A stretch of 64,000 nt of DNA from Methylocystis heyeri (GTDB lineage Bacteria; Pseudomonadota; Alphaproteobacteria; Rhizobiales; Beijerinckiaceae): contig NZ_CP046052.1 in the NCBI RefSeq assembly GCF_004802635.2, forward strand, positions 124,001 to 188,000. Direction: 5' to 3'. Positions 1 through 64,000 of the stretch are shown in pieces (the first letter of the stretch is position 1; each line of letters starts with the position of its first letter). The notes under the pieces are model-generated. The model was given only the letters and a program-made list of their open reading frames with translations. It did no database searches and was not told the DNA's origin. Both the position numbers and the translations under genes were made by a program.

Positions 1-1953
1 TTCGATCGCTTCGACCAGCTTGTCGAGCGAATCCTCCATGAGCATGACGTCTGCGGTTTCATGGGTGACTTCGGCGCCGTGCTTCATTGAAATGCCGACG
101 TCGGCGAAGCTGAGGGCAGGGGAGTCGTTGATGCCGTCGCCGATCATCGCGACGACTCGGCCCTCATTCTGCAACAGCTGCACGACATCGGCCTTGTCTG
201 TCGGCAGCATGTCGGCGACGAAGCGGCTGAGCCCGAGCCGTTCGCTCACCGCGCGCGCGACCACGGCGTTGTCGCCCGTGAGCATCACCGTGTCGCGCAC
301 GCCCAGCGCGTGCAGGCGCCTGATGCAGCCGTAGCTCTCCGGGCGGATCTGATCGGCGTAGGGAACGAGCGCCGCGAGCGCGCCGTCGATGGCGAGATGC
401 AGGCAGGAATAGCCCGCCTCCTCGAGGCGCTGCTTGTCTCCCGCGGCGCGGTCGATCGCAATGCCGAGCTTGCGCATGTAGCGCTGATTGCCGACATGGA
501 TGAAACGGCCTTCGACGAAAGCTTCGACGCCCATGCCGACCGAATAGTTGGGCTCGTCGCAGACCGGCGCCGGCGCGCCGATCTGATCCGCACGGCGGCG
601 CAGCGCTTCGGCGACCGGATGCTGCAGGCGGCTCTCGGCCGCCGCCGCAAGGCCGATCAGCGTGCGAGCGTCGATCGTGGACTGATAGGGCACGATGTCG
701 ATGACCTCCGGCGCGCCGCGCGTCAGCGTGCCGGTCTTGTCGAAGACGACGGTGTCGACCTCGGCGAGCCGCTCCATATGGCGCCCGCTCTTGATGATGA
801 TGCCGCTGCGCGCAGCCTGAGTCATCGTCGACAGCACGGCGGTCGGCGCGGCGACGCGAATGCCGGTGCCGTAATCGACGATGACGAGGGACAGGAAGCG
901 GTTCAGATCCCCGGTGAGCAGCGCCGAGCCGGTCGCCGCAGCGAGCGTGGGAGCCACCAGCCGGTCGGCGAGCCGCTCGGCGTGGTTCTGCATGCGGGTG
1001 TCGCCTACGGGGGCGCTGTCGATCAGGCTGACGATCCTTCCGGCCGTGGTGTCGCGCCCGACGGCGCGGGCCCGGATCGTAATGCGCCCCTCTCGAATCA
1101 CGGTCGCGGCGAACGCCGCCTCGCCGACGCTGCGCATCACCGGCAGTCCTTCGCCGGTGATGGTCTTCTGGTCGATGAGCGCTTCTCCCTCGATGATTTC
1201 GCCGTCGACGGGGATCATCTCGCCCGGGAACACCACGACTTCATCGCCGGGTTCGAGGTCGTCGGAGGAGATCGAGACCACCGAACCGTTGCGCATCACC
1301 CAGGCGGTCTTGTTGCGGAATTCGAGCAGGTCGCCGATGGCGCGTTTCGACCCTGCCGCGGTGAGGTCCCTGATCCAGTCGCCGAGCTTGATCAGCCAGG
1401 TGATCAGCGCAGCGGCGACGAAATTGCCCTGCGCCATGGAAGCCCCGATGGCGAGCGTGTCGAGAAAGTCCACGTTGAGGCGGCGCTCGCGCGCCAGGAC
1501 GCGCCAGGCGCGCAGGGCGATGGGATAGGCGTTCCAAAGCATGAAGGGGAGGTTGACCGCGCGCAGCAGCGGCGACGCCGAGAAGGCGAGGGCGAGCGAC
1601 AGCGTCGGGAGCGCGAGCGGAAACCGGCGCTCCGTCTCCGGCGCCTTGGCCGGCAGCAACTCTTGCGCCTCGTGCCGACCCGTTTCGCCGCCCCCGGCCG
1701 AGGCGACCAGGGCCGCGAGATCCGCGAGCGTCATCAGCTTCAACCGGCCGAACAGGAAGCGAAAGGCCTGTTCGTGGACGGGATCGAAATGGATCACGAC
1801 GCTGGCGCAGTCGAAATTGATGCGCACGCTTCTGACGCCTTCCTGACGCGAGAGCCAGTTCGAGGCGCTTTCGGCCAGCGTGCGGTCGCGGCAAAGCGCC
1901 GGCGCACTGAGGCGCACGCGCCCTTTCATGAAATGACGAACGGCGATCTGCAT
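1..1953 (-). CDS. P1B-type heavy-metal P-type ATPase with APT instead of CPC (C-terminus cut by window edge)
   Basis: Partial: 651 codons are visible and the C-terminus lies outside the window. The protein is a P1B-type cation-pumping ATPase of the inner membrane. Residues 1-65 form a small ferredoxin-like HMA-type domain with the strand GRVRL but no CxxC. TGE (266-268), the phosphorylation motif DKTGTLT (D405), HP (445-446) and GDGIND (605-610) are all present, so the pump looks catalytically intact. The intramembrane metal motif at 369-371 reads APT, where P1B pumps normally have CPC, SPC or TPC, so no thiol ligand is available there. AGGAAGGA lies 4 bases before the chosen ATG. The gene follows the HMA-domain gene at 2040-3062, separated from it by a palindrome, and probably belongs to the same operon. 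The substrate cannot be read from the sequence. Confidence 0.9.
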   Translation of the reverse strand, partial: MQIAVRHFMKGRVRLSAPALCRDRTLAESASNWLSRQEGVRSVRINFDCASVVIHFDPVHEQAFRFLFGRLKLMTLADLAALVASAGGGETGRHEAQELLPAKAPETERRFPLALPTLSLALAFSASPLLRAVNLPFMLWNAYPIALRAWRVLARERRLNVDFLDTLAIGASMAQGNFVAAALITWLIKLGDWIRDLTAAGSKRAIGDLLEFRNKTAWVMRNGSVVSISSDDLEPGDEVVVFPGEMIPVDGEIIEGEALIDQKTITGEGLPVMRSVGEAAFAATVIREGRITIRARAVGRDTTAGRIVSLIDSAPVGDTRMQNHAERLADRLVAPTLAAATGSALLTGDLNRFLSLVIVDYGTGIRVAAPTAVLSTMTQAARSGIIIKSGRHMERLAEVDTVVFDKTGTLTRGAPEVIDIVPYQSTIDARTLIGLAAAAESRLQHPVAEALRRRADQIGAPAPVCDEPNYSVGMGVEAFVEGRFIHVGNQRYMRKLGIAIDRAAGDKQRLEEAGYSCLHLAIDGALAALVPYADQIRPESYGCIRRLHALGVRDTVMLTGDNAVVARAVSERLGLSRFVADMLPTDKADVVQLLQNEGRVVAMIGDGINDSPALSFADVGISMKHGAEVTHETADVMLMEDSLDKLVEAIE

Positions 1954-2001
1954 CGGGTCCTTCCTGTGCGACAGACGCCGTCCGGCGTTAAAACGAAAGC
2001 C

Positions 2002-2042
2002 TAGAGCGCGTTCATGTTTCCATGAAACATGAACGCGCTCTA
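2002..2042. repeat. Perfect extragenic palindrome, TAGAGC...GCTCTA family
   Basis: A 19-base arm starting TAGAGCGCGTTC is repeated exactly in reverse complement around a 3-base loop. The last three bases are the stop codon of the HMA-domain gene on the minus strand. Related palindromes occur at 12068-12106, 12120-12170 and 12951-12988. It could act as a terminator-like or mRNA-stabilising hairpin between the HMA gene and the ATPase, or be a mobile-type extragenic repeat. No T-run follows it. Confidence 0.85.
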
Positions 2043-3062
2043 GGCCTCGGCCTGTCCCGCCAATGGCGCGCGCGGCGCGTGCAATTCGAGGAAATGGTTG
2101 AAGGTGAACACCGACAAGGTCAGCCATACCGGCGTCGCGGCGTTCGCGCCGAGCTCGAGAACGGTGAGACCGATCAGCCCTGCAGCAAGAACGATCTTGA
2201 GGTCGACCGTATTGTGGCTGCAGACCTTGATCTCGCGATCGAGCTTTTTCATGAAATCGACGACGGCGCGGGCCGACTCGGATCTCTCGGCCAGAAACTC
2301 GGCTTCGTTCTGGATCTTGCGCGTCAGCTCGTCGAATTCCGAGCCGAACATCTTGGAGTGGTCGCGCGTTCCCATGCTGCGCATCAGATGGTCGTTCATG
2401 CTGACCTGATAGCGCTCGTCATAGTGGAGCACGACGCTGCCGGTGACGGGATTGGCGGTTACCTGCTTAATTCCCGGAATGGCGCGGAATGTGGCGGCGA
2501 TGTCGTTCAGCAGCTCCTCGTCGCCCTTGGCGCCCGATATCTTCATGCGCACCCGGCCGGCGGTCTGATGCGCGATCCGCATCTTAGGCTTGCGGCCCTT
2601 TTTCTTCTTGGTTTTGCCGGCCTTTCTGCCCTCTCCCTCGGCAAGGGGCGGGGCGGCGGCTTCGGCCGGGGGCGGAGCGACGGCTTCCGTGTTCTCCGTG
2701 TCGTCGGCGAGCGACGCGTCGAAGCTCGGATAGCTCCAATAGCTGAATTGCGCATCCGCGGGCGCATCGCCCGTGCGCGCCTCGGCGCCCGACGCGCCGA
2801 CGATCCTTTGATAGGCGGATACCGCCTCGGGCGCCGTTTGGTGGGTTCCGGCGGGCGCCGGCGGAACGGCCTCGGCGCCTGTGGCGGGCGCAGGCGACGC
2901 ACTCTCGGCGCCGGGAGCCGACTCGTTGCGCGGCGCGGCGGCGATCCTGAGAAAGGCCGCCGTCGCCGCCGCTTTGTCCGGGGTCGCTGCTTTGTCCGGG
3001 GTCGCTGCTTCGGACGCCGGAGACGGCTTCGGCGCCTCCGGCGGCGTATTTTCGTCGGACAT
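2040..3062 (-). CDS. Membrane-anchored protein with cysteine-less HMA-like domain
   Basis: A 340-residue protein. Residues 1-160 are a low-complexity Ala/Pro/Glu region with a tandem TPDKAA repeat, ending in a Lys-rich patch. Residues 160-215 form an HMA_2-like ferredoxin fold (AGRVRMKI strand, then a GIKQV...TGSVVLHYD strand) without the CxxC metal site. Two hydrophobic segments at about 286-325 anchor the C-terminus. The ATG shares one base with the TGA of the upstream DUF5132-type gene (TGATG), so the two are translationally coupled. The stop codon lies inside the palindrome at 2002-2042, and the next gene downstream is a P-type ATPase with the same kind of N-terminal domain. A role as accessory or docking partner of that pump is inferred from context only. 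Confidence 0.8.
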   Translation of the reverse strand: MSDENTPPEAPKPSPASEAATPDKAATPDKAAATAAFLRIAAAPRNESAPGAESASPAPATGAEAVPPAPAGTHQTAPEAVSAYQRIVGASGAEARTGDAPADAQFSYWSYPSFDASLADDTENTEAVAPPPAEAAAPPLAEGEGRKAGKTKKKKGRKPKMRIAHQTAGRVRMKISGAKGDEELLNDIAATFRAIPGIKQVTANPVTGSVVLHYDERYQVSMNDHLMRSMGTRDHSKMFGSEFDELTRKIQNEAEFLAERSESARAVVDFMKKLDREIKVCSHNTVDLKIVLAAGLIGLTVLELGANAATPVWLTLSVFTFNHFLELHAPRAPLAGQAEA

Positions 3063-3460
3063 CAGGCCTTGCGCTCCGAGGTCTCAGAACGGCCGCTCTC
3101 GGCCTCAACCTCGGCGACGATATCGCCGACATGCTCTTGCGCTTCGGCGACGAATTCGCGCGTCTTCTGCGACGCCTTGTAAACGCCGCGCACGGTCGAG
3201 CGGAAGATCGGAGCCAGCGCGGAGCTCAGGCGCGGGAAATATTTCGGCGCCGCCACCGCCGCGACGCCGAGCGCTACGCCCGGCAGCAGAGCGGCTTCCA
3301 TCACAACGACGCCAACTCCCACCACGCCGATGGTGGCGATCGTCGCGAGAGTGGTGGAGTCGATAGCCGCCAGATCCTCTTCGTCGTGTTCGGCGACGTC
3401 GGCGTCGTGCTCCTCGGCGGAATGGCGCCGATCATCGTGACTGTGCGTGTCATATGCCAT
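3062..3460 (-). CDS. DUF5132-type small membrane protein
   Basis: About 132 residues. The N-terminus is rich in His, Asp and Glu (AYDTHSHDDRRHSAEEHDAD), followed by a glycine/valine-rich hydrophobic hairpin, then a basic/acidic tail (YKASQKTREFVAEAQEH...). This is the layout of DUF5132 proteins; the family call is from memory of the pattern. The start at 3460 is preferred because GAAAGAGA precedes it; another ATG five codons upstream lacks a ribosome site. It overlaps the start of the HMA-domain gene by one base. The acidic His-rich N-terminus could bind cations. Function unknown. Confidence 0.7.
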   Translation of the reverse strand: MAYDTHSHDDRRHSAEEHDADVAEHDEEDLAAIDSTTLATIATIGVVGVGVVVMEAALLPGVALGVAAVAAPKYFPRLSSALAPIFRSTVRGVYKASQKTREFVAEAQEHVGDIVAEVEAESGRSETSERKA

Positions 3461-3561
3461 GTGAGTCTCTTTCATATTGCGCCGTCGAGGCGGTTGTTCC
3501 GAGTTCGCCGCAACGGCGGCAAGCGCGGCGCCTGGGCTTGCCTGCGACCGCAAAAGCAAGC

Positions 3562-4488
3562 TCAGTAAATGCGAGGCACATATATTTCTTCCGGGATGGC
3601 CTCGCGAATATAGTCGGGGTTGTGCACCCGCGGCGGCAGTTCGACCGGGGGCCTCTCGATCTCCTGATAGGGAAACTGGCTCAGCAGGTGGCTGATGCAG
3701 TTGAGGCGCGCACGCTTCTTATCGTCGGCTTCGACCACCCACCACGGCGCCTCGGGGATATGCGTGCGCTCCAGCATCGCCTCTTTGGCCTTCGTATAAG
3801 CCTCCCAGCGGATGCGCGACTGAAGATCCATGGGGCTGAGCTTCCATTGCTTCAACGGATCGTGGATGCGCATCTGGAAGCGGAAATGCTGTTCTTCGTC
3901 GGAGATCGAAAACCAGTATTTGATCAGGGTGACGCCGGAGCGCACGATCATGCGCTCGAACTCCGGCACGCTGCGGAAGAATTCCTCGACCTCGGCCTCG
4001 GAACAAAAACCCATGACCCGCTCGACGCCGGCGCGGTTGTACCAGGAGCGGTCGAACAGGACGAGTTCGCCGGCGGCCGGCAGATGCGGCGTATAGCGCT
4101 GGAAATACCACTGGGTCTTCTCGCGCTCGCTGGGCGCGGGCAGCGCGACGACGCGGCAGACGCGAGGATTGAGCCGCTGCGTCACTCGCTTGATGACGCC
4201 GCCCTTGCCGGCGGAATCGCGACCCTCGAAAATGACGACGGCTTTTTTCTTATTGGTTGCGATCCAGTCCTGCAGCTTCACCAATTCGCGCTGCAGCCGG
4301 AACAGCTCCTTGAAATAGAGGCTGCGATTGAGGCTCTCGGTCTCCGGATGGTCGGAGGCGCGATCCAGCAGGGCGGCGAGGCGCTGGTCGTCGATTTCCT
4401 CTTCCAGCTCTTCGTCGAAACTGTCGAGCATATCCGCGCGAATGCGCTCGGCAGTCGCGGCTCCCGATACGTGATCGTCCGAGGCCAT
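3562..4488 (-). CDS. ppk2: Polyphosphate kinase 2 (class I PPK2)
   Basis: 308 residues from the ATG at 4488. PPK2 transfers phosphate between polyphosphate and nucleoside diphosphates in the cytoplasm. The P-loop GRDSAGKGG (89-97) and the Walker B/lid signature DRSWYNR (146-152) are intact, and the single-domain length of about 300 residues fits class I enzymes. A TTG nine codons upstream is open in frame, but the ATG is preferred. The gene ends 101 bases before the DUF5132-type gene on the same strand and may head that operon. Such a link between polyphosphate and a metal pump is an inference from position. Confidence 0.92.
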   Translation of the reverse strand: MASDDHVSGAATAERIRADMLDSFDEELEEEIDDQRLAALLDRASDHPETESLNRSLYFKELFRLQRELVKLQDWIATNKKKAVVIFEGRDSAGKGGVIKRVTQRLNPRVCRVVALPAPSEREKTQWYFQRYTPHLPAAGELVLFDRSWYNRAGVERVMGFCSEAEVEEFFRSVPEFERMIVRSGVTLIKYWFSISDEEQHFRFQMRIHDPLKQWKLSPMDLQSRIRWEAYTKAKEAMLERTHIPEAPWWVVEADDKKRARLNCISHLLSQFPYQEIERPPVELPPRVHNPDYIREAIPEEIYVPRIY

Positions 4489-4842
4489 TGTGGAAGGAAC
4501 TCCCTGCACTTGCAAATCAGCGGTTCAAAGCGCCGGGGTATTGCGTCGGTTGGGCCGGACCCCTCTTTCGAAGCCGCCATTGGGGGCGCAACGAAGCGAT
4601 CCGAAAGGTCCGCTCGGCTCTCACGCTGAACCGACGCCCGCCAAACACACGCCTTTAACCCGGCTTTTCCGAGCATTAGATTGGAAATTCTTCAGTTTTG
4701 TGACAGAAGCCTCCGGACTTTCGCGCATAAGGCGCGTCCCGGCGCCTCGACCAGCGGCGCGCGAGCGCCTTTCGCCCGGCCTCGAAGCCCAGGCTTTTCG
4801 AGAAAGCCGAAATGCGATCGCAGCTTGGGCCGCGGCGCCGCG
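4489..4842. other. Intergenic region upstream of ppk2, no gene seen
   Basis: This 354-base stretch separates the 3' end of the hybrid kinase gene from the ppk2 start; both genes are on the minus strand. It should hold the ppk2 promoter. A 6-bp hairpin (GGCTTT/AAAGCC) near 4791-4807 lies after the kinase gene but lacks a clear T-run. No convincing RNA or small gene was seen. Confidence 0.5.
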
Positions 4843-7620
4843 CTACGCTTCGGCTTCCTGCCGCCCAAGGCTCAGCGCCGCTTTTTTCTTGTCCAGGGCG
4901 ACGCAGGTTTCAGCCAGTACGCCGGTCATCCGCGCAATCAGATCCGGCCCCACGCCGTCCGGCTCGAGGTTGGCGCGGCGCTCCAGTTCCGCGGCCATGG
5001 CCGCTGCGGCGCCGGCGCCGATATTCAGGCTCATCGATTTGATCGCATGAGCGACGCGGCCGACTTCCGCAATGTCCATTCTCTCGAAAGCAGCCTCCAT
5101 TTTAGCCGCGGATTTCGGCGCTTGTTCAACAAAAATGCCGAACACCTTCTCCATGAAGGCGGTCGATCCACGGGGGCCGGTCGAAGCGAGGTCTCGCAGA
5201 ACCTTTTCGTCGAGCAGAGGGGTGGAGGAGGGGCGGGGCGGCGCCTGGGGCGCTGCGGGCGCCGTAGCTTCCGGCCCGATGACGTTCTCGGTCGGGGCGA
5301 AGAACAGCCCCAGGCAGGCGGCGAGCGAACTCACGGTGAACGGTTTGTGCAACACCGCATCCATGCCGGCGTCGCGCCAGGCGTCGGCGGCTCCGCCGAT
5401 AACATGCGCGGTGACGGCCACGATCGGCGTCCTGCGGCGTCCTTGTTCGGACTCGGCCGCACGAATGCGGCGCGTAGCCTCGAAACCGTCGAGCTCCGGC
5501 ATGCTGACGTCCATGAGCACGACGTCGAATTCCTGCCCGAGCGCGGCCTGCACGGCCTCCAGCCCGTTTTCGACGGTCGTCGGAATGGCTTCCAGCCGCG
5601 TGAGCGCCTCGATGGCGACCTCGCGATTGACGGCGCCGTCGTCGGCCACGAGCGCGCGCAGATTGGGAAAAACAGAAAACCGGCCGCGAAGGGCGCTCTC
5701 CGGAGCGGCCAATCCGGCGAGCGGAGAACCGGTTTCGATCGCAAGAAGCAGTCCGAAGATTTCCGAGCGCTGCAGGGGCCGGGAGAGCACGGCGTCGGCG
5801 CGCCCTTCCCTCACCCGGCGATGCGACGACGGATCGCCCAGCGCCGCCATGCAGACGATCCGGGCGCCCCTTTCGCTACGAGACGCGGGAACGCGATCCG
5901 GATCGACGATCATCAAAGCGGTCTCGGGCGGCGCCGCGCCGTCCCGGGCCGACAAAACCCTGTATCCCGCTGCGCGAAGGTAGCGGCGCAGGGCCTCCAG
6001 CGTCGCTTCGCCCCTGACATCGAGAAACGCCAGGGGTTCATCCGCCCTGTCTCCTGCCGCGCCGGGCCAGGGCGGCGGCGGAACGCGATCTTCCGCCGGG
6101 ATCGAAAAGGCGAATCTGGACCCCTTGCCCAATTCGCTTTCGACGGTCAATTCGCCGCCCATCGCCTTGATCAGTCGCCGGCTGATGGCGAGGCCGAGGC
6201 CGGTGCCTCCGAACCGCCGCGTCGTCGATTGATCGGCCTGCGTGAAGGCTCCGAATATTTCCCCGAGCTTGTCCTTGGGGATGCCTATTCCCGTGTCGCT
6301 GACCGCAAAAGCGATGCGCGAGGGGTCGCCGGGGTCCGGTCCGACCTCCAGGCTCACCGAACCCCGATCGCTGAATTTCAGCGCGTTGTTGACGAGATTG
6401 CCGATCACCTGATTGATCCGCACCGGGTCTCCGGCGATGCGGGACGGGGTCGCGGGAGAAACGAAGCCGGCGAGATCGAGGCCCTTCTCGCTGGCGCGGC
6501 CGCCAAAAAGGCAGGTCACGTCGCTTGCGAGCTCTTCCGGGTCGAGCGCAATCCGCTCCAGTTCCAACTTGCCGGATTCGATCTTCGAAAAATCGAGGAT
6601 GTCGTTGATGATGGCGAGCAGGCTCTGGCCCGATTTCGAGATCACTTCGGCATAGCGGCGCTGCCTTTGCGGAATATCCGCCGCGGCCAGCAGCTCCGCC
6701 ATCGCCATCACGCCGTTCATCGGCGTGCGGATTTCATGGCTCATCGTAGCGAGGAAATCCGACTTCGCCGCATTAGCGGCTTCGGCCGCATCCTTGGCGG
6801 CGCGATAATCCTGCGTCCGATCGGCCACCTCTTTTTCCAGATTGCGGCGATGGGCCTCGAGCCGCTGGTCGCGGGTCTGGATTTCCTCGAGCATGGTGTT
6901 GAAGCTGTCGATCAACACTCCGACTTCATCGTTGCTTTTGGCTTCGACGCGCGCATCATACGCGTGAGCCGAGCGGATCCGCCAGATGGTGTCGCTCAGT
7001 TCGCGAAGAGGTCTGGTGAGCCCGCGCTGCAGGCGCGCCGCGACGAAGAGACCCAGGATCAGCGCGAACAGACCGCCGAGCATCGCGCCCCGCAGGGAGG
7101 ACCACAACTGATCGGCAAGATCCGACGTGTCCGCCACCAGTATGAAGCGACCCACATCGAGCCCGCCGCTTACGATCGGGGCGTCGACCTCTATCGAATG
7201 CGACGACAGCAGGCTCAAAGGCGGGATGCGCTCATCCCCGTCGGCCCGAATGCGCAGGTCGTCGTCGAGCTGCGTCGCTCCCCCGAGAACCGCGAGCGTG
7301 TGTCCCGGCGCGATATCTATGCGCGCATATCTGAAATCCGGCATTCGGGCGATCGCCTTCATCGCCTGATAGGCGGAGCCGGCGTTCCGGGCGGCGACCG
7401 CCGGAGCGGAGGCGGAGGCGAAGATCTGGGCGGCCCCGACCAGCATCTTTGTCCTGGTCTCCGCGTAGCGGGACAATTCCTGCCACAGCGAGACGCCGCT
7501 CAGCGCCACGGAGGCGAGCGCCACGGCGATCGTGACCAGGATCGCGAGCTTCCGGGCTATGGATGTCGGGGGCGCCGATCTCGACGCGGTCGGATGTTTT
7601 GTTCCGGGAGGCCGCTTCAT
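4843..7620 (-). CDS. Hybrid sensor histidine kinase (HAMP-HisKA-HATPase-REC-REC-Hpt, BarA-type)
   Basis: 925 residues. A membrane-bound phosphorelay kinase: TM1 at about 21-43, an extracytoplasmic sensor, TM2 at about 177-197, HAMP (198-250), a short coiled coil, HisKA with SHEIRTP (H295), then HATPase with N, G1 (DTGIGIP) and G2 (GGTGLGL) boxes up to about 507. A degenerate receiver follows at about 525-630, then an intact receiver with phospho-acceptor D704 (LMDVSMPE), and a C-terminal Hpt domain with AHAIKS (H858). All steps of a His-Asp-His relay are therefore present. No partner response regulator is adjacent; the receiver protein at 9011-10177 is the nearest candidate. The upstream ribosome site is weak. 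The signal sensed is unknown. Confidence 0.93.
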   Translation of the reverse strand: MKRPPGTKHPTASRSAPPTSIARKLAILVTIAVALASVALSGVSLWQELSRYAETRTKMLVGAAQIFASASAPAVAARNAGSAYQAMKAIARMPDFRYARIDIAPGHTLAVLGGATQLDDDLRIRADGDERIPPLSLLSSHSIEVDAPIVSGGLDVGRFILVADTSDLADQLWSSLRGAMLGGLFALILGLFVAARLQRGLTRPLRELSDTIWRIRSAHAYDARVEAKSNDEVGVLIDSFNTMLEEIQTRDQRLEAHRRNLEKEVADRTQDYRAAKDAAEAANAAKSDFLATMSHEIRTPMNGVMAMAELLAAADIPQRQRRYAEVISKSGQSLLAIINDILDFSKIESGKLELERIALDPEELASDVTCLFGGRASEKGLDLAGFVSPATPSRIAGDPVRINQVIGNLVNNALKFSDRGSVSLEVGPDPGDPSRIAFAVSDTGIGIPKDKLGEIFGAFTQADQSTTRRFGGTGLGLAISRRLIKAMGGELTVESELGKGSRFAFSIPAEDRVPPPPWPGAAGDRADEPLAFLDVRGEATLEALRRYLRAAGYRVLSARDGAAPPETALMIVDPDRVPASRSERGARIVCMAALGDPSSHRRVREGRADAVLSRPLQRSEIFGLLLAIETGSPLAGLAAPESALRGRFSVFPNLRALVADDGAVNREVAIEALTRLEAIPTTVENGLEAVQAALGQEFDVVLMDVSMPELDGFEATRRIRAAESEQGRRRTPIVAVTAHVIGGAADAWRDAGMDAVLHKPFTVSSLAACLGLFFAPTENVIGPEATAPAAPQAPPRPSSTPLLDEKVLRDLASTGPRGSTAFMEKVFGIFVEQAPKSAAKMEAAFERMDIAEVGRVAHAIKSMSLNIGAGAAAAMAAELERRANLEPDGVGPDLIARMTGVLAETCVALDKKKAALSLGRQEAEA

Positions 7621-7701
7621 GACGCGTTTTTATCTCGGTTGCCTTGAGAAGACCTCGGCTGGAGCTTTGCGACCGCAGCGGTCGACGGCGACCGTCGGCG
7701 G

Positions 7702-8994
7702 CTACTTCGACAGATAAGGATATCCGACGTCCAGCCCGCCGGGCACGGGCACGTTGGTGAGATGGTAGTTCGAGTTGAGCACGAGATTGGGACCGCCATA
7801 AAGCTGCATCTTGTTGGCCACGATGATCGTGAAGGCGGATTGTTGAGCGACGTAGTTGTTGGTGTCGATGACGAGAGTGCCTTTCGGCGTATAGATCGTG
7901 CCGAGCAGAAGCGGCGCATTGTTGCTCAATATCTGATGAGCGCCTCCCGCCGGGGCCGAAGGATCCTCGAACAGCAGCATTCCCGCCATGACGCCGCTCT
8001 GGGGCGCCGTCATGCTGATCGAAGTAGAGGCGTCGAATTGAAAATTGGCGCCGGCGCCATGCAGGAAGACTCCCGCGCTTTGGGCCGTGAAAGTCGAGCC
8101 GTTGTCGACGAGGAGCGGTCCAGCCTTCATGATATAGACGCCGGGCGTCAGCGTCACATTCGCGCCGCCTGTCACATGCAGCCCGCCGCAGTAAACTCCG
8201 GGCAAGAGGGCGACGGTGCCGCTGCTGACGACCTCGTTGTTGTAATTGCAGGGCCCGATCGCCGGCGCCGGGCGGCTCGCCAGGGGGTCTGGCAACACAG
8301 GGCAGTCGGTCAGGGGATCGGGAGAATAATTGACCTTGTTTCCGACCTTGCCGCCCGCGGAGCAGATCGACGCCGCGGTGAGAACCGAATTGCCGGCCCC
8401 CGACAAGCCCTGAGGGTTTGTCGAATTGGACTGGACTGCGCAGAATTGAGCCGTCACTCTCGCATTGGCTTCGAGGTGGATAGTGCCGGGCGCCTGTTGG
8501 TTGAGACCGAGCGCGCAGATGGGGAATCCCGAAGCGGTCGCGACCGCGCGGGCGCCGATATTGACCGGGATATGCAGGAACTGGGTGCGGTAAACCGCCG
8601 TAGCCGCGACCTGCAAAGACGAATTGTTGTTGAGCAGCGCGACGTCGGTGGCTGCGGACGCGAGCTGCGGGCCGGATCGCGACAGCGCCGCCTGAAGATA
8701 GTTTTTGGCGATGGAAGTCACGACGTCGCTCGAGCCGACTTGCGCGAGGTGCAATTCCCGCGCGGCGCGCAGGGCGCTCGAATCGACCATCGCCTGAAGC
8801 TGCGATTTCTGCCGGGCCAACATTGCGTAATCGAGCGCGACGCCGATCGTGGCCATCAAAGGCAGAACGGCCAACGCAAATATGATCGCGACGCCGCCCT
8901 GGCGGCGTCGACCGAATGCCCTGATCTGAAAAAACAGCGGCTTCAAGGGGCGGCTTTCCTCATTTCCAATCAGAAAAGCGAAGCGCGCAAACAC
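7702..8994 (-). CDS. TadG/TadE-like pilus-assembly or envelope protein
   Basis: About 430 residues. A basic N-terminus (GRRRQGG) is followed by one transmembrane helix (VAIIFALAVLPLMATIGVAL) and a helix with ARQKSQLQAMVDSSALRAAREL, the usual start of TadG-family proteins of Flp/Tad systems. The remainder is a Gly/Ser/Asn-rich beta-type domain exported to the periplasm, with several Cys pairs. The start is uncertain: the longest reading begins at a GTG (8994), while a TTG 16 codons later (8946) has GAGGAAAG before it. No other tad genes are in the window, so it may be an orphan. Confidence 0.75.
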   Translation of the reverse strand: MFARFAFLIGNEESRPLKPLFFQIRAFGRRRQGGVAIIFALAVLPLMATIGVALDYAMLARQKSQLQAMVDSSALRAARELHLAQVGSSDVVTSIAKNYLQAALSRSGPQLASAATDVALLNNNSSLQVAATAVYRTQFLHIPVNIGARAVATASGFPICALGLNQQAPGTIHLEANARVTAQFCAVQSNSTNPQGLSGAGNSVLTAASICSAGGKVGNKVNYSPDPLTDCPVLPDPLASRPAPAIGPCNYNNEVVSSGTVALLPGVYCGGLHVTGGANVTLTPGVYIMKAGPLLVDNGSTFTAQSAGVFLHGAGANFQFDASTSISMTAPQSGVMAGMLLFEDPSAPAGGAHQILSNNAPLLLGTIYTPKGTLVIDTNNYVAQQSAFTIIVANKMQLYGGPNLVLNSNYHLTNVPVPGGLDVGYPYLSK

Positions 8995-9010
8995 GCGCGC
9001 CCGCGAACCA

Positions 9011-10177
9011 TCAGCTGAAATTGGCGGCCAGCTTCGGCTGCGGAGGGAGGCGAGTTACGGATTCGAGCGCGCGCGCAGCCGGCAGCCGGATTTCGACAGT
9101 CTCGAAGTCTTCGGCGCATTGCGTCTCTTTGAGCGAACCGTCATGAAGTTCCGCGATCCGTCCTGCGAACGGCGCCCCGAGGCCGTGAACGAGACGCACA
9201 TTCTGCGGAGAAGCGGACGCGGCCGTATCGACCTCGCGGGCGCTCCGGGAGCGAATGGAGAACAATACGTCTCCCGTCGTATCCCGCTTCAGGGTGAAAA
9301 CCACCGTCTCGGAGTCGCCCGCCCGAAGACAGGCGTTCTCGATCAGATGAGTGAGCGCGCGCGCCAGCCAGTGCCGGTCGCACAACAGATAGAAATCCTC
9401 GGCCGGCTTATTGACGACCACGGGCGTCTTCGACTGTGTGTCGCTCATGTAAAAACCGGCGAGGGCGGCGTCCATGACGCTGGAGGCGAGATATTCGTCG
9501 AAAGCGAGTTTGGCGTCGGAGGAGCTGAGCTGGGCGTATTGGATCAGATCCAGCAGGCTGCTCTGGAGATGATTGGCCGATGCGCCGATCTGCTGCGCGT
9601 AGGAGATGTAGCTCTTGAGCGAAATCGGGCCGTCTATCTGCTGTGCGATGCAGTTGGCGAAACCTATTATGGTGCTGATCGGCGCCCGCATTTCCATTCG
9701 TATCAGCGAAAGCATGTTGCTCGTCAGCTGCGACAATTCCTCCACGCGGCGGCGTTCGCGCAACAGCTCGGCTTCCATGTTCGTGGTGCGCAGGACATAT
9801 TTCAGCGAGTAGCTCAACTTGCGCCAGTTGATGGGCTTGGTGATGAAGGAGTTGGCGCCGAGGCGAAACGCCCGATCGATCGAGGCGACGTCTTCGCGAC
9901 CCGTCAACATCACCACGGGCAGCTGGGCGAAACGCGGATCGGCGCGCAGCTTTTCGAGCAGGCCGAAGCCGTCGAGCCCGGGCATTTCTATGTCGAGCAG
10001 CGCGAGATCGAAATCTTCAGTCGTGAGTCTGTTCCAGCCCTCGAGGCCATCAGCCGCGGACTCTACGGTGGTCTGGGGGGTAGCCAGGTGAACCTTCGCG
10101 AATTCGACCAGAATGGGATCGTCGTCGACGATCAGAATCCGCGCTTTGTCTTCCAGTACGAAGGTCCATGAGTCCAT
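9011..10177 (-). CDS. Receiver domain fused to a degenerate histidine kinase core
   Basis: 388 residues from the ATG at 10177; an ATG 18 codons upstream is also open, and neither has a good ribosome site. Residues 12-130 are a normal receiver with phospho-acceptor D62 (LLDIEMPG) and the conserved K114. A helical segment follows that resembles HisKA, but the acceptor His is replaced: the motif reads RMEMRAP, with Met161 where His is expected. The C-terminal ATPase-like region keeps a weak N-box (LIENACL) but no clear glycine boxes. It is therefore probably not an autokinase and may act as a phosphorylation-dependent scaffold. It is soluble, with no membrane segment, and is divergent from the EAL gene at 10456. 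Confidence 0.8.
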   Translation of the reverse strand: MDSWTFVLEDKARILIVDDDPILVEFAKVHLATPQTTVESAADGLEGWNRLTTEDFDLALLDIEMPGLDGFGLLEKLRADPRFAQLPVVMLTGREDVASIDRAFRLGANSFITKPINWRKLSYSLKYVLRTTNMEAELLRERRRVEELSQLTSNMLSLIRMEMRAPISTIIGFANCIAQQIDGPISLKSYISYAQQIGASANHLQSSLLDLIQYAQLSSSDAKLAFDEYLASSVMDAALAGFYMSDTQSKTPVVVNKPAEDFYLLCDRHWLARALTHLIENACLRAGDSETVVFTLKRDTTGDVLFSIRSRSAREVDTAASASPQNVRLVHGLGAPFAGRIAELHDGSLKETQCAEDFETVEIRLPAARALESVTRLPPQPKLAANFS

Positions 10178-10231
10178 AATGATGAAGCCTGAGCAAGACT
10201 GGTTATCAGGCAATGTTCTAAAAAGACACAT

Positions 10232-10455
10232 TTTAAGATAGAGTTATATCGATCGATGACTCATGCGGCGGGATTGCGAAAAAACTTTTTTCGTATCAAT
10301 GTGTTCCGCAGGAATTCATGAGGTATTGCGCCATTATGGCGCGCCGCCGCAGGCAGCGTTAACCACGTCTGATTTTTTGTCGCGTGATAACTGCTTGGAA
10401 AGCAACGGCGTCCACTGTTGAACGGCTTCTCGGTTCAAAGGGTTACGAATAGGTT
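10232..10455. promoter_or_regulatory. AT-richer divergent control region
   Basis: This 224-base gap lies between divergent genes (receiver/pseudo-kinase and EAL protein), so it should carry both promoters. It is more AT-rich than its surroundings and contains a perfect palindrome at 10277-10293 (CGAAAAAA-C-TTTTTTCG). No defined promoter boxes could be assigned with confidence. Confidence 0.4.
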
Positions 10456-12012
10456 ATGGATAATGAAGGCGCTGATTTCATAGGCGGGGCGAAGACCCTG
10501 CTGCAGTCGGGCGTCGCCGCCATGGGCCTCACAGCGTTTGTGACGCTCCTGCTTCTGGTCGGAGAGTTGTTCTGGCCAGCGCAGGGGGAGCCATCCCGGG
10601 CGGCTGTGCTCCTCGGCGCGATATCGGGCGTGTGCCTGCTGTTTTATCTCGCCAGGAGCAAGGCTGCGCCGCGCGAGCGCGGCCCGGCCCTGGGCAGATT
10701 CCGCCATCGCTCCTCCTACGAAAGCCCCGCTGTCCCGGCGCCTGCGGGCCGCCAGGAATTCGAGCATCGACTCGCCGAGTTGAAGGTCAAGGCCCGCGCC
10801 GATCGTCAGCGGCTCGCCGTCGTCGTCATCAAGCTCGACGCTCTGACCGCCGTGGAAGAGAAGTTCCGGTCGGAGGTGAAGGAATATGTCGAACTGGCCG
10901 CCTCGCAAAGGCTGGAGACCTGTGTGCGCGCCGAGGATTGCGTGACGCGCATCGGCGATCAGAAGTTCGGGATCATTCTGCTCGAGGCGCCGGAGATTTC
11001 GGCCGTCGCCGATCTTACGGAGCGAATTCTGGAGGCGTTCAGCGTTCCGTTCCGCGTTTTGGGCCATACGCTCTCCGCGGCCGCCGGCGCCCGCGCAGGC
11101 ATCGCCATCATGAACGACCTCGAAGGCGCCGACCAGGATTTGCTGGCCTGCGCCGAAGCGGCGCTCGCGCAGGCCGAGCGTCACGACCGGCTTCGTCTCT
11201 GCATATACAGCTCCGACATGGAGGAACGGCAAAAAGAGCGGCGTCAGTTGGAATTGGAGCTCGGCGACGAGATCCGCAACGGCGATGGCCTTTATCTGAG
11301 CTATCAGCCGAGCTTCGACCCCAGCGGGGAGGTCATGCTCGGCGTGGAGGCTTTATGCCGCTGGCGCCATCCCGTCCGGGGCGAAGTTCCCCCGACGATA
11401 TTCATTCCCCTCGCCGAAAATTCCGGCTTGATTCATCTGCTGGGCGAATGGGTGTTGCGGAACGCCTGCCGCCAGGCGACGGAGTGGCCCGAGCTGAAGG
11501 TCGCGGTCAATGTTTCTCCTCAGCAGTTCAAGCGCATCGGCTTTGTCGATCTGGTGCGAAGGGTCCTGGGCGAAACGGGTCTCGATCCCAGGCAATTGGA
11601 GATCGAGCTCACGGAAAGCATTCTGGTCAACGACCTTCAGACCGCAGAGGCGCAACTCGCCGAACTGAAGAAAATCGGCGTGCGGCTGGCGCTCGACGAT
11701 TTCGGCACCGGCTATTCCAGCCTGAGCTATCTGCTCGCCCTGCCGTTCGACCGTCTGAAAATCGACCGCAGTTTCGTGACCAGGGTTCAAAGCAGCGCGA
11801 GGGGAGCCGCCGTCGTGCATTCGATCATCAGCCTCGGCCGCGCTCTCGGCATGCAGGTGACGGCCGAGGGCGTCGATACGCCCGAACAGCATAAATTCCT
11901 GCGCGTCGCCGGCGTGCATGCGTTTCAGGGATATCTGTTCAGCCGCCCGGTCGAGGCCGGGGAGATCAGCGAGCGTCTTGCGGCGCAAAAAGCCGCGCGG
12001 CGCCCGTCATAG
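10456..12012 (+). CDS. Membrane EAL-domain protein with degenerate GGDEF (probable c-di-GMP phosphodiesterase)
   Basis: 518 residues. Two N-terminal transmembrane helices (about 20-65), a GGDEF-like domain (100-255) whose signature is reduced to IGDQKF (166-171), and a complete EAL domain (260-510). The EAL domain has EAL at 298-300, NVSPQQF, ELTES (384-388) and the loop DDFGTGYSS (414-422), so c-di-GMP hydrolysis is expected while synthesis is not. The degenerate domain may bind GTP as an activator, as in known composite proteins, but that is inference. It is transcribed away from the receiver/pseudo-kinase gene. Confidence 0.92.
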   Translation: MDNEGADFIGGAKTLLQSGVAAMGLTAFVTLLLLVGELFWPAQGEPSRAAVLLGAISGVCLLFYLARSKAAPRERGPALGRFRHRSSYESPAVPAPAGRQEFEHRLAELKVKARADRQRLAVVVIKLDALTAVEEKFRSEVKEYVELAASQRLETCVRAEDCVTRIGDQKFGIILLEAPEISAVADLTERILEAFSVPFRVLGHTLSAAAGARAGIAIMNDLEGADQDLLACAEAALAQAERHDRLRLCIYSSDMEERQKERRQLELELGDEIRNGDGLYLSYQPSFDPSGEVMLGVEALCRWRHPVRGEVPPTIFIPLAENSGLIHLLGEWVLRNACRQATEWPELKVAVNVSPQQFKRIGFVDLVRRVLGETGLDPRQLEIELTESILVNDLQTAEAQLAELKKIGVRLALDDFGTGYSSLSYLLALPFDRLKIDRSFVTRVQSSARGAAVVHSIISLGRALGMQVTAEGVDTPEQHKFLRVAGVHAFQGYLFSRPVEAGEISERLAAQKAARRPS

Positions 12013-12067
12013 GGCCCACATGGCCCCTCGATAAACAACCGGAGGCTCCGTCGGCGGTCCGCCGGCC

Positions 12068-12106
12068 TAGAGCGCGTTCGGTTTAAACACAGTCGAACGT
12101 GCTCCA
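12068..12106. repeat. Imperfect extragenic palindrome, TAGAGC family
   Basis: Arms TAGAGCGCGTTCG and CGAACGTGCTCCA pair with mismatches around a spacer that contains GTTTAAAC. It lies 55 bases after the EAL gene stop and may end its transcript. It belongs to the family seen at 2002-2042 and is followed at once by another member. Confidence 0.7.
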
Positions 12107-12119
12107 AACCTCATTGATT

Positions 12120-12170
12120 GAGCATGTTCTTTTCCAAAAGCCGCTCCGCACTTTTTGGGAACATGCTCTA
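12120..12170. repeat. Extragenic palindrome with nested stem, TAGAGC family
   Basis: Perfect 10-base arms GAGCATGTTC and GAACATGCTC enclose a second pairing (CCAAAAG with CTTTTTGG), giving a long hairpin ending in GCTCTA. It lies between the EAL gene and the MntP/YtaF-like gene, directly after a related palindrome. Confidence 0.75.
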
Positions 12171-12227
12171 AAGGAACCGTGCGTTATAGGCGGGATTGAA
12201 AAGAGCGCGGATAATTCTGGAGGCGAA

Positions 12228-12953
12228 ATGCAGCGCTTTGCATCGGCGGTCCTGGCAGTAGCGCTGACTGCGGCAGTCTCCGGAGTGATCGCTTGCTCGA
12301 TTATAATGCTTAATTACGCAGGAATATTCGGTTCGGGTGACGGAAGATTGCTCGGTTACGGCTTCGTCATAGCGATCACGAACAACGTGGACAATCTCGG
12401 GGCGAGGATCGCCTATAGCATACAGGGCACCAGAGTAAGTCTTCCGATAAATCTCTGGATATCCGCCATAACCTTTCTTATCTCGTCGGCGGCCGCCTAC
12501 ATGGGCGCGACAGTGAGCGGTTCCCTCGGCTCGGAGATTGCTTCCGTGGCCGCCATGCTGCTTCTCGTTGGCCTCGGCGCGATGATGATCATACAGACGC
12601 GCGGCGAGCCGTGGCACGATCAGGAACCGCCGGAAAAAGATGCGACGAGCCTGTGGAAGGTAATCCTGCGCCCGCATCACGCGGACGTCGACGCCTCGAA
12701 ACATATCGACTTCAAGGAAGGGACGGTCCTCGGCGTCGCGCTGTCGATAAACAACATCGGGGGAGGGCTCAGCGCAGGCATAATCGGCGTGAACCCATGG
12801 CTGGTTGGGGGCCTGTCGGCGCTCGTCAGCTTCCTTGCGCTTTGGGCGGGAAACTATCTGGCGGAGTTTTTCGTGCGGAGGGGCATCGCCAACAAGGCCA
12901 ATCTGATAGGCGGCCTATTGCTGATAATCATCGGCGTCAGGCAGGTTTTTTAG
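12228..12953 (+). CDS. MntP/YtaF-like polytopic membrane protein
   Basis: 241 residues, with GGAGG five bases before the ATG. About six hydrophobic helices with an internal two-fold layout: the first half carries NNVDNLGARIAYSIQG and the second half INNIGGGLSAG. This resembles the MntP (manganese efflux) and YtaF (sporulation membrane protein) group, matching the YtaF pattern DNxGxxxxYxI better than MntP itself. A cytoplasmic loop between the halves contains WHDQEPPEKD. The substrate is unknown; metal efflux is plausible from family and neighbourhood. The stop codon lies in the palindrome at 12951-12988. Confidence 0.7.
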   Translation: MQRFASAVLAVALTAAVSGVIACSIIMLNYAGIFGSGDGRLLGYGFVIAITNNVDNLGARIAYSIQGTRVSLPINLWISAITFLISSAAAYMGATVSGSLGSEIASVAAMLLLVGLGAMMIIQTRGEPWHDQEPPEKDATSLWKVILRPHHADVDASKHIDFKEGTVLGVALSINNIGGGLSAGIIGVNPWLVGGLSALVSFLALWAGNYLAEFFVRRGIANKANLIGGLLLIIIGVRQVF

Positions 12954-12988
12954 AGCGTATTCCAGACGCTTTTCCGGAATGCGCTCTA
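12951..12988. repeat. Palindrome shared by two convergent stop codons
   Basis: Arms TAGAGCGTATTCC and GGAATGCGCTCTA pair with one G-T type mismatch. The first three bases are the stop of the MntP/YtaF-like gene on the plus strand, and the last three are the stop of the small gene on the minus strand. It may act as a bidirectional 3' end structure. Confidence 0.8.
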
Positions 12989-13246
12989 CCGCGCGGGATC
13001 GTTCAAGCGATGGCCGAGGCGCTCCCATGCCACATAAAGCGCAAACACGATGAATGCGACCAGCACCGCTTCGGACAGCGCTCCCGCGCAGGCGCCGGGA
13101 ATGAGCAGGACCGCGCGCCTGCCCAGCCAACCTGACAAGAGCAGCATTCCGGGGCGGGAGAGCGACCACAGCGCAGGCAGCAGGCTTTTCGCCTGATGAA
13201 TGCGGGTCTCTTCCGTCTTGGGAAGCAGTCCGTCGCCGACGGTCAC
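12986..13246 (-). CDS. Small hydrophobic protein of unknown function
   Basis: 86 residues from a GTG start with TCGGAGA just upstream. After a polar N-terminus (TVGDGLLPKTEETRIHQAK) come two hydrophobic stretches (about 32-50 and 57-73), ending in ERLGHRLNDPAR. It looks like a small two-helix inner-membrane protein. It converges on the MntP/YtaF-like gene, and the two stops share one palindrome. No family recognised; the reality of the gene rests on the ribosome site and the hydrophobic pattern. Confidence 0.5.
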   Translation of the reverse strand: MTVGDGLLPKTEETRIHQAKSLLPALWSLSRPGMLLLSGWLGRRAVLLIPGACAGALSEAVLVAFIVFALYVAWERLGHRLNDPAR

Positions 13247-13553
13247 AAGCAGTCTCCGATGTGAGGATGGGATCGAGCGCGCTGCAATTGGCCTCGCTTC
13301 GGAAGCGAAAGCGTCTGAGCGCGTCGATCGCGATTAAAAAGCCTCTCGATGTGAAGCCTGGATGACAAAGCTGAGAAAAATTAAGCTTCCGGCAGAGATC
13401 GGCGCGAGCAGCCGCGTCTATGCGCCTTCGGCTGGAACTTGCGGCCATCCGACGCTAATTTAGCCCTTGGCGCGGGAAATCGGTTCAATCATAAAAGAAG
13501 CCGCCTTTGCGAGGATCGCCCAAGGTTTCGTTCGAAACGACGGGAGAATTGAC
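13247..13553. other. Divergent intergenic region, no gene seen
   Basis: About 307 bases between the small minus-strand gene and the plus-strand DUF5132-like gene. It should hold promoters for both directions. Nothing with clear coding character, repeats or RNA structure was recognised. Confidence 0.45.
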
Positions 13554-14021
13554 ATGTGGCCTTTGGCTGGTTTTGCGTTTGGAGCGGTCGTCGGCGCGGT
13601 TGGCGTCGCATTGCGTGGATCACAGATTGCGGAACACGCCCGACCGGCCGCAAAGGCGATGCTGAAGGCCGCGCTCGCCGCCGCGCATGAGGCGCATGTT
13701 CGTCAGGTCGAAGCCACGGAGGCGGTCGAAGATCTCTACGCCGAGGCGGAAGCCGAGGTCATGGCCGAAAGGCGGGCGCAGGCGACGGCCGCCGCAGCCG
13801 GGGAGGGCCAGGCCCCCCGCGTGAGCGAGGACGATCTTCGCGACCCTCATGTGACGGCGGCGGTCGAAGAGCTTTACAAGCTTTATGCGGAAACCAACGG
13901 AAATGTGACGCCCGACAAGGTCGCCAAGATCATCGCCATGGCTAAAGCCAAGGTGATCGCCGAGATGGAGGCCGGCAAGGGCCGGGAGGCGGCGCCTTCC
14001 CCGGCGGAGCGACGTTCGTGA
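13554..14021 (+). CDS. DUF5132-like membrane-anchored protein
   Basis: 155 residues from an ATG with GGGAGA six bases before it; a longer upstream reading lacks such a site. One N-terminal glycine-rich hydrophobic segment (WPLAGFAFGAVVGAVGVAL) is followed by an Ala/Glu-rich helical tail (about 30-155), probably coiled coil and cytoplasmic. The helix LKAALAAAHEAHVRQVEATE then EDLYAEAEAE recalls the tail of DUF5132 proteins such as the one at 3062-3460. The stop overlaps the next gene's GTG (GTGA), so it is coupled to the HMA-like protein that follows, the same pairing as at 2040-3460. Confidence 0.65.
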   Translation: MWPLAGFAFGAVVGAVGVALRGSQIAEHARPAAKAMLKAALAAAHEAHVRQVEATEAVEDLYAEAEAEVMAERRAQATAAAAGEGQAPRVSEDDLRDPHVTAAVEELYKLYAETNGNVTPDKVAKIIAMAKAKVIAEMEAGKGREAAPSPAERRS

Positions 14022-14470
14022 GCGCCGCCGGTCTGCCTCTCGCCGAGGTCGTCCACGCCTCGGAGGGGAGAACCCGCTTGCGCATCGCCAGCCGACGGGA
14101 TGACGCGGCTTTTTTCGCTTCCATGGCAGCCGGGCTTAAGGCCGTCCGCGGCGTAAGCGACGTCAAGGCCACGCCGCTCACCGGAAGCATGGTGATTTTT
14201 CACGACGAGCCGCTTTCGGCGATCGGCGCCGAAGCCGAAAGACGCGGCCTGTTTTCGGTCGCCGATGGATCGGCGGCGACCTCTGCGGCGGTTCCGGCTC
14301 TGGAGGCCTATGTAAACCCGCGGACCGCCGCCGTCGTCAGCCTGGGCCTGATCGCGCTCTGGCAGATCTACCGGGAGAAATATTTCCCCTCGGCGTTGTC
14401 GGTCGCGATGCACGCCCTTGCAGTGGCGGGCCTGTTGCAGACCGACGACGGCTCTCCGGCAGGCGACTGA
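14018..14470 (+). CDS. Cysteine-less HMA-like domain membrane protein
   Basis: 150 residues, GTG start within a 4-base overlap with the upstream gene. Residues 8-65 form an HMA_2-like fold: a strand EGRTRLRIASRR, a helix, then GVSDVKATPLTGSMVIFHD. The CxxC metal site is absent. Residues 95-140 hold hydrophobic helices that would anchor it to the membrane. It repeats the design of the protein at 2040-3062 without the long low-complexity N-terminus. Function unknown; it may be a partner of the P-type ATPase encoded nearby. Confidence 0.75.
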   Translation: MSAAGLPLAEVVHASEGRTRLRIASRRDDAAFFASMAAGLKAVRGVSDVKATPLTGSMVIFHDEPLSAIGAEAERRGLFSVADGSAATSAAVPALEAYVNPRTAAVVSLGLIALWQIYREKYFPSALSVAMHALAVAGLLQTDDGSPAGD

Positions 14471-14525
14471 AATCCCATACGGTCAGCCCTCGCTCGAATC
14501 CTCTTCCGAGGTTGAGTCAGCCGCC

Positions 14526-14891
14526 TCAGCCCTGATGGATCGGAACCGTTTTTTCGGCTTCCTCCGGCTTTCCTTCCGGCGTCGCTTCGTCGATGGCGGT
14601 GGGGAGATGCTTCGACAGCAGCTCGGCGAGCTTGTCCGAGGTCGTATGGAGTTTCGTGGCGAGGTCGTTCAGCCGATCGGGGCCGATCGCCTGTCTGATC
14701 TGCTCCATCGATATTGGCTGGTTGGGGCCGGTGGAAATCCAGGATTTCACTTTTTCGCCGAGGTCGGCTCCGGCCTTTTCCCATTCGGCGACCAGCCCCT
14801 GCACTCCGCCGTGCTTGCGGATGAAATCGTTCATGAGCGTCGCCGCTTCCACGCCGATGACGCCGCCGAGGATCGCTTCCAGCACATCCAT
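14526..14891 (-). CDS. YidB-family protein (DUF937)
   Basis: 121 residues with GGAGGA upstream. The sequence has the YidB pattern: a hydrophobic N-terminal segment (LEAILGGVIGVEAA), then GGVQGLVAEWEKAGADLGEKVKSW, then ISTGPNQPIS followed by QIRQAIGPDRLNDLATKLH. YidB proteins are small and of unknown function. It converges with the HMA-like gene and lies downstream of metK on the same strand. Confidence 0.85.
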   Translation of the reverse strand: MDVLEAILGGVIGVEAATLMNDFIRKHGGVQGLVAEWEKAGADLGEKVKSWISTGPNQPISMEQIRQAIGPDRLNDLATKLHTTSDKLAELLSKHLPTAIDEATPEGKPEEAEKTVPIHQG

Positions 14892-15008
14892 CTAGTCCTC
14901 CTAAAGCTTGTTGGGCAAAGAGGCGGCCATGAGTTTCGGATGGCCACCGCAGAGTTGAGATAGCGCGAACCCCGCGGCGAGACAGATGTCTGCGAAGACC
15001 CGTCCTGG

Positions 15009-16190
15009 TTACTCCCTCAGCGCCAGCGAGGCGGAGGCGTCCTCCCAGGGAAGGCCCAGCTCCGGGCGGCCGAAATGCCCGTAAACGGCGAGGGGGCGAA
15101 AGAGACCGGCGTTCGCGAGCGCCGGATGGGTTCGCAGCTTAAAGCGCCGCTCGATCGCCGCCGGCCGGAAATCGTAATGGCGTTGCAGACGGGCGGAAAG
15201 TTCTGCGTCCGGCAGGCGGCCGGTCCCGAAGGTCTCGACCGATACGCTGAGCGGCGCCGACTGGCCGATCGCATAGCCGAGGTGAACCTCGCATTTTTCG
15301 GCGAGGCCGGCGGCGACGAGGTTCTTGGCGGCGTGGCGGGCGGCGTAGGCCCCGATGCGGTCGATCCTGGAAGGGTCCTTGCCGGAGAGGGCGGCTCCGC
15401 TGTGGCGCGCGATTTCTCCATAGGTGTCGATGCCGTTCTTGCGCCCGGTGAGACCGGCGTGGCGCGCCGGCCCGTCGATGACGTAAGGGGCTCCGGCGTT
15501 GACGCTGATGTAAAATTCCGTCTTTGCGTCGGGGCGTATCTCGCCCTCTGCGAGCGTGTCCAAAGCGAGGCTTTGCAGCCGATCCTCGAATTCGCGGGTT
15601 CGCTCATCGGGCGAGACCGCCGCAGTGATCGCGACGCCGTGGATGCGGACAGGGCGGCCGCCGCGATATTCCACCGAAACCTGGGTCTTAGCGTCGGGCG
15701 AGAGGCCGGAAAGGCCGCTTTGCCGGGCGTTGTCGAGTTCGCGCGCAAGACGATGGGCGAGGCTGATGGGGAGCGGCATCAGCTCGGGCGTGTCGCGACA
15801 GGCGTAGCCGAAGACATTGGCCTGATCCCTGGCCGCGCAGCGCTGGGCCCATTCCTCGTCGCCAGCCGCCATCGGCGGTTGCCGCATCGTCAAGGGAAGC
15901 TCCATGAAGCTCGTCAGGATCGAGCAGCGGCGCGCATCGAAACGTCCGTCGCTATATCCGGTGTCGGCGATCACCTGCCGCGCGACCGAGGGCAGGTCCA
16001 GATCGGCTTCCGCGGCATAGCGGGCGGCGAGAAAGATCACTCCCGCCGCCACGGCGCATTCGACGATGGCGTAGGCGCCGGAATCCTCTCGCAGAAAAGC
16101 GTCGATCGCCGCGTCGCTGATCTGGTCGCAGAGCTTGTCGGGATGGCCGGCCGTCACCGACTCCGAAGTGAAGATCATGTCAGCCGTCAT
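15009..16190 (-). CDS. metK: Divergent S-adenosylmethionine synthetase
   Basis: 393 residues. The enzyme joins methionine and ATP to make S-adenosylmethionine. Recognisable motifs: GHPDKLCDQISDA near 15-27, DQANVFGYA in place of the usual GDQGLMFGYA, PDAKTQVSVEY, HAGLTGRKNGIDTYG, and SGKDPSRIDRIGAYAARHAAKN. The N-terminal domain is clearly unlike housekeeping MetK (AIVECAVAAGVIFLAARYAAEA replaces the usual CE.. segment), so this is probably a second, divergent copy. Its ATG overlaps the stop of the upstream P-type ATPase gene by four bases (ATGA), so translation of the two is coupled, an unusual pairing for metK. Confidence 0.85.
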   Translation of the reverse strand: MTADMIFTSESVTAGHPDKLCDQISDAAIDAFLREDSGAYAIVECAVAAGVIFLAARYAAEADLDLPSVARQVIADTGYSDGRFDARRCSILTSFMELPLTMRQPPMAAGDEEWAQRCAARDQANVFGYACRDTPELMPLPISLAHRLARELDNARQSGLSGLSPDAKTQVSVEYRGGRPVRIHGVAITAAVSPDERTREFEDRLQSLALDTLAEGEIRPDAKTEFYISVNAGAPYVIDGPARHAGLTGRKNGIDTYGEIARHSGAALSGKDPSRIDRIGAYAARHAAKNLVAAGLAEKCEVHLGYAIGQSAPLSVSVETFGTGRLPDAELSARLQRHYDFRPAAIERRFKLRTHPALANAGLFRPLAVYGHFGRPELGLPWEDASASLALRE

Positions 16191-19100
16191 GAGGGTTTCC
16201 CGAGAGAGAGCCTTCGCGCCGCCGAAGCCGATCGAATGTGCACGGCGTAATCGAAGATGCTGTTGGCCAGCCCCCCGCCGAGCACGATCCCCGCTATCGT
16301 CAGAATATCGCGGCCTCCGAGCGGCGCCAGATTGAGCGCCCGGCGGGTCGCCGGGGAAAGCTGGGCGGCGACCTGGGCGACGGCCGACAGCAGCAAGGCG
16401 CCGTTCAGCTTGTGGTTCTGCGAATGAACCAGCTTGCCGTAGAGCCCCGGGGCCTCGGAGCGGCAACGGATCGCGTGCAGCAGCTGCCCGTAGGTTATGC
16501 CATGAAAAGTGATCGTGCTCGCTCGCGGCAGGTTTCTCGTCCCGCCGGCGAGAGCGTAAGCCGCGAGAGTGGTCGATCCGATCATCACGCCTTCGCGGAT
16601 CAGATGGCGGAAATCGCCCATCGACAGGATCGGCGCCCGCGCGTCGTGCGGGGGCTGGTCCATCACCGAACTCTCCGGTTCTTCCAGTCCCAGCGCCAGC
16701 GCCGGCAGCGGCTCTCCCGCAATATTCAGCCACAGGAGCTGCGTCGAGGTCATGGCGACGCCCCCGTCGATGAGCGCCGCGCCCAGCATGGCGAGGGTTT
16801 CCGAAACGGAGGTGGAGATCAGATAGCGCAAGACCTTGCGGATATTGGCGTAGGTGGCGCGGCCGAGTCTCACCGCCTCGATCACGCCGTTGAGATCGTT
16901 GCTGGCCAGCACCATGTCGGCGACCTCGCGAGCGACGTCCGTTCCATCCCCTCCCATAGCTATGCTGATGTGGGCGGCGCGCAGAGCCGGCCCGTCGTTG
17001 ACGCCGTCGCCGGTCATTCCCACGACGCGTCCCCCCGTCTGCAGCGCCTTCACGATATTGAGCTTGTCGACGGGGCTCACCCTCGCGAAAACCTGAGCCT
17101 GGCCGGCTAGGGCGGCGAGCGTGTCGGCGGAGAGGTCGGTGATCTGGCCGGCTTCCAGAACCCTGAGCTCGCCGCCGTTGGCGAGATCGAGCTGCCTCGC
17201 GATCGCTCTTGCGGTCGCGCTTTGGTCCCCGGTGATCATGACGCAGCGCACGCCTGCGCGCGCGAGTCGCCGCAGCGCCGGCTGCACGCTCGGCCGGATC
17301 GGATTGACCAGCCCTATGAGTCCCAGCCACTCGAGGTCGCATTCGTCCCGCGGGTCGGCGTCTTTTTCGCATAGGGCGAGGCCGAGAACCCGCAGCGCCT
17401 GGCCCGCCATCCGCTCATTGGCCCTGAGGATATTCGCGCGCGAGGCTTCGTCGAGCGGCTGGACGCCTTCGGCCGTGTGCTGCGCGCTGCAAAGCGCCAG
17501 GACTTCGCTGGGCTCCCCCTTAACGCACAGCAGGCGCCGGCCTTCTTCAACCGAATGGAGAGTGGACATGCGCTTGCGGCCCTCGGACCTCGGCGCGTTT
17601 TCGAGGACGGGCGCCGAGAAGCGCAGCGAGACCGCGTCGACGCCAAAAGCGAGGGCGGCTTCGATCAGGGCGGTCTCGGTCGCGGTCCCTTCGATCAGGG
17701 GACCGTCCGGCCCTGGGCGCACTGAAGATTCGTTGCAGAGGACCGCGACCTCGAACAGGCGCCGCGCTACGGCGGCGGTGGGGCCGTCCGCCTCCCTGTC
17801 GCCGTGAAGCAGCCGGTCGCCTTCGAGCCGCAGCAGGAGGCCTGCCGTGTGGATCGCAGCCGCGGCCATGCGGTTTTCCGTCAGGGTTCCGGTCTTGTCC
17901 AGGCCGATCACTTCGACCGCGCCGAGCGTCTCCACGGCGTCGAGCCTGCGCACGAGAACGTCGCGTTTGCGCATGTTCTGGACGCCGAGGGCGAGGGTGG
18001 TCGTCGCGACCGCGGGCAAGCCCTCGGGGATGGCCGCCACGATGAGCGAAATGGCGTTGCGCAGCATCGCCACCAGACCATGCCGATGATAGACGCCGAC
18101 GCCGAAGACGACGGCGCAGATCAGGCCGTTCAGCAGGATAAGCTCGCGCTCGACGTCGTCGAGCTGGCGCTGCATCGGCGTCTCGGGAGGGCGGACGGCG
18201 TTCAGGAGGCTTTGAACCCGGCCGAGTTCGGTGGAGGAGCCGGTTTCAGTGACGAGCGCGAGCGCGCAGCCGCCGGTCACCGCGGTTCCCCGGAACAGCA
18301 TGTTGCAGCGCTCTGGCAGCAGCGTATCGGCAGGAAGCACGAATTGCGCGTTCTTCTGGACGGGCAGAGCTTCGCCGGTGAGCGCGGACTCGTTGACCGA
18401 AAGCTCGCTGCTTTCGATCAATCGGGCGTCCGCCGGGATCAGCATGCCCCGCTCCACCAGCAGGATATCGCCACGAACCAGTTCCGCGGGATGGATATGG
18501 CGGCGCACGCCTTCGCGCAGCACGGGAACCGGCTCCGGAGCATAATCCGACAGACCGAGGATGGTTCGCTCGGCCTGATGCTCGGTCGCTGTGGCAATGC
18601 CGCCGTTCAGCACGACGACCGCCGCGATGACCAGAGCGTCGACGACGCCGCCGGTCGTCAGGGAAAGCACGGCGGAGCCGGCGAGGAGAAGCACCGGCAG
18701 GCTGACCAGCTGCTGGGCGAAAATCGCCACGGCGGAGCGCGGCTTGGCGCGGGGCAATTCATTGGGTCCGAAGGCCAGGAGGCGTTCGGCGGCCTGCTCG
18801 TCGGTCATGCCGCGGCTCAGGCCCGCGCCGAGCAGCTCCGCTGCGCCTCCCGCCGTCATGGCGTGCCAATGGCGCTCGGCGGCATGTTGGTCGCCGCTGG
18901 CGGCGGAAGACAGCGCCAGCGCCGCGCTTTCGCCCGCGAGCGGCGCCGGCTCTTCCCCCGCGGCTGCTGCGTCGATGATCCGGGCCAGCGCTGCGGGGCC
19001 GGCGGGGGGATCGAATTCGACCAGCACCGAGCCGGTTGCGGCGTCGGCGCGCGTCGTTCTCACGCCGCGGCAGTTGCGCAAAGCCGCATCGACCGCGCGC

Positions 19101-19252
19101 GCGAGCCTTTTGCGGCCGATCAGGCCCGGATGTTTGAACCGGATGCGGCCCGGCGCCGCATCATGGCTGATCCTCGCCGAAACCCGCGGCGAGGCGGGCT
19201 TCCGATCCACCGCGGCTTGAAAGCTCGTCGTCGCGTTCACGGGCATGTTCAT
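16187..19252 (-). CDS. P2-type cation ATPase with N-terminal cysteine-less HMA-like domain
   Basis: 1021 residues from the ATG at 19252; a TTG 19 codons upstream (19309) is also open. Residues about 30-80 form an HMA_2-like domain (PGRIRFKHPGL ... TGSVLVEFD) without CxxC. A Ca2+-ATPase-like pump follows: the N-terminal cation ATPase segment with AERLLAFGPNELP, TGEALP, the transmembrane motif PEGLP (409-413), DKTGTLTENR (D452), GDGVNDGP, and a C-terminal membrane half. PEGLP and the overall form place it in the P2 (Ca2+/Mn2+) branch, not the heavy-metal branch. An 18-codon leader ORF precedes it, and metK overlaps its stop. The ion is not determinable here. Confidence 0.88.
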   Translation of the reverse strand: MNMPVNATTSFQAAVDRKPASPRVSARISHDAAPGRIRFKHPGLIGRKRLARAVDAALRNCRGVRTTRADAATGSVLVEFDPPAGPAALARIIDAAAAGEEPAPLAGESAALALSSAASGDQHAAERHWHAMTAGGAAELLGAGLSRGMTDEQAAERLLAFGPNELPRAKPRSAVAIFAQQLVSLPVLLLAGSAVLSLTTGGVVDALVIAAVVVLNGGIATATEHQAERTILGLSDYAPEPVPVLREGVRRHIHPAELVRGDILLVERGMLIPADARLIESSELSVNESALTGEALPVQKNAQFVLPADTLLPERCNMLFRGTAVTGGCALALVTETGSSTELGRVQSLLNAVRPPETPMQRQLDDVERELILLNGLICAVVFGVGVYHRHGLVAMLRNAISLIVAAIPEGLPAVATTTLALGVQNMRKRDVLVRRLDAVETLGAVEVIGLDKTGTLTENRMAAAAIHTAGLLLRLEGDRLLHGDREADGPTAAVARRLFEVAVLCNESSVRPGPDGPLIEGTATETALIEAALAFGVDAVSLRFSAPVLENAPRSEGRKRMSTLHSVEEGRRLLCVKGEPSEVLALCSAQHTAEGVQPLDEASRANILRANERMAGQALRVLGLALCEKDADPRDECDLEWLGLIGLVNPIRPSVQPALRRLARAGVRCVMITGDQSATARAIARQLDLANGGELRVLEAGQITDLSADTLAALAGQAQVFARVSPVDKLNIVKALQTGGRVVGMTGDGVNDGPALRAAHISIAMGGDGTDVAREVADMVLASNDLNGVIEAVRLGRATYANIRKVLRYLISTSVSETLAMLGAALIDGGVAMTSTQLLWLNIAGEPLPALALGLEEPESSVMDQPPHDARAPILSMGDFRHLIREGVMIGSTTLAAYALAGGTRNLPRASTITFHGITYGQLLHAIRCRSEAPGLYGKLVHSQNHKLNGALLLSAVAQVAAQLSPATRRALNLAPLGGRDILTIAGIVLGGGLANSIFDYAVHIRSASAARRLSLGKPS

Positions 19253-19262
19253 CTCGGGCGGC

Positions 19263-19319
19263 TCATTCTCGCTCGAGAGGAACGTTCCGTTCCGGCTCGC
19301 GCGCTTCAATTTCCGTCAT
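19263..19319 (-). CDS. Possible 18-residue leader ORF before the P2-type ATPase
   Basis: ATG with AAAGGAG about seven bases upstream, encoding MTEIEAREPERNVPLERE and then TGA. It ends 10 bases before the ATPase ATG at 19252 and is in a different frame. The ribosome site here is stronger than that of the pump gene, so translation may couple through the leader. It could instead be spacer. Confidence 0.35.
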   Translation of the reverse strand: MTEIEAREPERNVPLERE

Positions 19320-19568
19320 TTCCAGCTCCTTTCCAGGAGTAGCGTAGGACGCGCAGAGCGCCCGCCATGGCCTCCTTAGGCCGGTACCTCCCATTGGCGT
19401 TGAAAAGACGATGCTTTATGGGCTCTTGCCGAATAACTTCGCTGCGGCCTTTCCGACTGCATCAGAGCATTCGCAAGGCGAGCCATCCGCATGACAGGAG
19501 AGCAGACTCTCTTGTCATGTTCCAGCGCGCAAAAAGACGCGCAGGGTCTCGACGGGCTTCGGGGGGCG

Positions 19569-22500
19569 TCACAGCCCCCATCTGCGAACAAACCAGACCT
19601 TCACGAAATGCGTCATGACCGCGTATGTCGCCAGCATGGCGGCGACCAGAGGCCAATAAAGCTGGGGCAGGGGCACAAATCCGAGGACCGAGCCGACCCA
19701 TGTGAAGGGGAGCGAGACGCCGACGACGCATATGATCAACGTCGTCGCGATCAGAGCATTGCTGGCGCGGCTTTCGAGAAACGGAATCCTCGCGGTCCGG
19801 ATGATGTGGATGATCAGGGTCTGGGTCAGCAGAGATTCCACGAACCAGCCGGTCTGGAACAGCGGGGCGTCGTTCCAGGCGTCGAACACGAACAGCATCA
19901 TGGCGTAGGTCGCGTAGTCGAATATCGAGCTGATCGGCCCGATGAAGACCATGAACTTGAAAATATTGCTGATGTCCCACTTGCGCGGGGTCGCGAGATA
20001 TTCCTCGTCCACCGTGTCGGTCGGAATCGCCGTCTGGGAGAAGTCGTAAAGAAGATTGTTGGTGAGCACCTGGATGGGCGCCATCGGCAGGAACGGCAGG
20101 AACAGGCTGGCGCCGAGCACGCTGAACATGTTTCCGAAATTCGAGCTCGCGCCCATTTTGATATATTTGGTGATGTTTGCGAAGATCCTGCGCCCCTCGA
20201 TCACCCCTTCGTCGAGCACGAGCAGGTTTTTCTCGAGAAGAATGATATCGGCCGATTCCTTGGCGATATCGACCGCCGTATCGACGCTGATTCCGACATC
20301 CGCCGCCTTGAGGGCGGGGCCGTCGTTTATGCCGTCGCCCAGAAAGCCGACCACCCGCCCCTTCCGGTGCAGAGCTTCGATCACCCTGGATTTCTGCATG
20401 GGGGACAGTTTGGCGAAGACCACCGTGTCCACAGCGAAACCGGCCAGCGCCTCCTGGTCCATCTGGTCGATTTCATGCCCGAGCGCTATCCGGTCGACCT
20501 TCAGGCCGACGTCCTTGCAGATCTTGCGGGTGACGACCTCATTGTCGCCGGTCAGAATCTTCACCGCTACGCCCGCCCTGGCGAGATCGGCGATGGCCTG
20601 CGCCGCGCTTTCCTTGGGAGGATCGAGAAAAGCTATATAACCGAGCAAGGTAAGATCGCGCTCGTCCGCGACCGTGTAAACGGCCTGTCCCGCCGGCATC
20701 TCCTTATAGGCGACCGCAACCACCCGGAATCCGTCCTCATTGAGTTCGCAGGTCTCCCGTTTCGCGGTTTCGAGATGGGTGGGATCGAGGCGGCCGCACT
20801 CATTTTCCGTCTCATAGGTCGTCGATGCGGCGAATATCTCCTCGACCGCGCCTTTGCAGATCAGGAGATGCTTGCCGTCATCGCGCTGCACCACGACCGA
20901 GAGCCGCCTGCGCTGGAAATCGAACGGGATTTCGTCGATCTTGAAGAAGCGGCCGGCGAGGCGGGTCTCCTCGACTTCCGAGTGTTCAAGCACGGCCTTG
21001 TCGAGAAGGTTTTTGAGGCCGGATTGAAAATGGCTGTTGAGATAGGCGAATTCGAGCACCCGGTCGGAATCTTCGCCGTAGATGTCCAGATGATGTTTCA
21101 GAATGATGCGGTCCTGGGTCAGGGTGCCGGTCTTGTCGGTGCACAGCACGTCCATGGCGCCGAAATTCTGGATCGCGTTGAGGCGTTTGACGATCACCTT
21201 GTGGCTCGCCATGGCGATAGCGCCTTTCGCGAGATTCACCGTCACGATCATCGGCAGCATTTCGGGCGTGAGCCCGACAGCCACCGCCACGGCGAAGAGC
21301 AGCGCCTCCAGCCAGTCGTGCTTGGTGAACCCGTTGACCAGAAAGACGGCGGGCGCCATCACCAGCATGAATCTGATCATCAGCCAGGTGAATTTATCGA
21401 CGCCCAGATCAAAGGCGGTCGGAGCCCGACGCTCCGCGATCTCGTCCGCCAATCGACCAAAGAAAGTGTTTCGTCCCGTCCGCAGAATGACGCCGGTCCC
21501 ATATCCCGAGACCACATTGGCCCCCATGAAGCAGATGTTCGGCAGATCGAAAGGATCGCCGTGAACCTGCTCGCAGGCGTGAGCGTATTTTTCCGCGGGC
21601 ATCGCCTCGCCGGTGAGGGCCGACTGGTTGATGAAAAGATCCTTGGCCTCGAGCAGTCGCAGATCGGCGGGGATGATGTCCCCCGCAGAAAGCTGAACGA
21701 TGTCGCCGGGCGCGAGCTGCTCGATGGGGATTTCGGCGAAGGGGTCGTCGGGATCGCCTGGAGTGCGCCTGACGCTCGCGGTGGTGTGGACCATCGCCCG
21801 CAGCCGCGCCGCGGCCTCATTGGAGCGATGCTCCTGCACGAAGGCGGTCGCGATCGCGAGAACCACCATCGAGGAAATGACGATCGCGGCGCGAACGTCG
21901 CCCAGAAAATAGGAAACGATCGCCAGGGTCAGCAACAAGGCGTTGAGCGGGTTGCGGGCTCGGCCCCACAGCTCTTGCAGGATCGTCGCCTTGGCTTCGC
22001 GGGCGACGATGTTGGGCCCGCAGGCGATCAGCCGCTCCTCCGCCTCCGATTGCGAAAGGCCCTGGAGCCGCGACCCGGCTTTCCCGCAGGCCTCGTTCGG
22101 GGCCAATCGGCTGATATCCGCCAGTTCGCCGCTCTGAGGCGCGGAGCTCTCAGCGCCGGAACTCCGCACGCCGCGCCGCTTTTGTAGGAGGTGGCCGCCG
22201 GCGACGGCCCCCAATCCGATCGATGCGAAAGCGACCAGCGATGCGAGAAGCCGCATGCTGATCGTCGGGCGAGGCGGCGGCGAAGAGATTTCCGGAGTCG
22301 AAGCCGGGTCAGCCTCCCCGGCAGGCTTTTCCTCTGCAGGCTTTTGGGCCGCCGCGAGCCTGCCGAGTTCGGAAAGTCCCTCACGCGCCGCCTGGAGCGT
22401 CGGATCGAGTTTCAGCGCCGTTTCGAAGTCTTGTTTGGCTCGGGCGAAATCCTGTGCGCTGCTGTAGACCGCGGCCCGCTGCAAATATGGCGCGGCCGCG

Positions 22501-22901
22501 CCCGGCTCGAGGGCGATGGCGTGGTCGCAATCGGCGGCCGCTGCGGCGAAGTCTCCTTTTGAGAGGCGGATGGAAGCCCGCTCCCGCCAGGCGGTGGCCG
22601 ATCCGGGGTCGAGCCGCAACGCCTCATCGAGGAGGGCCAGCGCGCCTCCGTCATCCCCTTTGGACCGAAGCTGGAGCGCTTTCTTCGCCAAGGCGGCGGC
22701 CCGGCGTTGCGCTTTCTCGATCGCGCCCGTCGAGGGTCCTTTGCAGGGGGGCGCCCGGTTGTCGCCGCATGGAGCCGGACGTTGTTCCGCCTTTGCGGGA
22801 GCCGCCGCGGCGACGGCCAGGCAAGCGAGGGCGACCGAGGCGACGAGGGCTAAATCCAGGATGCGTTTCCGCAGAGCAGGAACGGTTGCGATCTGCGTCA
22901 T
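19569..22901 (-). CDS. MgtA-like P3-type Mg2+ ATPase fused to a periplasmic TPR domain
   Basis: 1110 residues in one uninterrupted frame. Residues 1-39 look like a signal peptide ending AKAEQ. Residues 65-180 hold three TPR units (e.g. GGALALLDEALRLDP, ARAKQDFETALKLDP). A Pro/Glu linker and one membrane helix (about 216-240) lead into a full MgtA-type ATPase: TGEAMP (430-435), TPEMLP (545-550), CTDKTGTLT (D589), GDGINDGP, and the C-terminal six-helix half. MgtA/MgtB pumps import Mg2+; they are normally about 900 residues without the first 250. The topology fits: periplasmic TPR, then one helix returning to the cytoplasm. AGGA precedes the ATG. The TPR fusion suggests an envelope-side partner or sensor. 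Confidence 0.9.
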   Translation of the reverse strand: MTQIATVPALRKRILDLALVASVALACLAVAAAAPAKAEQRPAPCGDNRAPPCKGPSTGAIEKAQRRAAALAKKALQLRSKGDDGGALALLDEALRLDPGSATAWRERASIRLSKGDFAAAAADCDHAIALEPGAAAPYLQRAAVYSSAQDFARAKQDFETALKLDPTLQAAREGLSELGRLAAAQKPAEEKPAGEADPASTPEISSPPPRPTISMRLLASLVAFASIGLGAVAGGHLLQKRRGVRSSGAESSAPQSGELADISRLAPNEACGKAGSRLQGLSQSEAEERLIACGPNIVAREAKATILQELWGRARNPLNALLLTLAIVSYFLGDVRAAIVISSMVVLAIATAFVQEHRSNEAAARLRAMVHTTASVRRTPGDPDDPFAEIPIEQLAPGDIVQLSAGDIIPADLRLLEAKDLFINQSALTGEAMPAEKYAHACEQVHGDPFDLPNICFMGANVVSGYGTGVILRTGRNTFFGRLADEIAERRAPTAFDLGVDKFTWLMIRFMLVMAPAVFLVNGFTKHDWLEALLFAVAVAVGLTPEMLPMIVTVNLAKGAIAMASHKVIVKRLNAIQNFGAMDVLCTDKTGTLTQDRIILKHHLDIYGEDSDRVLEFAYLNSHFQSGLKNLLDKAVLEHSEVEETRLAGRFFKIDEIPFDFQRRRLSVVVQRDDGKHLLICKGAVEEIFAASTTYETENECGRLDPTHLETAKRETCELNEDGFRVVAVAYKEMPAGQAVYTVADERDLTLLGYIAFLDPPKESAAQAIADLARAGVAVKILTGDNEVVTRKICKDVGLKVDRIALGHEIDQMDQEALAGFAVDTVVFAKLSPMQKSRVIEALHRKGRVVGFLGDGINDGPALKAADVGISVDTAVDIAKESADIILLEKNLLVLDEGVIEGRRIFANITKYIKMGASSNFGNMFSVLGASLFLPFLPMAPIQVLTNNLLYDFSQTAIPTDTVDEEYLATPRKWDISNIFKFMVFIGPISSIFDYATYAMMLFVFDAWNDAPLFQTGWFVESLLTQTLIIHIIRTARIPFLESRASNALIATTLIICVVGVSLPFTWVGSVLGFVPLPQLYWPLVAAMLATYAVMTHFVKVWFVRRWGL

Positions 22902-23145
22902 TTGGTCGATCCTCAGGCCGAAGCAGGGCGTCTGGCGAAGGCCGCAGCGGGCAGCTCCCGGCTTGTATCACAAGCTTGTCAGCGCAATGCGCGGCGATGC
23001 GTCGCCGGCCTCCAGCGCCGGGGGCATGGAAGGATCATGTCATGACGGCTTTGCGACAAGCCGCCGGAGTCCGCAAGGAAATACAGAAGGGCGGGGCTGT
23101 CCGGTCAGAGAGGTTCGCGCTTTCGAAATTGGTTGTTGGAGAGGC

Positions 23146-23172
23146 GCCCGCCTGCGGGCGAAGCAGGCGGGC
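23146..23172. repeat. Perfect inverted repeat, GC-rich hairpin
   Basis: Arms GCCCGCCTGC and GCAGGCGGGC with a 7-base loop. It lies downstream of the His/Tyr-rich gene and could help end its transcript, but no T-run follows on either strand. Confidence 0.6.
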
Positions 23173-23179
23173 TGTATCG

Positions 23180-23215
23180 GACGACGGCGTTAGATCGCCG
23201 TGGAGCGCCGTCGTC
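23180..23215. repeat. Perfect inverted repeat, second hairpin
   Basis: Arms GACGACGGCG and CGCCGTCGTC with a 16-base loop. On the minus strand it is the first hairpin after the His/Tyr-rich gene stop, 46 bases downstream. No T-run is present, so its role as terminator is uncertain. Confidence 0.6.
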
Positions 23216-23261
23216 TCCAGACCATCAGGCGAGACGCTCGCACTTTTCGGGGACGGGCAGC

Positions 23262-23633
23262 CTACCAGCCATAATAATAGGGGCTGTATCCCCAGCCTCC
23301 CAACGCCCACAGCGGCGCGGTCATCAACCCCAGCGCTGCGCCGGCCACGGCCGCTCCGGGATTATAGTAGCCATAATAATAATGATGACGCCAGCCGTAA
23401 TGCCGGTAGTAGTGATGGCGCCAGCCATAATGCCTGTAGTGACGATGGTGATAATAATGTGGGTGATGGTAATAGTGATGATAATAATGGACCTGCTGCA
23501 CCGGAGAAGAACCTGCGATGATCTCCTTGCCCGCAATTGGCATAGGCGCCGCAGAAGCGGGGGGCGCAGAGACGGCAAGTCCTGCGACCACGCAGGCCGC
23601 CAGAAGATTGTTCGTATAGGTTGCGCTAAGCAT
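23262..23633 (-). CDS. Secreted His/Tyr-rich small protein
   Basis: 123 residues, ATG with GGAGG six bases upstream. The N-terminus is a signal peptide (NNLLAACVVAGLAVSAPPASAA). The middle (about 48-85) is almost only His, Tyr and Arg and contains a tandem repeat of RHYGWRHHYY. The C-terminus is glycine/alanine-rich (PGAAVAGAALGL) and ends in GGWGYSPYYYGW. This fits small envelope proteins that may bind metal or coat the surface. The histidine content suggests metal binding in the periplasm; no known family is recognised. Confidence 0.75.
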   Translation of the reverse strand: MLSATYTNNLLAACVVAGLAVSAPPASAAPMPIAGKEIIAGSSPVQQVHYYHHYYHHPHYYHHRHYRHYGWRHHYYRHYGWRHHYYYGYYNPGAAVAGAALGLMTAPLWALGGWGYSPYYYGW

Positions 23634-23801
23634 GTCGACCTCCAATAGGCCGCGATGCGCGAAACCCTTAGGCGCTGAAGCGTCTGTTCCGTTCTTCGTG
23701 GCCCTTCCCCGCCCAACTAGATCACGGATCTTTTGGAGCAAGGGTTTGAAAGGTCTCTTTTATTCACGCCGATGGGGCGCTGACGGCGAGCCGCCAGACG
23801 C

Positions 23802-24839
23802 CTATTCCGAATCTGCGCCGACGCCTCCGATCTCTATCCGCCAAACGCCTTCGGGAAGCTCCCGAATAGCGATTTTCTCTCCCAGAAAGGCGTGAATGAC
23901 CTCGATATTGGTGAGCATGTGGCGCGATGGCGCGCATGTGACGAAAACACCGCCCGGGCCGAGCGCGAGGGGCAGCAGAAGCTGGTCGCCGAGATGGACG
24001 TCGACCGGATGCTCGCCCCGAAGGTAATGATCGACCTGCGCGGCGCATTCCTCGGCGACCGTTTCGGAACTCGCGCCGAGGCGGCCGAAAGCGACGAAGA
24101 CCTCGGTCACATGCTCATAGCCGAGCGTGACGATCAGAATGTTGCCCGGCCCTTTCGCGCGACGTTCCGTCATCGGCGCGACGCGATCCTCGGACCAGTT
24201 CAGCAGCGCGCACAGCCGCTCCGCTTCCCGCGTGGCGATCGTATAGGCGAGGTTGGAGACGACGGCCTCGCCCTTGTGTTCGATCAAGGCGCCGCGCGTT
24301 GTCAGGAGCAGGGGGCGCGTCGGAGACGTCGCGCCGATCTCGATCACGATCTCTCCGCCGCCCGCCGGATAATATCCGGGGCGCGTCAATGCCGCCGCGA
24401 CGCTGTAACCCATGCGCCGCAGCAGCGGCAGAAAGGCGCGATCGAGAAACTCGAAAGGCGGAGCCCCGACATTATTGGTCCCGCCCTGTATCGTCACGCG
24501 GGACGGGGCGCCGGCCAGCGCAAGGGGAAGAAGCACGGTCTGCAGGACGAGGCTCGTGGAGCCGGCCGAGCCGATGTTGAAGACATAATCTCCCGCCCGC
24601 ACGGGGCCGGGCGCGAAAACCAGCGACGTCGAGCCGACCTCGGCGCCATCGATCCGCGCGCCGCAGATTTCCGCTGCAGCCTTGACCGCCGTAAGATGCT
24701 GGCGCATCAGACCCGGCCTCTCGCGGCCCGCGCGAATCCTTTCGATAGCGAACGGTTGTCCCGTCGCCATCGAAAGACTCAAGGCCGAGCGCAGAATTTG
24801 GCCGCCGCCCTCGCCGAAGGCGCCGTCGATCGTTAACAT
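23802..24839 (-). CDS. rtcA: RNA 3'-terminal phosphate cyclase
   Basis: 345 residues, the usual RtcA length. The enzyme converts RNA 3'-phosphate ends into 2',3'-cyclic phosphate through an adenylylated His. The start IDGAFGEGGGQILRSALSLS, the motif IGSAGSTSLVLQTVLLPL and the catalytic segment CAPSRHMLTNIEV (H307) are all conserved. It is the last gene of the rsr - Y RNAs - rtcB - rtcA unit, 20 bases after rtcB. It would be expressed only when RtcR is active. Confidence 0.96.
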   Translation of the reverse strand: MLTIDGAFGEGGGQILRSALSLSMATGQPFAIERIRAGRERPGLMRQHLTAVKAAAEICGARIDGAEVGSTSLVFAPGPVRAGDYVFNIGSAGSTSLVLQTVLLPLALAGAPSRVTIQGGTNNVGAPPFEFLDRAFLPLLRRMGYSVAAALTRPGYYPAGGGEIVIEIGATSPTRPLLLTTRGALIEHKGEAVVSNLAYTIATREAERLCALLNWSEDRVAPMTERRAKGPGNILIVTLGYEHVTEVFVAFGRLGASSETVAEECAAQVDHYLRGEHPVDVHLGDQLLLPLALGPGGVFVTCAPSRHMLTNIEVIHAFLGEKIAIRELPEGVWRIEIGGVGADSE

Positions 24840-24859
24840 CAGACTGAACCTCTAAAAAG

Positions 24860-26116
24860 CTAACCTTTGACGCAAACGATCTGCCGCAGCGTATGAACGA
24901 TCTCGACCAGATCCGCCTGGGCGGCCATCACGGCGTCGATGTCCTTATAGGCTGCGGGCGTCTCGTCGATGACGTCGGCGTCCTTGCGGCATTCGACCCC
25001 GCTGGTCGCAGCGGCGTGGTCTTCGATCGTGAAGCGGCGCTTCGCCTCGGCGCGAGACATGACGCGGCCGGCGCCATGCGAACAGGAGCAGAAGCTTTCG
25101 GGGTCGCCCTTGCCGCGCACGATGAAGGATTTCGCGCCCATCGAGCCGGGAATGATACCCATCACGCCCTCGGCCGCGCACACCGCGCCCTTGCGGGTCA
25201 CGAGCACGTTCTCGCCGAAATGATGTTCGCGCGCGACATAATTATGATGGCAATTGACCGCTTCGAGATGCGCTTCGAACGGAATCGCCATCGCCTCGCG
25301 CGCCGCCGCTATGGCGTGTTTCATCATCACCTCGCGGTTGGCGAGCGCGAAGCTCTGCGCCCATTGCACGGCATCGACATAATCGTCGAATCCTTCAGTG
25401 CCCTCGGGGAGATAGGCGAGGTCGCGATCCGGCAGGTTGAGGTACCAGCGTCGCATCTCCTCCTTGGCGCGTTCGATGAAATAGGACCCGATCGCATTGC
25501 CGACGCCGCGCGAGCCCGAATGCAGCATGAACCAGACGCGATCCGCTTCGTCGAGGCAGACCTCGATGAAGTGATTGCCCGTGCCCAGAGTGCCGAGATG
25601 GTTCGCCGTGTTGGATTTCTCGAGCTTGGGATGCTTTTCGACGATACGCCTGAAGCCGGCGTCGAGCGCAGACCATGCCTCCGCCGTCGCTTCCGGCAAT
25701 TCCGCCCAGGAGCCCTTGTCGCGCATGTCCCGGCCCACCGTGCGCCCGTGCGGCACGGCCTTCTCCAAGGCCGCGCGCAGGAGCGCGAGATTGTCGGGAA
25801 GATCCGAAGCGGTGAGGGAGGTGCGCACGGCCATCATGCCGCAGCCCAGATCGACGCCGACCGCCGCCGGAATGATGGCGCCTTTCGTCGGGATCACCGA
25901 GCCGATGGTCGAGCCCTTGCCGTAATGCACGTCGGGCATCACGGCGAGCCACTTGAAGATGAAGGGCATTCGCGCCGTGTTGAGCAGCTGCTCTTTCGAC
26001 GAGTCGTCCACCGGAACGCCGCGCGTCCACATTTTGACGGGCGCGGCGTTCCGGGCCTTGGCCGCGTCGAACGTTTCGGCGAGAAAATCGTAAGAGCGAT
26101 CGGCGGCGGTTTGCAT
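24860..26116 (-). CDS. rtcB: RNA ligase RtcB
   Basis: 418 residues from the ATG at 26116, chosen because AAAAGGA precedes it; an in-frame ATG nine codons upstream has no such site. RtcB is the GTP- and Mn2+-dependent ligase joining 2',3'-cyclic phosphate or 3'-phosphate RNA to 5'-OH ends. Metal ligands are visible: C92 (GVDLGCGMM), H182 (GTGNHF), H199 (LHSGSRG) and the NCHH pair at 290-291. The guanylylated His is H347 (CSCSHGAGR). The gene follows four Y-RNA-like elements and precedes rtcA. Confidence 0.96.
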   Translation of the reverse strand: MQTAADRSYDFLAETFDAAKARNAAPVKMWTRGVPVDDSSKEQLLNTARMPFIFKWLAVMPDVHYGKGSTIGSVIPTKGAIIPAAVGVDLGCGMMAVRTSLTASDLPDNLALLRAALEKAVPHGRTVGRDMRDKGSWAELPEATAEAWSALDAGFRRIVEKHPKLEKSNTANHLGTLGTGNHFIEVCLDEADRVWFMLHSGSRGVGNAIGSYFIERAKEEMRRWYLNLPDRDLAYLPEGTEGFDDYVDAVQWAQSFALANREVMMKHAIAAAREAMAIPFEAHLEAVNCHHNYVAREHHFGENVLVTRKGAVCAAEGVMGIIPGSMGAKSFIVRGKGDPESFCSCSHGAGRVMSRAEAKRRFTIEDHAAATSGVECRKDADVIDETPAAYKDIDAVMAAQADLVEIVHTLRQIVCVKG

Positions 26117-26191
26117 TTCATTATCCTTTTCTGAAAAGCCCATATTATCGAGGACCTAAGCCGTTCGATTCCATTTCGGCGCGCAGGCGAA

Positions 26192-26325
26192 GCTGCGGCG
26201 ACAAGAGGCGCGCGACATGACGACATGAGCTTCGCCCATCTTGCGATGCGCGGGCGGGATCGAACCGCCAGCCTCCCCTTTTGAGGGCGCTCTACCAATG
26301 TAGTCCCGCGGGCATTCGCCGCAGC
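26192..26325 (-). ncRNA. Y-RNA-like element D with circularly permuted tRNA-like module
   Basis: A 10-bp terminal stem pairs 26325-26316 (GCTGCGGCGA) with 26201-26192 (TCGCCGCAGC). It is followed by ATGCC on the 5' side and CCTCTTG on the 3' side, the pattern of the Ro-binding stem of Y RNAs. Inside is a tRNA mimic in permuted order. It runs D-loop TTGGTA and GAGC (26292-26289), an anticodon-like hairpin (CCCTCAAAAGGGGAGG), then a perfect T-arm GGCGG-TTCGATC-CCGCC (26269-26253). Next is an acceptor-like stem capped by GCAA (26244-26241), then GCTC (26230-26227), which pairs with GAGC. The chain is thus opened in the D-loop and closed at the acceptor end. It is the last of four elements and lies 75 bases before rtcB. 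Confidence 0.75.
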
Positions 26326-26340
26326 GTTTTTTCGGCATGG

Positions 26341-26459
26341 AAGCCATGGCGACGAGGGGTGGCGAGAGGCGGGCTCCCGATAACGATGAGTCGGGGGCGG
26401 TTTCCAGCCGCCGGCGCCCCTGGCGGAGGATGTACTCTCGCCGGCATTCGCCATGGCTT
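26341..26459 (-). ncRNA. Y-RNA-like element C (no tRNA-like module)
   Basis: A perfect 12-bp stem joins AAGCCATGGCGA (26459-26448) and TCGCCATGGCTT (26352-26341). Opposed ATGCC and ACCCCTCG form the bulged Ro-site position. A second perfect 8-bp stem follows: GGCGAGAG (26442-26435) with CTCTCGCC (26368-26361). The apical region starts with the shared TACAT and contains GGGGCG/CGCCCC and CCCGA/TCGGG pairings, but no T-arm or D-arm. It shares the framework of elements A, B and D with a different head. Confidence 0.7.
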
Positions 26460-26528
26460 TCCACGTTTTTTTAGACGAGGCGAGGATCCCGCCGCGTCCG
26501 ATCTCCTGTTCTGGTCGGCGGCAAGGGC

Positions 26529-26690
26529 CGCGACGACAAGGTTTGAACGAAACACCGCTCTTCGAGCGCGGCTTGCGCCTTGCTCTCCGAACGCCTGCTC
26601 TACCCCTGAGCTACGGACTTGCGTCCGGCGGGATTCGAACCCGCGACCTGGTCATTAAAAGTGATGTAGTTTCGCTCCGCATTCGTCGCG
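26529..26690 (-). ncRNA. Y-RNA-like element B (YrlA-type) with permuted tRNA-like module
   Basis: Terminal stem CGCGACGA (26690-26683) with TCGTCGCG (26536-26529), then ATGCG opposite AACCTTG, then a 9-bp stem GAGCGAAAC with GTTTCGTTC (26677-26669, 26553-26545). The head contains, in permuted order, a T-arm GCGGG-TTCGAAT-CCCGC (26644-26628), an acceptor-like 5-bp stem CGGAC-GCAA-GTCCG closed by a GNRA tetraloop (26627-26614), TA, and a D-arm GCTC-AGGGGTA-GAGC (26611-26597). Two further hairpins (GGC-GCAA-GCC and CGCTC-GAA-GAGCG) follow. Bacterial Y RNAs of the YrlA class are known tRNA mimics, and this order fits that class. A true tRNA is excluded because the halves are swapped. Confidence 0.78.
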
Positions 26691-26710
26691 CCTTACTCAG
26701 TATCGAAAAG

Positions 26711-26793
26711 CCGTGGCGACAAGAGGCGCGAGGCCCGATGGTCGAGAGGCGTTTGCATCACAAGCAATGTACTCCAGACCGCATTCGCCATGA
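26711..26793 (-). ncRNA. Y-RNA-like element A (short head)
   Basis: It starts 11 bases after the rsr stop codon. TGGCGA (26790-26785) pairs with TCGCCA (26719-26714), next to ATGCG on the 5' side and CCTCTTG on the 3' side, the same motif as in elements B and D. The head begins with TACAT and carries a small hairpin TTGC-TTGTGAT-GCAA with a 7-base loop like an anticodon arm, but no T-arm. A TTTT run follows the stem at 26709-26706. Total about 83 bases, similar to short Y RNAs. Confidence 0.7.
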
Positions 26794-26803
26794 CCTTTTT
26801 CCT

Positions 26804-28363
26804 TTAACCGAGATCGATCTTCTCGATCTCTCCGACCCAATGGCCGGCGTCCAGCTCATCCTTTGCGAAGGCCGAGATCATCTCGAACACGCTGTCGGAG
26901 AAGCCGCCGATATTCAGCACATCCGCACGCTCCGCCGCCTGGGTCGTCCCATAAGGCTGGATGTCGATGCAGACCAGCTTGGCGTCGGGGTTGCGACGCT
27001 TCAGCTTCTCCCACATCTCCATCGTCGCCGTGCCGCGACCGCCGTAGCGCGCGTCGATCCAGGACTCATTGTCCGAGATGAAGACAACGAGGTCGACCCT
27101 GGCGCGCTCCGCGACCAGCTTCGCCAGCGGCGCCGAGCAATTGGTTCCGCCGCCGCCGATGGAAGCAAGGCGCTGCGCATTCGTCATCACGCTGTCGCGC
27201 GGGTTCAGATACACGTCCACCACGTCGTTTTCGAAGGGCAATACGCGCGTCTCCGGGTTGGCCCGCAGAAACGCCGCCGTGACGAGGCCGGCCACGTCGA
27301 TGCAGCGCACCCCCGAGGTCGCGCCCTTGCGGTAGCCCGTCACCGGCGAGGACATCGAGCCCGAGACGTCGGGGCAGACCACAACGCGTCCGTCGATGCG
27401 CGGAACATTCGAGATCGAGATCTCCATCGCGTCCTGCAGCGCCTCCCGCACCATGCGCGGAACCTTATCGTCGGCGGCGGCGTAGGCCGCCATCAGCTGA
27501 TAAGGAAACACGCGCGCCCGCTTGATCTCGGCGGGATCGCGCAGCCGCGCCGCCGCCTTGCGCGGGAACCACGACACATCGAACGCCCCGTGGCGCGCGA
27601 AAGTGTTGAGGTTCATGCGCAGCATCTGCCATCCTCCTTTCGAACCTATCGCAGCCCAATGCTCTCCGGTCAGCGGGAGCGCCGTCAGCATCTGGAACGG
27701 CACATCCGGCGGCGTGCGCGAAGGATTGCGCTTGAACGCCTCGAAATCCTGGGCGATCTGCGGCAGCGCCGAAACATCGTAGGGCCTGCCGATGAGATAG
27801 CCATAGAGAGCCTCGCGTTCCCTGGTTCCGGGCTTGGGGTGGACCATCTTGATCACATCGGCGAGCGAAGGGTCTTGCCCCACCGAAGCGCGCATGATCT
27901 CGATATCCGAAGCCCGCTCGAGCCAGTTGGCGACGAAACGCTTCGGGCGCGAGCCCATAGACTTGCGGCCCACGGCGCCGGAGCGCATGATCTGCACGAA
28001 GCTCCTCAGCATCTTGCCGTTGTCGATCACGCGGGGAAACGCTTTCGAGAAGTCGTGTGTCTCCATGGTGGAGAGCAGCGCGACGAGCAGCGCCGGCATG
28101 TCCTTCATATAGCCGCGCCGACGCGCATAGATCGCCGTCTTGGCGATGAAGGCGGGATCGACGTCGAGCGCCGTCAGAAGCACGTCGTCGAGCTGGTCTC
28201 GAGCGTCGGCGTAAAAGGTCCGGTTCAACGAGCCGGTAGCCGCGAGCTGCGCGAGCTTATGGCGCGGCGTGAGCGCATAGGCGGGTCCGCCCGCGTGGTT
28301 TTGCGCGTCCGCCCTGGGAAGCAGCATTCCGGCGATGGACGCGAACAGGGATTTGTTCGCCAT
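26804..28363 (-). CDS. rsr: Ro60/Rsr ortholog (TROVE domain and vWA)
   Basis: 519 residues. Residues 1-320 form the helical-repeat TROVE ring that binds misfolded RNAs and Y RNAs. Residues 325-519 are a von Willebrand A domain with an intact metal-ion site (PDVSGSMSS at 331-339, GGGGTNC, ISDNES). AAGGA precedes the ATG by eight bases. It is the first gene after a sigma-54-type promoter and is followed directly by four Y-RNA-like elements, the natural ligands of Rsr. The rsr - Y RNA - rtcBA arrangement with divergent rtcR is known from enterobacteria; here it has more RNA elements. Confidence 0.95.
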   Translation of the reverse strand: MANKSLFASIAGMLLPRADAQNHAGGPAYALTPRHKLAQLAATGSLNRTFYADARDQLDDVLLTALDVDPAFIAKTAIYARRRGYMKDMPALLVALLSTMETHDFSKAFPRVIDNGKMLRSFVQIMRSGAVGRKSMGSRPKRFVANWLERASDIEIMRASVGQDPSLADVIKMVHPKPGTREREALYGYLIGRPYDVSALPQIAQDFEAFKRNPSRTPPDVPFQMLTALPLTGEHWAAIGSKGGWQMLRMNLNTFARHGAFDVSWFPRKAAARLRDPAEIKRARVFPYQLMAAYAAADDKVPRMVREALQDAMEISISNVPRIDGRVVVCPDVSGSMSSPVTGYRKGATSGVRCIDVAGLVTAAFLRANPETRVLPFENDVVDVYLNPRDSVMTNAQRLASIGGGGTNCSAPLAKLVAERARVDLVVFISDNESWIDARYGGRGTATMEMWEKLKRRNPDAKLVCIDIQPYGTTQAAERADVLNIGGFSDSVFEMISAFAKDELDAGHWVGEIEKIDLG

Positions 28364-28397
28364 GGTTCCGTTCCTTCTGATTTCGACGGAACCTTTA

Positions 28398-28415
28398 TTG
28401 CGACCAGCGTGCCAG
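28398..28415 (-). promoter_or_regulatory. Sigma-54 (-24/-12) promoter of the rsr-rtcBA operon
   Basis: CTGGCACG-CTGG-TCGCAA: GG at 28413-28412 and GC at 28401-28400, with the obligatory 10 bases between. It differs from the consensus TGGCACG-N4-TTGC at one base. It lies 37 bases upstream of the rsr ATG and faces rsr, and the divergent gene encodes RtcR, a sigma-54 activator. Confidence 0.8.
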
Positions 28416-28447
28416 AGCTGCGCCGGCGGTCTGAAAATAAATCAAGC

Positions 28448-28468
28448 TATTGTAAATACACGACAATA
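28448..28468. promoter_or_regulatory. Inverted repeat, possible RtcR binding site
   Basis: TATTGT and ACAATA arms separated by nine bases in the AT-rich rsr-rtcR gap. Sigma-54 activators bind upstream dyads. This one is only about 35 bases from the -24 element, which is close for an enhancer site, so the assignment is weak. Confidence 0.3.
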
Positions 28469-28554
28469 AAATTTTGCGTGCGCCGGGCGGGCGTCTTGCG
28501 TGCGCTGGATCTGCGAGATAAAAAGATAGTGATTTATAATTTAGGATAGTAATA

Positions 28555-30150
28555 ATGGCCAGGCGGCGCGTCGTCATCGGTTTTCTCGGCACGACCATGG
28601 ACGCCGGCAAGGACAATCGCTGGGAGCGCTGGCGCCCGACGGTCGCGCTCTGCCAGCACGAGGATTTTCTGGTCGACCGGCTGGAGCTCATTCACGACGC
28701 CCACAGCGAGGCTCTCGCCCTACGGGTCAAAGGCGATATCGGGCAGGTCTCGCCCGAGACGCAGGTGCGCCGCCATGTGATGAATCTGAAGGACCCTTGG
28801 GATTTCCAGGAAGTTTATGGCGCCATGCGGGATTTCGCCGACGCCTTTCCTTTCGACGCCGAGGCCGAGGATTATCTCGTCAACATCACGACCGGAACCC
28901 ATGTCGCGCAGATCTGCTGGTTCCTGTTGGTGGAGGCTCATTATGTGCCGGCCAGGATACTGCAGCTCACGCCGCCGCGGCGCTGGCGCGAGGGCGGGCC
29001 CGGCAAATATGACGTGATCGACCTCGATCTCGCGCGCTACGATCGCATCGCGACGCGTTTTGCAGTCGAAAAGGCCGAGGCGACATCCTTCCTGAAATCC
29101 GGCATCGCGACCCGCAACGAGGCGTTCAACCGCATGATAGAGCGCATCGAGCAGGTGGCGGCGCGCTCCAGGGCGTCCCTGCTGCTGACAGGGCCGACCG
29201 GCGCCGGCAAGTCGCAGCTCGCGCAGCGCATCTATGAATTGAAAAAATCCCGCCATCGTCTCAAGGGGCCGTTTGTTGAGGTCAATTGCGCGACGCTGCG
29301 CGGCGACAGCGCCATGTCGGCGCTCTTTGGCCACGCCAAAGGCGCCTTCACCGGGGCGTTGCAGGACCGCCCCGGACTCTTGCGCAAAGCCGACGGCGGC
29401 ATTCTCTTCCTCGACGAGATCGGCGAACTCGGGCCCGACGAACAGGCGATGATCCTGCGCGCGATCGAGGAAAAGCGCTTCTTGCCGCTGGGCTCCGACA
29501 AGGAAGCTTCGAGCGACTTCCAGCTCATCGCAGGCACAAACCGGGACCTTTCCCAGGATGTCGCCAAGGGCAAGTTTCGAGAGGATCTGCTCGCGCGCCT
29601 CAATCTTTGGACCTTCGAGCTGCCGGCTCTCAGGGACAGGCGTGAGGATATCGAGCCCAATCTGGATTTCGAGCTGGCGCGTTTCTCCGAGCGGGAAGGG
29701 GCGCAGGGGACATTCAACCGCGAGGCCCGGGAGCGCTATCTCGCCTTCGCGCGCTCTGACCGCGCCAAATGGCGGGCCAATTTCCGCGATCTCGGCGCCT
29801 CGGTGACGCGTATGGCGACGCTCGCTCCCGCGGGCCGCATCACCGAGGAAATCGTGACCGAGGAGATTGCGCGGCTCGAGGCTTCATGGGCGCGCGGCGC
29901 GAAAGACGAGCCCGAGGCGGTGTTGCGGGAGTTCTTCAGCGAAGAGGCGCTCGCAGAAATGGACCTTTTCGACCGCGTTCAGCTCGCGGCGGTGTTGCGC
30001 GTGTGCCGCGTCCATTCCAGCCTCAGCGCCGCGGGGCGGGCGCTGTTCTCCGCCTCGCGGGCCCAAAAGGCGAGCGTCAATGACGCGGACCGGCTGCGCA
30101 AATATCTCGCCCGTTTCGAGCTCGACTGGAAAACCGTCGCCGGAAAATAG
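28555..30150 (+). CDS. rtcR: Sigma-54-dependent activator RtcR (CARF-AAA)
   Basis: 531 residues. The N-terminal about 180 residues form the CARF-like ligand domain (VVIGFLGTTMDAGK ... NITTGTHVAQICW), which in RtcR senses RNA ends and derepresses the ATPase. The AAA+ domain has Walker A GPTGAGKS (213-220), the sigma-54 contact loop GAFTGA (263-268) and Walker B FLDEIG (285-290). A C-terminal DNA-binding helix-turn-helix region ends the protein. AGGATAG precedes the ATG. It is divergent from rsr and should activate the sigma-54 promoter at 28398-28415. CARF here is not a sign of CRISPR; no array or cas gene was seen. Confidence 0.96.
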   Translation: MARRRVVIGFLGTTMDAGKDNRWERWRPTVALCQHEDFLVDRLELIHDAHSEALALRVKGDIGQVSPETQVRRHVMNLKDPWDFQEVYGAMRDFADAFPFDAEAEDYLVNITTGTHVAQICWFLLVEAHYVPARILQLTPPRRWREGGPGKYDVIDLDLARYDRIATRFAVEKAEATSFLKSGIATRNEAFNRMIERIEQVAARSRASLLLTGPTGAGKSQLAQRIYELKKSRHRLKGPFVEVNCATLRGDSAMSALFGHAKGAFTGALQDRPGLLRKADGGILFLDEIGELGPDEQAMILRAIEEKRFLPLGSDKEASSDFQLIAGTNRDLSQDVAKGKFREDLLARLNLWTFELPALRDRREDIEPNLDFELARFSEREGAQGTFNREARERYLAFARSDRAKWRANFRDLGASVTRMATLAPAGRITEEIVTEEIARLEASWARGAKDEPEAVLREFFSEEALAEMDLFDRVQLAAVLRVCRVHSSLSAAGRALFSASRAQKASVNDADRLRKYLARFELDWKTVAGK

Positions 30151-30345
30151 CGGGGAACTAAAATTGAGGCTTGGCGGCAATCAGCCAGAAGATCACGATC
30201 ATGGCGGTGAAACCGGGCCAGTCGAGAGCTAACCGCCAATTGAAGGTGTCGCCCGCTGCTTCCACGCCGAGGGCGGATCCGCGAAGGCGCGGGAACCAGG
30301 CGCTCCTGGCGGAGGTTGTATCTCCAACATTACGGGAGACGCGCG

Positions 30346-31503
30346 GTGTCTCTGATGGTCTCATGCGCCTGGGCGGCGTTGGTGGCCTGGCTGATTGTGC
30401 GGGCGATCGCCCAGCGCAACGCGTTTCTGGCCCTTCCGGACATTCTTGCGGGCAATCTGGAAGACTCCCCCAATGTGAGCGTGGTCGTGCCGGCTCGAAA
30501 CGAGGCCGGGAACATAGGACGCTGCCTAGCCAGTCTCGCCGCGCAGAGTTACCCGAAAGCCTGTTTGAGCGTCATTGTGGTGGACGACCATTCCGAAGAC
30601 GAGACGCTGAGCATCGCAGCCTCCATCGCCGAAACTTACTCCCATGTTCAGGCGATCGGCTGCCCGGCGCTGCCGCAAGGATGGAAAGGAAAGCCGCATG
30701 CCTGCTGGATCGGGGCGAAGGCCGCCCCGCCCGAAACCGAATGGCTCTGTTTCATAGACGCGGACGTCGAGGCGGGGCCCGACCTCATCGCTGGAGCGGT
30801 TTGCTTCGCCTCCGGCGAGGGCCTCGGTCTGCTGTCGCTCGCCCCGCGGCAGGAATTGAAGAGTTTCGCCGAGCGGCTGGTGATGCCCTGCGGATTTTAC
30901 AGTCTCGCCTTTCGCCAGGACATCCGCAGGCTGGAGGCTCAGGACAGCCTGGACGCCTCGGTGACGGGGCAGTTCATGCTGATCCGCCGGCAAGCTTATG
31001 ATGCGGTCGAAGGGCACGCCGCCGTGAGCCACATGATCTGCGAGGACGCAGGTCTCGCCCGCCTGATCAAGCAGAGCGGCTTCCGGGCGGCGTTTCGCGA
31101 CGGCGGCCGCCTGCTCTCGACCCGCATGTACACCGGATGGAGCCGGCTGTGGCAGGGGCTGACCAAGAATCTTGTCGACATGCTCGGCGGGCAGCTGCCG
31201 CTCCTTTCCGCGGCCTTCGTCGCCGTCACCCTCGGATGGGCGGCCGTCTTCGTTCCTTGTATCGTATTTTACCGCTGGGCGCAGGGGGACGCATGGTCGT
31301 GCTGGGCGCTTGGTCCTGCGCTCGCCGCCTCGGCGGCGGTTCTCGGGTTTCATATCGCCGGCGCACGCCATTTTCGAATTCCGCTATGGTACGGGCTCCT
31401 GTTTCCGCTCGGCTACAGCATGGGAGCCGTGATTGCGGCCGACAGCGTCGTCCGGCGACGCCGCGGGCGAGTGGTCTGGAAGGGCCGGGTATATTCGGCA
31501 TAG
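30346..31503 (+). CDS. Family 2 glycosyltransferase, HpnB/CrtQ-like
   Basis: 385 residues from a GTG with GGGAGA six bases upstream; a TTG ten codons earlier is open but has no such site. An N-terminal membrane helix precedes a GT2 domain: VSVVVPARNEAGNIGRC, VIVVDDHSEDET, the DxD-type FIDADVEAGPD and a late CEDAGLARLIKQ acceptor region. Three C-terminal transmembrane helices follow. The signature GWKGKPHACWIG resembles hopanoid- or carotenoid-linked glycosyltransferases, but the acceptor cannot be fixed. No hopanoid genes are adjacent. It converges with the oxidase operon. Confidence 0.8.
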   Translation: MSLMVSCAWAALVAWLIVRAIAQRNAFLALPDILAGNLEDSPNVSVVVPARNEAGNIGRCLASLAAQSYPKACLSVIVVDDHSEDETLSIAASIAETYSHVQAIGCPALPQGWKGKPHACWIGAKAAPPETEWLCFIDADVEAGPDLIAGAVCFASGEGLGLLSLAPRQELKSFAERLVMPCGFYSLAFRQDIRRLEAQDSLDASVTGQFMLIRRQAYDAVEGHAAVSHMICEDAGLARLIKQSGFRAAFRDGGRLLSTRMYTGWSRLWQGLTKNLVDMLGGQLPLLSAAFVAVTLGWAAVFVPCIVFYRWAQGDAWSCWALGPALAASAAVLGFHIAGARHFRIPLWYGLLFPLGYSMGAVIAADSVVRRRRGRVVWKGRVYSA

Positions 31504-31539
31504 TGAAGGGGACGTTCGGAGTTCCCCCGGAGAGCGTCG

Positions 31540-31887
31540 TCACCCGCCGGTTCTGGCCGCTTGCTCCGAGAACGGCGTGAGCCCTCCGTTCCAGGGGCGC
31601 GTGAGGTAATCCGAAAAGGTGATGGTGAACAGAAAGATCAGCCAGAACAGGCCGGCGGCGGCGCAAAGCCGGACCTGGACGCTGGAGCCGCGCAGATTCA
31701 TGAACAAAAACCACACGAGCATGGCTTGAACGATCGCAATTCCCATCTGCACAAAGGAGCTGTAGGCGCCGATGTGAAGGAAGACCGTTCCAATGCTGAC
31801 GCCGAGCAGCAGCAGCAGGATGAACCATACGCCGGCATAGCCGAGCGATAGACTGAGCATGCTGCGCCTGGATCGGGGCTCCTCCAT
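31540..31887 (-). CDS. ctaF: Cytochrome c oxidase subunit IV-like protein
   Basis: 115 residues, GGGGAG before the ATG, which overlaps the ctaE stop. Three transmembrane helices (about 12-35, 43-63, 73-95) fit the small subunit IV of caa3/aa3 oxidases. It ends the ctaC-ctaD-ctaE-ctaF order. Identification rests on position and topology, since this subunit is weakly conserved. Confidence 0.75.
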   Translation of the reverse strand: MEEPRSRRSMLSLSLGYAGVWFILLLLLGVSIGTVFLHIGAYSSFVQMGIAIVQAMLVWFLFMNLRGSSVQVRLCAAAGLFWLIFLFTITFSDYLTRPWNGGLTPFSEQAARTGG

Positions 31888-32519
31888 CATGATCTCCCCG
31901 GAAGGTAGATCAGGGCGTAGAGAATGAGCCAAACGCTGTCGACGAAGTGCCAGTACAGCGAAATCGCTTCTATCGCGGGGCTTTGCGCCGCAATGGCCCT
32001 GCGCTGAACCTGAACGCCCGCGTAAATGACGAGGCCGACGCCGACGGCGAGATGAATGGCGTGAACGCCGGTCATCACCCAATAGAGCGCAAAGAAGAGC
32101 CTCGTCGCGGCCGGCTTCAGGCTGAAATCAGGGCCCGGCACGAGGCGCTTGTCGATGTCGTCCGCATATTCCAGTCCCTTGACCCCGAGAAACGCGAGGC
32201 CCAGGATCGCGGTCACGAGCAGGCATGAAGCGAGGATGCGCCTTCTGTCCAGTTCGGAGGCGTGCAGCGCGATGGTCATTACGAAGCTGCTGGTGAGCAG
32301 GATCGCGGTGTTGATGCTCCCATAGAGGATGTCGGTCTCGCGGGACGCGATCCGGAAGGCGTCGGGATAGAGGTTTCGATACACGGCATAGCTCAGAAAC
32401 AGCCCCGCGAAGAAAAGGATCTCGCTGGCGAGGAAGGTCCATAGGCCGAATGCGACGCCTTCTTTTTCGCGCGCGAGGCTGGGCCAGGGTTCATGCAAGA
32501 GCGTCGGCGCGTCGCTCAT
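31887..32519 (-). CDS. ctaE: Cytochrome c oxidase subunit III
   Basis: 210 residues. A five-helix short subunit III of a haem-copper oxidase: [17 protein letters not shown], then [19 protein letters not shown], then [17 protein letters not shown] and [18 protein letters not shown], the conserved C-terminal motif. Its ATG overlaps the ctaD stop by four bases (ATGA), and its stop overlaps ctaF. Located in the inner membrane as part of the caa3-type terminal oxidase. Confidence 0.95.
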
Positions 32520-34201
32520 GGCTTTCTTCCCTGCGCTTCCTGCGGCTCGCGCCGCGCCGCGTCGGGCGCTTCTTCTGCGGGATGATAGTGATAGGGGCCG
32601 GCGTTCACCACGGGGATTTCCTCGAAGTTTTCTTTTGGGGGCGGCGAACTCGTCTGCCATTCGAGCCCGGTTGCGTCCCAGGGGTTGTCGCCTGCGCGGG
32701 TTCCGTAGAGAAGCGACCAGCCGAGATAAATCAGCGGGAGAAGATAGGCGGAAAGCAGGATGAGGGCGCCCACCGAAGATATGACATGGTAGACTTGGAA
32801 TTCCTGCGGGTAGACATGATAGCGGCGCGGCATCCCGCCGTAGCCCATTATGAACTGCGGCAGAAAGGTCGTGTTGAAGCCGAGAAACATGACGATCGCC
32901 GCGAAACGCGCCCAGGCCTCGGAATAAAGCCTGCCCGTTATCTTGGGCCACCAGAAGTGCAGTCCGGCGAAAAAGGCCGAGACGCTGCCGCCCACCATTA
33001 TGTAGTGGAAATGCGCCACCACGAAATAAGTGTCGGTGACATGCACGTCGATCGGGATCGACGCCAGAAACAGTCCGGTCAGGCCTCCGATGGTGAACAG
33101 CCCCAGAAAGCCGAGCGCATAGAGCATCGGCGCTTCGAAGGTGACCTGGCCGCGATGCAGCGTCGCGGTCCAGTTGAACACCTTGATCGCAGAGGGCACG
33201 GCGACCGCGAAGGACAGGAACGAGAATACGACATTCGCATATTGGGACTCGCCGGACACGAACATGTGATGTCCCCAGACGAGAAATCCCACGATGGCGA
33301 TGGCCATGATGGCGTAGACCATCATGATATAGCCGAACACGCGCCGCCGCGCGAAGCAGGCGAACACCTCCGACACGACGCCCATGGCAGGAAGCACCAT
33401 GATATAGACGGCAGGATGGCTGTAGAACCAGAAGAGATGCTGAAACAGCAAGGGGTCGCCGCCCTCGCTCGGATTGAACAAGGGAAGCCCGAAATAGCGT
33501 TCGGCTATTATCAACAGTAGCGACATTGCAAGGACCGGCGTCGCAAGAACCATGACGATGCTCGTCGCATAGAGCGCCCAAACCATCAGCGGAAGGCGCG
33601 ACCAGGTCATTCCCGGTGCGCGCAGCATATGCGTGGTGGTGATGAAATTCACGCCCGTCGCGATGGAGGAGAAGCCCACGATGAAAACGCCGAGCGCCGC
33701 AGCCAGGACATTGCTGTTCGAATAGAGCGAGGAATAGGGCGTGTAGAACGTCCAGCCCGTGTCCACGCCGCCTGCAACGATAGCGTAGCAGGTGAAAGCG
33801 GCGCCCACCGCGTAAATATACCAGGATATGAGGTTGAGGCGCGGAAAGGCCACGTCGCGCGCGCCGATCATCAAAGGCAGAAGGAAGTTGCCCAGAGTCG
33901 CCGGAATCGACGGCACCAGAAAGAACCAGACCATCACGATTCCATGGAGCGAAAACAGCCTGTTGTAGCCTTCGTCGCTCAAAATCGCGCCTTTTGGGTT
34001 CATGAGTTCGAGCCGAACCAATCCGATCGCAATGCCGCCAATAAAGAAAAACACGGTTATGGCCAGGGCGTAAAGTATGCCGATCCGCTTGTGGTCGGTG
34101 GTGGTCAGCCAGGATTTCAGGGTGTGGCCGGCGACGAGATAGCTGGCTGTCACGGCGCCTGGTTCCTCATCGCGCGCACTTTCGATGGCGGTCTCGCTCA
34201 T
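32516..34201 (-). CDS. ctaD: Cytochrome c oxidase subunit I
   Basis: 561 residues, with 12-14 transmembrane helices. The catalytic subunit holding the haems and CuB. It starts [17 protein letters not shown], carries [12 protein letters not shown], the CuB region [14 protein letters not shown] and [10 protein letters not shown], the K-channel region and [17 protein letters not shown], which holds the two haem ligands. The Tyr-His crosslink pair of A-type oxidases is present in HPAVY. ATGA overlap with ctaC and ctaE shows translational coupling. Confidence 0.97.
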
Positions 34202-35136
34202 TCCTGTCTTCCTTCCCAAGCCAGCGATCTGACATAGGCGATCAGCTCGATGATCTGATCTTCGCTCACCGTTCCACGAAAGCTCGGCATGATGGGCTGG
34301 TAGCCGGCGACGACGTCCTTGTCGGGCAAAAGGATCGAGTCTCTTATGTAGGCCTCGTCGGCGTTGACGACTCGGCCATCGGATAGATGCACCGGATGGC
34401 CATAGACCCCGTGAAGATCCGGCGCGTGCACGGCGGAGTTCGGCGCATGGCAGCCCGAGCAGCCCAGGGAGCGAAACAGCGCCTCGCCTCGCTTTGCGAG
34501 ATTGTCGGCCTCGGGCTGGGCGGCAAGCCAGCGGGAATAATCTTCGGGCGTCATCAATATGAGGCGGCCGGTCATGCGGGAATGCTGGGTTCCGCAGAAT
34601 TCCGCGCACATCAGATGATACACTCCCGGCTTGTCGGCGGTGAACCAGATGTAGGTGTATCGTCCCGGAAGGACGTCCTGCTTCAATCTCAATGATGGCA
34701 GAAACATGCTGTGTATCACGTCGTCCGACGTCATGATCAATTGAACGGGATGTCCCGTCGGCGCGTGAAGCTCGTTGATTTCCCTGACGCCGTTGGAGTG
34801 CTGAAGCTTCCACATCCATTGTTTGGCCAGCACATGAATCTGCAATGCGTCGCGCGGAGGAATTATCTCACGCAACTGCATCGAAGCCGCCCACCAGAAA
34901 ATGAATAGAAAGGCGAAGGCTGTCGCTGCGGTCCAGCCGATTTCGATTTCAAAGCCGAGAGATTTCGGCAATGTCGGGCGATAGGCGTCGGAACCTTTGC
35001 GATAACGTATCGAAAATCCCACGATGACGACAAAGACGGCTGCAACGACGACCGCCGACACTGCGACGAGCGCGAAAAAGAACCTGTCCCATGAGCCGGC
35101 GTATTCCGACGCCTTCGCCGCAAATTCGTCGATCAT
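34198..35136 (-). CDS. ctaC: Cytochrome c oxidase subunit II with fused cytochrome c domain (caa3 type)
   Basis: 312 residues. Two N-terminal transmembrane helices, a CuA cupredoxin domain with [12 protein letters not shown] (the CuA ligands), then a C-terminal cytochrome c domain with CSGCH and a later Met region (QPIMPSF). The fused haem domain makes this a caa3-type oxidase fed by membrane-bound or fused cytochrome c. No cleavable signal peptide is evident, and the good ribosome site serves a 14-codon ORF immediately upstream. It is divergent from the ACIII genes. Confidence 0.95.
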
Positions 35137-35177
35137 GTCGACCGGCGGGCTCCTGTGGCGATGACTGCCTTTTTCAT
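35133..35177 (-). CDS. Possible 14-residue leader ORF overlapping ctaC
   Basis: GGGGAAGAGA lies just before an ATG that encodes [14 protein letters not shown]; its TGA overlaps the ctaC ATG (ATGA). The ctaC start itself has no good ribosome site, so translation may couple from this leader. The peptide is too short to judge by composition. Confidence 0.4.
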   Translation of the reverse strand: MKKAVIATGARRST

Positions 35178-35460
35178 TTTCTCTTCCCCATGGCGGCGAA
35201 GGGTCGGCTCGAGCGAAGGAACGTGTTCCGAAGTTGCGCCGCTATCGATAACGCCAACCTCGGGTTCGCGTTTCACCCGGCCGTTGGCCCGCCTGGCTGG
35301 AACCTTTTTCGCGCGCGCCTAGTTCATTTCTCGTGCTGGATTTTTACTTTCCGCAGGTCGAGCGGCCGGAGGACTTTGGCAGGAATGCGTTGTTCGAGCG
35401 GCGCCCTCCCCAAAAAGGCGGCGGGTGGGGTCATCCATTGGAGCCTATGAGGTAATCTGC
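35137..35460. other. Divergent control region of ctaC and actB
   Basis: About 324 bases between the oxidase genes (minus strand) and the ACIII genes (plus strand). The only coding candidate is the short leader ORF at 35133-35177. The rest has no clear gene; promoters in both directions are expected but no boxes were assigned. Confidence 0.45.
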
Positions 35461-38307
35461 ATGGGGGAGCCTTCCGACGCAGTGAGTGGCGACGCTGCCG
35501 GCGTGGACCGGCGCCGCGCATTGCGCCTGCTGGCGGCGGGCATGGCGCTGTCGCCGTGCGCCTGCGGCCGTCCCGAGGAAGAAATAGCGCCCTATGTCGA
35601 GATGCCGGAAGGCCTTACTCCGGGCGTTCCGCTTTTTTTCGCCACCGCATTGCCGCTCGCAGGATATGGACGAGGGGCGCTGGTCGCTACTTACGAAGGA
35701 CGGCCGACGAGGATCGAAGGCAATCCGCGCCATCCCGCCAGCCTCGGCGCCGCGGACATCTTCGCGCAGGCGGAAATTGTTTCCCTGTATCAGCCGGACC
35801 GCGCCAAGGCGGCGAGCGACGAAAAGGGGCTATCCTCGTGGAAAGCGTTCTCGACCGCGCTTTTCGCTCAAATGCAAAAGGAGAAAGCGCGAAAAGGATC
35901 GGGCTTGCGCTTTGTCACCGGAAGGATCGCTTCGCCGACCTTTGCGAGGCAGATGGGCGATCTCCTCAAGGCTTTTCCGGAAGCGCGCTGGCTGCGCTGG
36001 GAACCCGTCCATGAGGACTCGGCCGCCTCGGGCGCAGCCCTCGCCTTCGGCAAGCCCTTGACCATGCTGCCGAAGCTCGAAGACGCTTCTGTCGTTCTCA
36101 CGCTCGGCGCCGATCCGCTCGGGCCGGGTCCGGCACAGCTCCATCTTGGAAGCGGCTACATAAAGGCCCGGCTGTCCAAACTGCAAAGCGGCCAAACCAT
36201 ACGTCTATACGCCGCCGAGTCCTGCTGGACGCTGACAGGAGCGAACGCCGACGAACGCTTGGCGGTCCCGCCTCCCGTAATCCAGAACATCGGGGTGGAG
36301 GTCGCCAGAAATCTCGGCGCGGGGATTTCCAGCCGGGGCGATCTGCCGGAACCGGCTCAAAGATTCGTCGACGCTGCGTTCAAGGATCTTCAGGCCAATG
36401 TCGGCCGCGCCATCGTGCTTGCAGGGCGGGAGCAACCTCCCGAACTCCACGCGCTCTGCCATTGGATCAACGACCGACTCGGGGCTCCCGTCGATTTCAT
36501 CCAGCCGGTCGACCCGGTCGGCGCCGGCCATCTTCAGTCGCTGCAACAACTCGCGAGCGACCTTCGCCAAAGCCGCGCGGAAACGCTGATCGTCATCGAC
36601 AGCAACCCCGCCTATGGCGCGCCGGGGGAATTGCTGCTGGGCGAAGCTATAGCGGCAGCGCCTTTCACCGCGCATATCGGGTTGTTCGAAGACGAGACCG
36701 CGGCGCTTTGCAAATGGCGCCTGCCGCTCACGCACATATTGGAAAGCTGGTCCGATCTAAGGGCTTTCGAGGGAACCGCCAGCATCGTTCAACCGATGAT
36801 CCGGCCTCTCTACGACACGCGCACGGCGCATCAGCTTCTCGCCCTGATCGGGAGCGGGGAGTCTGCATCTTCCTATGATCTGGTGCGCGAAACCTGGCGC
36901 AATCGCGCTTCCCCCTCCGATTTCGAAACCTCATGGCGGCGTTGGTTGCACGAAGGGGTGATCTCCGGAACCTCCGAAAGCCCCGTGTCGTCTCCGGGAG
37001 CAAAGCTCGTCGATATCCGGCCGGCGCCGACGTCGCAAAAACTCGTTCTCGCGCTCGCGCCGGATCCTTCGATATGGGACGGGAGATTCTGCAACAATCC
37101 GTGGCTGCAGGAATGCCCCAAGCCGCTCACCAAGCAGGTTTGGGGCAATGCGCTCGAAGTTTCTCCGCAAGACGCCGCGGCGCATAAACTGGAGGAGGGC
37201 GAGGTCGTCGCCGTGAGCCGGGGCGGGCGGGTAGTAGAAGCGCCTGTTCATGTGGTGGAAGGGCAGGCGGTCGGCGTGCTTGCGGCCACGCTCGGTTATG
37301 GCCGCCGGAAGGCCGGCGCCATCGGGAGCGACATCGGCTTCGACGCCTTTCGTCTCCAGAGCGCGAATTCGCCGTGGATACTGAACGACGTCGAGATCGC
37401 GCGCACGGGAAAACGCCGGCCGATTCTGACGACCCAGCACAATTTCCAGATCGAAGCGGAGGTGAAGGACATATTGCCTACGCTGACATTCGAGGAGTTG
37501 GCCCAGGGCAGGGTGGAATTGCCGAACTCGGCCGATCTGCCGACGCTGCTCCCGCAATGGCGGTATGATTCCTACAAATGGGCGATGACGATCGACACTG
37601 CGGCCTGTATCGGCTGCAACGCCTGCGTCGTCGCCTGCCAATCGGAAAACAATGTGCCGGTCGTCGGTCCCGAGGAGGTCGCGATGGGCCGTGACATGCA
37701 CTGGCTGCGCGTCGACACATATTTTTCGCGCCGATCCGGCGAGCCTCTCGGGTTTCAGCCGGTGCCCTGCATGCACTGCGAATATGCGCCCTGCGAGCCG
37801 GTCTGTCCGGTCGCGGCTTCGGTGCATGACAGCGAAGGATTGAATGTCCAGGTCTATAACAGATGCGTCGGCACCCGCTTTTGCCAGTCGAACTGCCCTT
37901 ACAAGGTTCGCCGGTTCAACTTTTTCGGATATGCCGATGGAGAGAGCTACGCCAATCTCGGGCAGGAGCCCCTCGAGGCCCAATTCAACCCCGACGTGAC
38001 CGTGCGGTCGAGAGGGGTCATGGAGAAATGCACCTACTGTGTGCAGCGCATCAGCCGTGCGCGCCGCGACGCCGAAAAGGAGAGCCGGCGCATCCCGACC
38101 GGCGGCGTGGTCACGGCATGCCAGGCGGCTTGTCCAACCCATGCGATCAGTTTCGGCGATCTGAACGATCCCTCTTCGCCCATCCGCTCCTTGCGTGAGG
38201 AACGGCGCCATTATGTCCTGCTCGGACATCTCGGCACAAAGCCCCGAACCACTTATCTCGCTCGCTTTAAAAACCCCAACCCGATGCTCGCGCCGGAAAA
38301 AACATGA
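35461..38307 (+). CDS. actB: Alternative Complex III iron-sulfur subunit ActB
   Basis: 948 residues; GAGGTAATCTGC precedes the ATG. The N-terminus has a twin-arginine leader (DRRRALRLLAAGMALSPCACG). Residues about 40-660 resemble a molybdopterin oxidoreductase but without cofactor ligands, as usual for ActB. The C-terminal third holds four ferredoxin-type clusters: CIGCNACVVACQ, CMHCEYAPCEPVCP, CVGTRFCQSNCP and CTYC...CQAACP. ActB carries electrons in the quinol:cytochrome c oxidoreductase ACIII on the periplasmic side. It overlaps actC by four bases. Confidence 0.93.
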   Translation: MGEPSDAVSGDAAGVDRRRALRLLAAGMALSPCACGRPEEEIAPYVEMPEGLTPGVPLFFATALPLAGYGRGALVATYEGRPTRIEGNPRHPASLGAADIFAQAEIVSLYQPDRAKAASDEKGLSSWKAFSTALFAQMQKEKARKGSGLRFVTGRIASPTFARQMGDLLKAFPEARWLRWEPVHEDSAASGAALAFGKPLTMLPKLEDASVVLTLGADPLGPGPAQLHLGSGYIKARLSKLQSGQTIRLYAAESCWTLTGANADERLAVPPPVIQNIGVEVARNLGAGISSRGDLPEPAQRFVDAAFKDLQANVGRAIVLAGREQPPELHALCHWINDRLGAPVDFIQPVDPVGAGHLQSLQQLASDLRQSRAETLIVIDSNPAYGAPGELLLGEAIAAAPFTAHIGLFEDETAALCKWRLPLTHILESWSDLRAFEGTASIVQPMIRPLYDTRTAHQLLALIGSGESASSYDLVRETWRNRASPSDFETSWRRWLHEGVISGTSESPVSSPGAKLVDIRPAPTSQKLVLALAPDPSIWDGRFCNNPWLQECPKPLTKQVWGNALEVSPQDAAAHKLEEGEVVAVSRGGRVVEAPVHVVEGQAVGVLAATLGYGRRKAGAIGSDIGFDAFRLQSANSPWILNDVEIARTGKRRPILTTQHNFQIEAEVKDILPTLTFEELAQGRVELPNSADLPTLLPQWRYDSYKWAMTIDTAACIGCNACVVACQSENNVPVVGPEEVAMGRDMHWLRVDTYFSRRSGEPLGFQPVPCMHCEYAPCEPVCPVAASVHDSEGLNVQVYNRCVGTRFCQSNCPYKVRRFNFFGYADGESYANLGQEPLEAQFNPDVTVRSRGVMEKCTYCVQRISRARRDAEKESRRIPTGGVVTACQAACPTHAISFGDLNDPSSPIRSLREERRHYVLLGHLGTKPRTTYLARFKNPNPMLAPEKT

Positions 38308-39680
38308 ACGACACGCCGCGCAGCATCGCTTCGCAGGACGAGCGCTGGGTCCTGCCGCAGGGGCGCTCATACGAGACCATAACCGATCTCGTCAGCGCGC
38401 CCCTGCTGGAGCGCCAGAGATGGAGCTGGCGCGCCTGGCGGATCGCCTTTGTCGCAAGCCTCCTCCTGACAGGATTGATGCTTGTTTCGGCCTCCTGGCT
38501 GCTGGCGCAGGGGATCGGAGTCTGGGGCGTCAACACCACCGTCGTCTGGGGCTTCGCCATCGCCAACTATGTCTGGTGGATCGGCATCGGCAACGCCGGC
38601 ACGTTGATCTCGGCGATGCTGCTGCTGATGCGCCAGCATTGGCGGGCGTCGATCAACAGGTTCGCCGAGGCGATGACTCTCTTCGCCGCGGGCATAGCCG
38701 GCCTGTTTCCGATCCTGCATCTCGGGCGGCCGCTCTATTTCTATTGGCTCACCCCTTATCCCAACACGATGGCGCTCTGGCCTCAGTGGCGCAGCGCGCT
38801 GATCTGGGATTTCTGGGCCATACTGAGCTACATCCTCTTTTCGATCCTGTTCTGGTACGTGGGGCTTATCCCGGATTTCGCCTGTCTGCGCGACCGCGCG
38901 CGCAGCGAGAAATCGCGCAGTCGCTTCGGCGCTTTGGCTTTGGGCTGGAGAGGGTCCGCCCGCCAGTGGCGGCTTTATCATATCTATCATATGACCATGG
39001 CGTGCCTCGGCGTGCCCCTCGTCGTTTCTCTCCACAGCGTGGTGGGCCTGGATTTTGCGGCCAGCCTGATGCCGGGATGGTCGGAAACCATTTTCCCGCC
39101 CTATTTCGTGGTGGGAGCGATGTATTCGGGGTTCGCCATGGTGGTCGTTCTCGCAGCCGCGGTGCGGTGGGGCTTCCGCCTGCAAGCGATCATCACGATC
39201 GATCACTTCGACGTGATGGCGAAGATCATGCTCGCCGCCTCGATGATCATGAGCGCGTCCTACCTCACCGAGTGGTTCGCCGCATGGTACGGCGGCGATC
39301 CCAATGAACGCAGCCTCGTCCGCTTCGAATTCCTCGGGGATTATCGCGTCCTCTATTATCTGATGCTGTTCTGCAACTGCGTTGTGGCCCAGGCGTTCTG
39401 GGCGAGGGCCGCGCGCCGCAGCATCCTCGCCGTCGTGATTGTCGCGATCCTGATCAACATCGGAATGTGGCTGGAGCGCATCACCATCGTCTGGAACACT
39501 CTTTCGCATGACTACGCCGCCAGCATGTGGCGCGTCTTTCATCCGACATTCTGGGACTATTCCCTGATGTTCGGCTCTCTGGGATTGTTCGCGCTTCTCT
39601 ATCTGACGCTTTGCCGCATGGCGCCGATCGTATCGATACATGAGACCCGCCATCTGCTGTCATTGGAGAAGCAGACATGA
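38304..39680 (+). CDS. actC: Alternative Complex III NrfD-like quinol-binding subunit ActC
   Basis: 458 residues, polytopic (about ten transmembrane helices), PsrC/NrfD family, starting in an ATGA overlap with actB. Motifs TTVVWGFAIANYVWWIGIGNAGT and HLGRPLYFYWLTPYPN are typical of ACIII NrfD subunits that bind quinol. The C-terminus ends in a short cytoplasmic tail and overlaps actD by four bases. One of two large membrane subunits, the other being ActF. Confidence 0.93.
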   Translation: MNDTPRSIASQDERWVLPQGRSYETITDLVSAPLLERQRWSWRAWRIAFVASLLLTGLMLVSASWLLAQGIGVWGVNTTVVWGFAIANYVWWIGIGNAGTLISAMLLLMRQHWRASINRFAEAMTLFAAGIAGLFPILHLGRPLYFYWLTPYPNTMALWPQWRSALIWDFWAILSYILFSILFWYVGLIPDFACLRDRARSEKSRSRFGALALGWRGSARQWRLYHIYHMTMACLGVPLVVSLHSVVGLDFAASLMPGWSETIFPPYFVVGAMYSGFAMVVVLAAAVRWGFRLQAIITIDHFDVMAKIMLAASMIMSASYLTEWFAAWYGGDPNERSLVRFEFLGDYRVLYYLMLFCNCVVAQAFWARAARRSILAVVIVAILINIGMWLERITIVWNTLSHDYAASMWRVFHPTFWDYSLMFGSLGLFALLYLTLCRMAPIVSIHETRHLLSLEKQT

Positions 39681-40195
39681 CTCGCCTGCTTGTCGTCGAC
39701 TTTGGCGAGCCCGGAGCCGTCCTCGAATTCGCGCGCCGGGCGCGCAAGGCGCATTACGAGGTGATCGACATCTATTCTCCCTTTCCGGTGGAGGGCGCCG
39801 GGGAGTTCGTCGGCGGCGGTCCTACGGCGCTGCGCGTTCACATGTTTATCGGCGGCGTCGCTGTGGCCGCATTGGCCTATGGCGTGGAGGCCTGGAGCGC
39901 GACCTCGAACTATCCAATTATCAGCGGAGGACGCCCGCTCGACTCCTGGCCCGCCTTCATGCCTTTCCCCTTCACCGTAGGGATATTCGGCGCCGCTCTC
40001 ACCGGTTTCATCAGTCTTCTCATCCAGACCGGGCTGCCGAGGCTGCATCATCCCATCTTTGCTCACGAGGGCTTCGAACGCACGACCCAGGACCGGTTTC
40101 TGCTCGCACTGAAGCCTCCCGCCGCAATGACGCAGGCGGAGGCCAAAAAGCGGCTCGAAGACATGGGAGCCTCCAATATCCGGGATATGGAATAG
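39677..40195 (+). CDS. actD: Alternative Complex III subunit ActD (DUF3341)
   Basis: 172 residues. A small membrane subunit with two helices in the central part (FIGGVAVAALAYGVE and FPFTVGIFGAALTGFISLL) and soluble ends. The N-terminus ARRARKAHYEVIDIYSPFPVEG is the conserved DUF3341 motif. Position between actC and actE and four-base overlaps confirm the assignment. Confidence 0.93.
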   Translation: MTRLLVVDFGEPGAVLEFARRARKAHYEVIDIYSPFPVEGAGEFVGGGPTALRVHMFIGGVAVAALAYGVEAWSATSNYPIISGGRPLDSWPAFMPFPFTVGIFGAALTGFISLLIQTGLPRLHHPIFAHEGFERTTQDRFLLALKPPAAMTQAEAKKRLEDMGASNIRDME

Positions 40196-40707
40196 TGGTC
40201 GCGAGGCTGACCATCGCAGCCTTGGCCGCGCTCTTGATCGGGGGCTGCGATCTGAGCATGACCGAGCAGCGCAAATACACCACCTACAAGCCTTCCCGGT
40301 TCTGGTCCGATGGATCTTCGGCGCGGCCTCCGCCCAAAGGCGTGGTGGCGCAGAACTACGCCTCGCGAGAAGCTGCAGGGAAAACGCCTCCTGCGATTAC
40401 CCCGCAACTCGTCAAGCGCGGCCAGGAGCGCTTCACGATATATTGCTCGCCCTGCCATGGCTTATCGGGGGACGGAAACGGCGTGATCGCGCAGCGCGGG
40501 TTTCCGCGCCCGCCCTCCTATTTTTCCGCCAATCTGCGGGCGGCGCCCGCGCAGCATTTCTATGACGTGATCACGCAAGGATATGGGGTGATGTATTCCT
40601 ATGCGGCGCGCGTGGAGCCTGCGGATCGCTGGGCCATCGTCGCCTATATCCGCGCTTTGCAATTATCCAGGACTCCGGCCACGGCCGGAAGCGAGGCGCC
40701 GCCATAG
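40195..40707 (+). CDS. actE: Alternative Complex III monohaem lipoprotein ActE
   Basis: 170 residues from a GTG that shares one base with the actD stop (TAGTG). A lipobox LIGGC at about 14-18 anchors it to the membrane. A cytochrome c domain has CSPCHG, then a Met/Tyr region near GYGVMYSY. It would hand electrons from ActB/ActA to the oxidase or soluble cytochrome c. Confidence 0.9.
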   Translation: MVARLTIAALAALLIGGCDLSMTEQRKYTTYKPSRFWSDGSSARPPPKGVVAQNYASREAAGKTPPAITPQLVKRGQERFTIYCSPCHGLSGDGNGVIAQRGFPRPPSYFSANLRAAPAQHFYDVITQGYGVMYSYAARVEPADRWAIVAYIRALQLSRTPATAGSEAPP

Positions 40708-40776
40708 GGCGGCGTCGATCGGCGGCGCGAGGCGAAGCCTCCTCCTCCAGTCGAGCGGAACAGAAACGAGGCGGCG

Positions 40777-41874
40777 ATGTCAAAAGGAGCAGAAGGCCAG
40801 GACCAAAGGCGAGACCAGTCCCTTTCGCTCCAGATCCCTGGCGCGGCGGCGCTCCTGGTCGCTGTCGCGGCGCTCTGCGCCTTGGTCGCGTTTGGTTTTT
40901 ACGACTTGAAAGCCGCCGCGGGCGGCTGGCTCATGGCGGCGGTGTTCTGGAGCGGCGTTGCGGTCGGCTGTCTTTTCGCGGTCATGATCCACACGCTCAC
41001 CGGGGGAAGATGGGGCGCGCAGTTTGCCGCTGCGCTGGTTCCAGGTTCGATAGCGGCGCCTCTCGTCGTAGCGCTATTTGCGCCGGTTCTCGCGGCGCTG
41101 AGGCTTTTCTATCCCTGGGCGCAGGATCCCGCGGCGGCGCCCGCCGATGTGTCGCAACTCTATCTCAACGCGCCCTTTTACATCGCGCGAACATTGGCGG
41201 CGCTCGCTTTCTGGAGTTTGATCGGCGTGCTGTTGACTCGCCTTGCGGGAACGGCGCTTCTCTTGAGCGCCGCGATCGGCCTCGCCATACACGGCCTGAT
41301 CATCGGCCTGATCGGGCTGGATTGGATTCTTTCTCTCGAACCCGTCTTCATTTCAACTTCCTTCGGCGCCACCCTCGCTTTCACCCAACTCGCCGCTGCG
41401 CTGGCCTTTGCCGCCATCGTTGCGCCGGAAAGCCGTGACGGCGTGGCTGTGGGCGACATCGGCGGACTTCTTCTCGCGACGCTTCTCGGCGTCGTCTATT
41501 TGAATTTCATCGCCGTGCTGGTCATCTGGTACGGCGACCTGCCGCATAAGGTTCTGTGGCTGGTTCGCCGCGATCACTGGCCATGGACCCTGATCGCCGG
41601 CCTTGCTTTCTTTCTGGGGGCGGTTTTCCCCATTTTCTGGTTGTTCCTGCAACGCGTCCGCAACAGCCGCCGCGGCCTGCGCATTATCGGCGCGATCGCG
41701 CTCGCTGGAATAGCGCTCTATTACGCCTATCTGATAGGCCCGCCATTCGGCGCGCTGTCGCTCGGCGCCGGCCTCGTCGCCATGATCGGAATCGGCGCGC
41801 TGTTCGTCGCATTCATCGGCGCGCCATGGGCGCGGACGGCCTTTTGCAAATGGAGTTCCGGTCGTGCCCCCTGA
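40777..41874 (+). CDS. actF: Alternative Complex III membrane subunit ActF
   Basis: 365 residues with about ten transmembrane helices; it belongs with the second NrfD-like subunit of ACIII (motifs FWSGVAVGCLFAVMIHTLTGG and FYPWAQDPAAAPADVSQLYLN). AGGCGGCG lies before the ATG. It sits 69 bases after actE and overlaps the following small gene. Confidence 0.9.
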   Translation: MSKGAEGQDQRRDQSLSLQIPGAAALLVAVAALCALVAFGFYDLKAAAGGWLMAAVFWSGVAVGCLFAVMIHTLTGGRWGAQFAAALVPGSIAAPLVVALFAPVLAALRLFYPWAQDPAAAPADVSQLYLNAPFYIARTLAALAFWSLIGVLLTRLAGTALLLSAAIGLAIHGLIIGLIGLDWILSLEPVFISTSFGATLAFTQLAAALAFAAIVAPESRDGVAVGDIGGLLLATLLGVVYLNFIAVLVIWYGDLPHKVLWLVRRDHWPWTLIAGLAFFLGAVFPIFWLFLQRVRNSRRGLRIIGAIALAGIALYYAYLIGPPFGALSLGAGLVAMIGIGALFVAFIGAPWARTAFCKWSSGRAP

Positions 41875-42313
41875 AGACGACGAGCTCTCGCCCGCGCAGG
41901 TCGACGCGAGGCTGGTCCTGCGTGTCGCCGGCGGAGTTCTGGTTTTGCTCGCGTCGGGCGTCGGCGTATCGATCGGACTCTATGATTGGATGGCGCCGTC
42001 CGGAAAGTTCAAGGAGCCGACCTCATTTCCGTCGCCGAGCGTATTGCAGACCAACAACCGTGAATCGATCGCCGATCGAAATCCTTATGCGGCGCCGGAT
42101 GCGGATGGCGGCGCCATTCCGATCGAGCAGGCCATGGAGATGATCGCCCGGCGCGGAGCAGACGCTTATTCTCCGATAGAACAAAAGAGCCTCGCGCAGC
42201 AAAAATCACAGCCGCCCTCTGAAGAAAATGTCCGCAAGCCCGCGGCGAAGACGCAAGGGCGGCCCAGGCGTCATGGTGGCGGCGGAGGCAGAGGGCGTTC
42301 TCACCGCGGATGA
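41864..42313 (+). CDS. Small membrane-anchored protein of the ACIII operon
   Basis: 149 residues from a GTG overlapping the actF stop by 11 bases. One transmembrane helix (about 19-42), a linker and a positively charged Gly/Arg-rich tail (GRPRRHGGGGGRGRSHRG). It is the last gene of the act operon on this strand. It may correspond to a small accessory subunit, but no defining motif was seen. It converges with actA with only three bases between the stops. Confidence 0.6.
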   Translation: MPPEDDELSPAQVDARLVLRVAGGVLVLLASGVGVSIGLYDWMAPSGKFKEPTSFPSPSVLQTNNRESIADRNPYAAPDADGGAIPIEQAMEMIARRGADAYSPIEQKSLAQQKSQPPSEENVRKPAAKTQGRPRRHGGGGGRGRSHRG

Positions 42314-42316
42314 GTT

Positions 42317-42973
42317 TCAACGGTGACAGGTCGAGCAATCGGTCAGATGCCCGGTTTCGATCCCATATTCCCTGAGCAGCCGCTCGCCTTTTTGGTCCTG
42401 ATCCGCTCCCGGCTTCCAGTCAGAGCGAAACAGATCGGCGAGCGGGCGCAGATTTGGGGCCGGACTGCGATGGCACTCCAGGCACCATGACATTGTGAGG
42501 GGCTGCGTCTGCCTCACGAGCGGCATGGTGTCGATGCGGCCATGGCAGGTGGAGCAGCCGACGCCTTTTGCAAGATGGATCGAATGGTCGAAATAGACAT
42601 ATGCGGGAAGCCGATGAACCCGGTTCCATTGGATCGGGACGCCCCGAGCCAGGCTTTCACGAACCGGCGCGAGCATTTCCGCATTGGTGTAGAGCTGGGA
42701 GTGACAGGTCATGCAAGTGTAGGTGGGCGGGACCGAAGCCACCGGCGACTTCTCCACCGCATCATGGCAATAGCGGCAATCAAGCCCCAGTCCGCCGACG
42801 TGATGCTCATGGCTGAAGGGCACGGGTTGCTTCAGCGTCACATTCTCTCCGGTGACGAAAGGCGACCACATCACGCCGTAAGCGACGCCTATCGCGGCGA
42901 AGGGAACAATCAGGATCGCGAGCAGGACGAGGCGAGCGATCGTATCCGCATAGGGGCGAAAGACCTGCGGCAT
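42317..42973 (-). CDS. actA: Alternative Complex III pentahaem cytochrome ActA
   Basis: 218 residues. One N-terminal transmembrane helix (LVLLAILIVPFAAIGVAYGVM), then five CxxCH haem sites: CRYCH, CMTCH, CSTCH, CLECH and CSTCH. The arrangement and length match ActA, the multihaem subunit of ACIII. In other known clusters actA leads the operon; here it is on the opposite strand, at the far end, and reads toward actF. Confidence 0.93.
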   Translation of the reverse strand: MPQVFRPYADTIARLVLLAILIVPFAAIGVAYGVMWSPFVTGENVTLKQPVPFSHEHHVGGLGLDCRYCHDAVEKSPVASVPPTYTCMTCHSQLYTNAEMLAPVRESLARGVPIQWNRVHRLPAYVYFDHSIHLAKGVGCSTCHGRIDTMPLVRQTQPLTMSWCLECHRSPAPNLRPLADLFRSDWKPGADQDQKGERLLREYGIETGHLTDCSTCHR

Positions 42974-43103
42974 TCTGCTCTCTCGGGTCGACGGCCGTCT
43001 GGAGCGCCGCGCATGCTGCTAAAGCCGGAAGAGAGCAAGAAAGTTCCACTGCCGCTTGCGTCGCCTCTGGGCCAAACGAGAGTCGACCTGCGGAAGATTG
43101 CTT

Positions 43104-44513
43104 TCAGCGATTTGCAGCGCCCGGCGTATCGGGTCCAAACCACAGATCTTTCACCTGATCGAAATGGACGCCGGCGTCATATTCCTCGACCTTGAGACCC
43201 AGAGTCGCGGCCGAGAGGCGTCCGGCGGCCGCCATCACGCCATAGGAGGCGACGACCCGGTCACGCTGGGCGAGGACAAGGCCGATCCTTGCGCCCAGCA
43301 GCTCATACTGAGCGTTGAGAATATCCAGCGTGGTTCTCTGCCCCGCTTTGGCCTCTTCCCTCACGCCCGTCAGCGCGCGCTCCGCCGCCTTGACCTGCGC
43401 CTGCGCCGCTGTGACCTGGGCTTTGGCGGCTTGCAGGCTTCCCCAATTGGCGCGCACGAGGGACATCAGCTCGGCGCGCGCGACGTCGACGTCGAATTTC
43501 TTTTGCCCTGCGGTTTCCTTGGCCTGGCGGACGCGTGCCGAAGTTTCGCCCCCCGAATACAAGGGTATGGAGAGTTTGCCCAATACTTGCGCGCCGACGG
43601 CGCGATTGCCGCGTCCGTCTATGTCGGATTGGGTGTAGACATTGCCCACGAGTGAAAAGGTCGGCATGAAGTCGCCCTCGGCGACGAGCACCTGGAGATC
43701 GGCCGCATCCGCATCATGCAGCGCGGCGCAGGCGATCGGATGCTCGACCAGCGCTATGCGTTCAGCCTCTTCCCGCGTTTTTGGCAGCAGATTGTCGATG
43801 GGGGACGCGGGAACCAGCTTGTTCGGTTCGTCGCCGACGACCTTCTTATAGGCGCCGATGCTGGCTTCCACGGTCGCCCGGGCGGCTGCGGCTTGCGCGC
43901 GTCCCGCCGAGAGGCGGGCTTCGGCCTGCGCAATGTCCGTCAGGGTGATCTGCCCCGCGGCGTATCTCTCCTTGACCTGACGGAGCTGTTCGCCGAGCAC
44001 CGAGACATTGCTCTCATGGAGCTGCAAAATCGCGGTGTCGCGCATCACGTTCATATAGGCGGAGACGACATCCAGCAGCACGCGCGACTCGGTGAGGCGC
44101 AGCCGCTGCCGCGCGGCATAGACATTTGCCTCTGCGGCGCGCGTCGAGTTGATGGCCTTCAGCCCGTCGAACAGGGGCTGTTCGACGCTCAGGATCGCGG
44201 AACGGGGGGCGCCCTGGTTGTTCTGGATCGATTGCGTGAACACCGGGTCCAGATAGTCGCCGTTGCTGATGTCGGTCGCATTGTTGACCGAGCGCCGCCG
44301 CTCCGCCCCTAAAAATGTGTCGGTCTTGACCCGCGGACGCAGCTGGGACAGGGCTCGGGGCACGTTTTCGTCCTGTGCGCGAACCCCTGCGCGATCAGAG
44401 TTCAGCACCGGATTGGCGCGATAGGCTTTGGTCAGCGCGCCGTTCAGGGTTTCCGCGCCCACCGGAGCGGGCGCCGCGAAAACCAGCGTCGCCATCAGAA
44501 TCCGCCGTTTCAA
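43104..44513 (-). CDS. TolC-family outer-membrane channel protein
   Basis: 469 residues from a TTG start overlapping the RND gene stop (TTGA), with a GGTGAG ribosome site. A signal peptide (ILMATLVFAAPAPVGA) is followed by the two TolC repeats of helices and strands (LNGALTKAYRANPVL...; LDILNAQYELLGARIGLVLAQRDRVVASY). The protein is the outer-membrane exit duct of the MFP-RND system encoded just upstream. It belongs to the TolC type rather than CzcC. Confidence 0.9.
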   Translation of the reverse strand: MKRRILMATLVFAAPAPVGAETLNGALTKAYRANPVLNSDRAGVRAQDENVPRALSQLRPRVKTDTFLGAERRRSVNNATDISNGDYLDPVFTQSIQNNQGAPRSAILSVEQPLFDGLKAINSTRAAEANVYAARQRLRLTESRVLLDVVSAYMNVMRDTAILQLHESNVSVLGEQLRQVKERYAAGQITLTDIAQAEARLSAGRAQAAAARATVEASIGAYKKVVGDEPNKLVPASPIDNLLPKTREEAERIALVEHPIACAALHDADAADLQVLVAEGDFMPTFSLVGNVYTQSDIDGRGNRAVGAQVLGKLSIPLYSGGETSARVRQAKETAGQKKFDVDVARAELMSLVRANWGSLQAAKAQVTAAQAQVKAAERALTGVREEAKAGQRTTLDILNAQYELLGARIGLVLAQRDRVVASYGVMAAAGRLSAATLGLKVEEYDAGVHFDQVKDLWFGPDTPGAANR

Positions 44514-47500
44514 CAGCTCACCCCCCCGAGGTCGGCGGGCTCCGTTTTACGATTTCGCGTCGCTCCTTCAAAGAGGGTGTAGAGAGCCGGGAGCACGATC
44601 AGGGTCAGGAGCGTGGCGCTGATCAGGCCGCCGATGACGACCGTCGCTATCGGCTTCTGCACCTCCGCGCCGGTTCCGGTGGCGATCGCCATCGGCACGA
44701 AGCCTAGCGAAGCGACGAGAGCGGTCATGACCACCGGTCGCAGGCGGGTCATGGCGCCTTCGACGATCGCGTCCCGCGCCGGCCGCCCTGCGTCCATCAG
44801 CTGCCGTATGTAAGTGCGCATGACGAGGCCGTTGAGCACTGCGACGCCCGAAAGGGCGATGAAGCCGACCGCCGCGGACACGGACATGGGCATGCCGCGC
44901 AGCCACAGGGCGGCTACGCCGCCCGAGAGCGCCAAAGGCACGGCGCTGAAAACCAGCAGGGCGTCCATGAAGCCGCCGAGCGCGGAGAACAGCAGGAGGA
45001 AAATCATGAAGAAGCAGATCGGCACCACCAGCGTCAAACGCTCTCGCGCCTCGACCAGATTTTGGAACTGACCGCCCCAGGTCAGCCAATAGCCGGGAGG
45101 CACGCGCACCTTGGCGTCGATTTTCTTCTGCGCCTCGGCGACGACCGATGCGATGTCGCGGCCGCGCACATTCGCCGTGACCACGACGCGCCGTTTGCCG
45201 TTCTCTCGCGAAATCTGGTTCTGTCCCTCGACGAAGGAGAACTTCGCCACCTGCTTGAGCAGGATCGTGCCCGTCTGGCCTTTTTCATCGGGCGGCAGCG
45301 ACAGGGGAATGTTCTCGAGACGGCGGGGGTCTTCCCTGATGTCGTCCGCCAGACGCACCATGATCGGAAAGCGACGGTCGCCCTCGAACACCACTCCGGC
45401 CTGCTGGCCGCCGATGGCGGCTCCGATCACGTCCTGCGCCTCGGAGAAGCCCAGGCCCAGCCGCGCCAGCTCTTTTTTATCGACATTGATTTCGAGGAAG
45501 GGAAGTCCGCCGATCTGCTCGACCTTGACGTCCTTTGCGCCTTCGATGCCCCGCAATATGGATGCGATCTGGTTGGCGCTCTTGAGCATGACGTCGAAAT
45601 CCTCGCCGAAGGTCTTGATCGCTATATCGCCGCGCACGCCGGCGAGCAGCTCGTTGAAGCGGTTCTGGATCGGCTGGGAGAATTCATAGGCGTTGCCCGG
45701 CAGCACATCCACTTTGGCTTGGATGCGGCGAATGAGCTCCGGCTTGGGAAGGTGGGGATCAGGCCATTCCGCCTCCGGCTTCAGCATGATGTAGGTGTCG
45801 GTCAAATTCGGCGGCATGGGGTCGGTCGCCACCTCGGCAGTGCCGGTCTTGGAGAAGACATAGGAGACCTCCGGGACCTGAAGAATCGCCTTCTCGATCT
45901 GCAGCTGCATGGCCTGCGACTGCGTGAGCGACGTGCTCGGGATGCGGTAGGCCTGCATGGCGAGGTTCTTCTCGTCCAGGGTGGGGATGAACTCCTGGCC
46001 GAGGCTGCCGAACAGCAACAGGGACGCGAGGAATATCGCCGCCGCGGCGCCGATGGTCGGAATGGGAGCGGCGATGGCGCGCTCGAGCAAGGGGCGATAG
46101 CCGCGCTTCAGCGCCGCCATGAAGAAATTCTCGCTTTCCTCGACCTGGCCGGAAATAAGAACGGAGGTCATCGCCGGAACGAAGCTCAAGGAGAGAACGA
46201 AGGCGCAGACCAGGGCGATGATGACGGTCAAAGCCATGGGCTGGAACATCTTGCCTTCGACGCCCGAGAAGGTCAGCAGCGGCAGGTAAACCAGAATGAT
46301 GATGGCCTGCCCGTAGACCGTGGGCTTTATCATCTCCTCGGCCGATCCGATGATGGTGCTCAGCCTTTCGCCGATGGACAGATCCTCTCCGAGCTCATGG
46401 CGGCGCTCGGCGAGCCGGCGCAGGCTGTTCTCCGCGATGATGACCGCGCCGTCGGCGATGAGCCCGAAATCCAGCGCGCCGAGGCTCATCAGATTGGCGC
46501 TGATTTGGCCCTGCACCATCACGGAGATCAGCAGGAGCATGGTGATGGGAATGACCAGCGCGGTGATCAGCGCCGCGCGGAAATTGCCCAGCATGGCGAA
46601 CAGAACCACGATGACGAGGGCCGCGCCCTCGGCGAGGTTTTTCGCCACCGTCTTGATCGTGGCGTCGACCAGCAATGTGCGGTTCAATATGGCCCGCGTT
46701 TCTATGCCGGGCGGCAGCGATTTGCCGATCTCCTTCAGTCTGGCGTCGATCGCCTGGGAGACGATGCGGCTGTTGTCGCCGATCAGCATCAGGGCGGTGC
46801 CGATCACGACTTCCTTGCCGTCCATGCTCGCGCTGCCGGTGCGCAGTTCGCGGCCGACGCCGACCTGGGCGATATCCTTGATCCGCACCGGCACGCCGCC
46901 GCGGCTGGCGACCGGAACCGACAATATGTCGGAAAAATCCTCGAGGCGGCCGCGGCTGCGAACCACATAGCCTTCCCCGTTGCTTTCGATATAGCCGGCG
47001 CCGCGGCTCAGATTGTTGCGTTCCAGGATCGAGGCGACGTTCGCAAAGGATAGGCCGAGCGCGTAGAGTTTCGCCGGGTCGGGATGCACGCCATAGGTCT
47101 TGACGTAGCCTCCGAGCGAGTCGATGCCGGCGATGCCGGGAACGACGCGCAACTGCGGCCGGATGATCCAGTCCTGCACGGTGCGGAGATAGGCGGATTT
47201 CTCGAGGTCGCTGCGCAGGACCTGCCCTTCGGGCGTGAGATAGGAGCCGTCGCTCTGCCAGCCCGGCTCGCCGTCGCGTCCCGGCTTGGGCTCCTTGAAG
47301 GTGACGCTCCACATGTAGATTTCGCTCAAGCCCGTGGCGACGGGGCCCATGCGGACGTCGACGCCCGCGGGAAAATCCGCCTTCGCCTGCGCAAGCCGCT
47401 CCGAAACCTGCTGTCGGGCGAAGTAGATGTCCACCTTGTCGGCGAAAACAGCCGTGATCTGGGCGAAGCCGTTTCGTGACAGGGAACGGGTGTATTCGAG

Positions 47501-47734
47501 TCCCGGAATGCCGGCGAGTGCGTTCTCGATCGGAAAGGTGACCTGCTTCTCCATCTCGATCGGAGAGAGAGACGGGGCCAAAGCGTTGATCTGGACCTGA
47601 TTGTTGGTGATGTCCGGCACGGCGTCGATCGGGAGGCGGGTGAGCGACCAAGCGCCAAAACCGCATGCGATGACGACCGCGACCAATACGAGCCACGGGC
47701 GGTGGACCGAAAAGGCGATTATCCCCCTGATCAT
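44510..47734 (-). CDS. czcA: Heavy-metal RND efflux transporter (CzcA/CusA type)
   Basis: 1074 residues, the usual HME-RND length. Twelve transmembrane helices with two large periplasmic loops. The signature GALDFGLIADGAVIIAEN in TM4 is the heavy-metal RND motif carrying the proton-relay Asp and Glu. It starts RGIIAFSVHRPWLVLVAVV. Gene symbol used as family name; the metal (Co/Zn/Cd/Cu) is not fixed here. The downstream TolC gene overlaps by four bases. Confidence 0.93.
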   Translation of the reverse strand: MIRGIIAFSVHRPWLVLVAVVIACGFGAWSLTRLPIDAVPDITNNQVQINALAPSLSPIEMEKQVTFPIENALAGIPGLEYTRSLSRNGFAQITAVFADKVDIYFARQQVSERLAQAKADFPAGVDVRMGPVATGLSEIYMWSVTFKEPKPGRDGEPGWQSDGSYLTPEGQVLRSDLEKSAYLRTVQDWIIRPQLRVVPGIAGIDSLGGYVKTYGVHPDPAKLYALGLSFANVASILERNNLSRGAGYIESNGEGYVVRSRGRLEDFSDILSVPVASRGGVPVRIKDIAQVGVGRELRTGSASMDGKEVVIGTALMLIGDNSRIVSQAIDARLKEIGKSLPPGIETRAILNRTLLVDATIKTVAKNLAEGAALVIVVLFAMLGNFRAALITALVIPITMLLLISVMVQGQISANLMSLGALDFGLIADGAVIIAENSLRRLAERRHELGEDLSIGERLSTIIGSAEEMIKPTVYGQAIIILVYLPLLTFSGVEGKMFQPMALTVIIALVCAFVLSLSFVPAMTSVLISGQVEESENFFMAALKRGYRPLLERAIAAPIPTIGAAAAIFLASLLLFGSLGQEFIPTLDEKNLAMQAYRIPSTSLTQSQAMQLQIEKAILQVPEVSYVFSKTGTAEVATDPMPPNLTDTYIMLKPEAEWPDPHLPKPELIRRIQAKVDVLPGNAYEFSQPIQNRFNELLAGVRGDIAIKTFGEDFDVMLKSANQIASILRGIEGAKDVKVEQIGGLPFLEINVDKKELARLGLGFSEAQDVIGAAIGGQQAGVVFEGDRRFPIMVRLADDIREDPRRLENIPLSLPPDEKGQTGTILLKQVAKFSFVEGQNQISRENGKRRVVVTANVRGRDIASVVAEAQKKIDAKVRVPPGYWLTWGGQFQNLVEARERLTLVVPICFFMIFLLLFSALGGFMDALLVFSAVPLALSGGVAALWLRGMPMSVSAAVGFIALSGVAVLNGLVMRTYIRQLMDAGRPARDAIVEGAMTRLRPVVMTALVASLGFVPMAIATGTGAEVQKPIATVVIGGLISATLLTLIVLPALYTLFEGATRNRKTEPADLGGVSC

Positions 47735-47791
47735 TTACGCACACCCATCCATGCGGCCGCTCCAATGCCCCTGCCGACACGGCATTCGGCG

Positions 47792-49060
47792 TCAATCGCC
47801 CGTGTCTATCGAGCTTTTTCCGAGTTCCGCCTTCAGGGCGAAGGTCCCGCCGACTGCGATCGTCTCTCCCGGCTCGATTCCGGAAATGATCTCGGTCGAC
47901 TCGTCGTCGGAGGCGCCGAGGTCGACTTTTCGCCTGACGAAACCATCCGGAACGCGAATGAAGACCGAGGGTTCGCCGTCGATCGTCTGGATCGCCGCCC
48001 GTGGAACCGCCATGCGCACGCGGGCCTTGGCAAGATCGATTTTGGCGGTGAGCATGGCGCCCGGGCGCAAGACGCCGTCGGCGTTGTCGAAACTCGCCAG
48101 GACCGAACCCGATTGGGTGCCCTGATCCAGCACCCGGGGCGAGTAGGTCACCAGCCCGTCATGGCCGGCCCCGTCCGCGGTCACAATACGAACAGGTTGA
48201 TTTTCCTTGATGTTCGCAAGGTCGGCCTGGCCGACGGAAAGCTCGGCCTCGACGACGCTCAAATCGGCGAGCCTGAACAGCTCCTTTTCCTGACCTTCTC
48301 CGCCGACCGGCTGGCCCAGATTGACCCGGCGCTCCACAACCGCGCCCGCCACGGGCGCGCGAATTTCCTTGCGGCGCAGCTCGGCGACCGGTTGCCTGGG
48401 CAATGTGGCGATCTCATTCTCGCTGAGGTCCAGCGCCGCGAGCTTCTGGCGGGCGACGTCGAGCCGCAGCTTGGCCTCCGAAAAGGTCGTCCTGGCCCGC
48501 AAGAACAGCTGTTCCGCGGTGATTTTCTTCTCGAAAAGGCCTTTTTCGCGCTGGAACAGCTCGTTTTGCAGATTGTAGTTCACGAGTGCGGCGAGATATT
48601 CGCTCTTGGCGTCGGCGACTTCGCGGCTGTCGAGAATGGCGACGACTTCGTCTTTCTGCACCATGTCGCCGAGCTTCTTGCGCAGTTCGGCCACGGTTCC
48701 CGCAACCTTCGCCGCGACCCGGCCGACACGGTCGGGGTCGGACGAGACCAGCGCCGGGACGGTCATTCGCTTGGTCAGCGCGCCGCCCGCGACGCGGGCC
48801 GTTTCAACGCCGGCGGCGCTGATCTGCTCGGGCGACAGCTTGATGTGCCCCTCGACCTGTTTTTCGGCGTCCTGCGCAGACGGCGCCACGGCTCGCGAGG
48901 AAAACAACGACCTCAAAGGCGCGGATATTTGCGGAAACCATGAACCGGCGAGGAGGCTTGCGGCAATCGCCGCGGGGATGAGCAGCTTGCGCGACCAGGA
49001 CGCAAGAGGGCCCGTTCTGCGCTCGTCGCTTCGGGTATATCCGCCGTGAAGAGAATCCAT
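47792..49060 (-). CDS. czcB: Periplasmic membrane fusion protein of the RND system
   Basis: 422 residues. An N-terminal membrane anchor (LLIPAAIAASLLAGSWF), a beta-barrel/lipoyl half (VGRVAAKVAGTVAELRKKLGDMVQKDEVVAILDS), a long alpha-hairpin (about 145-225), then the second lipoyl half (KEIRAPVAGAVVERRVNLGQPV) and a C-terminal barrel. It bridges the RND pump and TolC. It lies 57 bases before the RND gene and begins the operon downstream of the terminator at 49317-49359. Confidence 0.93.
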   Translation of the reverse strand: MDSLHGGYTRSDERRTGPLASWSRKLLIPAAIAASLLAGSWFPQISAPLRSLFSSRAVAPSAQDAEKQVEGHIKLSPEQISAAGVETARVAGGALTKRMTVPALVSSDPDRVGRVAAKVAGTVAELRKKLGDMVQKDEVVAILDSREVADAKSEYLAALVNYNLQNELFQREKGLFEKKITAEQLFLRARTTFSEAKLRLDVARQKLAALDLSENEIATLPRQPVAELRRKEIRAPVAGAVVERRVNLGQPVGGEGQEKELFRLADLSVVEAELSVGQADLANIKENQPVRIVTADGAGHDGLVTYSPRVLDQGTQSGSVLASFDNADGVLRPGAMLTAKIDLAKARVRMAVPRAAIQTIDGEPSVFIRVPDGFVRRKVDLGASDDESTEIISGIEPGETIAVGGTFALKAELGKSSIDTGD

Positions 49061-49383
49061 GTGTTTCGCTCTCGTCGCGCTCGGGCGCGCGTTACCCTCG
49101 AATAATCTTTCGGGCTAGCGGGAATCGAGCCGGATGAAAGGGTTGTAGCGCATCCTGACCGCAGGAGTCCGTCAATTTTCCGACGCTGCTTTCCAGGCCG
49201 ATCCTCCCCGGTAGCGCGTCATGCCCTGGAGCCTCCCTAGCACGCGCCGGTCATTCAGCGTAGCCCGCGCTCGGATTCGCCGCTCCTCCGTTCCGGGCGA
49301 GCGCTCGTCGCCGGGGGTGAAAAAGAAAGCGGCGGGAACCGGATGCCGGTCCCCGCCGCGTCTCGCTGGCTTGTCCTATCGGG
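49061..49383. other. Intergenic region with terminator and RND operon promoter space
   Basis: About 323 bases between the copper-type TonB receptor gene and the membrane fusion protein gene, both on the minus strand. It contains the strong terminator at 49317-49359. The rest should hold the promoter of the RND operon; no other gene or RNA was seen. Confidence 0.5.
49317..49359 (-). terminator. Rho-independent terminator after the TonB receptor gene
   Basis: GC-rich hairpin with arms GCGGCGGGGACCGG / CCGGTTCCCGCCGC and a short loop, followed on the minus strand by TTTCTTTT. It lies 25 bases after the receptor stop and separates the fecI-fecR-receptor unit from the RND operon. Confidence 0.85.
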
Positions 49384-52047
49384 TTAGAACTTCACATTGG
49401 TCGCGACATAGAAAGAGCGGCCCATGCCCGGCACGGCGATGCCCCAGGGCGGAGCGATAGGCAGGGGCCCGGACATGGTGGCGCCATAGCCGACATAGGC
49501 GCCGCCCAAAGGCAGATAGTAGAAGGTGTTGAAGAGGTTCTCGATGCCGAGGTCGATGCGGACGTTGTTCCATTCGTAGCTGGTGCGGAGATTGAACAGG
49601 GCGTAGCCGCCGGTCTTCACTTCGTTTCTGACCTGATCGACATTCTTCTTGGCGCCGACGAATTGTCCTTCGATGGCGTTGGTCCATCCGCCCCATTTCT
49701 GTTCGAGCGACAGTTTCGAATTGACCGGCATCATCTGATAGAGGTTGCCGCCCGTCACCGTGTTCTGGCCGTTGACGTAGCTCAGAGTTCCTTTCGCCAG
49801 AAAATCGCCGAACGGCGTGTCCTTGGCGAGCAGGGCGTGCCCGGAAAGGTCGCCGCCGAAGAGCCGCGCGTTCTGGTTTATGAACTGCAGGGACACGAAG
49901 CCGGTCGTGCCGGTCAGATTGTTCATCGCGGACGTTCCGCAAACCCAGGGCGGACAGCGCTGAACGTCGATGTAGTTGGAGACATAGGTGAAATAGGGCG
50001 TGAATTTCAGCCCCAGGCTGTTGTCGACGCTGTGCCAGTCGGCGGTGAAGCTGGCGGTATGCGCGGTTTCCGGCTGCAGGCCGAGGTTGCCGATATAGAA
50101 GTTGCCGTCGCCGAACCACCCGATCATCTCCATCGCCATCAGGGAGTTGGACCAGGTGTAGCGTTCATAGAGATTGGGCGAGCGGGTCTTCATCGAATAG
50201 CCGAACGTATAGCTCTGGGTGGGGCTCGGCGTATAAGTGGCCAGCGCGGTCGCATTCCAGTTGGGGTCGGTGTAGCCCCTGTCTGCATTGTTGAAGTTGG
50301 TGACCGGATACAACGGAGTGTCGTAGGCCTTATTGTAGCCGTGCACGGGCCCCGCGTTCATGACGACGACGTCGCTGCGGACGCCGACCAGCGTCGTCCA
50401 TTCCGAATTCCAGCGCGACTCGACTTCGCCGAAGAGATCGAAGCGGTCTCTTTGGCCGTTGTTGATGTTGATGAAGGTGTCGGGAGCCATGCCGCCCATG
50501 GCCCAACCCTTGGGAAGAACGACGGGCGACGGCGGCCACCATTCCCAATAGCGATAGAGCTGGAATTCTCCTCCGAGCCTCAGAACATGCTTGTCTGATA
50601 TGTTGATGCTGGAAGTCAGCTTGGCCCCGGTGTTTTCGGCCTTGGTGTCCATCGGCATGCCGGGCGCGACAACGGTTCTCAGCGATCCGTAAAAGTACTG
50701 TTTATCCTCGCCGAAATCCATGATGTGGCGGACGGTCTGATGGTAGACCTGACCGTCGAGCTTGCCCCAGTCGAACTCGCCATTGTAGCGCACATTGCCC
50801 TGGATGCTCCGGTTTTCCGTCATATCCATGCGCTGATTGGGATAGTCCTGGTAGGGAATGTGCTGGAACGCCACATCGGCCGTAACCAGATGATTCTCAT
50901 GGCGGAACGCCAGCGAAATATCGTGGTTCTGGGACTGGTAGTCGGTCGAGCCGACCTCGTTTCCGGCCAGCCAGGGCGTGAGGTTGCCGAGCCGCGTGAT
51001 CGGGAAGGTGGACGGAGGCGTCAGAAAGGCCGGTCCGAACAGATGGAAATTGGCGCCGGCGCGGTAGTTCTGCGACTGCGCGAACGAGCCGTTATAGGTG
51101 ATGCTGAAGTTTTCCGTAGCCGCTGTGGCGGAAAGATTGCCGCCGAGGGCGCTGCCGTTGCTGCGGTAGTAAGTTCCCGCTTCGCCCTTGGTCAGCAGCA
51201 TCTGTCCGGGAGCCGCGAAGACAGGGGCCGGGGGATCGACCTGTATGGCGCCTCCGATGCTGTCGCCGCCCGCGCTCACCGGAACCACGCCCGTATAAAC
51301 GGTGATTTTGCCGACATGCGAGGGGTCGATATAGGACAGCGGCGGGTTCATATGGTTGGCGCAGGCCGCGATTATCGGAATGCCGCTGACCGTGACATGC
51401 AGGCGATCGTCCGCGAGGCCGTCGAGCACGGGCATCCCCGACACGCCGCCCGCCGTGAAGACCGACGCTCCCGGAATGTCCCGCAGAAGGCTCGCCGTGT
51501 CATTGGTGGTCGCGCGTTGCACGGCGACATTGTCGACCACCGCCGCGGCTCCCGCGGGTTGCGAGATATCGCGCGAGTGGTCGCCCTGCGCGGGAGCGGA
51601 GGTCGCCGCCCTGCGCTGCGCCGCCTGGATTTCGATGGGCGGCAGCGCATGCGCGCCGCTGGCGTCGCTTTGCGTTTGCGTCGCGGCTTGAGCCAGCATG
51701 ATCGAGACCGATTGGCGCCCGGCGTCGACCTTGTAGGTGAGGCCGGTGCCCGCCAGCAGTTCATGCAGCGCGGTGTCGAGCGTATGTTTGCCCGATACGC
51801 CGGCGGTTTTCATGTGGCGGGTGAGAGCGGCGTCGTAAAGCAGTTGCGAGCCGCTTTCGTCCGCCAGCCTGTTGAGCGCGTCGGGCACCGGACCCGCCGG
51901 GATTTGATAGGCCTGGGTCGCGATATGGGCCTTGGCGGGCGAACTGTCGATCGCGAGGGCCGATGGGCCGGCGATGAAGAAACCGATCGCCGTCGCCGTC
52001 GCTGCGCGTTTTCCGCGTCGTTTCGAATATTTTCCTGTTTCCGCCAT
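49384..52047 (-). CDS. TonB-dependent copper-type receptor with STN signalling domain
   Basis: 887 residues from the ATG at 52047, which has GGAGG upstream; an ATG four codons earlier lacks such a site. Signal peptide, then an STN domain (about 44-120) that contacts FecR-type regulators, plug and 22-strand barrel ending in KF. In the plug, CANHM (C229...M233) gives CxxxM, and RHIMD (441-443, HxM) follows later. These match the CxxxM and HxM copper site of OprC/NosA receptors. FecI and FecR genes lie directly upstream, so it is probably a copper-sensing transducer. Confidence 0.9.
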   Translation of the reverse strand: MAETGKYSKRRGKRAATATAIGFFIAGPSALAIDSSPAKAHIATQAYQIPAGPVPDALNRLADESGSQLLYDAALTRHMKTAGVSGKHTLDTALHELLAGTGLTYKVDAGRQSVSIMLAQAATQTQSDASGAHALPPIEIQAAQRRAATSAPAQGDHSRDISQPAGAAAVVDNVAVQRATTNDTASLLRDIPGASVFTAGGVSGMPVLDGLADDRLHVTVSGIPIIAACANHMNPPLSYIDPSHVGKITVYTGVVPVSAGGDSIGGAIQVDPPAPVFAAPGQMLLTKGEAGTYYRSNGSALGGNLSATAATENFSITYNGSFAQSQNYRAGANFHLFGPAFLTPPSTFPITRLGNLTPWLAGNEVGSTDYQSQNHDISLAFRHENHLVTADVAFQHIPYQDYPNQRMDMTENRSIQGNVRYNGEFDWGKLDGQVYHQTVRHIMDFGEDKQYFYGSLRTVVAPGMPMDTKAENTGAKLTSSINISDKHVLRLGGEFQLYRYWEWWPPSPVVLPKGWAMGGMAPDTFININNGQRDRFDLFGEVESRWNSEWTTLVGVRSDVVVMNAGPVHGYNKAYDTPLYPVTNFNNADRGYTDPNWNATALATYTPSPTQSYTFGYSMKTRSPNLYERYTWSNSLMAMEMIGWFGDGNFYIGNLGLQPETAHTASFTADWHSVDNSLGLKFTPYFTYVSNYIDVQRCPPWVCGTSAMNNLTGTTGFVSLQFINQNARLFGGDLSGHALLAKDTPFGDFLAKGTLSYVNGQNTVTGGNLYQMMPVNSKLSLEQKWGGWTNAIEGQFVGAKKNVDQVRNEVKTGGYALFNLRTSYEWNNVRIDLGIENLFNTFYYLPLGGAYVGYGATMSGPLPIAPPWGIAVPGMGRSFYVATNVKF

Positions 52048-52152
52048 TCCGGCCTCCATCTTAGCGGCTTGGGCGCTTGCCCGCCCCTAAGACGTGGAGG
52101 ATCGAAAAACAGGAGTCCTTGATTTTAAGAAAAGATTAATGTGGTATTTTTG

Positions 52153-53109
52153 TCACATATGCAAAACGATCAGATAGTCCGAAACATAAGTGGACTTCAC
52201 ACCCAGAAGCGACTCTATGGCCTTGAGCGCGTCGCGAGGCTGATCGACGCGAAATACGCCGGTCACTCTCCGGTCGCGCAGTTCCGAGCCGGCGATCAGG
52301 ATTACGCCGTGGTAGAAGCGTCCAATAGCGGCGGCGACTTCGCTTAAGGGTTTGTCCATGAAGATGAGCTTGCCGCGCCGCCAGGACGTGACGCTCTCGG
52401 GGTCCACCTCATAGGGCGCGAGCGCAGGAAGGCTTGGACCATAAGCGGTCTGGCGTCCCGCGCCGACGACGACCGTCGATCCTTCGGCCGCGACTTCCAC
52501 GCTGTTTTCGGTAACCGTCACCTCGGTGCGCGCTTTGTCGAGCGCGACGTCGAAAGCCGTGCCGCGAGCCGTGATTGTTCCCCCCGCCGCCAGCACCGTG
52601 AAGGGGCGGCTCGGGTCCTTCTCGACCTCGAACCAGGCTTCGCCTTGGAGTAGCGCCAGCCGTCGCTTGTCGCCGGAGTAATCCAGCGCCAGCGCCGTCG
52701 CCGCATTCATATGCGCGCGCGACCCGTCCGGCAGCGTGACGGTGCGGAGCTCGGCCACGCCGGTGCGGAAGTCGGCGCGACACCATACCCACAGGTCGTC
52801 GAAGGTCAGGTACAGCGCCAGGGCCGCCGTCGCCAGCGCGGCGGCCGCCCACATGCGCTCACGCCGGCGTCCGGGCCGCAGCGACCAGAGGTAAGCCTGC
52901 ACCTCCGTCCGGGGCAGGGTTTGCAAGGAGCCCCAGAAATCGCAGGACTCTTCGAAGGCGGCCTCGTTTCTAGGATCGTTGGCCAGCCAGGCGCGGAATG
53001 CCGCGAGTTCCGACGCCGACAAATCGCCCCGGTCGATGCGGACCCACCATTGGATGGCCGCGTCGACCCGGTCGGAGGCGTCGGTATCGTCGGGCTTGAG
53101 CTCTGACAT
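52153..53109 (-). CDS. FecR-type anti-sigma/transducer protein
   Basis: 318 residues. Cytoplasmic N-terminal DUF4880 region (ASDRVDAAIQWWVRIDRGDLSASELAAFRAWL), one transmembrane helix (about 87-104), then the periplasmic FecR domain (LPDGSRAHMNAATALALDYSGDKRRLALLQGEAWFEV) and a C-terminal STN-like part (KAIESLLGV). It would carry the signal from the receptor STN domain to the sigma factor. It lies between fecI and the copper-type receptor on the same strand. Confidence 0.95.
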   Translation of the reverse strand: MSELKPDDTDASDRVDAAIQWWVRIDRGDLSASELAAFRAWLANDPRNEAAFEESCDFWGSLQTLPRTEVQAYLWSLRPGRRRERMWAAAALATAALALYLTFDDLWVWCRADFRTGVAELRTVTLPDGSRAHMNAATALALDYSGDKRRLALLQGEAWFEVEKDPSRPFTVLAAGGTITARGTAFDVALDKARTEVTVTENSVEVAAEGSTVVVGAGRQTAYGPSLPALAPYEVDPESVTSWRRGKLIFMDKPLSEVAAAIGRFYHGVILIAGSELRDRRVTGVFRVDQPRDALKAIESLLGVKSTYVSDYLIVLHM

Positions 53110-53281
53110 CGTTTCTTTCTGGATCAGGCGGCGGCTAGGCTGAAAACCGGTCGCCGCCCTTCACAACTCGCGCCAAACCGGCGCGCATTTTCGTGAAAGC
53201 GCTGCGCTTGCGCGAAATGCGCTTCCTTGGCGGAGTATAAGACGCCGAGCGCGCGGAAAACAGGAGCCCGGACTTCCGGGC

Positions 53282-53776
53282 TCAATCGAGCGCCTGCTTT
53301 AATTCCCTGAACGCAGTACGCAAGTGCTTTTCGACCATATTGCGCGATATGCCGAGCCGGCGGGCGATTTCCTCCTGATGCAGGTTTTCGAACCTGCGCA
53401 TCACGAACACCTCCCGGCATCGCGGAGACAGGGAGTCGAGGGCGTCGAAAACCCGAGACGCCGATTGTGTCGCTTCGAGGCGGGCGGCCGGAGAAGGCGC
53501 CGACCCGGCCAATTCGTCCACGGTCAGACCGCCGACGACATATTTGCCTTCGGTTCGTCGTCGCCGCGCGAAGTCTCTCGCGAGGTTCATGGCCGTGACG
53601 CGCAGCAGAGAAGCAGGATTTTCAACTACTCCGCGTTCGGCGTGGCGCAGAACGCGGAGCACGGCTTCCTGAGCCAGATCGGGCGCGTCGTCCGCGCCGA
53701 CCTTCCGGGTCAGGAACCGCACGACGTCTCGCGACTGGCTCGCGATCAGATTACGAAGAGAGTTTTGCTGGGACAT
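53282..53776 (-). CDS. FecI-type ECF sigma factor
   Basis: 164 residues. Sigma-70 regions 2 (DAPDLAQEAVLRVLRH) and 4 (LSPRCREVFVMRRFENLHQEEIARRLGISRNMVEKHL) are clear, in the FecI-like order. It should direct RNA polymerase to the receptor operon when FecR relays the receptor signal. It starts a row of three signalling genes reading toward 49384. Confidence 0.95.
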   Translation of the reverse strand: MSQQNSLRNLIASQSRDVVRFLTRKVGADDAPDLAQEAVLRVLRHAERGVVENPASLLRVTAMNLARDFARRRRTEGKYVVGGLTVDELAGSAPSPAARLEATQSASRVFDALDSLSPRCREVFVMRRFENLHQEEIARRLGISRNMVEKHLRTAFRELKQALD

Positions 53777-53915
53777 TGGAGATGTCCAAATTCGATACTC
53801 GATGTCCCTCCCGGCTGGTTCAGGCCTGTGGAGTGACGCTTTTCGGGAAACATCGAGCGGACATGGGGACGACCGGCGTCGAGCCGGAGGATGGCGTTGC
53901 GCCGTCCGGCGCTAT

Positions 53916-54359
53916 TCAAACATTGAAAAAAGGAGGCGCCCGCGACGACCAGGTGCTGGCCCAACCGGTCTGGGTTCTCGGCGGGTCGTCGGCGAACGGG
54001 GGCGGAACCTCCAGGTCGGCGCCTTCAGCCGCGGGGAGGAGGAGAAAAGCGGCGAGACTCCAGCGCTCTATGAAGGCGAAGTAGCTTTCCTGCCTTCCGC
54101 CGTGACAGCAGTTGGTCCAGCAATGGTCGTGATCGTGATGGCGCTGGTGAGAAGGCGCGTGATCGTCGCCGTCGTCCGCCGTCTTCGAGCACATATCGGC
54201 GTCTACGGCGGCCGTCGCGCCGGACCACGAGGAGCCCGACGCATGAGCGATAGCGGCGTAATTGAGGCCCTGAACCGCGAGCAGGCAAGCGACGACGACC
54301 GCATAGATTGCGTCGAGTGAGCGACTTCGTCGTGGCGGGAACAGAGCCATGAGGGTCAC
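53916..54359 (-). CDS. DUF2946-like protein, His/Cys-rich
   Basis: 147 residues from a GTG, or 144 from the ATG at 54350; no clear ribosome site. An N-terminal membrane segment (AIYAVVVACLLAVQGLNYAAI) and a metal-ligand-like stretch HQRHHDHDHCWTNCCHGG. The C-terminus GWASTWSSRAPP is repeated in the protein at 61474-61920, with a 21-base identity at DNA level. DUF2946 proteins accompany copper receptors and similar loci; function unknown. Located directly upstream of fecI. Confidence 0.7.
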   Translation of the reverse strand: MTLMALFPPRRSRSLDAIYAVVVACLLAVQGLNYAAIAHASGSSWSGATAAVDADMCSKTADDGDDHAPSHQRHHDHDHCWTNCCHGGRQESYFAFIERWSLAAFLLLPAAEGADLEVPPPFADDPPRTQTGWASTWSSRAPPFFNV

Positions 54360-54446
54360 AATTAATTCCGCGGACGGCCGGCCGTCAACCGATCGGAGCC
54401 GGGTTTTCCATCGGCATTATATTACCGGACAAGGTCTTCGGAGCCT

Positions 54447-57400
54447 TCAACGATCGGCGCCGTCGCGGGCGATGCGTATTTTTACTCGACCGGCGCTGGA
54501 TTTAGTCGGCGCCAGCTCCTTTGTTGTAATCGTCAGGTCATATTTTGCGGGGCTTTCGGGGCGCAGGGAAATCTGCGTCACCGTACCATGAAGCCGATTT
54601 TTCCCGTCCGTATCGAGCACGAAGGAAACCCGGTCGCCGACCCTGAACTGTTCGATCGCGCGATTCGAGACCTGCGCGACGATTTTTACGTCCTGAACAT
54701 CGGCGCCGAAGGTGAAAAGTAGCCGCCCCGGATTTACATGGTCGCCCATTTCGGCGTCGCGCGCGATAACTGCGCCCGCGATCGGCGCCCGGATCGTCGT
54801 CGCGGCGAGGTTGTCCCGCGCCGAACGGAGCGCGGCCAGCGCCAATTCGACGTCCGCTTCGCGGTCGGCTGTTCTTTGCTGCGCGGCGTCGAGTCTTTTC
54901 TCGGCGATCCCCCCGGACTTCTTCGTCGACGCTCCTGCGCGGCTATGCTCGAGTTGTCGCCGGGCCTCGCCGAGACGCAGCCGAGCCTCGGCGAGCGCGG
55001 CTTCCGCGCGCTTCGCCAGGAGTTCGTAGGGGCGCCGATCGAGCGCCGCGCAAGCCTGCCCCGCGTCCACATGCCTGCCGACGTCGCAATCGACCGCCGC
55101 GACGACGCCCGGCACAGTTGCGACGGCTTGCTCCGTCGGCGGCGCCTCGATGGTCGCTTCCCAATCGACAGAGCGCATGAAATCCCCGGTCGAGCCGCCA
55201 AAACGGCTCAGGCTCCAATAAAGGGCGCCTCCGGCGATCATGAGGACCGCCGAAACCGCTGTTGCGAGCCAAACCGGCCTCCGGGACTTCGGCGGGAACA
55301 TGGCCCGTTCGATTTCGCTCGTCTGAGAAGCAGGGCCGTCGCCGGCCTTTGCCGGGGCCCCCGGCGGCGCCCGGCCAGCCGAAGGCGTAGCCGCGTGTTG
55401 GTAGATGTCTTCTTCCTGAGCGTTGTGAATACGGACCAGCGCCACTATCGTTTCAATGATGTGTTGAGCGTCGCGGACGACATGCGGCTCGGGATTTTCC
55501 TTCCCCAGGCCTTTTGAAAGCCGGCCCAGCAATCTGGCCTGATGCTGGATTTCGCGATGAGCGCCGCTCATCGCGCTGAGGCCGTGGCTGTCCTGGAGAA
55601 ATCCCCCGACCCCTGGATAGACGACGGCTTCGTCCCGCTTCTCGTGGTCGACGACGACCGACGAGACGATCCGCTCCGCCTCCGAAATGAGGCTGTCGGC
55701 GCTCGCGGCGTCGGCTCCGTCCAGCGCGTCGGCGATATTGCGCAGGCGTTCGAGGGCTTCCTCGATCTTTTCGTGTTCCTGGCGCAGAAGCTCCGTCGCC
55801 GCTTCCGGCATCGGAGGCCGGTCGAAAACGCTTTGCGGACCCAGCGCGCGCAGTGCGTTCAGGATCACGGCGACGTCGATCAATTCCTGGATGAGGGCTC
55901 CGGACACCGGGGTGACGTAGCCGAAGGCCGCCGCGATCATGGTCGCGCCGGACAGCGACATGCCGGTAAAAATGCTTTGAAGCGCAATCGCTTCGGTTCG
56001 CCGGGCGATCGCCATTGCTTCGGGAACGCGGTCGAGCCGATCGACCAATATCACGACGTCGGCCGCTTCCGATGAAGCGCTCGCGCCGCGCGCTCCCATG
56101 GCCATTCCGACATCGGCCGCGGCGAGGGCGGGGGCGTCGTTGACGCCGTCGCCGACCATGAGGGTCGGGGCCGCCAGTCTTTCGGCGACGACCGCATCCA
56201 CCTTTTCGTTAGGCGCGCGCTGCGCCAGCACGGCGTCGATGTCGAGGGCGTCGGCGATGGTTTCGGCCGGCTCGGCGCGGTCTCCCGTCACCATGACGAT
56301 CCGCCGGGCGCCGACGTTGCGCAACGCCTGGATGGTGCGCGGCGTTTCGCGGCGAAGCTCGTCGGCGAAGAGCAGAGCCGCGACGATGCGGGAGTCCGAA
56401 GCGACTAGAACCGTCAGCGCCGACCGCCAGGACGCGCGCCGGACCGCGCGCTGCGCCCAGTCCTCGAGCGGCGCCTCGCCGGCGACCATTTGCGGCGAGC
56501 CGACGGCGACCCGCTTCCCATCCACGAGGCCCTCGAGCCCCGAGCCCAGAGTTTCGCGGACGTCCTGCGGCGCGGAGAGCGGAAGTCCCTTGCTGCGCGC
56601 CGCGTCGACGATGGCCGCCCCGACCACATGATGCGAGGCCTGTTCTATCGAGGCGGCGAGCCGCAGCGCCTCGTCGGGGTCGGTTCCCGGAGCGGTTTCG
56701 ACGGCGATGAGCCGCGCGCCGCCGACCGTGAGGGTTCCCGTTTTGTCGAACATCACGGTTTTAACGCGGGCGAGGGCCTCGATCGGTCCGCCGCCTTTGA
56801 CTAGAATTCCGCGCCGCGCCGCCTGGGAGGTTCCGCCGATGAAGGCCGCAGGGGCGGCGAGGATCAAAGGGCAGGGGGTCGCCGCCACGAACACGGCGAG
56901 AGCCCGGATCGGATCGCCGGAGAGCACCCACGCCGCGCCCGCGACGATGAGCGTGACGGGCAGGAGCAGCAGCGCATAACGATCGGCTGCGCGCATGAAA
57001 GGAGCCTTGGCCGCCTGGGCCGCCGTAGCCATCCGGACGATGCCGGAATAGGCGCTCTCGCCGGCGGTGGCGCTCGCCTGCATCTCGAAGGCCGCGCCGG
57101 CGTTGACCGTTCCGCTCCGGACCAGTTCGCCCGCTCTCCGGGGGACCGGAATCGGCTCGCCCGTCAGGGCGGCTTCGTCGATGAGGGCGCCAGGGCTCAG
57201 GATCAGGCCGTCGGTGGGAACGACCTCTCCCGCCCGCACCATGACGAGGTCTCCCGCTGCGACTTTCTCGACCGGGACATCTTCGATCTCGTCGCCGCGT
57301 TTGCGGTGAGCGACGCGCGGCGCCCGGTCGACCAGCGCCTTCAGATCGCGCTGGGCCCGCCCGACCGCAAAGCCCTCGAGCATATTGCCGCCTTCATACA

Positions 57401-57671
57401 TGACGGCGACGATGACGCCCGCGAGGGTCTCCCCCAGGGCCAGGGCGCCCGCAATGGAAATGAGAGCGATGACGTCGACGCCGGCGCGCCCGCGCCGCAG
57501 CTCAGCCAGGATCGAAACTGCGATATGCGCAAGAACCGGCGCGGCGCCCAGCGCGGCGGCCAGACGGCCAACATCCGGCAGACCGGCGGCCTCGGCTGCG
57601 ACGCCTGAGATGAGGCCGCCGAGCGCAATGGTCAGCAGCACGCGCCTCGAGCTTTGCTCGTCAAACCGCAT
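54447..57671 (-). CDS. P1B ATPase - hemerythrin - membrane fusion protein triple fusion
   Basis: 1074 residues from the ATG at 57671, with GGAGG upstream. Part 1 (1-600) is a P1B ATPase with the metal motif TPC (265-267), DKTGTLT (D309) and GDGVND. TPC pumps belong to the group often carrying C-terminal hemerythrin domains. Part 2 (about 620-765) is a hemerythrin HHE domain with the expected His/Glu ligands, namely H633, H676, H705, H749 and a nearby Glu. Part 3: a membrane helix (800-821), then a lipoyl half, a coiled coil (about 880-960) and barrel of an HlyD-type membrane fusion protein. Topology fits: cytoplasmic hemerythrin, then periplasmic adaptor. No separate RND gene is adjacent. Confidence 0.88.
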   Translation of the reverse strand: MRFDEQSSRRVLLTIALGGLISGVAAEAAGLPDVGRLAAALGAAPVLAHIAVSILAELRRGRAGVDVIALISIAGALALGETLAGVIVAVMYEGGNMLEGFAVGRAQRDLKALVDRAPRVAHRKRGDEIEDVPVEKVAAGDLVMVRAGEVVPTDGLILSPGALIDEAALTGEPIPVPRRAGELVRSGTVNAGAAFEMQASATAGESAYSGIVRMATAAQAAKAPFMRAADRYALLLLPVTLIVAGAAWVLSGDPIRALAVFVAATPCPLILAAPAAFIGGTSQAARRGILVKGGGPIEALARVKTVMFDKTGTLTVGGARLIAVETAPGTDPDEALRLAASIEQASHHVVGAAIVDAARSKGLPLSAPQDVRETLGSGLEGLVDGKRVAVGSPQMVAGEAPLEDWAQRAVRRASWRSALTVLVASDSRIVAALLFADELRRETPRTIQALRNVGARRIVMVTGDRAEPAETIADALDIDAVLAQRAPNEKVDAVVAERLAAPTLMVGDGVNDAPALAAADVGMAMGARGASASSEAADVVILVDRLDRVPEAMAIARRTEAIALQSIFTGMSLSGATMIAAAFGYVTPVSGALIQELIDVAVILNALRALGPQSVFDRPPMPEAATELLRQEHEKIEEALERLRNIADALDGADAASADSLISEAERIVSSVVVDHEKRDEAVVYPGVGGFLQDSHGLSAMSGAHREIQHQARLLGRLSKGLGKENPEPHVVRDAQHIIETIVALVRIHNAQEEDIYQHAATPSAGRAPPGAPAKAGDGPASQTSEIERAMFPPKSRRPVWLATAVSAVLMIAGGALYWSLSRFGGSTGDFMRSVDWEATIEAPPTEQAVATVPGVVAAVDCDVGRHVDAGQACAALDRRPYELLAKRAEAALAEARLRLGEARRQLEHSRAGASTKKSGGIAEKRLDAAQQRTADREADVELALAALRSARDNLAATTIRAPIAGAVIARDAEMGDHVNPGRLLFTFGADVQDVKIVAQVSNRAIEQFRVGDRVSFVLDTDGKNRLHGTVTQISLRPESPAKYDLTITTKELAPTKSSAGRVKIRIARDGADR

Positions 57672-57785
57672 CAGGCCTCCGTCAGGCGGCAATCAGTCTA
57701 ACCTAACGCGTCCCCGGGCCAGCGGCACTCCAATTTATCGTGAAGCCATGGGCCTGGGACGAACGTCGGCCGGGCGTTCCGGGGC

Positions 57786-59054
57786 CTAGCCAACCGAAGG
57801 GCCGCGGGCGCCCGCCGCCCGGCGGCCCGCCGTCTCCTTGCGGGCGCGCCTCTTTTGCAGCCAGCGGATGACGCCCGTGACAAAGAGCGCCGGGCAGGCG
57901 AGGCCGGTGGCGAACACCAGAAGCCGACCCGGCATCCCAAACGCACGGCCGGAATGCAGCGGCCATTGCCATTGCATGAAGACATCGCCCGCCGTGCCCT
58001 CGACCGGGTCCGCAACGCCGAGGATGGCGCCAGAATATTGGTCCACGTCCACGCAACGCGTCCCGATGAAGCGGCTGAGCGCAGCGATCTCGTCTCGGCA
58101 GATTTTGTAGACGCCGTCTTCTTTTTCCGGAAAACCGACATTCGCCAGCCGGCCCTCGGGATAGCTGGCGGCGGCGTCGGCGACCGCGGCCTCGAAGGGA
58201 ATGGCGCTGCGGCCCTCGGCCGGCCCGGATTTGTTTTCTCCGCGCTGAGCGGGGCTGAGGGGCGCGGCGCGCTCCACCGCCCACACGAACTGATCGTGCA
58301 AATTCATGGAAATGCCCGACACCAGCACGGCGAGCATGACGAGCGCGGTATAAATGCCGGCGAGCTTGTGGATGTCGTAGTTCAGACGTTCGCCTCTTGC
58401 GCCTGATTTCAGGGTCAGGGCCGCGCGCCATTTGCCGGGCGGCGGCCACCACAGATATACGCCGCTCGCGACCGAGACGATCAGCAGGATCGCCGCGACG
58501 CCGACGACGACGCCATTGTCGCCAAAGAAATCATAGAGCAGCAGCGACCAATGCAGCTGAAAGAGAAAGCTCATGAAGCTGTGCCCGAGAACCCCGCTCT
58601 TCGACCAGTAAACCTTGTCGTCCAGCACTTTTGCGCGGTAGGGGTCGATGCAGAGGCGGCGCGTGTCGCCGCTCGATTTCTCCTGATAATAGACCTTGTA
58701 GCAGCCGTTTTCGGTGCGCGGGGCGCTGAAGCCGCCGGCCTTGGCGCCCTCGGGCAAAGCGCCCTCGAGCGCCGCGCGTATGTCCGAAAGCGGCGCAAAG
58801 GCGCGCTCCCCTTCCGGCGGCGCGGCCACGGTGAACATGGCGGGATCGAGCCATTCGTCGATCTCCTGCCAGAACACCAGCAGGCTTCCGGTCAGGCCGA
58901 TGACCGCCAGCATCGCGCCGACCACGAGTCCCAAATAGAGATGAACATCCAGCCATAGCCGGCGTTGCGCCTGCGACCGCGCGCGTCGCTCCTGGGCCGC
59001 CTTTATCGAGATGTCCTGAGCCCCAAGTCTTGCAGAAAGAGGATTGTCTGACAT
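57786..59054 (-). CDS. PepSY-domain transmembrane protein (PiuB-like)
   Basis: 422 residues from the ATG at 59054, with AAGGCGG upstream. Four transmembrane helices: LGLVVGAMLAVIGLTGSLLVF, then the central GVAAILLIVSVASGVYLWW, YTALVMLAVLVSGISM, and a C-terminal LLVFATGLACPALFVTGV. Periplasmic PepSY parts (CYKVYYQEKSSGDTRRL) lie between. Such proteins accompany ferric siderophore receptors and may reduce iron from the siderophore, an inference from family and neighbours. Confidence 0.85.
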   Translation of the reverse strand: MSDNPLSARLGAQDISIKAAQERRARSQAQRRLWLDVHLYLGLVVGAMLAVIGLTGSLLVFWQEIDEWLDPAMFTVAAPPEGERAFAPLSDIRAALEGALPEGAKAGGFSAPRTENGCYKVYYQEKSSGDTRRLCIDPYRAKVLDDKVYWSKSGVLGHSFMSFLFQLHWSLLLYDFFGDNGVVVGVAAILLIVSVASGVYLWWPPPGKWRAALTLKSGARGERLNYDIHKLAGIYTALVMLAVLVSGISMNLHDQFVWAVERAAPLSPAQRGENKSGPAEGRSAIPFEAAVADAAASYPEGRLANVGFPEKEDGVYKICRDEIAALSRFIGTRCVDVDQYSGAILGVADPVEGTAGDVFMQWQWPLHSGRAFGMPGRLLVFATGLACPALFVTGVIRWLQKRRARKETAGRRAAGARGPSVG

Positions 59055-59114
59055 TGTGCCGCCTTCTCTCATGACCGGCGCCGCCGCAGCGGCGCCGGAG
59101 TTGGCGTCAAAGCT

Positions 59115-61394
59115 TCACCACGCCATGTTCACCTGAGCGAGGAAGGTGCGAGGCTGGCCGTAATAGGCGAAAGCGGAAGTGTCGCTATAGGTGAAATATC
59201 TTCTGTCGGTGATGTTCTTGACGTTGAAGCGGAATGTGACCTGATGACCGTCCACCGGCAGACGATAGGCGAGCATAGTGTCGAATTTTACATAGCCGGG
59301 CATCTTCCAGCTGTTGTCGTTGCTGCCATAGCGCGAGTCCATGGCATAGGCGCCTGCCCCGAATTCCCAGCCTTGTGGAAGATGGGGAGCCGTGTCCCAT
59401 TTGGCCCAGATATTTCCGACATTGGGCGCTGCGCCATAGTACCATTTGCCGACATTGCCGTTGTTGTTGTCGTTTGTGATCTTCACGACATCGAAAGTAT
59501 AGCTGGCGATCACGTTGAGATTGTCCGTGACCTGGCCCGCAAGATCGAACTCGACGCCGCGGCTGGTCACCTGCCCGACCGCGATGCTCATTCCGGGATT
59601 TGCCGGATCGGGCTGCAGCACATTGTTCTTGCGCAGATCGAACAGCGCGACGCTCGCCGTCAGCCTGTCGTCGAGCCACTGGGATTTTATCCCAGCCTCC
59701 CATTGTCTTGCGACTTCGGGCGCGGGATGGCTGCCGTCGGTGACCGAGGCGCCGTTGCTGGCGCCCGTCGAATGTACATAGCTGCCGTAAACCGAGATAT
59801 TGTCATACAGCTTGTAGAGCGCCGCCGCGCGGGGCGAAAGGGCCGCGTTCTCGGGATATTGCGTCATTGGATAGCCGGTGCAGTTCGGAAAACAGTTCGA
59901 TCCGCTGCTTCCGTAGGTATCCGATTGCACCGAGTAGGTCTTGTCCCAGCGGCCGCCGAGCAGGATCTGCAGCCGGCCATCGAGGGCGGAAATCTGGTCC
60001 TGGCCATAAACACCGAAGTCGCTCCAGCGGTAACGGAACAGGATGTTGTTTCTCGCCGAATCCGCCATGTAATGCAGCAGGCCGGTGAAATAGCCATAGG
60101 CCGGAGCATAGATATTGAGCGGCGGCGTCAGAGCGCCGCCGCCGATGAAACCGGGGGAATTTTCCTCATACTGATACCAGTCGAGGCCCGCGAGCAGCTT
60201 GTGGGTGAGGGGACCGGTTTCAACCTCGCCGACCAGATCGAGATTGGTGTTGATGGTTTTTCGATTCATGCCGTAATTGATGAAGGCGCGATTGATGGTC
60301 ATGCCGTCGAACCCGTTCCAATCGCCGATGCCGGTCTGGTTTTCGATATTCATCAAGTAGTGAAGGCGCTGCGTGACCTTCCAATTCTCGTTCAGCCGGT
60401 AGCTCCAGTCGTAGTAATAGAGCGTTCGGTGCACGACATAGGGGAAATTCGTCCACATCGCAGGATCGCTGACCGAAAAGGACCGCGGCAGGTTCAGCGG
60501 CCTGTCGTTGAACCCCGGCAGGACCAGCGGTTTGCCGTTCGGCCAATAAAGCAGATTGACAGGGATGGCGCCTTCTCCATCCGGCACGGTTTGCTCTTTT
60601 TCATAATGTTCGAACTGGGTGTTGAATTCGAACTGCTGCGTCGGCCTGAAGGTCAGGAACAGCGCCGCCGCGCCATTGTTGCGATGCTCGAAATTGACGA
60701 AGGAATCGCGATGGTCATACACGCCGATGGCGCGGTAGAGCACTGTCTTTTCGGCGTCGATCGGCCCCGTGACATCGGCGACGGTGCGCGACAGGCCCCA
60801 GCTTCCCGCCTGTTCCGATAGCTCCGCCTTGAACTGCTCCTGTGGACGCTTGGTCACGACATTCACAAATCCACCGGGGTCGATCCTTCCGTAAAGGACG
60901 GAGGAGGGGCCTTTTACGACTTCCACGCGCTCGGTGAAGGCGGTTTCCTCGTCGTCTATGAGGCCTTCGAGCCGCAGTCCGTTTCTCCAGGTGGACTGGG
61001 ATGCAAAGCCACGGATCAGATAGGTGTCGTAATATGTTCCGTTCGCCGCCTGAACGCCGGAGACGTTCATGGCCGCCTCCATCGTGTTCAGGATCTGCTT
61101 GTCCTCGATCAATTGGCGCGGCACGATCTGCACTGCAGCGGGCGTATCGATCAGCGGCGTGTTGGTTCTGGTGGCGGCGTAGCTCTCGGTCCTCCGATAG
61201 CCTGTTTCCGCCGACGGAGCCTCTTTGCCGCCCGGCGCAGTTTGGGCGGCCGGGTCCGCTCCAGAGTTTTGCGGCGCTGCGGAATTGCCCACGTCGATCG
61301 TCGGCAAGGCCTCCTGAGCATGCGCTATGGAAGAAAACAATACGAGAGTCAGTGCGCCGGCGGAAACGCCGCGCAACATCGAGATCCGGAACAT
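59115..61394 (-). CDS. TonB-dependent siderophore receptor
   Basis: 759 residues from the ATG at 61394, with AGGGGAAT upstream. A signal peptide ending AHAQ is followed by the plug (TPAAVQIVPRQLIEDKQI, then RGF, RVEVVKGPSSVLYGRIDPGGFVN) and the barrel, with a C-terminal QVNMAW ending in an aromatic residue. The plug pattern matches FhuA/FpvA-type siderophore receptors; no STN domain is present. The PepSY gene follows and a DUF2946-like gene precedes it. Confidence 0.93.
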   Translation of the reverse strand: MFRISMLRGVSAGALTLVLFSSIAHAQEALPTIDVGNSAAPQNSGADPAAQTAPGGKEAPSAETGYRRTESYAATRTNTPLIDTPAAVQIVPRQLIEDKQILNTMEAAMNVSGVQAANGTYYDTYLIRGFASQSTWRNGLRLEGLIDDEETAFTERVEVVKGPSSVLYGRIDPGGFVNVVTKRPQEQFKAELSEQAGSWGLSRTVADVTGPIDAEKTVLYRAIGVYDHRDSFVNFEHRNNGAAALFLTFRPTQQFEFNTQFEHYEKEQTVPDGEGAIPVNLLYWPNGKPLVLPGFNDRPLNLPRSFSVSDPAMWTNFPYVVHRTLYYYDWSYRLNENWKVTQRLHYLMNIENQTGIGDWNGFDGMTINRAFINYGMNRKTINTNLDLVGEVETGPLTHKLLAGLDWYQYEENSPGFIGGGALTPPLNIYAPAYGYFTGLLHYMADSARNNILFRYRWSDFGVYGQDQISALDGRLQILLGGRWDKTYSVQSDTYGSSGSNCFPNCTGYPMTQYPENAALSPRAAALYKLYDNISVYGSYVHSTGASNGASVTDGSHPAPEVARQWEAGIKSQWLDDRLTASVALFDLRKNNVLQPDPANPGMSIAVGQVTSRGVEFDLAGQVTDNLNVIASYTFDVVKITNDNNNGNVGKWYYGAAPNVGNIWAKWDTAPHLPQGWEFGAGAYAMDSRYGSNDNSWKMPGYVKFDTMLAYRLPVDGHQVTFRFNVKNITDRRYFTYSDTSAFAYYGQPRTFLAQVNMAW

Positions 61395-61473
61395 AGAAGA
61401 TTCCCCTACGCGCGGCGTGCTGCGCCGGCGCCAGCCCAAAGCGATATGTCTGCGGCCCATGAGGGCCATGTGC

Positions 61474-61920
61474 TCAAAGGGTCAGGGAAGGGTGAGGAGG
61501 CGCGCGCGAGGACCAGGTGCTGGCCCAACCGACAGGGCGTCCGCCGCCGGATTGGCGCCGCAGAAGCAAAGCCGGGCCTTGCGAAGCAAAGCGAATTCCG
61601 CCGCTGATTTCGCTCAGCCCATGGGCAGGCGGGCCGAAGCCGCCAGCGGATGAGCAGAGGATGCAGCATTGCGCGTGATCGGCGTGATGCTGCGGCGATT
61701 GATGGTCGCTTTGTATATTCTTCGCGCAGATGCCGTCTAACAGGGAGGCGATCAGGCCGGTTTCGCCGGCCTTGTAGATATGCGCGAAAGCGGGAGCGAC
61801 AGCGACGAGGCTCTGGAGGAGAATGACCAGGGAGACGGCGATCGCAACGACGCCGCGCCGGGAGCGCGCTTCGCGCCCGGCCGCAACTTCATCGCTCGCA
61901 GTTCCTTCCGACATGCTCAC
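61474..61920 (-). CDS. DUF2946-like protein, second copy
   Basis: 148 residues from a GTG, or 146 from the ATG at 61914. An N-terminal membrane segment (VVAIAVSLVILLQSLVAVAPAFA), then HQSPQHHADHAQCCILCSS with several His and Cys, and the C-terminus GWASTWSSRAPP identical to that of the protein at 53916-54359. It comes just before the siderophore receptor. It may bind metal in the periplasm; function unknown. Confidence 0.7.
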   Translation of the reverse strand: MSMSEGTASDEVAAGREARSRRGVVAIAVSLVILLQSLVAVAPAFAHIYKAGETGLIASLLDGICAKNIQSDHQSPQHHADHAQCCILCSSAGGFGPPAHGLSEISGGIRFASQGPALLLRRQSGGGRPVGWASTWSSRAPPHPSLTL

Positions 61921-62156
61921 GCCATTCCCATGTCGCGCAAAATATCGAGGTTATTCATCAACCTCCGTCGACAGTAGTAGCGCCCCTACCTTACATGGGC
62001 CTGTCACGAGCTTATCTGTGGCAAAATATGGGATACTGTGTCTTTTCCGTCACAGAAGACGATGCCGCCGCCGGCGCTTGATCGGCAGTGGGATTTACGG
62101 CAGGCTCCGCTTCACTATGGTTGATGACGGCAACTAAGCAGATTTGAGCGCGCCGG

Positions 62157-62830
<674 letters not shown>

Positions 62831-62834
<4 letters not shown>

Positions 62835-64000
62835 AACGCCCTTCGCTTTCCTGGCGCATCGTCGGATATCTCATTCTCGCGCAGATCGTCGCCTTTGCGC
62901 TGGCCTGGGCGGCGTCGACCGCCCTCGGCCTCGCGGGCGTCGAGATATTCAAGACCACCTGGGACGAACTGGCCGCGCCGCGCGCGAGCCGCCTCGTGAT
63001 CGATTCGCTCGTGCGCGATGCGGACGGCGCCGTTCGCATCGATCCCGTTCCCGAGTTGCGCGCCGAACTCGAACGGGCGCCGGGAATGAAATTCGCCGCC
63101 TTCGACCGGGAAGGCAAGACTTCGCTGCCCGGCTCGTCTCCCGAACTGGTGGCGGCTGCGCAGCGTGTCCTGGGGGTGAGCCCGACGCATACGCATCTCA
63201 TCCTTCCGGGCGATCCGGGGACGAGCCCTCTCGGGTTCATGGAGCCGCGATGGACGCCCTACGGCCGGTTCCATATCGCGGTCTACAGGCAAAAATTCCG
63301 CTGGGACGATATTTTTCACGCCATCGGCGCCGATCTGCAATGGCTCGCAATCTATCCCCTGGCCGCGATGTTCATGTCCGCGGGAACGGCCTGGTTCGCG
63401 ATGCGCAACGGCCTTACGCCCTTGCGCGCCGTGGTGCAGGAAGCCTCCGGCATCGATATGAATTCGCTCGACAGGCGCCTTTCGACAGCCGGCGTTCCAG
63501 AGGAGATCAACCCTCTTGTCGAGGCCATGAACGACGCGCTCGATCGGCTCTCCGCCGGGGCCGCGCGGCAGCGTCGCTTCATAGCCAATGCGGCGCATGA
63601 GCTGCGCACGCCCGTCGCAATCCTCAATGCGCGTCTCGACGCCCCGCAGGAGCCGAGCTTCAAGAGCGATCTCAAGCGCGATGCGCGACGGATCCGCAAC
63701 ATCGTCGAGCAACTGCTCGCGAGCTCGCGCCTCGGCGAACGTCCCAACGAACTCGACCGGCAAATCGATCTGGTCGCGCTCGTTCGCGCGGCCGTCGCCG
63801 ATTCTGCGCTGCTCGCGATCAAGAACAAGCGCCAGATCGCTTTCGAAACGGAAAGGCCTTCCGTATCCGTGTGCGGAAACCGGATCGCGCTCGAATCCGT
63901 GGTGGCGAATCTGATCGACAATGCTTTGCGGGCGGAGCCCGAGGGCGGAACGGTCGCCGTTCGCGTCGAAGCCGAGGCCGCCGTCGCAGTGGTCGATCAC
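62831..64000 (+). CDS. Sensor histidine kinase, partial at window end
   Basis: 390 codons visible; the C-terminus is outside the window. The reading frame begins at a CTG that overlaps the regulator stop (CTGA); the first ATG lies far inside, after TM1. TM1 (about 8-32), a periplasmic domain, TM2 (about 180-200), HAMP and HisKA with AHELRTP (H256); the N-box NLIDNALRAEPEGG appears near the end. It should be the partner of the response regulator. Confidence 0.88.

Follow-up and report, generated by a model that had tools for sequence, protein, structure and literature searches.

Y RNAs with tRNA-like domains are already known, and in algal and archaeal permuted tRNA genes the 3' half is encoded before the 5' half, with processing into working tRNAs. 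A close counterpart of the locus presented here is the Salmonella rsr-yrlBA-rtcBA operon, in which, according to a published account, two named Y RNAs accompany rsr, rtcB, rtcA and a divergent rtcR, and which is induced by cleaved or damaged tRNAs through RtcR (PMC7790460). In Deinococcus radiodurans, as related in the same account and in a review, a Y RNA tethers the Rsr ring to PNPase (PMC7790460, PMC8394870). The portion of the review that deals with YrlA-type RNAs describes D, T and acceptor arms, with no anticodon arm mentioned there (PMC8394870). Here, we describe a locus of Methylocystis heyeri with the same gene set, lying in a 64-kb stretch of DNA (hereafter the window), in which the intergenic stretch between rsr and rtcB carries four Y-RNA-like elements (E1 to E4; 26190-26798, minus strand) instead of the two of Salmonella, and with other head types. 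We consider it likely, from sequence comparison, that these are Rsr-bound adaptor Y RNAs with several conserved docking heads, belonging to an RtcR-controlled tRNA-damage operon.

The rsr gene (26804-28363, minus strand) encodes a Ro60-like ring protein with TROVE and Ro60 vWA domains (Pfam vWA_Ro60 E 5.5e-17), the TROVE match lying barely above its Pfam cut-off (23.1 vs 23 bits). The same strand holds the gene for the RNA ligase RtcB (24860-26143, exact start codon uncertain; Pfam RtcB E 5.4e-131) and that for the RNA 3'-phosphate cyclase RtcA (23802-24839; Pfam RTC E 2e-74), while rtcR, encoding a sigma-54 activator, is divergent from rsr (28555-30150, plus strand; Pfam RtcR E 4.4e-81, Sigma54_activat E 2.1e-51). 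Genes for RtcR, RtcB and RtcA together with a divergent rtcR mark an RNA repair operon of the RtcR type. Upstream of rsr, a sigma-54-type promoter-like site, CTGGCACGCTGGTCGCA, lies at 28399-28415 (minus strand), which places the array downstream of such a site; the pattern is loose, and in the window it has this sole match on the minus strand and two others on the plus strand, at 17399 and 23537. Downstream of rtcA there are two long open reading frames (16187-19309 and 19569-22901, minus strand) that by eye resemble cation-transporting P-type ATPases (DKTGT motif); the N-terminal part of the second looks repeat-like.

The four elements occupy 26706-26798 (E1), 26527-26692 (E2), 26339-26461 (E3) and 26190-26327 (E4), all on the minus strand, and the end of rsr at 26804 adjoins the start of E1 at 26798. 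The interval first proposed, 26192-26793, was thus correct to within a few bases, and the perfect outer stems of 6-12 bp reported with it recur in the sequence, with 6, 8, 12 and 10 bp in E1 to E4, respectively, those of E1 being followed by a single A-C mismatch. The outer stem ends in CGA/TCG and continues with ATGC on the 5' side and CTTG on the 3' side (CTCG in E3), beyond which comes an inner stem; we take this shared terminal-stem motif to be the Rsr-binding site. The claim of a common motif held on the 5' side, where CGAATGC is present in 4/4 elements, and needed correction on the 3' side, where CTTGTCG is found in three of them and E3 has CTCGTCG; TACAT does open the head in all four. 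Overall, Y-RNA-type elements with differing heads, two of them tRNA-like, do adjoin rsr, as had been described from the letters alone.

The chance level was assessed with a stem-plus-motif score applied to both strands of the window and to 20 window shuffles (1.28 Mb), after an earlier, looser motif finder, which gave 496 matches in 1.28 Mb of shuffles, had been replaced. E1 to E4 are the top four minus-strand matches of the 64 kb, with scores that in descending order are 25 (25.0, E1), 24, 24 and 22, the next best scoring 21; the plus strand has one unrelated match scoring 22, and the shuffled sequence three matches at 22 and none higher. E2 alone is not beyond chance by this score, but four matches inside 610 bases are. 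This second motif finder overlooked the class B elements of Betaproteobacteria (see below for the classes), which a covariance model recovered.

Compared with YrlA (Rfam RF02553), E2 shares the type of locus, the stem motif and the T arm, acceptor, D arm order of its tRNA parts, and differs in having a complete anticodon arm. The YrlA model scores E2 at 50.2 bits (E 2.9e-10), E3 at 27.2 (E 0.0014) and E4 at 19.8 (E 0.18), all under the gathering score of 69, and has no match to E1. By its anatomy E2 is YrlA-like although it falls below the cut-off. The YrlA order is absent from E4, which has another permutation that the model does not recognise, and from E3 and E1, and these three are not classed as YrlA. 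YrlB (RF02565; a model of 78 positions), the second enteric Y RNA, is likewise Y RNA-like and lies directly after rsr in enteric contigs; it has no match in the window.

That two of the heads are tRNA-like had been seen in the preliminary description, which missed that they are permuted, and in two distinct ways. In E2, the representative of what we call class A, the parts follow the order T arm (26628-26644, GCGGG TTCGAAT CCCGC), acceptor stem (26614-26627) and D arm (26597-26611, GCTC AGGGGTA GAGC), all on the minus strand, and the acceptor stem is closed by a GCAA tetraloop (26619-26622) that fuses the tRNA ends; rotation at this acceptor loop gives a complete tRNA. On its 5' strand the anticodon stem is split by the Ro stem, and an extra hairpin arm follows the D arm. 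The anticodon arm is completed across this interruption: GG after the D arm (26594-26595, minus strand; tRNA positions 27-28) and TCA after TACA pair with TGACC around the 7-nt loop CTTTTAA, the 3' part of the arm, TCA CTTTTAA TGACC, occupying 26650-26664 (minus strand; tRNA positions 29-43). When un-permuted without the extra arm, E2 is called tRNA-Lys(ttt) by ARAGORN, and with the extra arm kept there is no call. Its orthologue in Methylosinus trichosporium OB3b, with GG+TCG, CTTATGA and CGACC, is called tRNA-Ile(tat), and the two differ by a compensatory change from A31-U39 to G31-C39. An alignment of E2 with 15 relatives (A6) displays the T arm, acceptor hairpin and D arm, with both-sided changes in 14/34 pairs. 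Among 86 class-A-like elements, 63 have a canonical anticodon geometry (the 23 left out include the enteric YrlA of L216), and the arm pairs at 5/5 bp in 36 of these 63; 500 permutations gave a mean of 17.2 and never more than 27, and sliding the strand gave at most 7. U33 is present in 53 of the 63 canonical heads (T background 21%), and the anticodons vary widely across class A elements.

E4, which represents class B, is a cloverleaf opened in the D-loop, where the Ro stem sits, and its parts run from the D stem 3' strand through an anticodon-position arm, variable region, T arm and acceptor hairpin to the D stem 5' strand. On the minus strand these are the G18-G19 equivalents with the D stem 3' strand (GGTAGAGC, 26289-26296), the anticodon-position arm (CCCTCAAAAGGGG, 26275-26287), the T arm (GGCGG TTCGATC CCGCC, 26253-26269), the acceptor hairpin (CGCGCATC-GCAA-GATGGGCG, 26233-26252) and the D stem 5' strand (GCTC, 26227-26230), the acceptor hairpin being placed by the class B parse and the D and T parts by alignment A1. 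The weak points of E4 are a G-G mismatch in the acceptor stem and the anticodon-position arm itself, a short and weak hairpin of 3 bp that lacks the 7-nt anticodon loop; in the parse the anticodon-position loop has 5 nt and the acceptor loop 4 nt. Across the class, 55 rows were available and 50 were parsed (L032:6428, L038:6406, L011, L012 and L013 were dropped, and the L076 row was mis-parsed), giving a 4-nt anticodon-position loop in 40/50 and a 4-nt acceptor loop in 36/50.

Covariation in the stems among relatives, on which the preliminary description had staked its reading beforehand, is present in the classes of both E4 and E3. For class B, A1 comprises 19 hand-picked elements with a structure from RNAalifold, in which 94.3% of cells are paired, 19/32 pairs have both-sided changes, and covariation reaches 0.442 vs 0.156 in shuffles (0/500) and at most 0.124 when slid. 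A second class B alignment took in 14 rows from Betaproteobacteria and Acidobacteria, found with the model but lying outside its seed; with the T and acceptor arm structure adjusted by hand after RNAalifold, it gave 94.2% paired, both-sided changes in 19/34 pairs and covariation of 0.346 vs 0.185 (0/500 shuffles). The column taken as G18 (G32) is invariant in 19/19 rows of A1 and so is the psi55 column, and class B therefore probably keeps the tRNA elbow. With E4 as part of its seed, model R1 scores E4 at 100.2 bits.

The covariance model built from A1 was also applied, with stricter filters, to 397 genomes from the order. At E 0.001, 231 of them gave at least one match, mostly weak, whereas 15 reached at least 85 bits, the next best being 59.5; G000 and G083 contain seeds of this model, and other genomes may too. 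An rsr coding sequence lies within about 1.5 kb of all 15 strong matches and in 27/30 of the fetched loci overall. Class B recurs in Alphaproteobacteria, Betaproteobacteria and Acidobacteria, and none of 12 class-B elements (at least 80 bits with the class-B model) in 14 loci is called by Rfam at gathering score. In one Blastocatellia locus (L076), 11 Rfam-called tRNA genes lie upstream of rsr (935-3825); a class B Y RNA (98.4 bits) is lodged among these genes, and a further two Y elements follow them. Additionally, two unverified contigs that bear phage record titles (Escherichia and Salmonella) but hold bacterial rsr and rtcB have a third Y element without annotation, which follows YrlB and YrlA as called by Rfam and precedes rtcB (L216:1078-1186 and L217:925-1033). 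It scores 42.3 bits with the class-B model and 31.7 with Rfam YrlA vs the cut-off of 69. The two contigs count as one case because their Y region is the same; none of 20,395 E. coli records matches this 401-base region.

How far the permuted heads resemble tRNAs was gauged with ARAGORN on 243 parsed elements, 178 of them with an acceptor hairpin after the T arm. Once un-permuted, 75 of these 178 heads are called tRNA (about 11 of class B and most others of class A, the list being read by eye), compared with 0/1780 shuffles and 0/178 heads in native order; the remaining 103, E4 included, are not called. ARAGORN finds no tRNA in the window, so the native-order cloverleaf that would define a tRNA gene is absent there. 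Judged by sequence and covariation, the heads of E2 and E4 are tRNAs in circular permutation, with a tetraloop joining their acceptor ends, and the stems, both permutations, the fused ends and the close link to rsr all stand on this footing. The half order is that of the algal and archaeal permuted tRNA genes; the window heads instead have fused acceptor ends, and their new ends form the Rsr-type stem. Mimicry of a particular isotype was considered for the window and rejected: un-permuted E2 and E4 are about as distant from the 47 tRNAs of their own genome as isotypes are mutually, with best scores of 33.0 and 25.5, respectively, beside a median of 32 for real tRNAs against their best other isotype.

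The head of E3 (class C) is a three-way junction and not tRNA-like, with the hairpins GGCGG CTGGAAA CCGCC and CCCGA CTCATCGTTA TCGGG. In alignment A2, which joins E3 with eight relatives, 98.9% of cells are paired, both-sided changes occur in 16/31 pairs, and covariation is 0.444 vs 0.182 in shuffles (0/500), while one of five measures for this class, that of further pair types, is no higher than in shuffles (256/500). The class C loop CTCA(T/C)CGTTA is kept in 7/9 rows. E1 has a terminal stem of 12 positions, including its one mismatch, an inner stem of 9 positions and a small hairpin head, TTGC/GCAA, with no tRNA features. The class-B model matches it at 24.9 bits (E 1.8e-6 in a search of 701 bases), and an orthologue lies in M. 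trichosporium OB3b (L215:5067-5154); the fold rests on these two sequences, too few for covariation (shuffle control 254/500). That E1 might be a decayed copy of class C was rejected, the best head identity of 53.5% falling inside the between-class range.

To see how common such arrays are, loci were gathered by a search with the Rsr protein, which yielded 80 loci from genome records and a few further relatives; the sample is biased, since these are the nearest relatives of the window's Rsr. In all, 85 loci were counted, the window included, leaving out L001, L005 and L008 (end of rsr not found), L007 (weak match) and L009 (the same place as L006), and 63 of the 85 have a complete region, defined as rsr and rtcB both found within 1.7 kb. 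The preliminary description held four elements to be exceptional, and they are not: at least four are present in 42/63 complete regions and at least three in 54/63, with a copy number ranging from 1 to 7. With taxonomic groups assigned by hand from record titles, the 28 alphaproteobacterial loci (window included) have two elements in one case, three in three, four in nine, five in eight and six in seven; the 25 betaproteobacterial loci have one in two cases, two in five, three in eight, four in six, five in three and six in one. Of five Verrucomicrobia, four have four elements and one has five; the four Acidobacteria have 2, 3, 4 and 7, and the single deltaproteobacterium locus has 4. Over the 85 loci there are 309 elements vs 13.7 expected from the opposite strand. 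The covariance model, counted from its list of matches, gives seven elements each in L024, L017 and L019, and Rhizobium etli (L218) has five. As Rfam YrlA at gathering score finds at most one element per locus (12 matches in 14 loci) where at least three are usual, many such RNAs are probably unannotated.

The closest Rsr relative found is that of M. trichosporium OB3b, encoded on plasmid pOB3b1 (L215), at 82.8% protein identity, and this plasmid carries rtcR, rsr, an RtcB gene and the same four elements in identical order. In all, rsr was found in 7/101 genomes, the window's own included, and in 0/20 same-genus genomes among those listed, 74 matchless genomes being unlisted; a close, operon-type RtcB (63%) was found in 1/38 congeners. 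Elsewhere in the window's own genome lie another two RtcB relatives (G000:C1:281772-283088 and G000:C1:998381-999412), with an identity of 39% for one, and of 40% and 35% in two pieces for the other. The rarity of rsr and of close RtcB in its own genus suggests a recent, horizontal acquisition of the rsr-rtcBA operon.

With regard to function, the four Y RNAs would probably be cut from an RtcR/sigma-54-driven rsr-rtcB-rtcA transcript, each with the common Rsr-type stem and a head of its own. Rsr would bind the stems, and while tRNAs are being damaged the different heads may dock different partners onto it, such as tRNA-binding or tRNA-modifying enzymes, nucleases or the ligase; each head would offer a tRNA-like surface, or another surface in E3, that holds partner enzymes on the ring. 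This docking step is plausible, and a Y RNA that links the Rsr ring to an effector has its analogue in the Deinococcus Rsr-PNPase system. Because their acceptor ends are fused by a tetraloop, the tRNA-like heads should be unchargeable. In class A (E2) the stem splits the anticodon stem and leaves the anticodon loop complete, whereas a stem in the D-loop and the usual anticodon tetraloop leave class B (E4) with both working ends sealed, so that mainly the tRNA elbow and body would be offered. Among 25 elements from 6 loci, head identity averages 60-73% for the same class across loci and 52% for different classes within a locus, although the ranges overlap (class A minimum 49.3%, between-class maximum 60.7%). 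We infer from this difference that the head classes predate the genera and have stayed separate; different jobs are thereby favoured over simple dosage, and different partners become plausible.

The principal competitor to adaptor docking is a decoy or sensor role, by which the class A anticodon loop would let anticodon nucleases bind or cut it, sparing or reporting on the real tRNAs, with effector tethering being secondary. The complete anticodon arm with its prevalent U33 fits this role, and so does an operon that responds to tRNA cleavage; the Salmonella account itself suggests that YrlA could competitively inhibit a nuclease, but also reports that Salmonella YrlA is not a nuclease substrate (PMC7790460). 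For the array as a whole the idea fails, since class B mostly has no 7-nt anticodon loop and class C is not tRNA-like, and we regard it as possible but doubtful. Dosage with drift, in which a single Y RNA does the work while its tandem companions are redundant and decaying, would accord with the variation in copy number between complete regions and with E1 and E4 being the weakest folds. However, class B and class C both persist in several genera and show compensatory changes, and OB3b has its four elements in the order seen in the window, so that we think this explanation unlikely.

A more modest role, in which the hairpins merely stabilise or process the rsr-rtcB mRNA and have none in trans, would suit elements that sit within a probable operon. 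The conserved Rsr-type motif and the intricate tRNA folds would be unnecessary for it, however, and the Y elements of L076 that lie upstream of rsr among tRNA genes are out of place; we give it very little weight. As for pseudo-tRNA remnants trapped between rsr and rtcB, the obvious T arm, D arm and acceptor elements invite this reading, as do the Rfam tRNA calls that span neighbouring Y RNAs in L015 and L218, yet ARAGORN calls no head in native order, both permutations of that order are reproducible, and the reading is already contradicted by covariation in the Rsr-type stem, leaving its probability close to nil.

Beyond the adaptor reading, we put forward tentatively, and with more doubt than belief, that the Y RNA set displays tRNA to Rsr in at least two topologies. 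Class A would present a live anticodon loop as nuclease bait or reporter, class B would be an overlooked second class sealed at both ends, the enteric contigs may hold a third Y RNA, and the array would form a panel of tRNA surfaces routing several tRNA enzymes onto Rsr. The anatomy of the two classes itself predicts that class A heads should be recognised, and perhaps cut, by anticodon nucleases and then resealed by RtcB, and that class B should bind only proteins reading the tRNA elbow or body. A single operon in which one fold is permuted in two ways also illustrates how a tRNA can be re-plumbed as an adaptor. No description of the D-loop-opened class, of a complete class A anticodon arm or of arrays of up to seven was found in the available parts of the literature searched, a set without primary Y RNA papers (PMC7790460, PMC8394870, PMC7765460, PMC9569102, PMC7824862, PMC4726728, PMC12282133).

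Some further observations concern individual loci. In L015 and L218, an Rfam tRNA call spans the boundary of two adjacent Y RNAs (L015:5929-6068, 34.6 bits; L218:5189-5314, 32.5 bits), a trap for annotation. The record of L015 is titled Mycobacterium sp. KBS0706, a name that looks wrong, its Y-element array being arranged much like that of Inquilinus limosus (L014). Finally, the only head among those compared that clearly resembles one isotype is in a Mesorhizobium locus (L024:6471-6606), where a head opened in the D-loop matches tRNA-Leu(UAG) at 66/82 positions and has a long variable arm, with similar heads in L017, L027, L030, L033 and L035.
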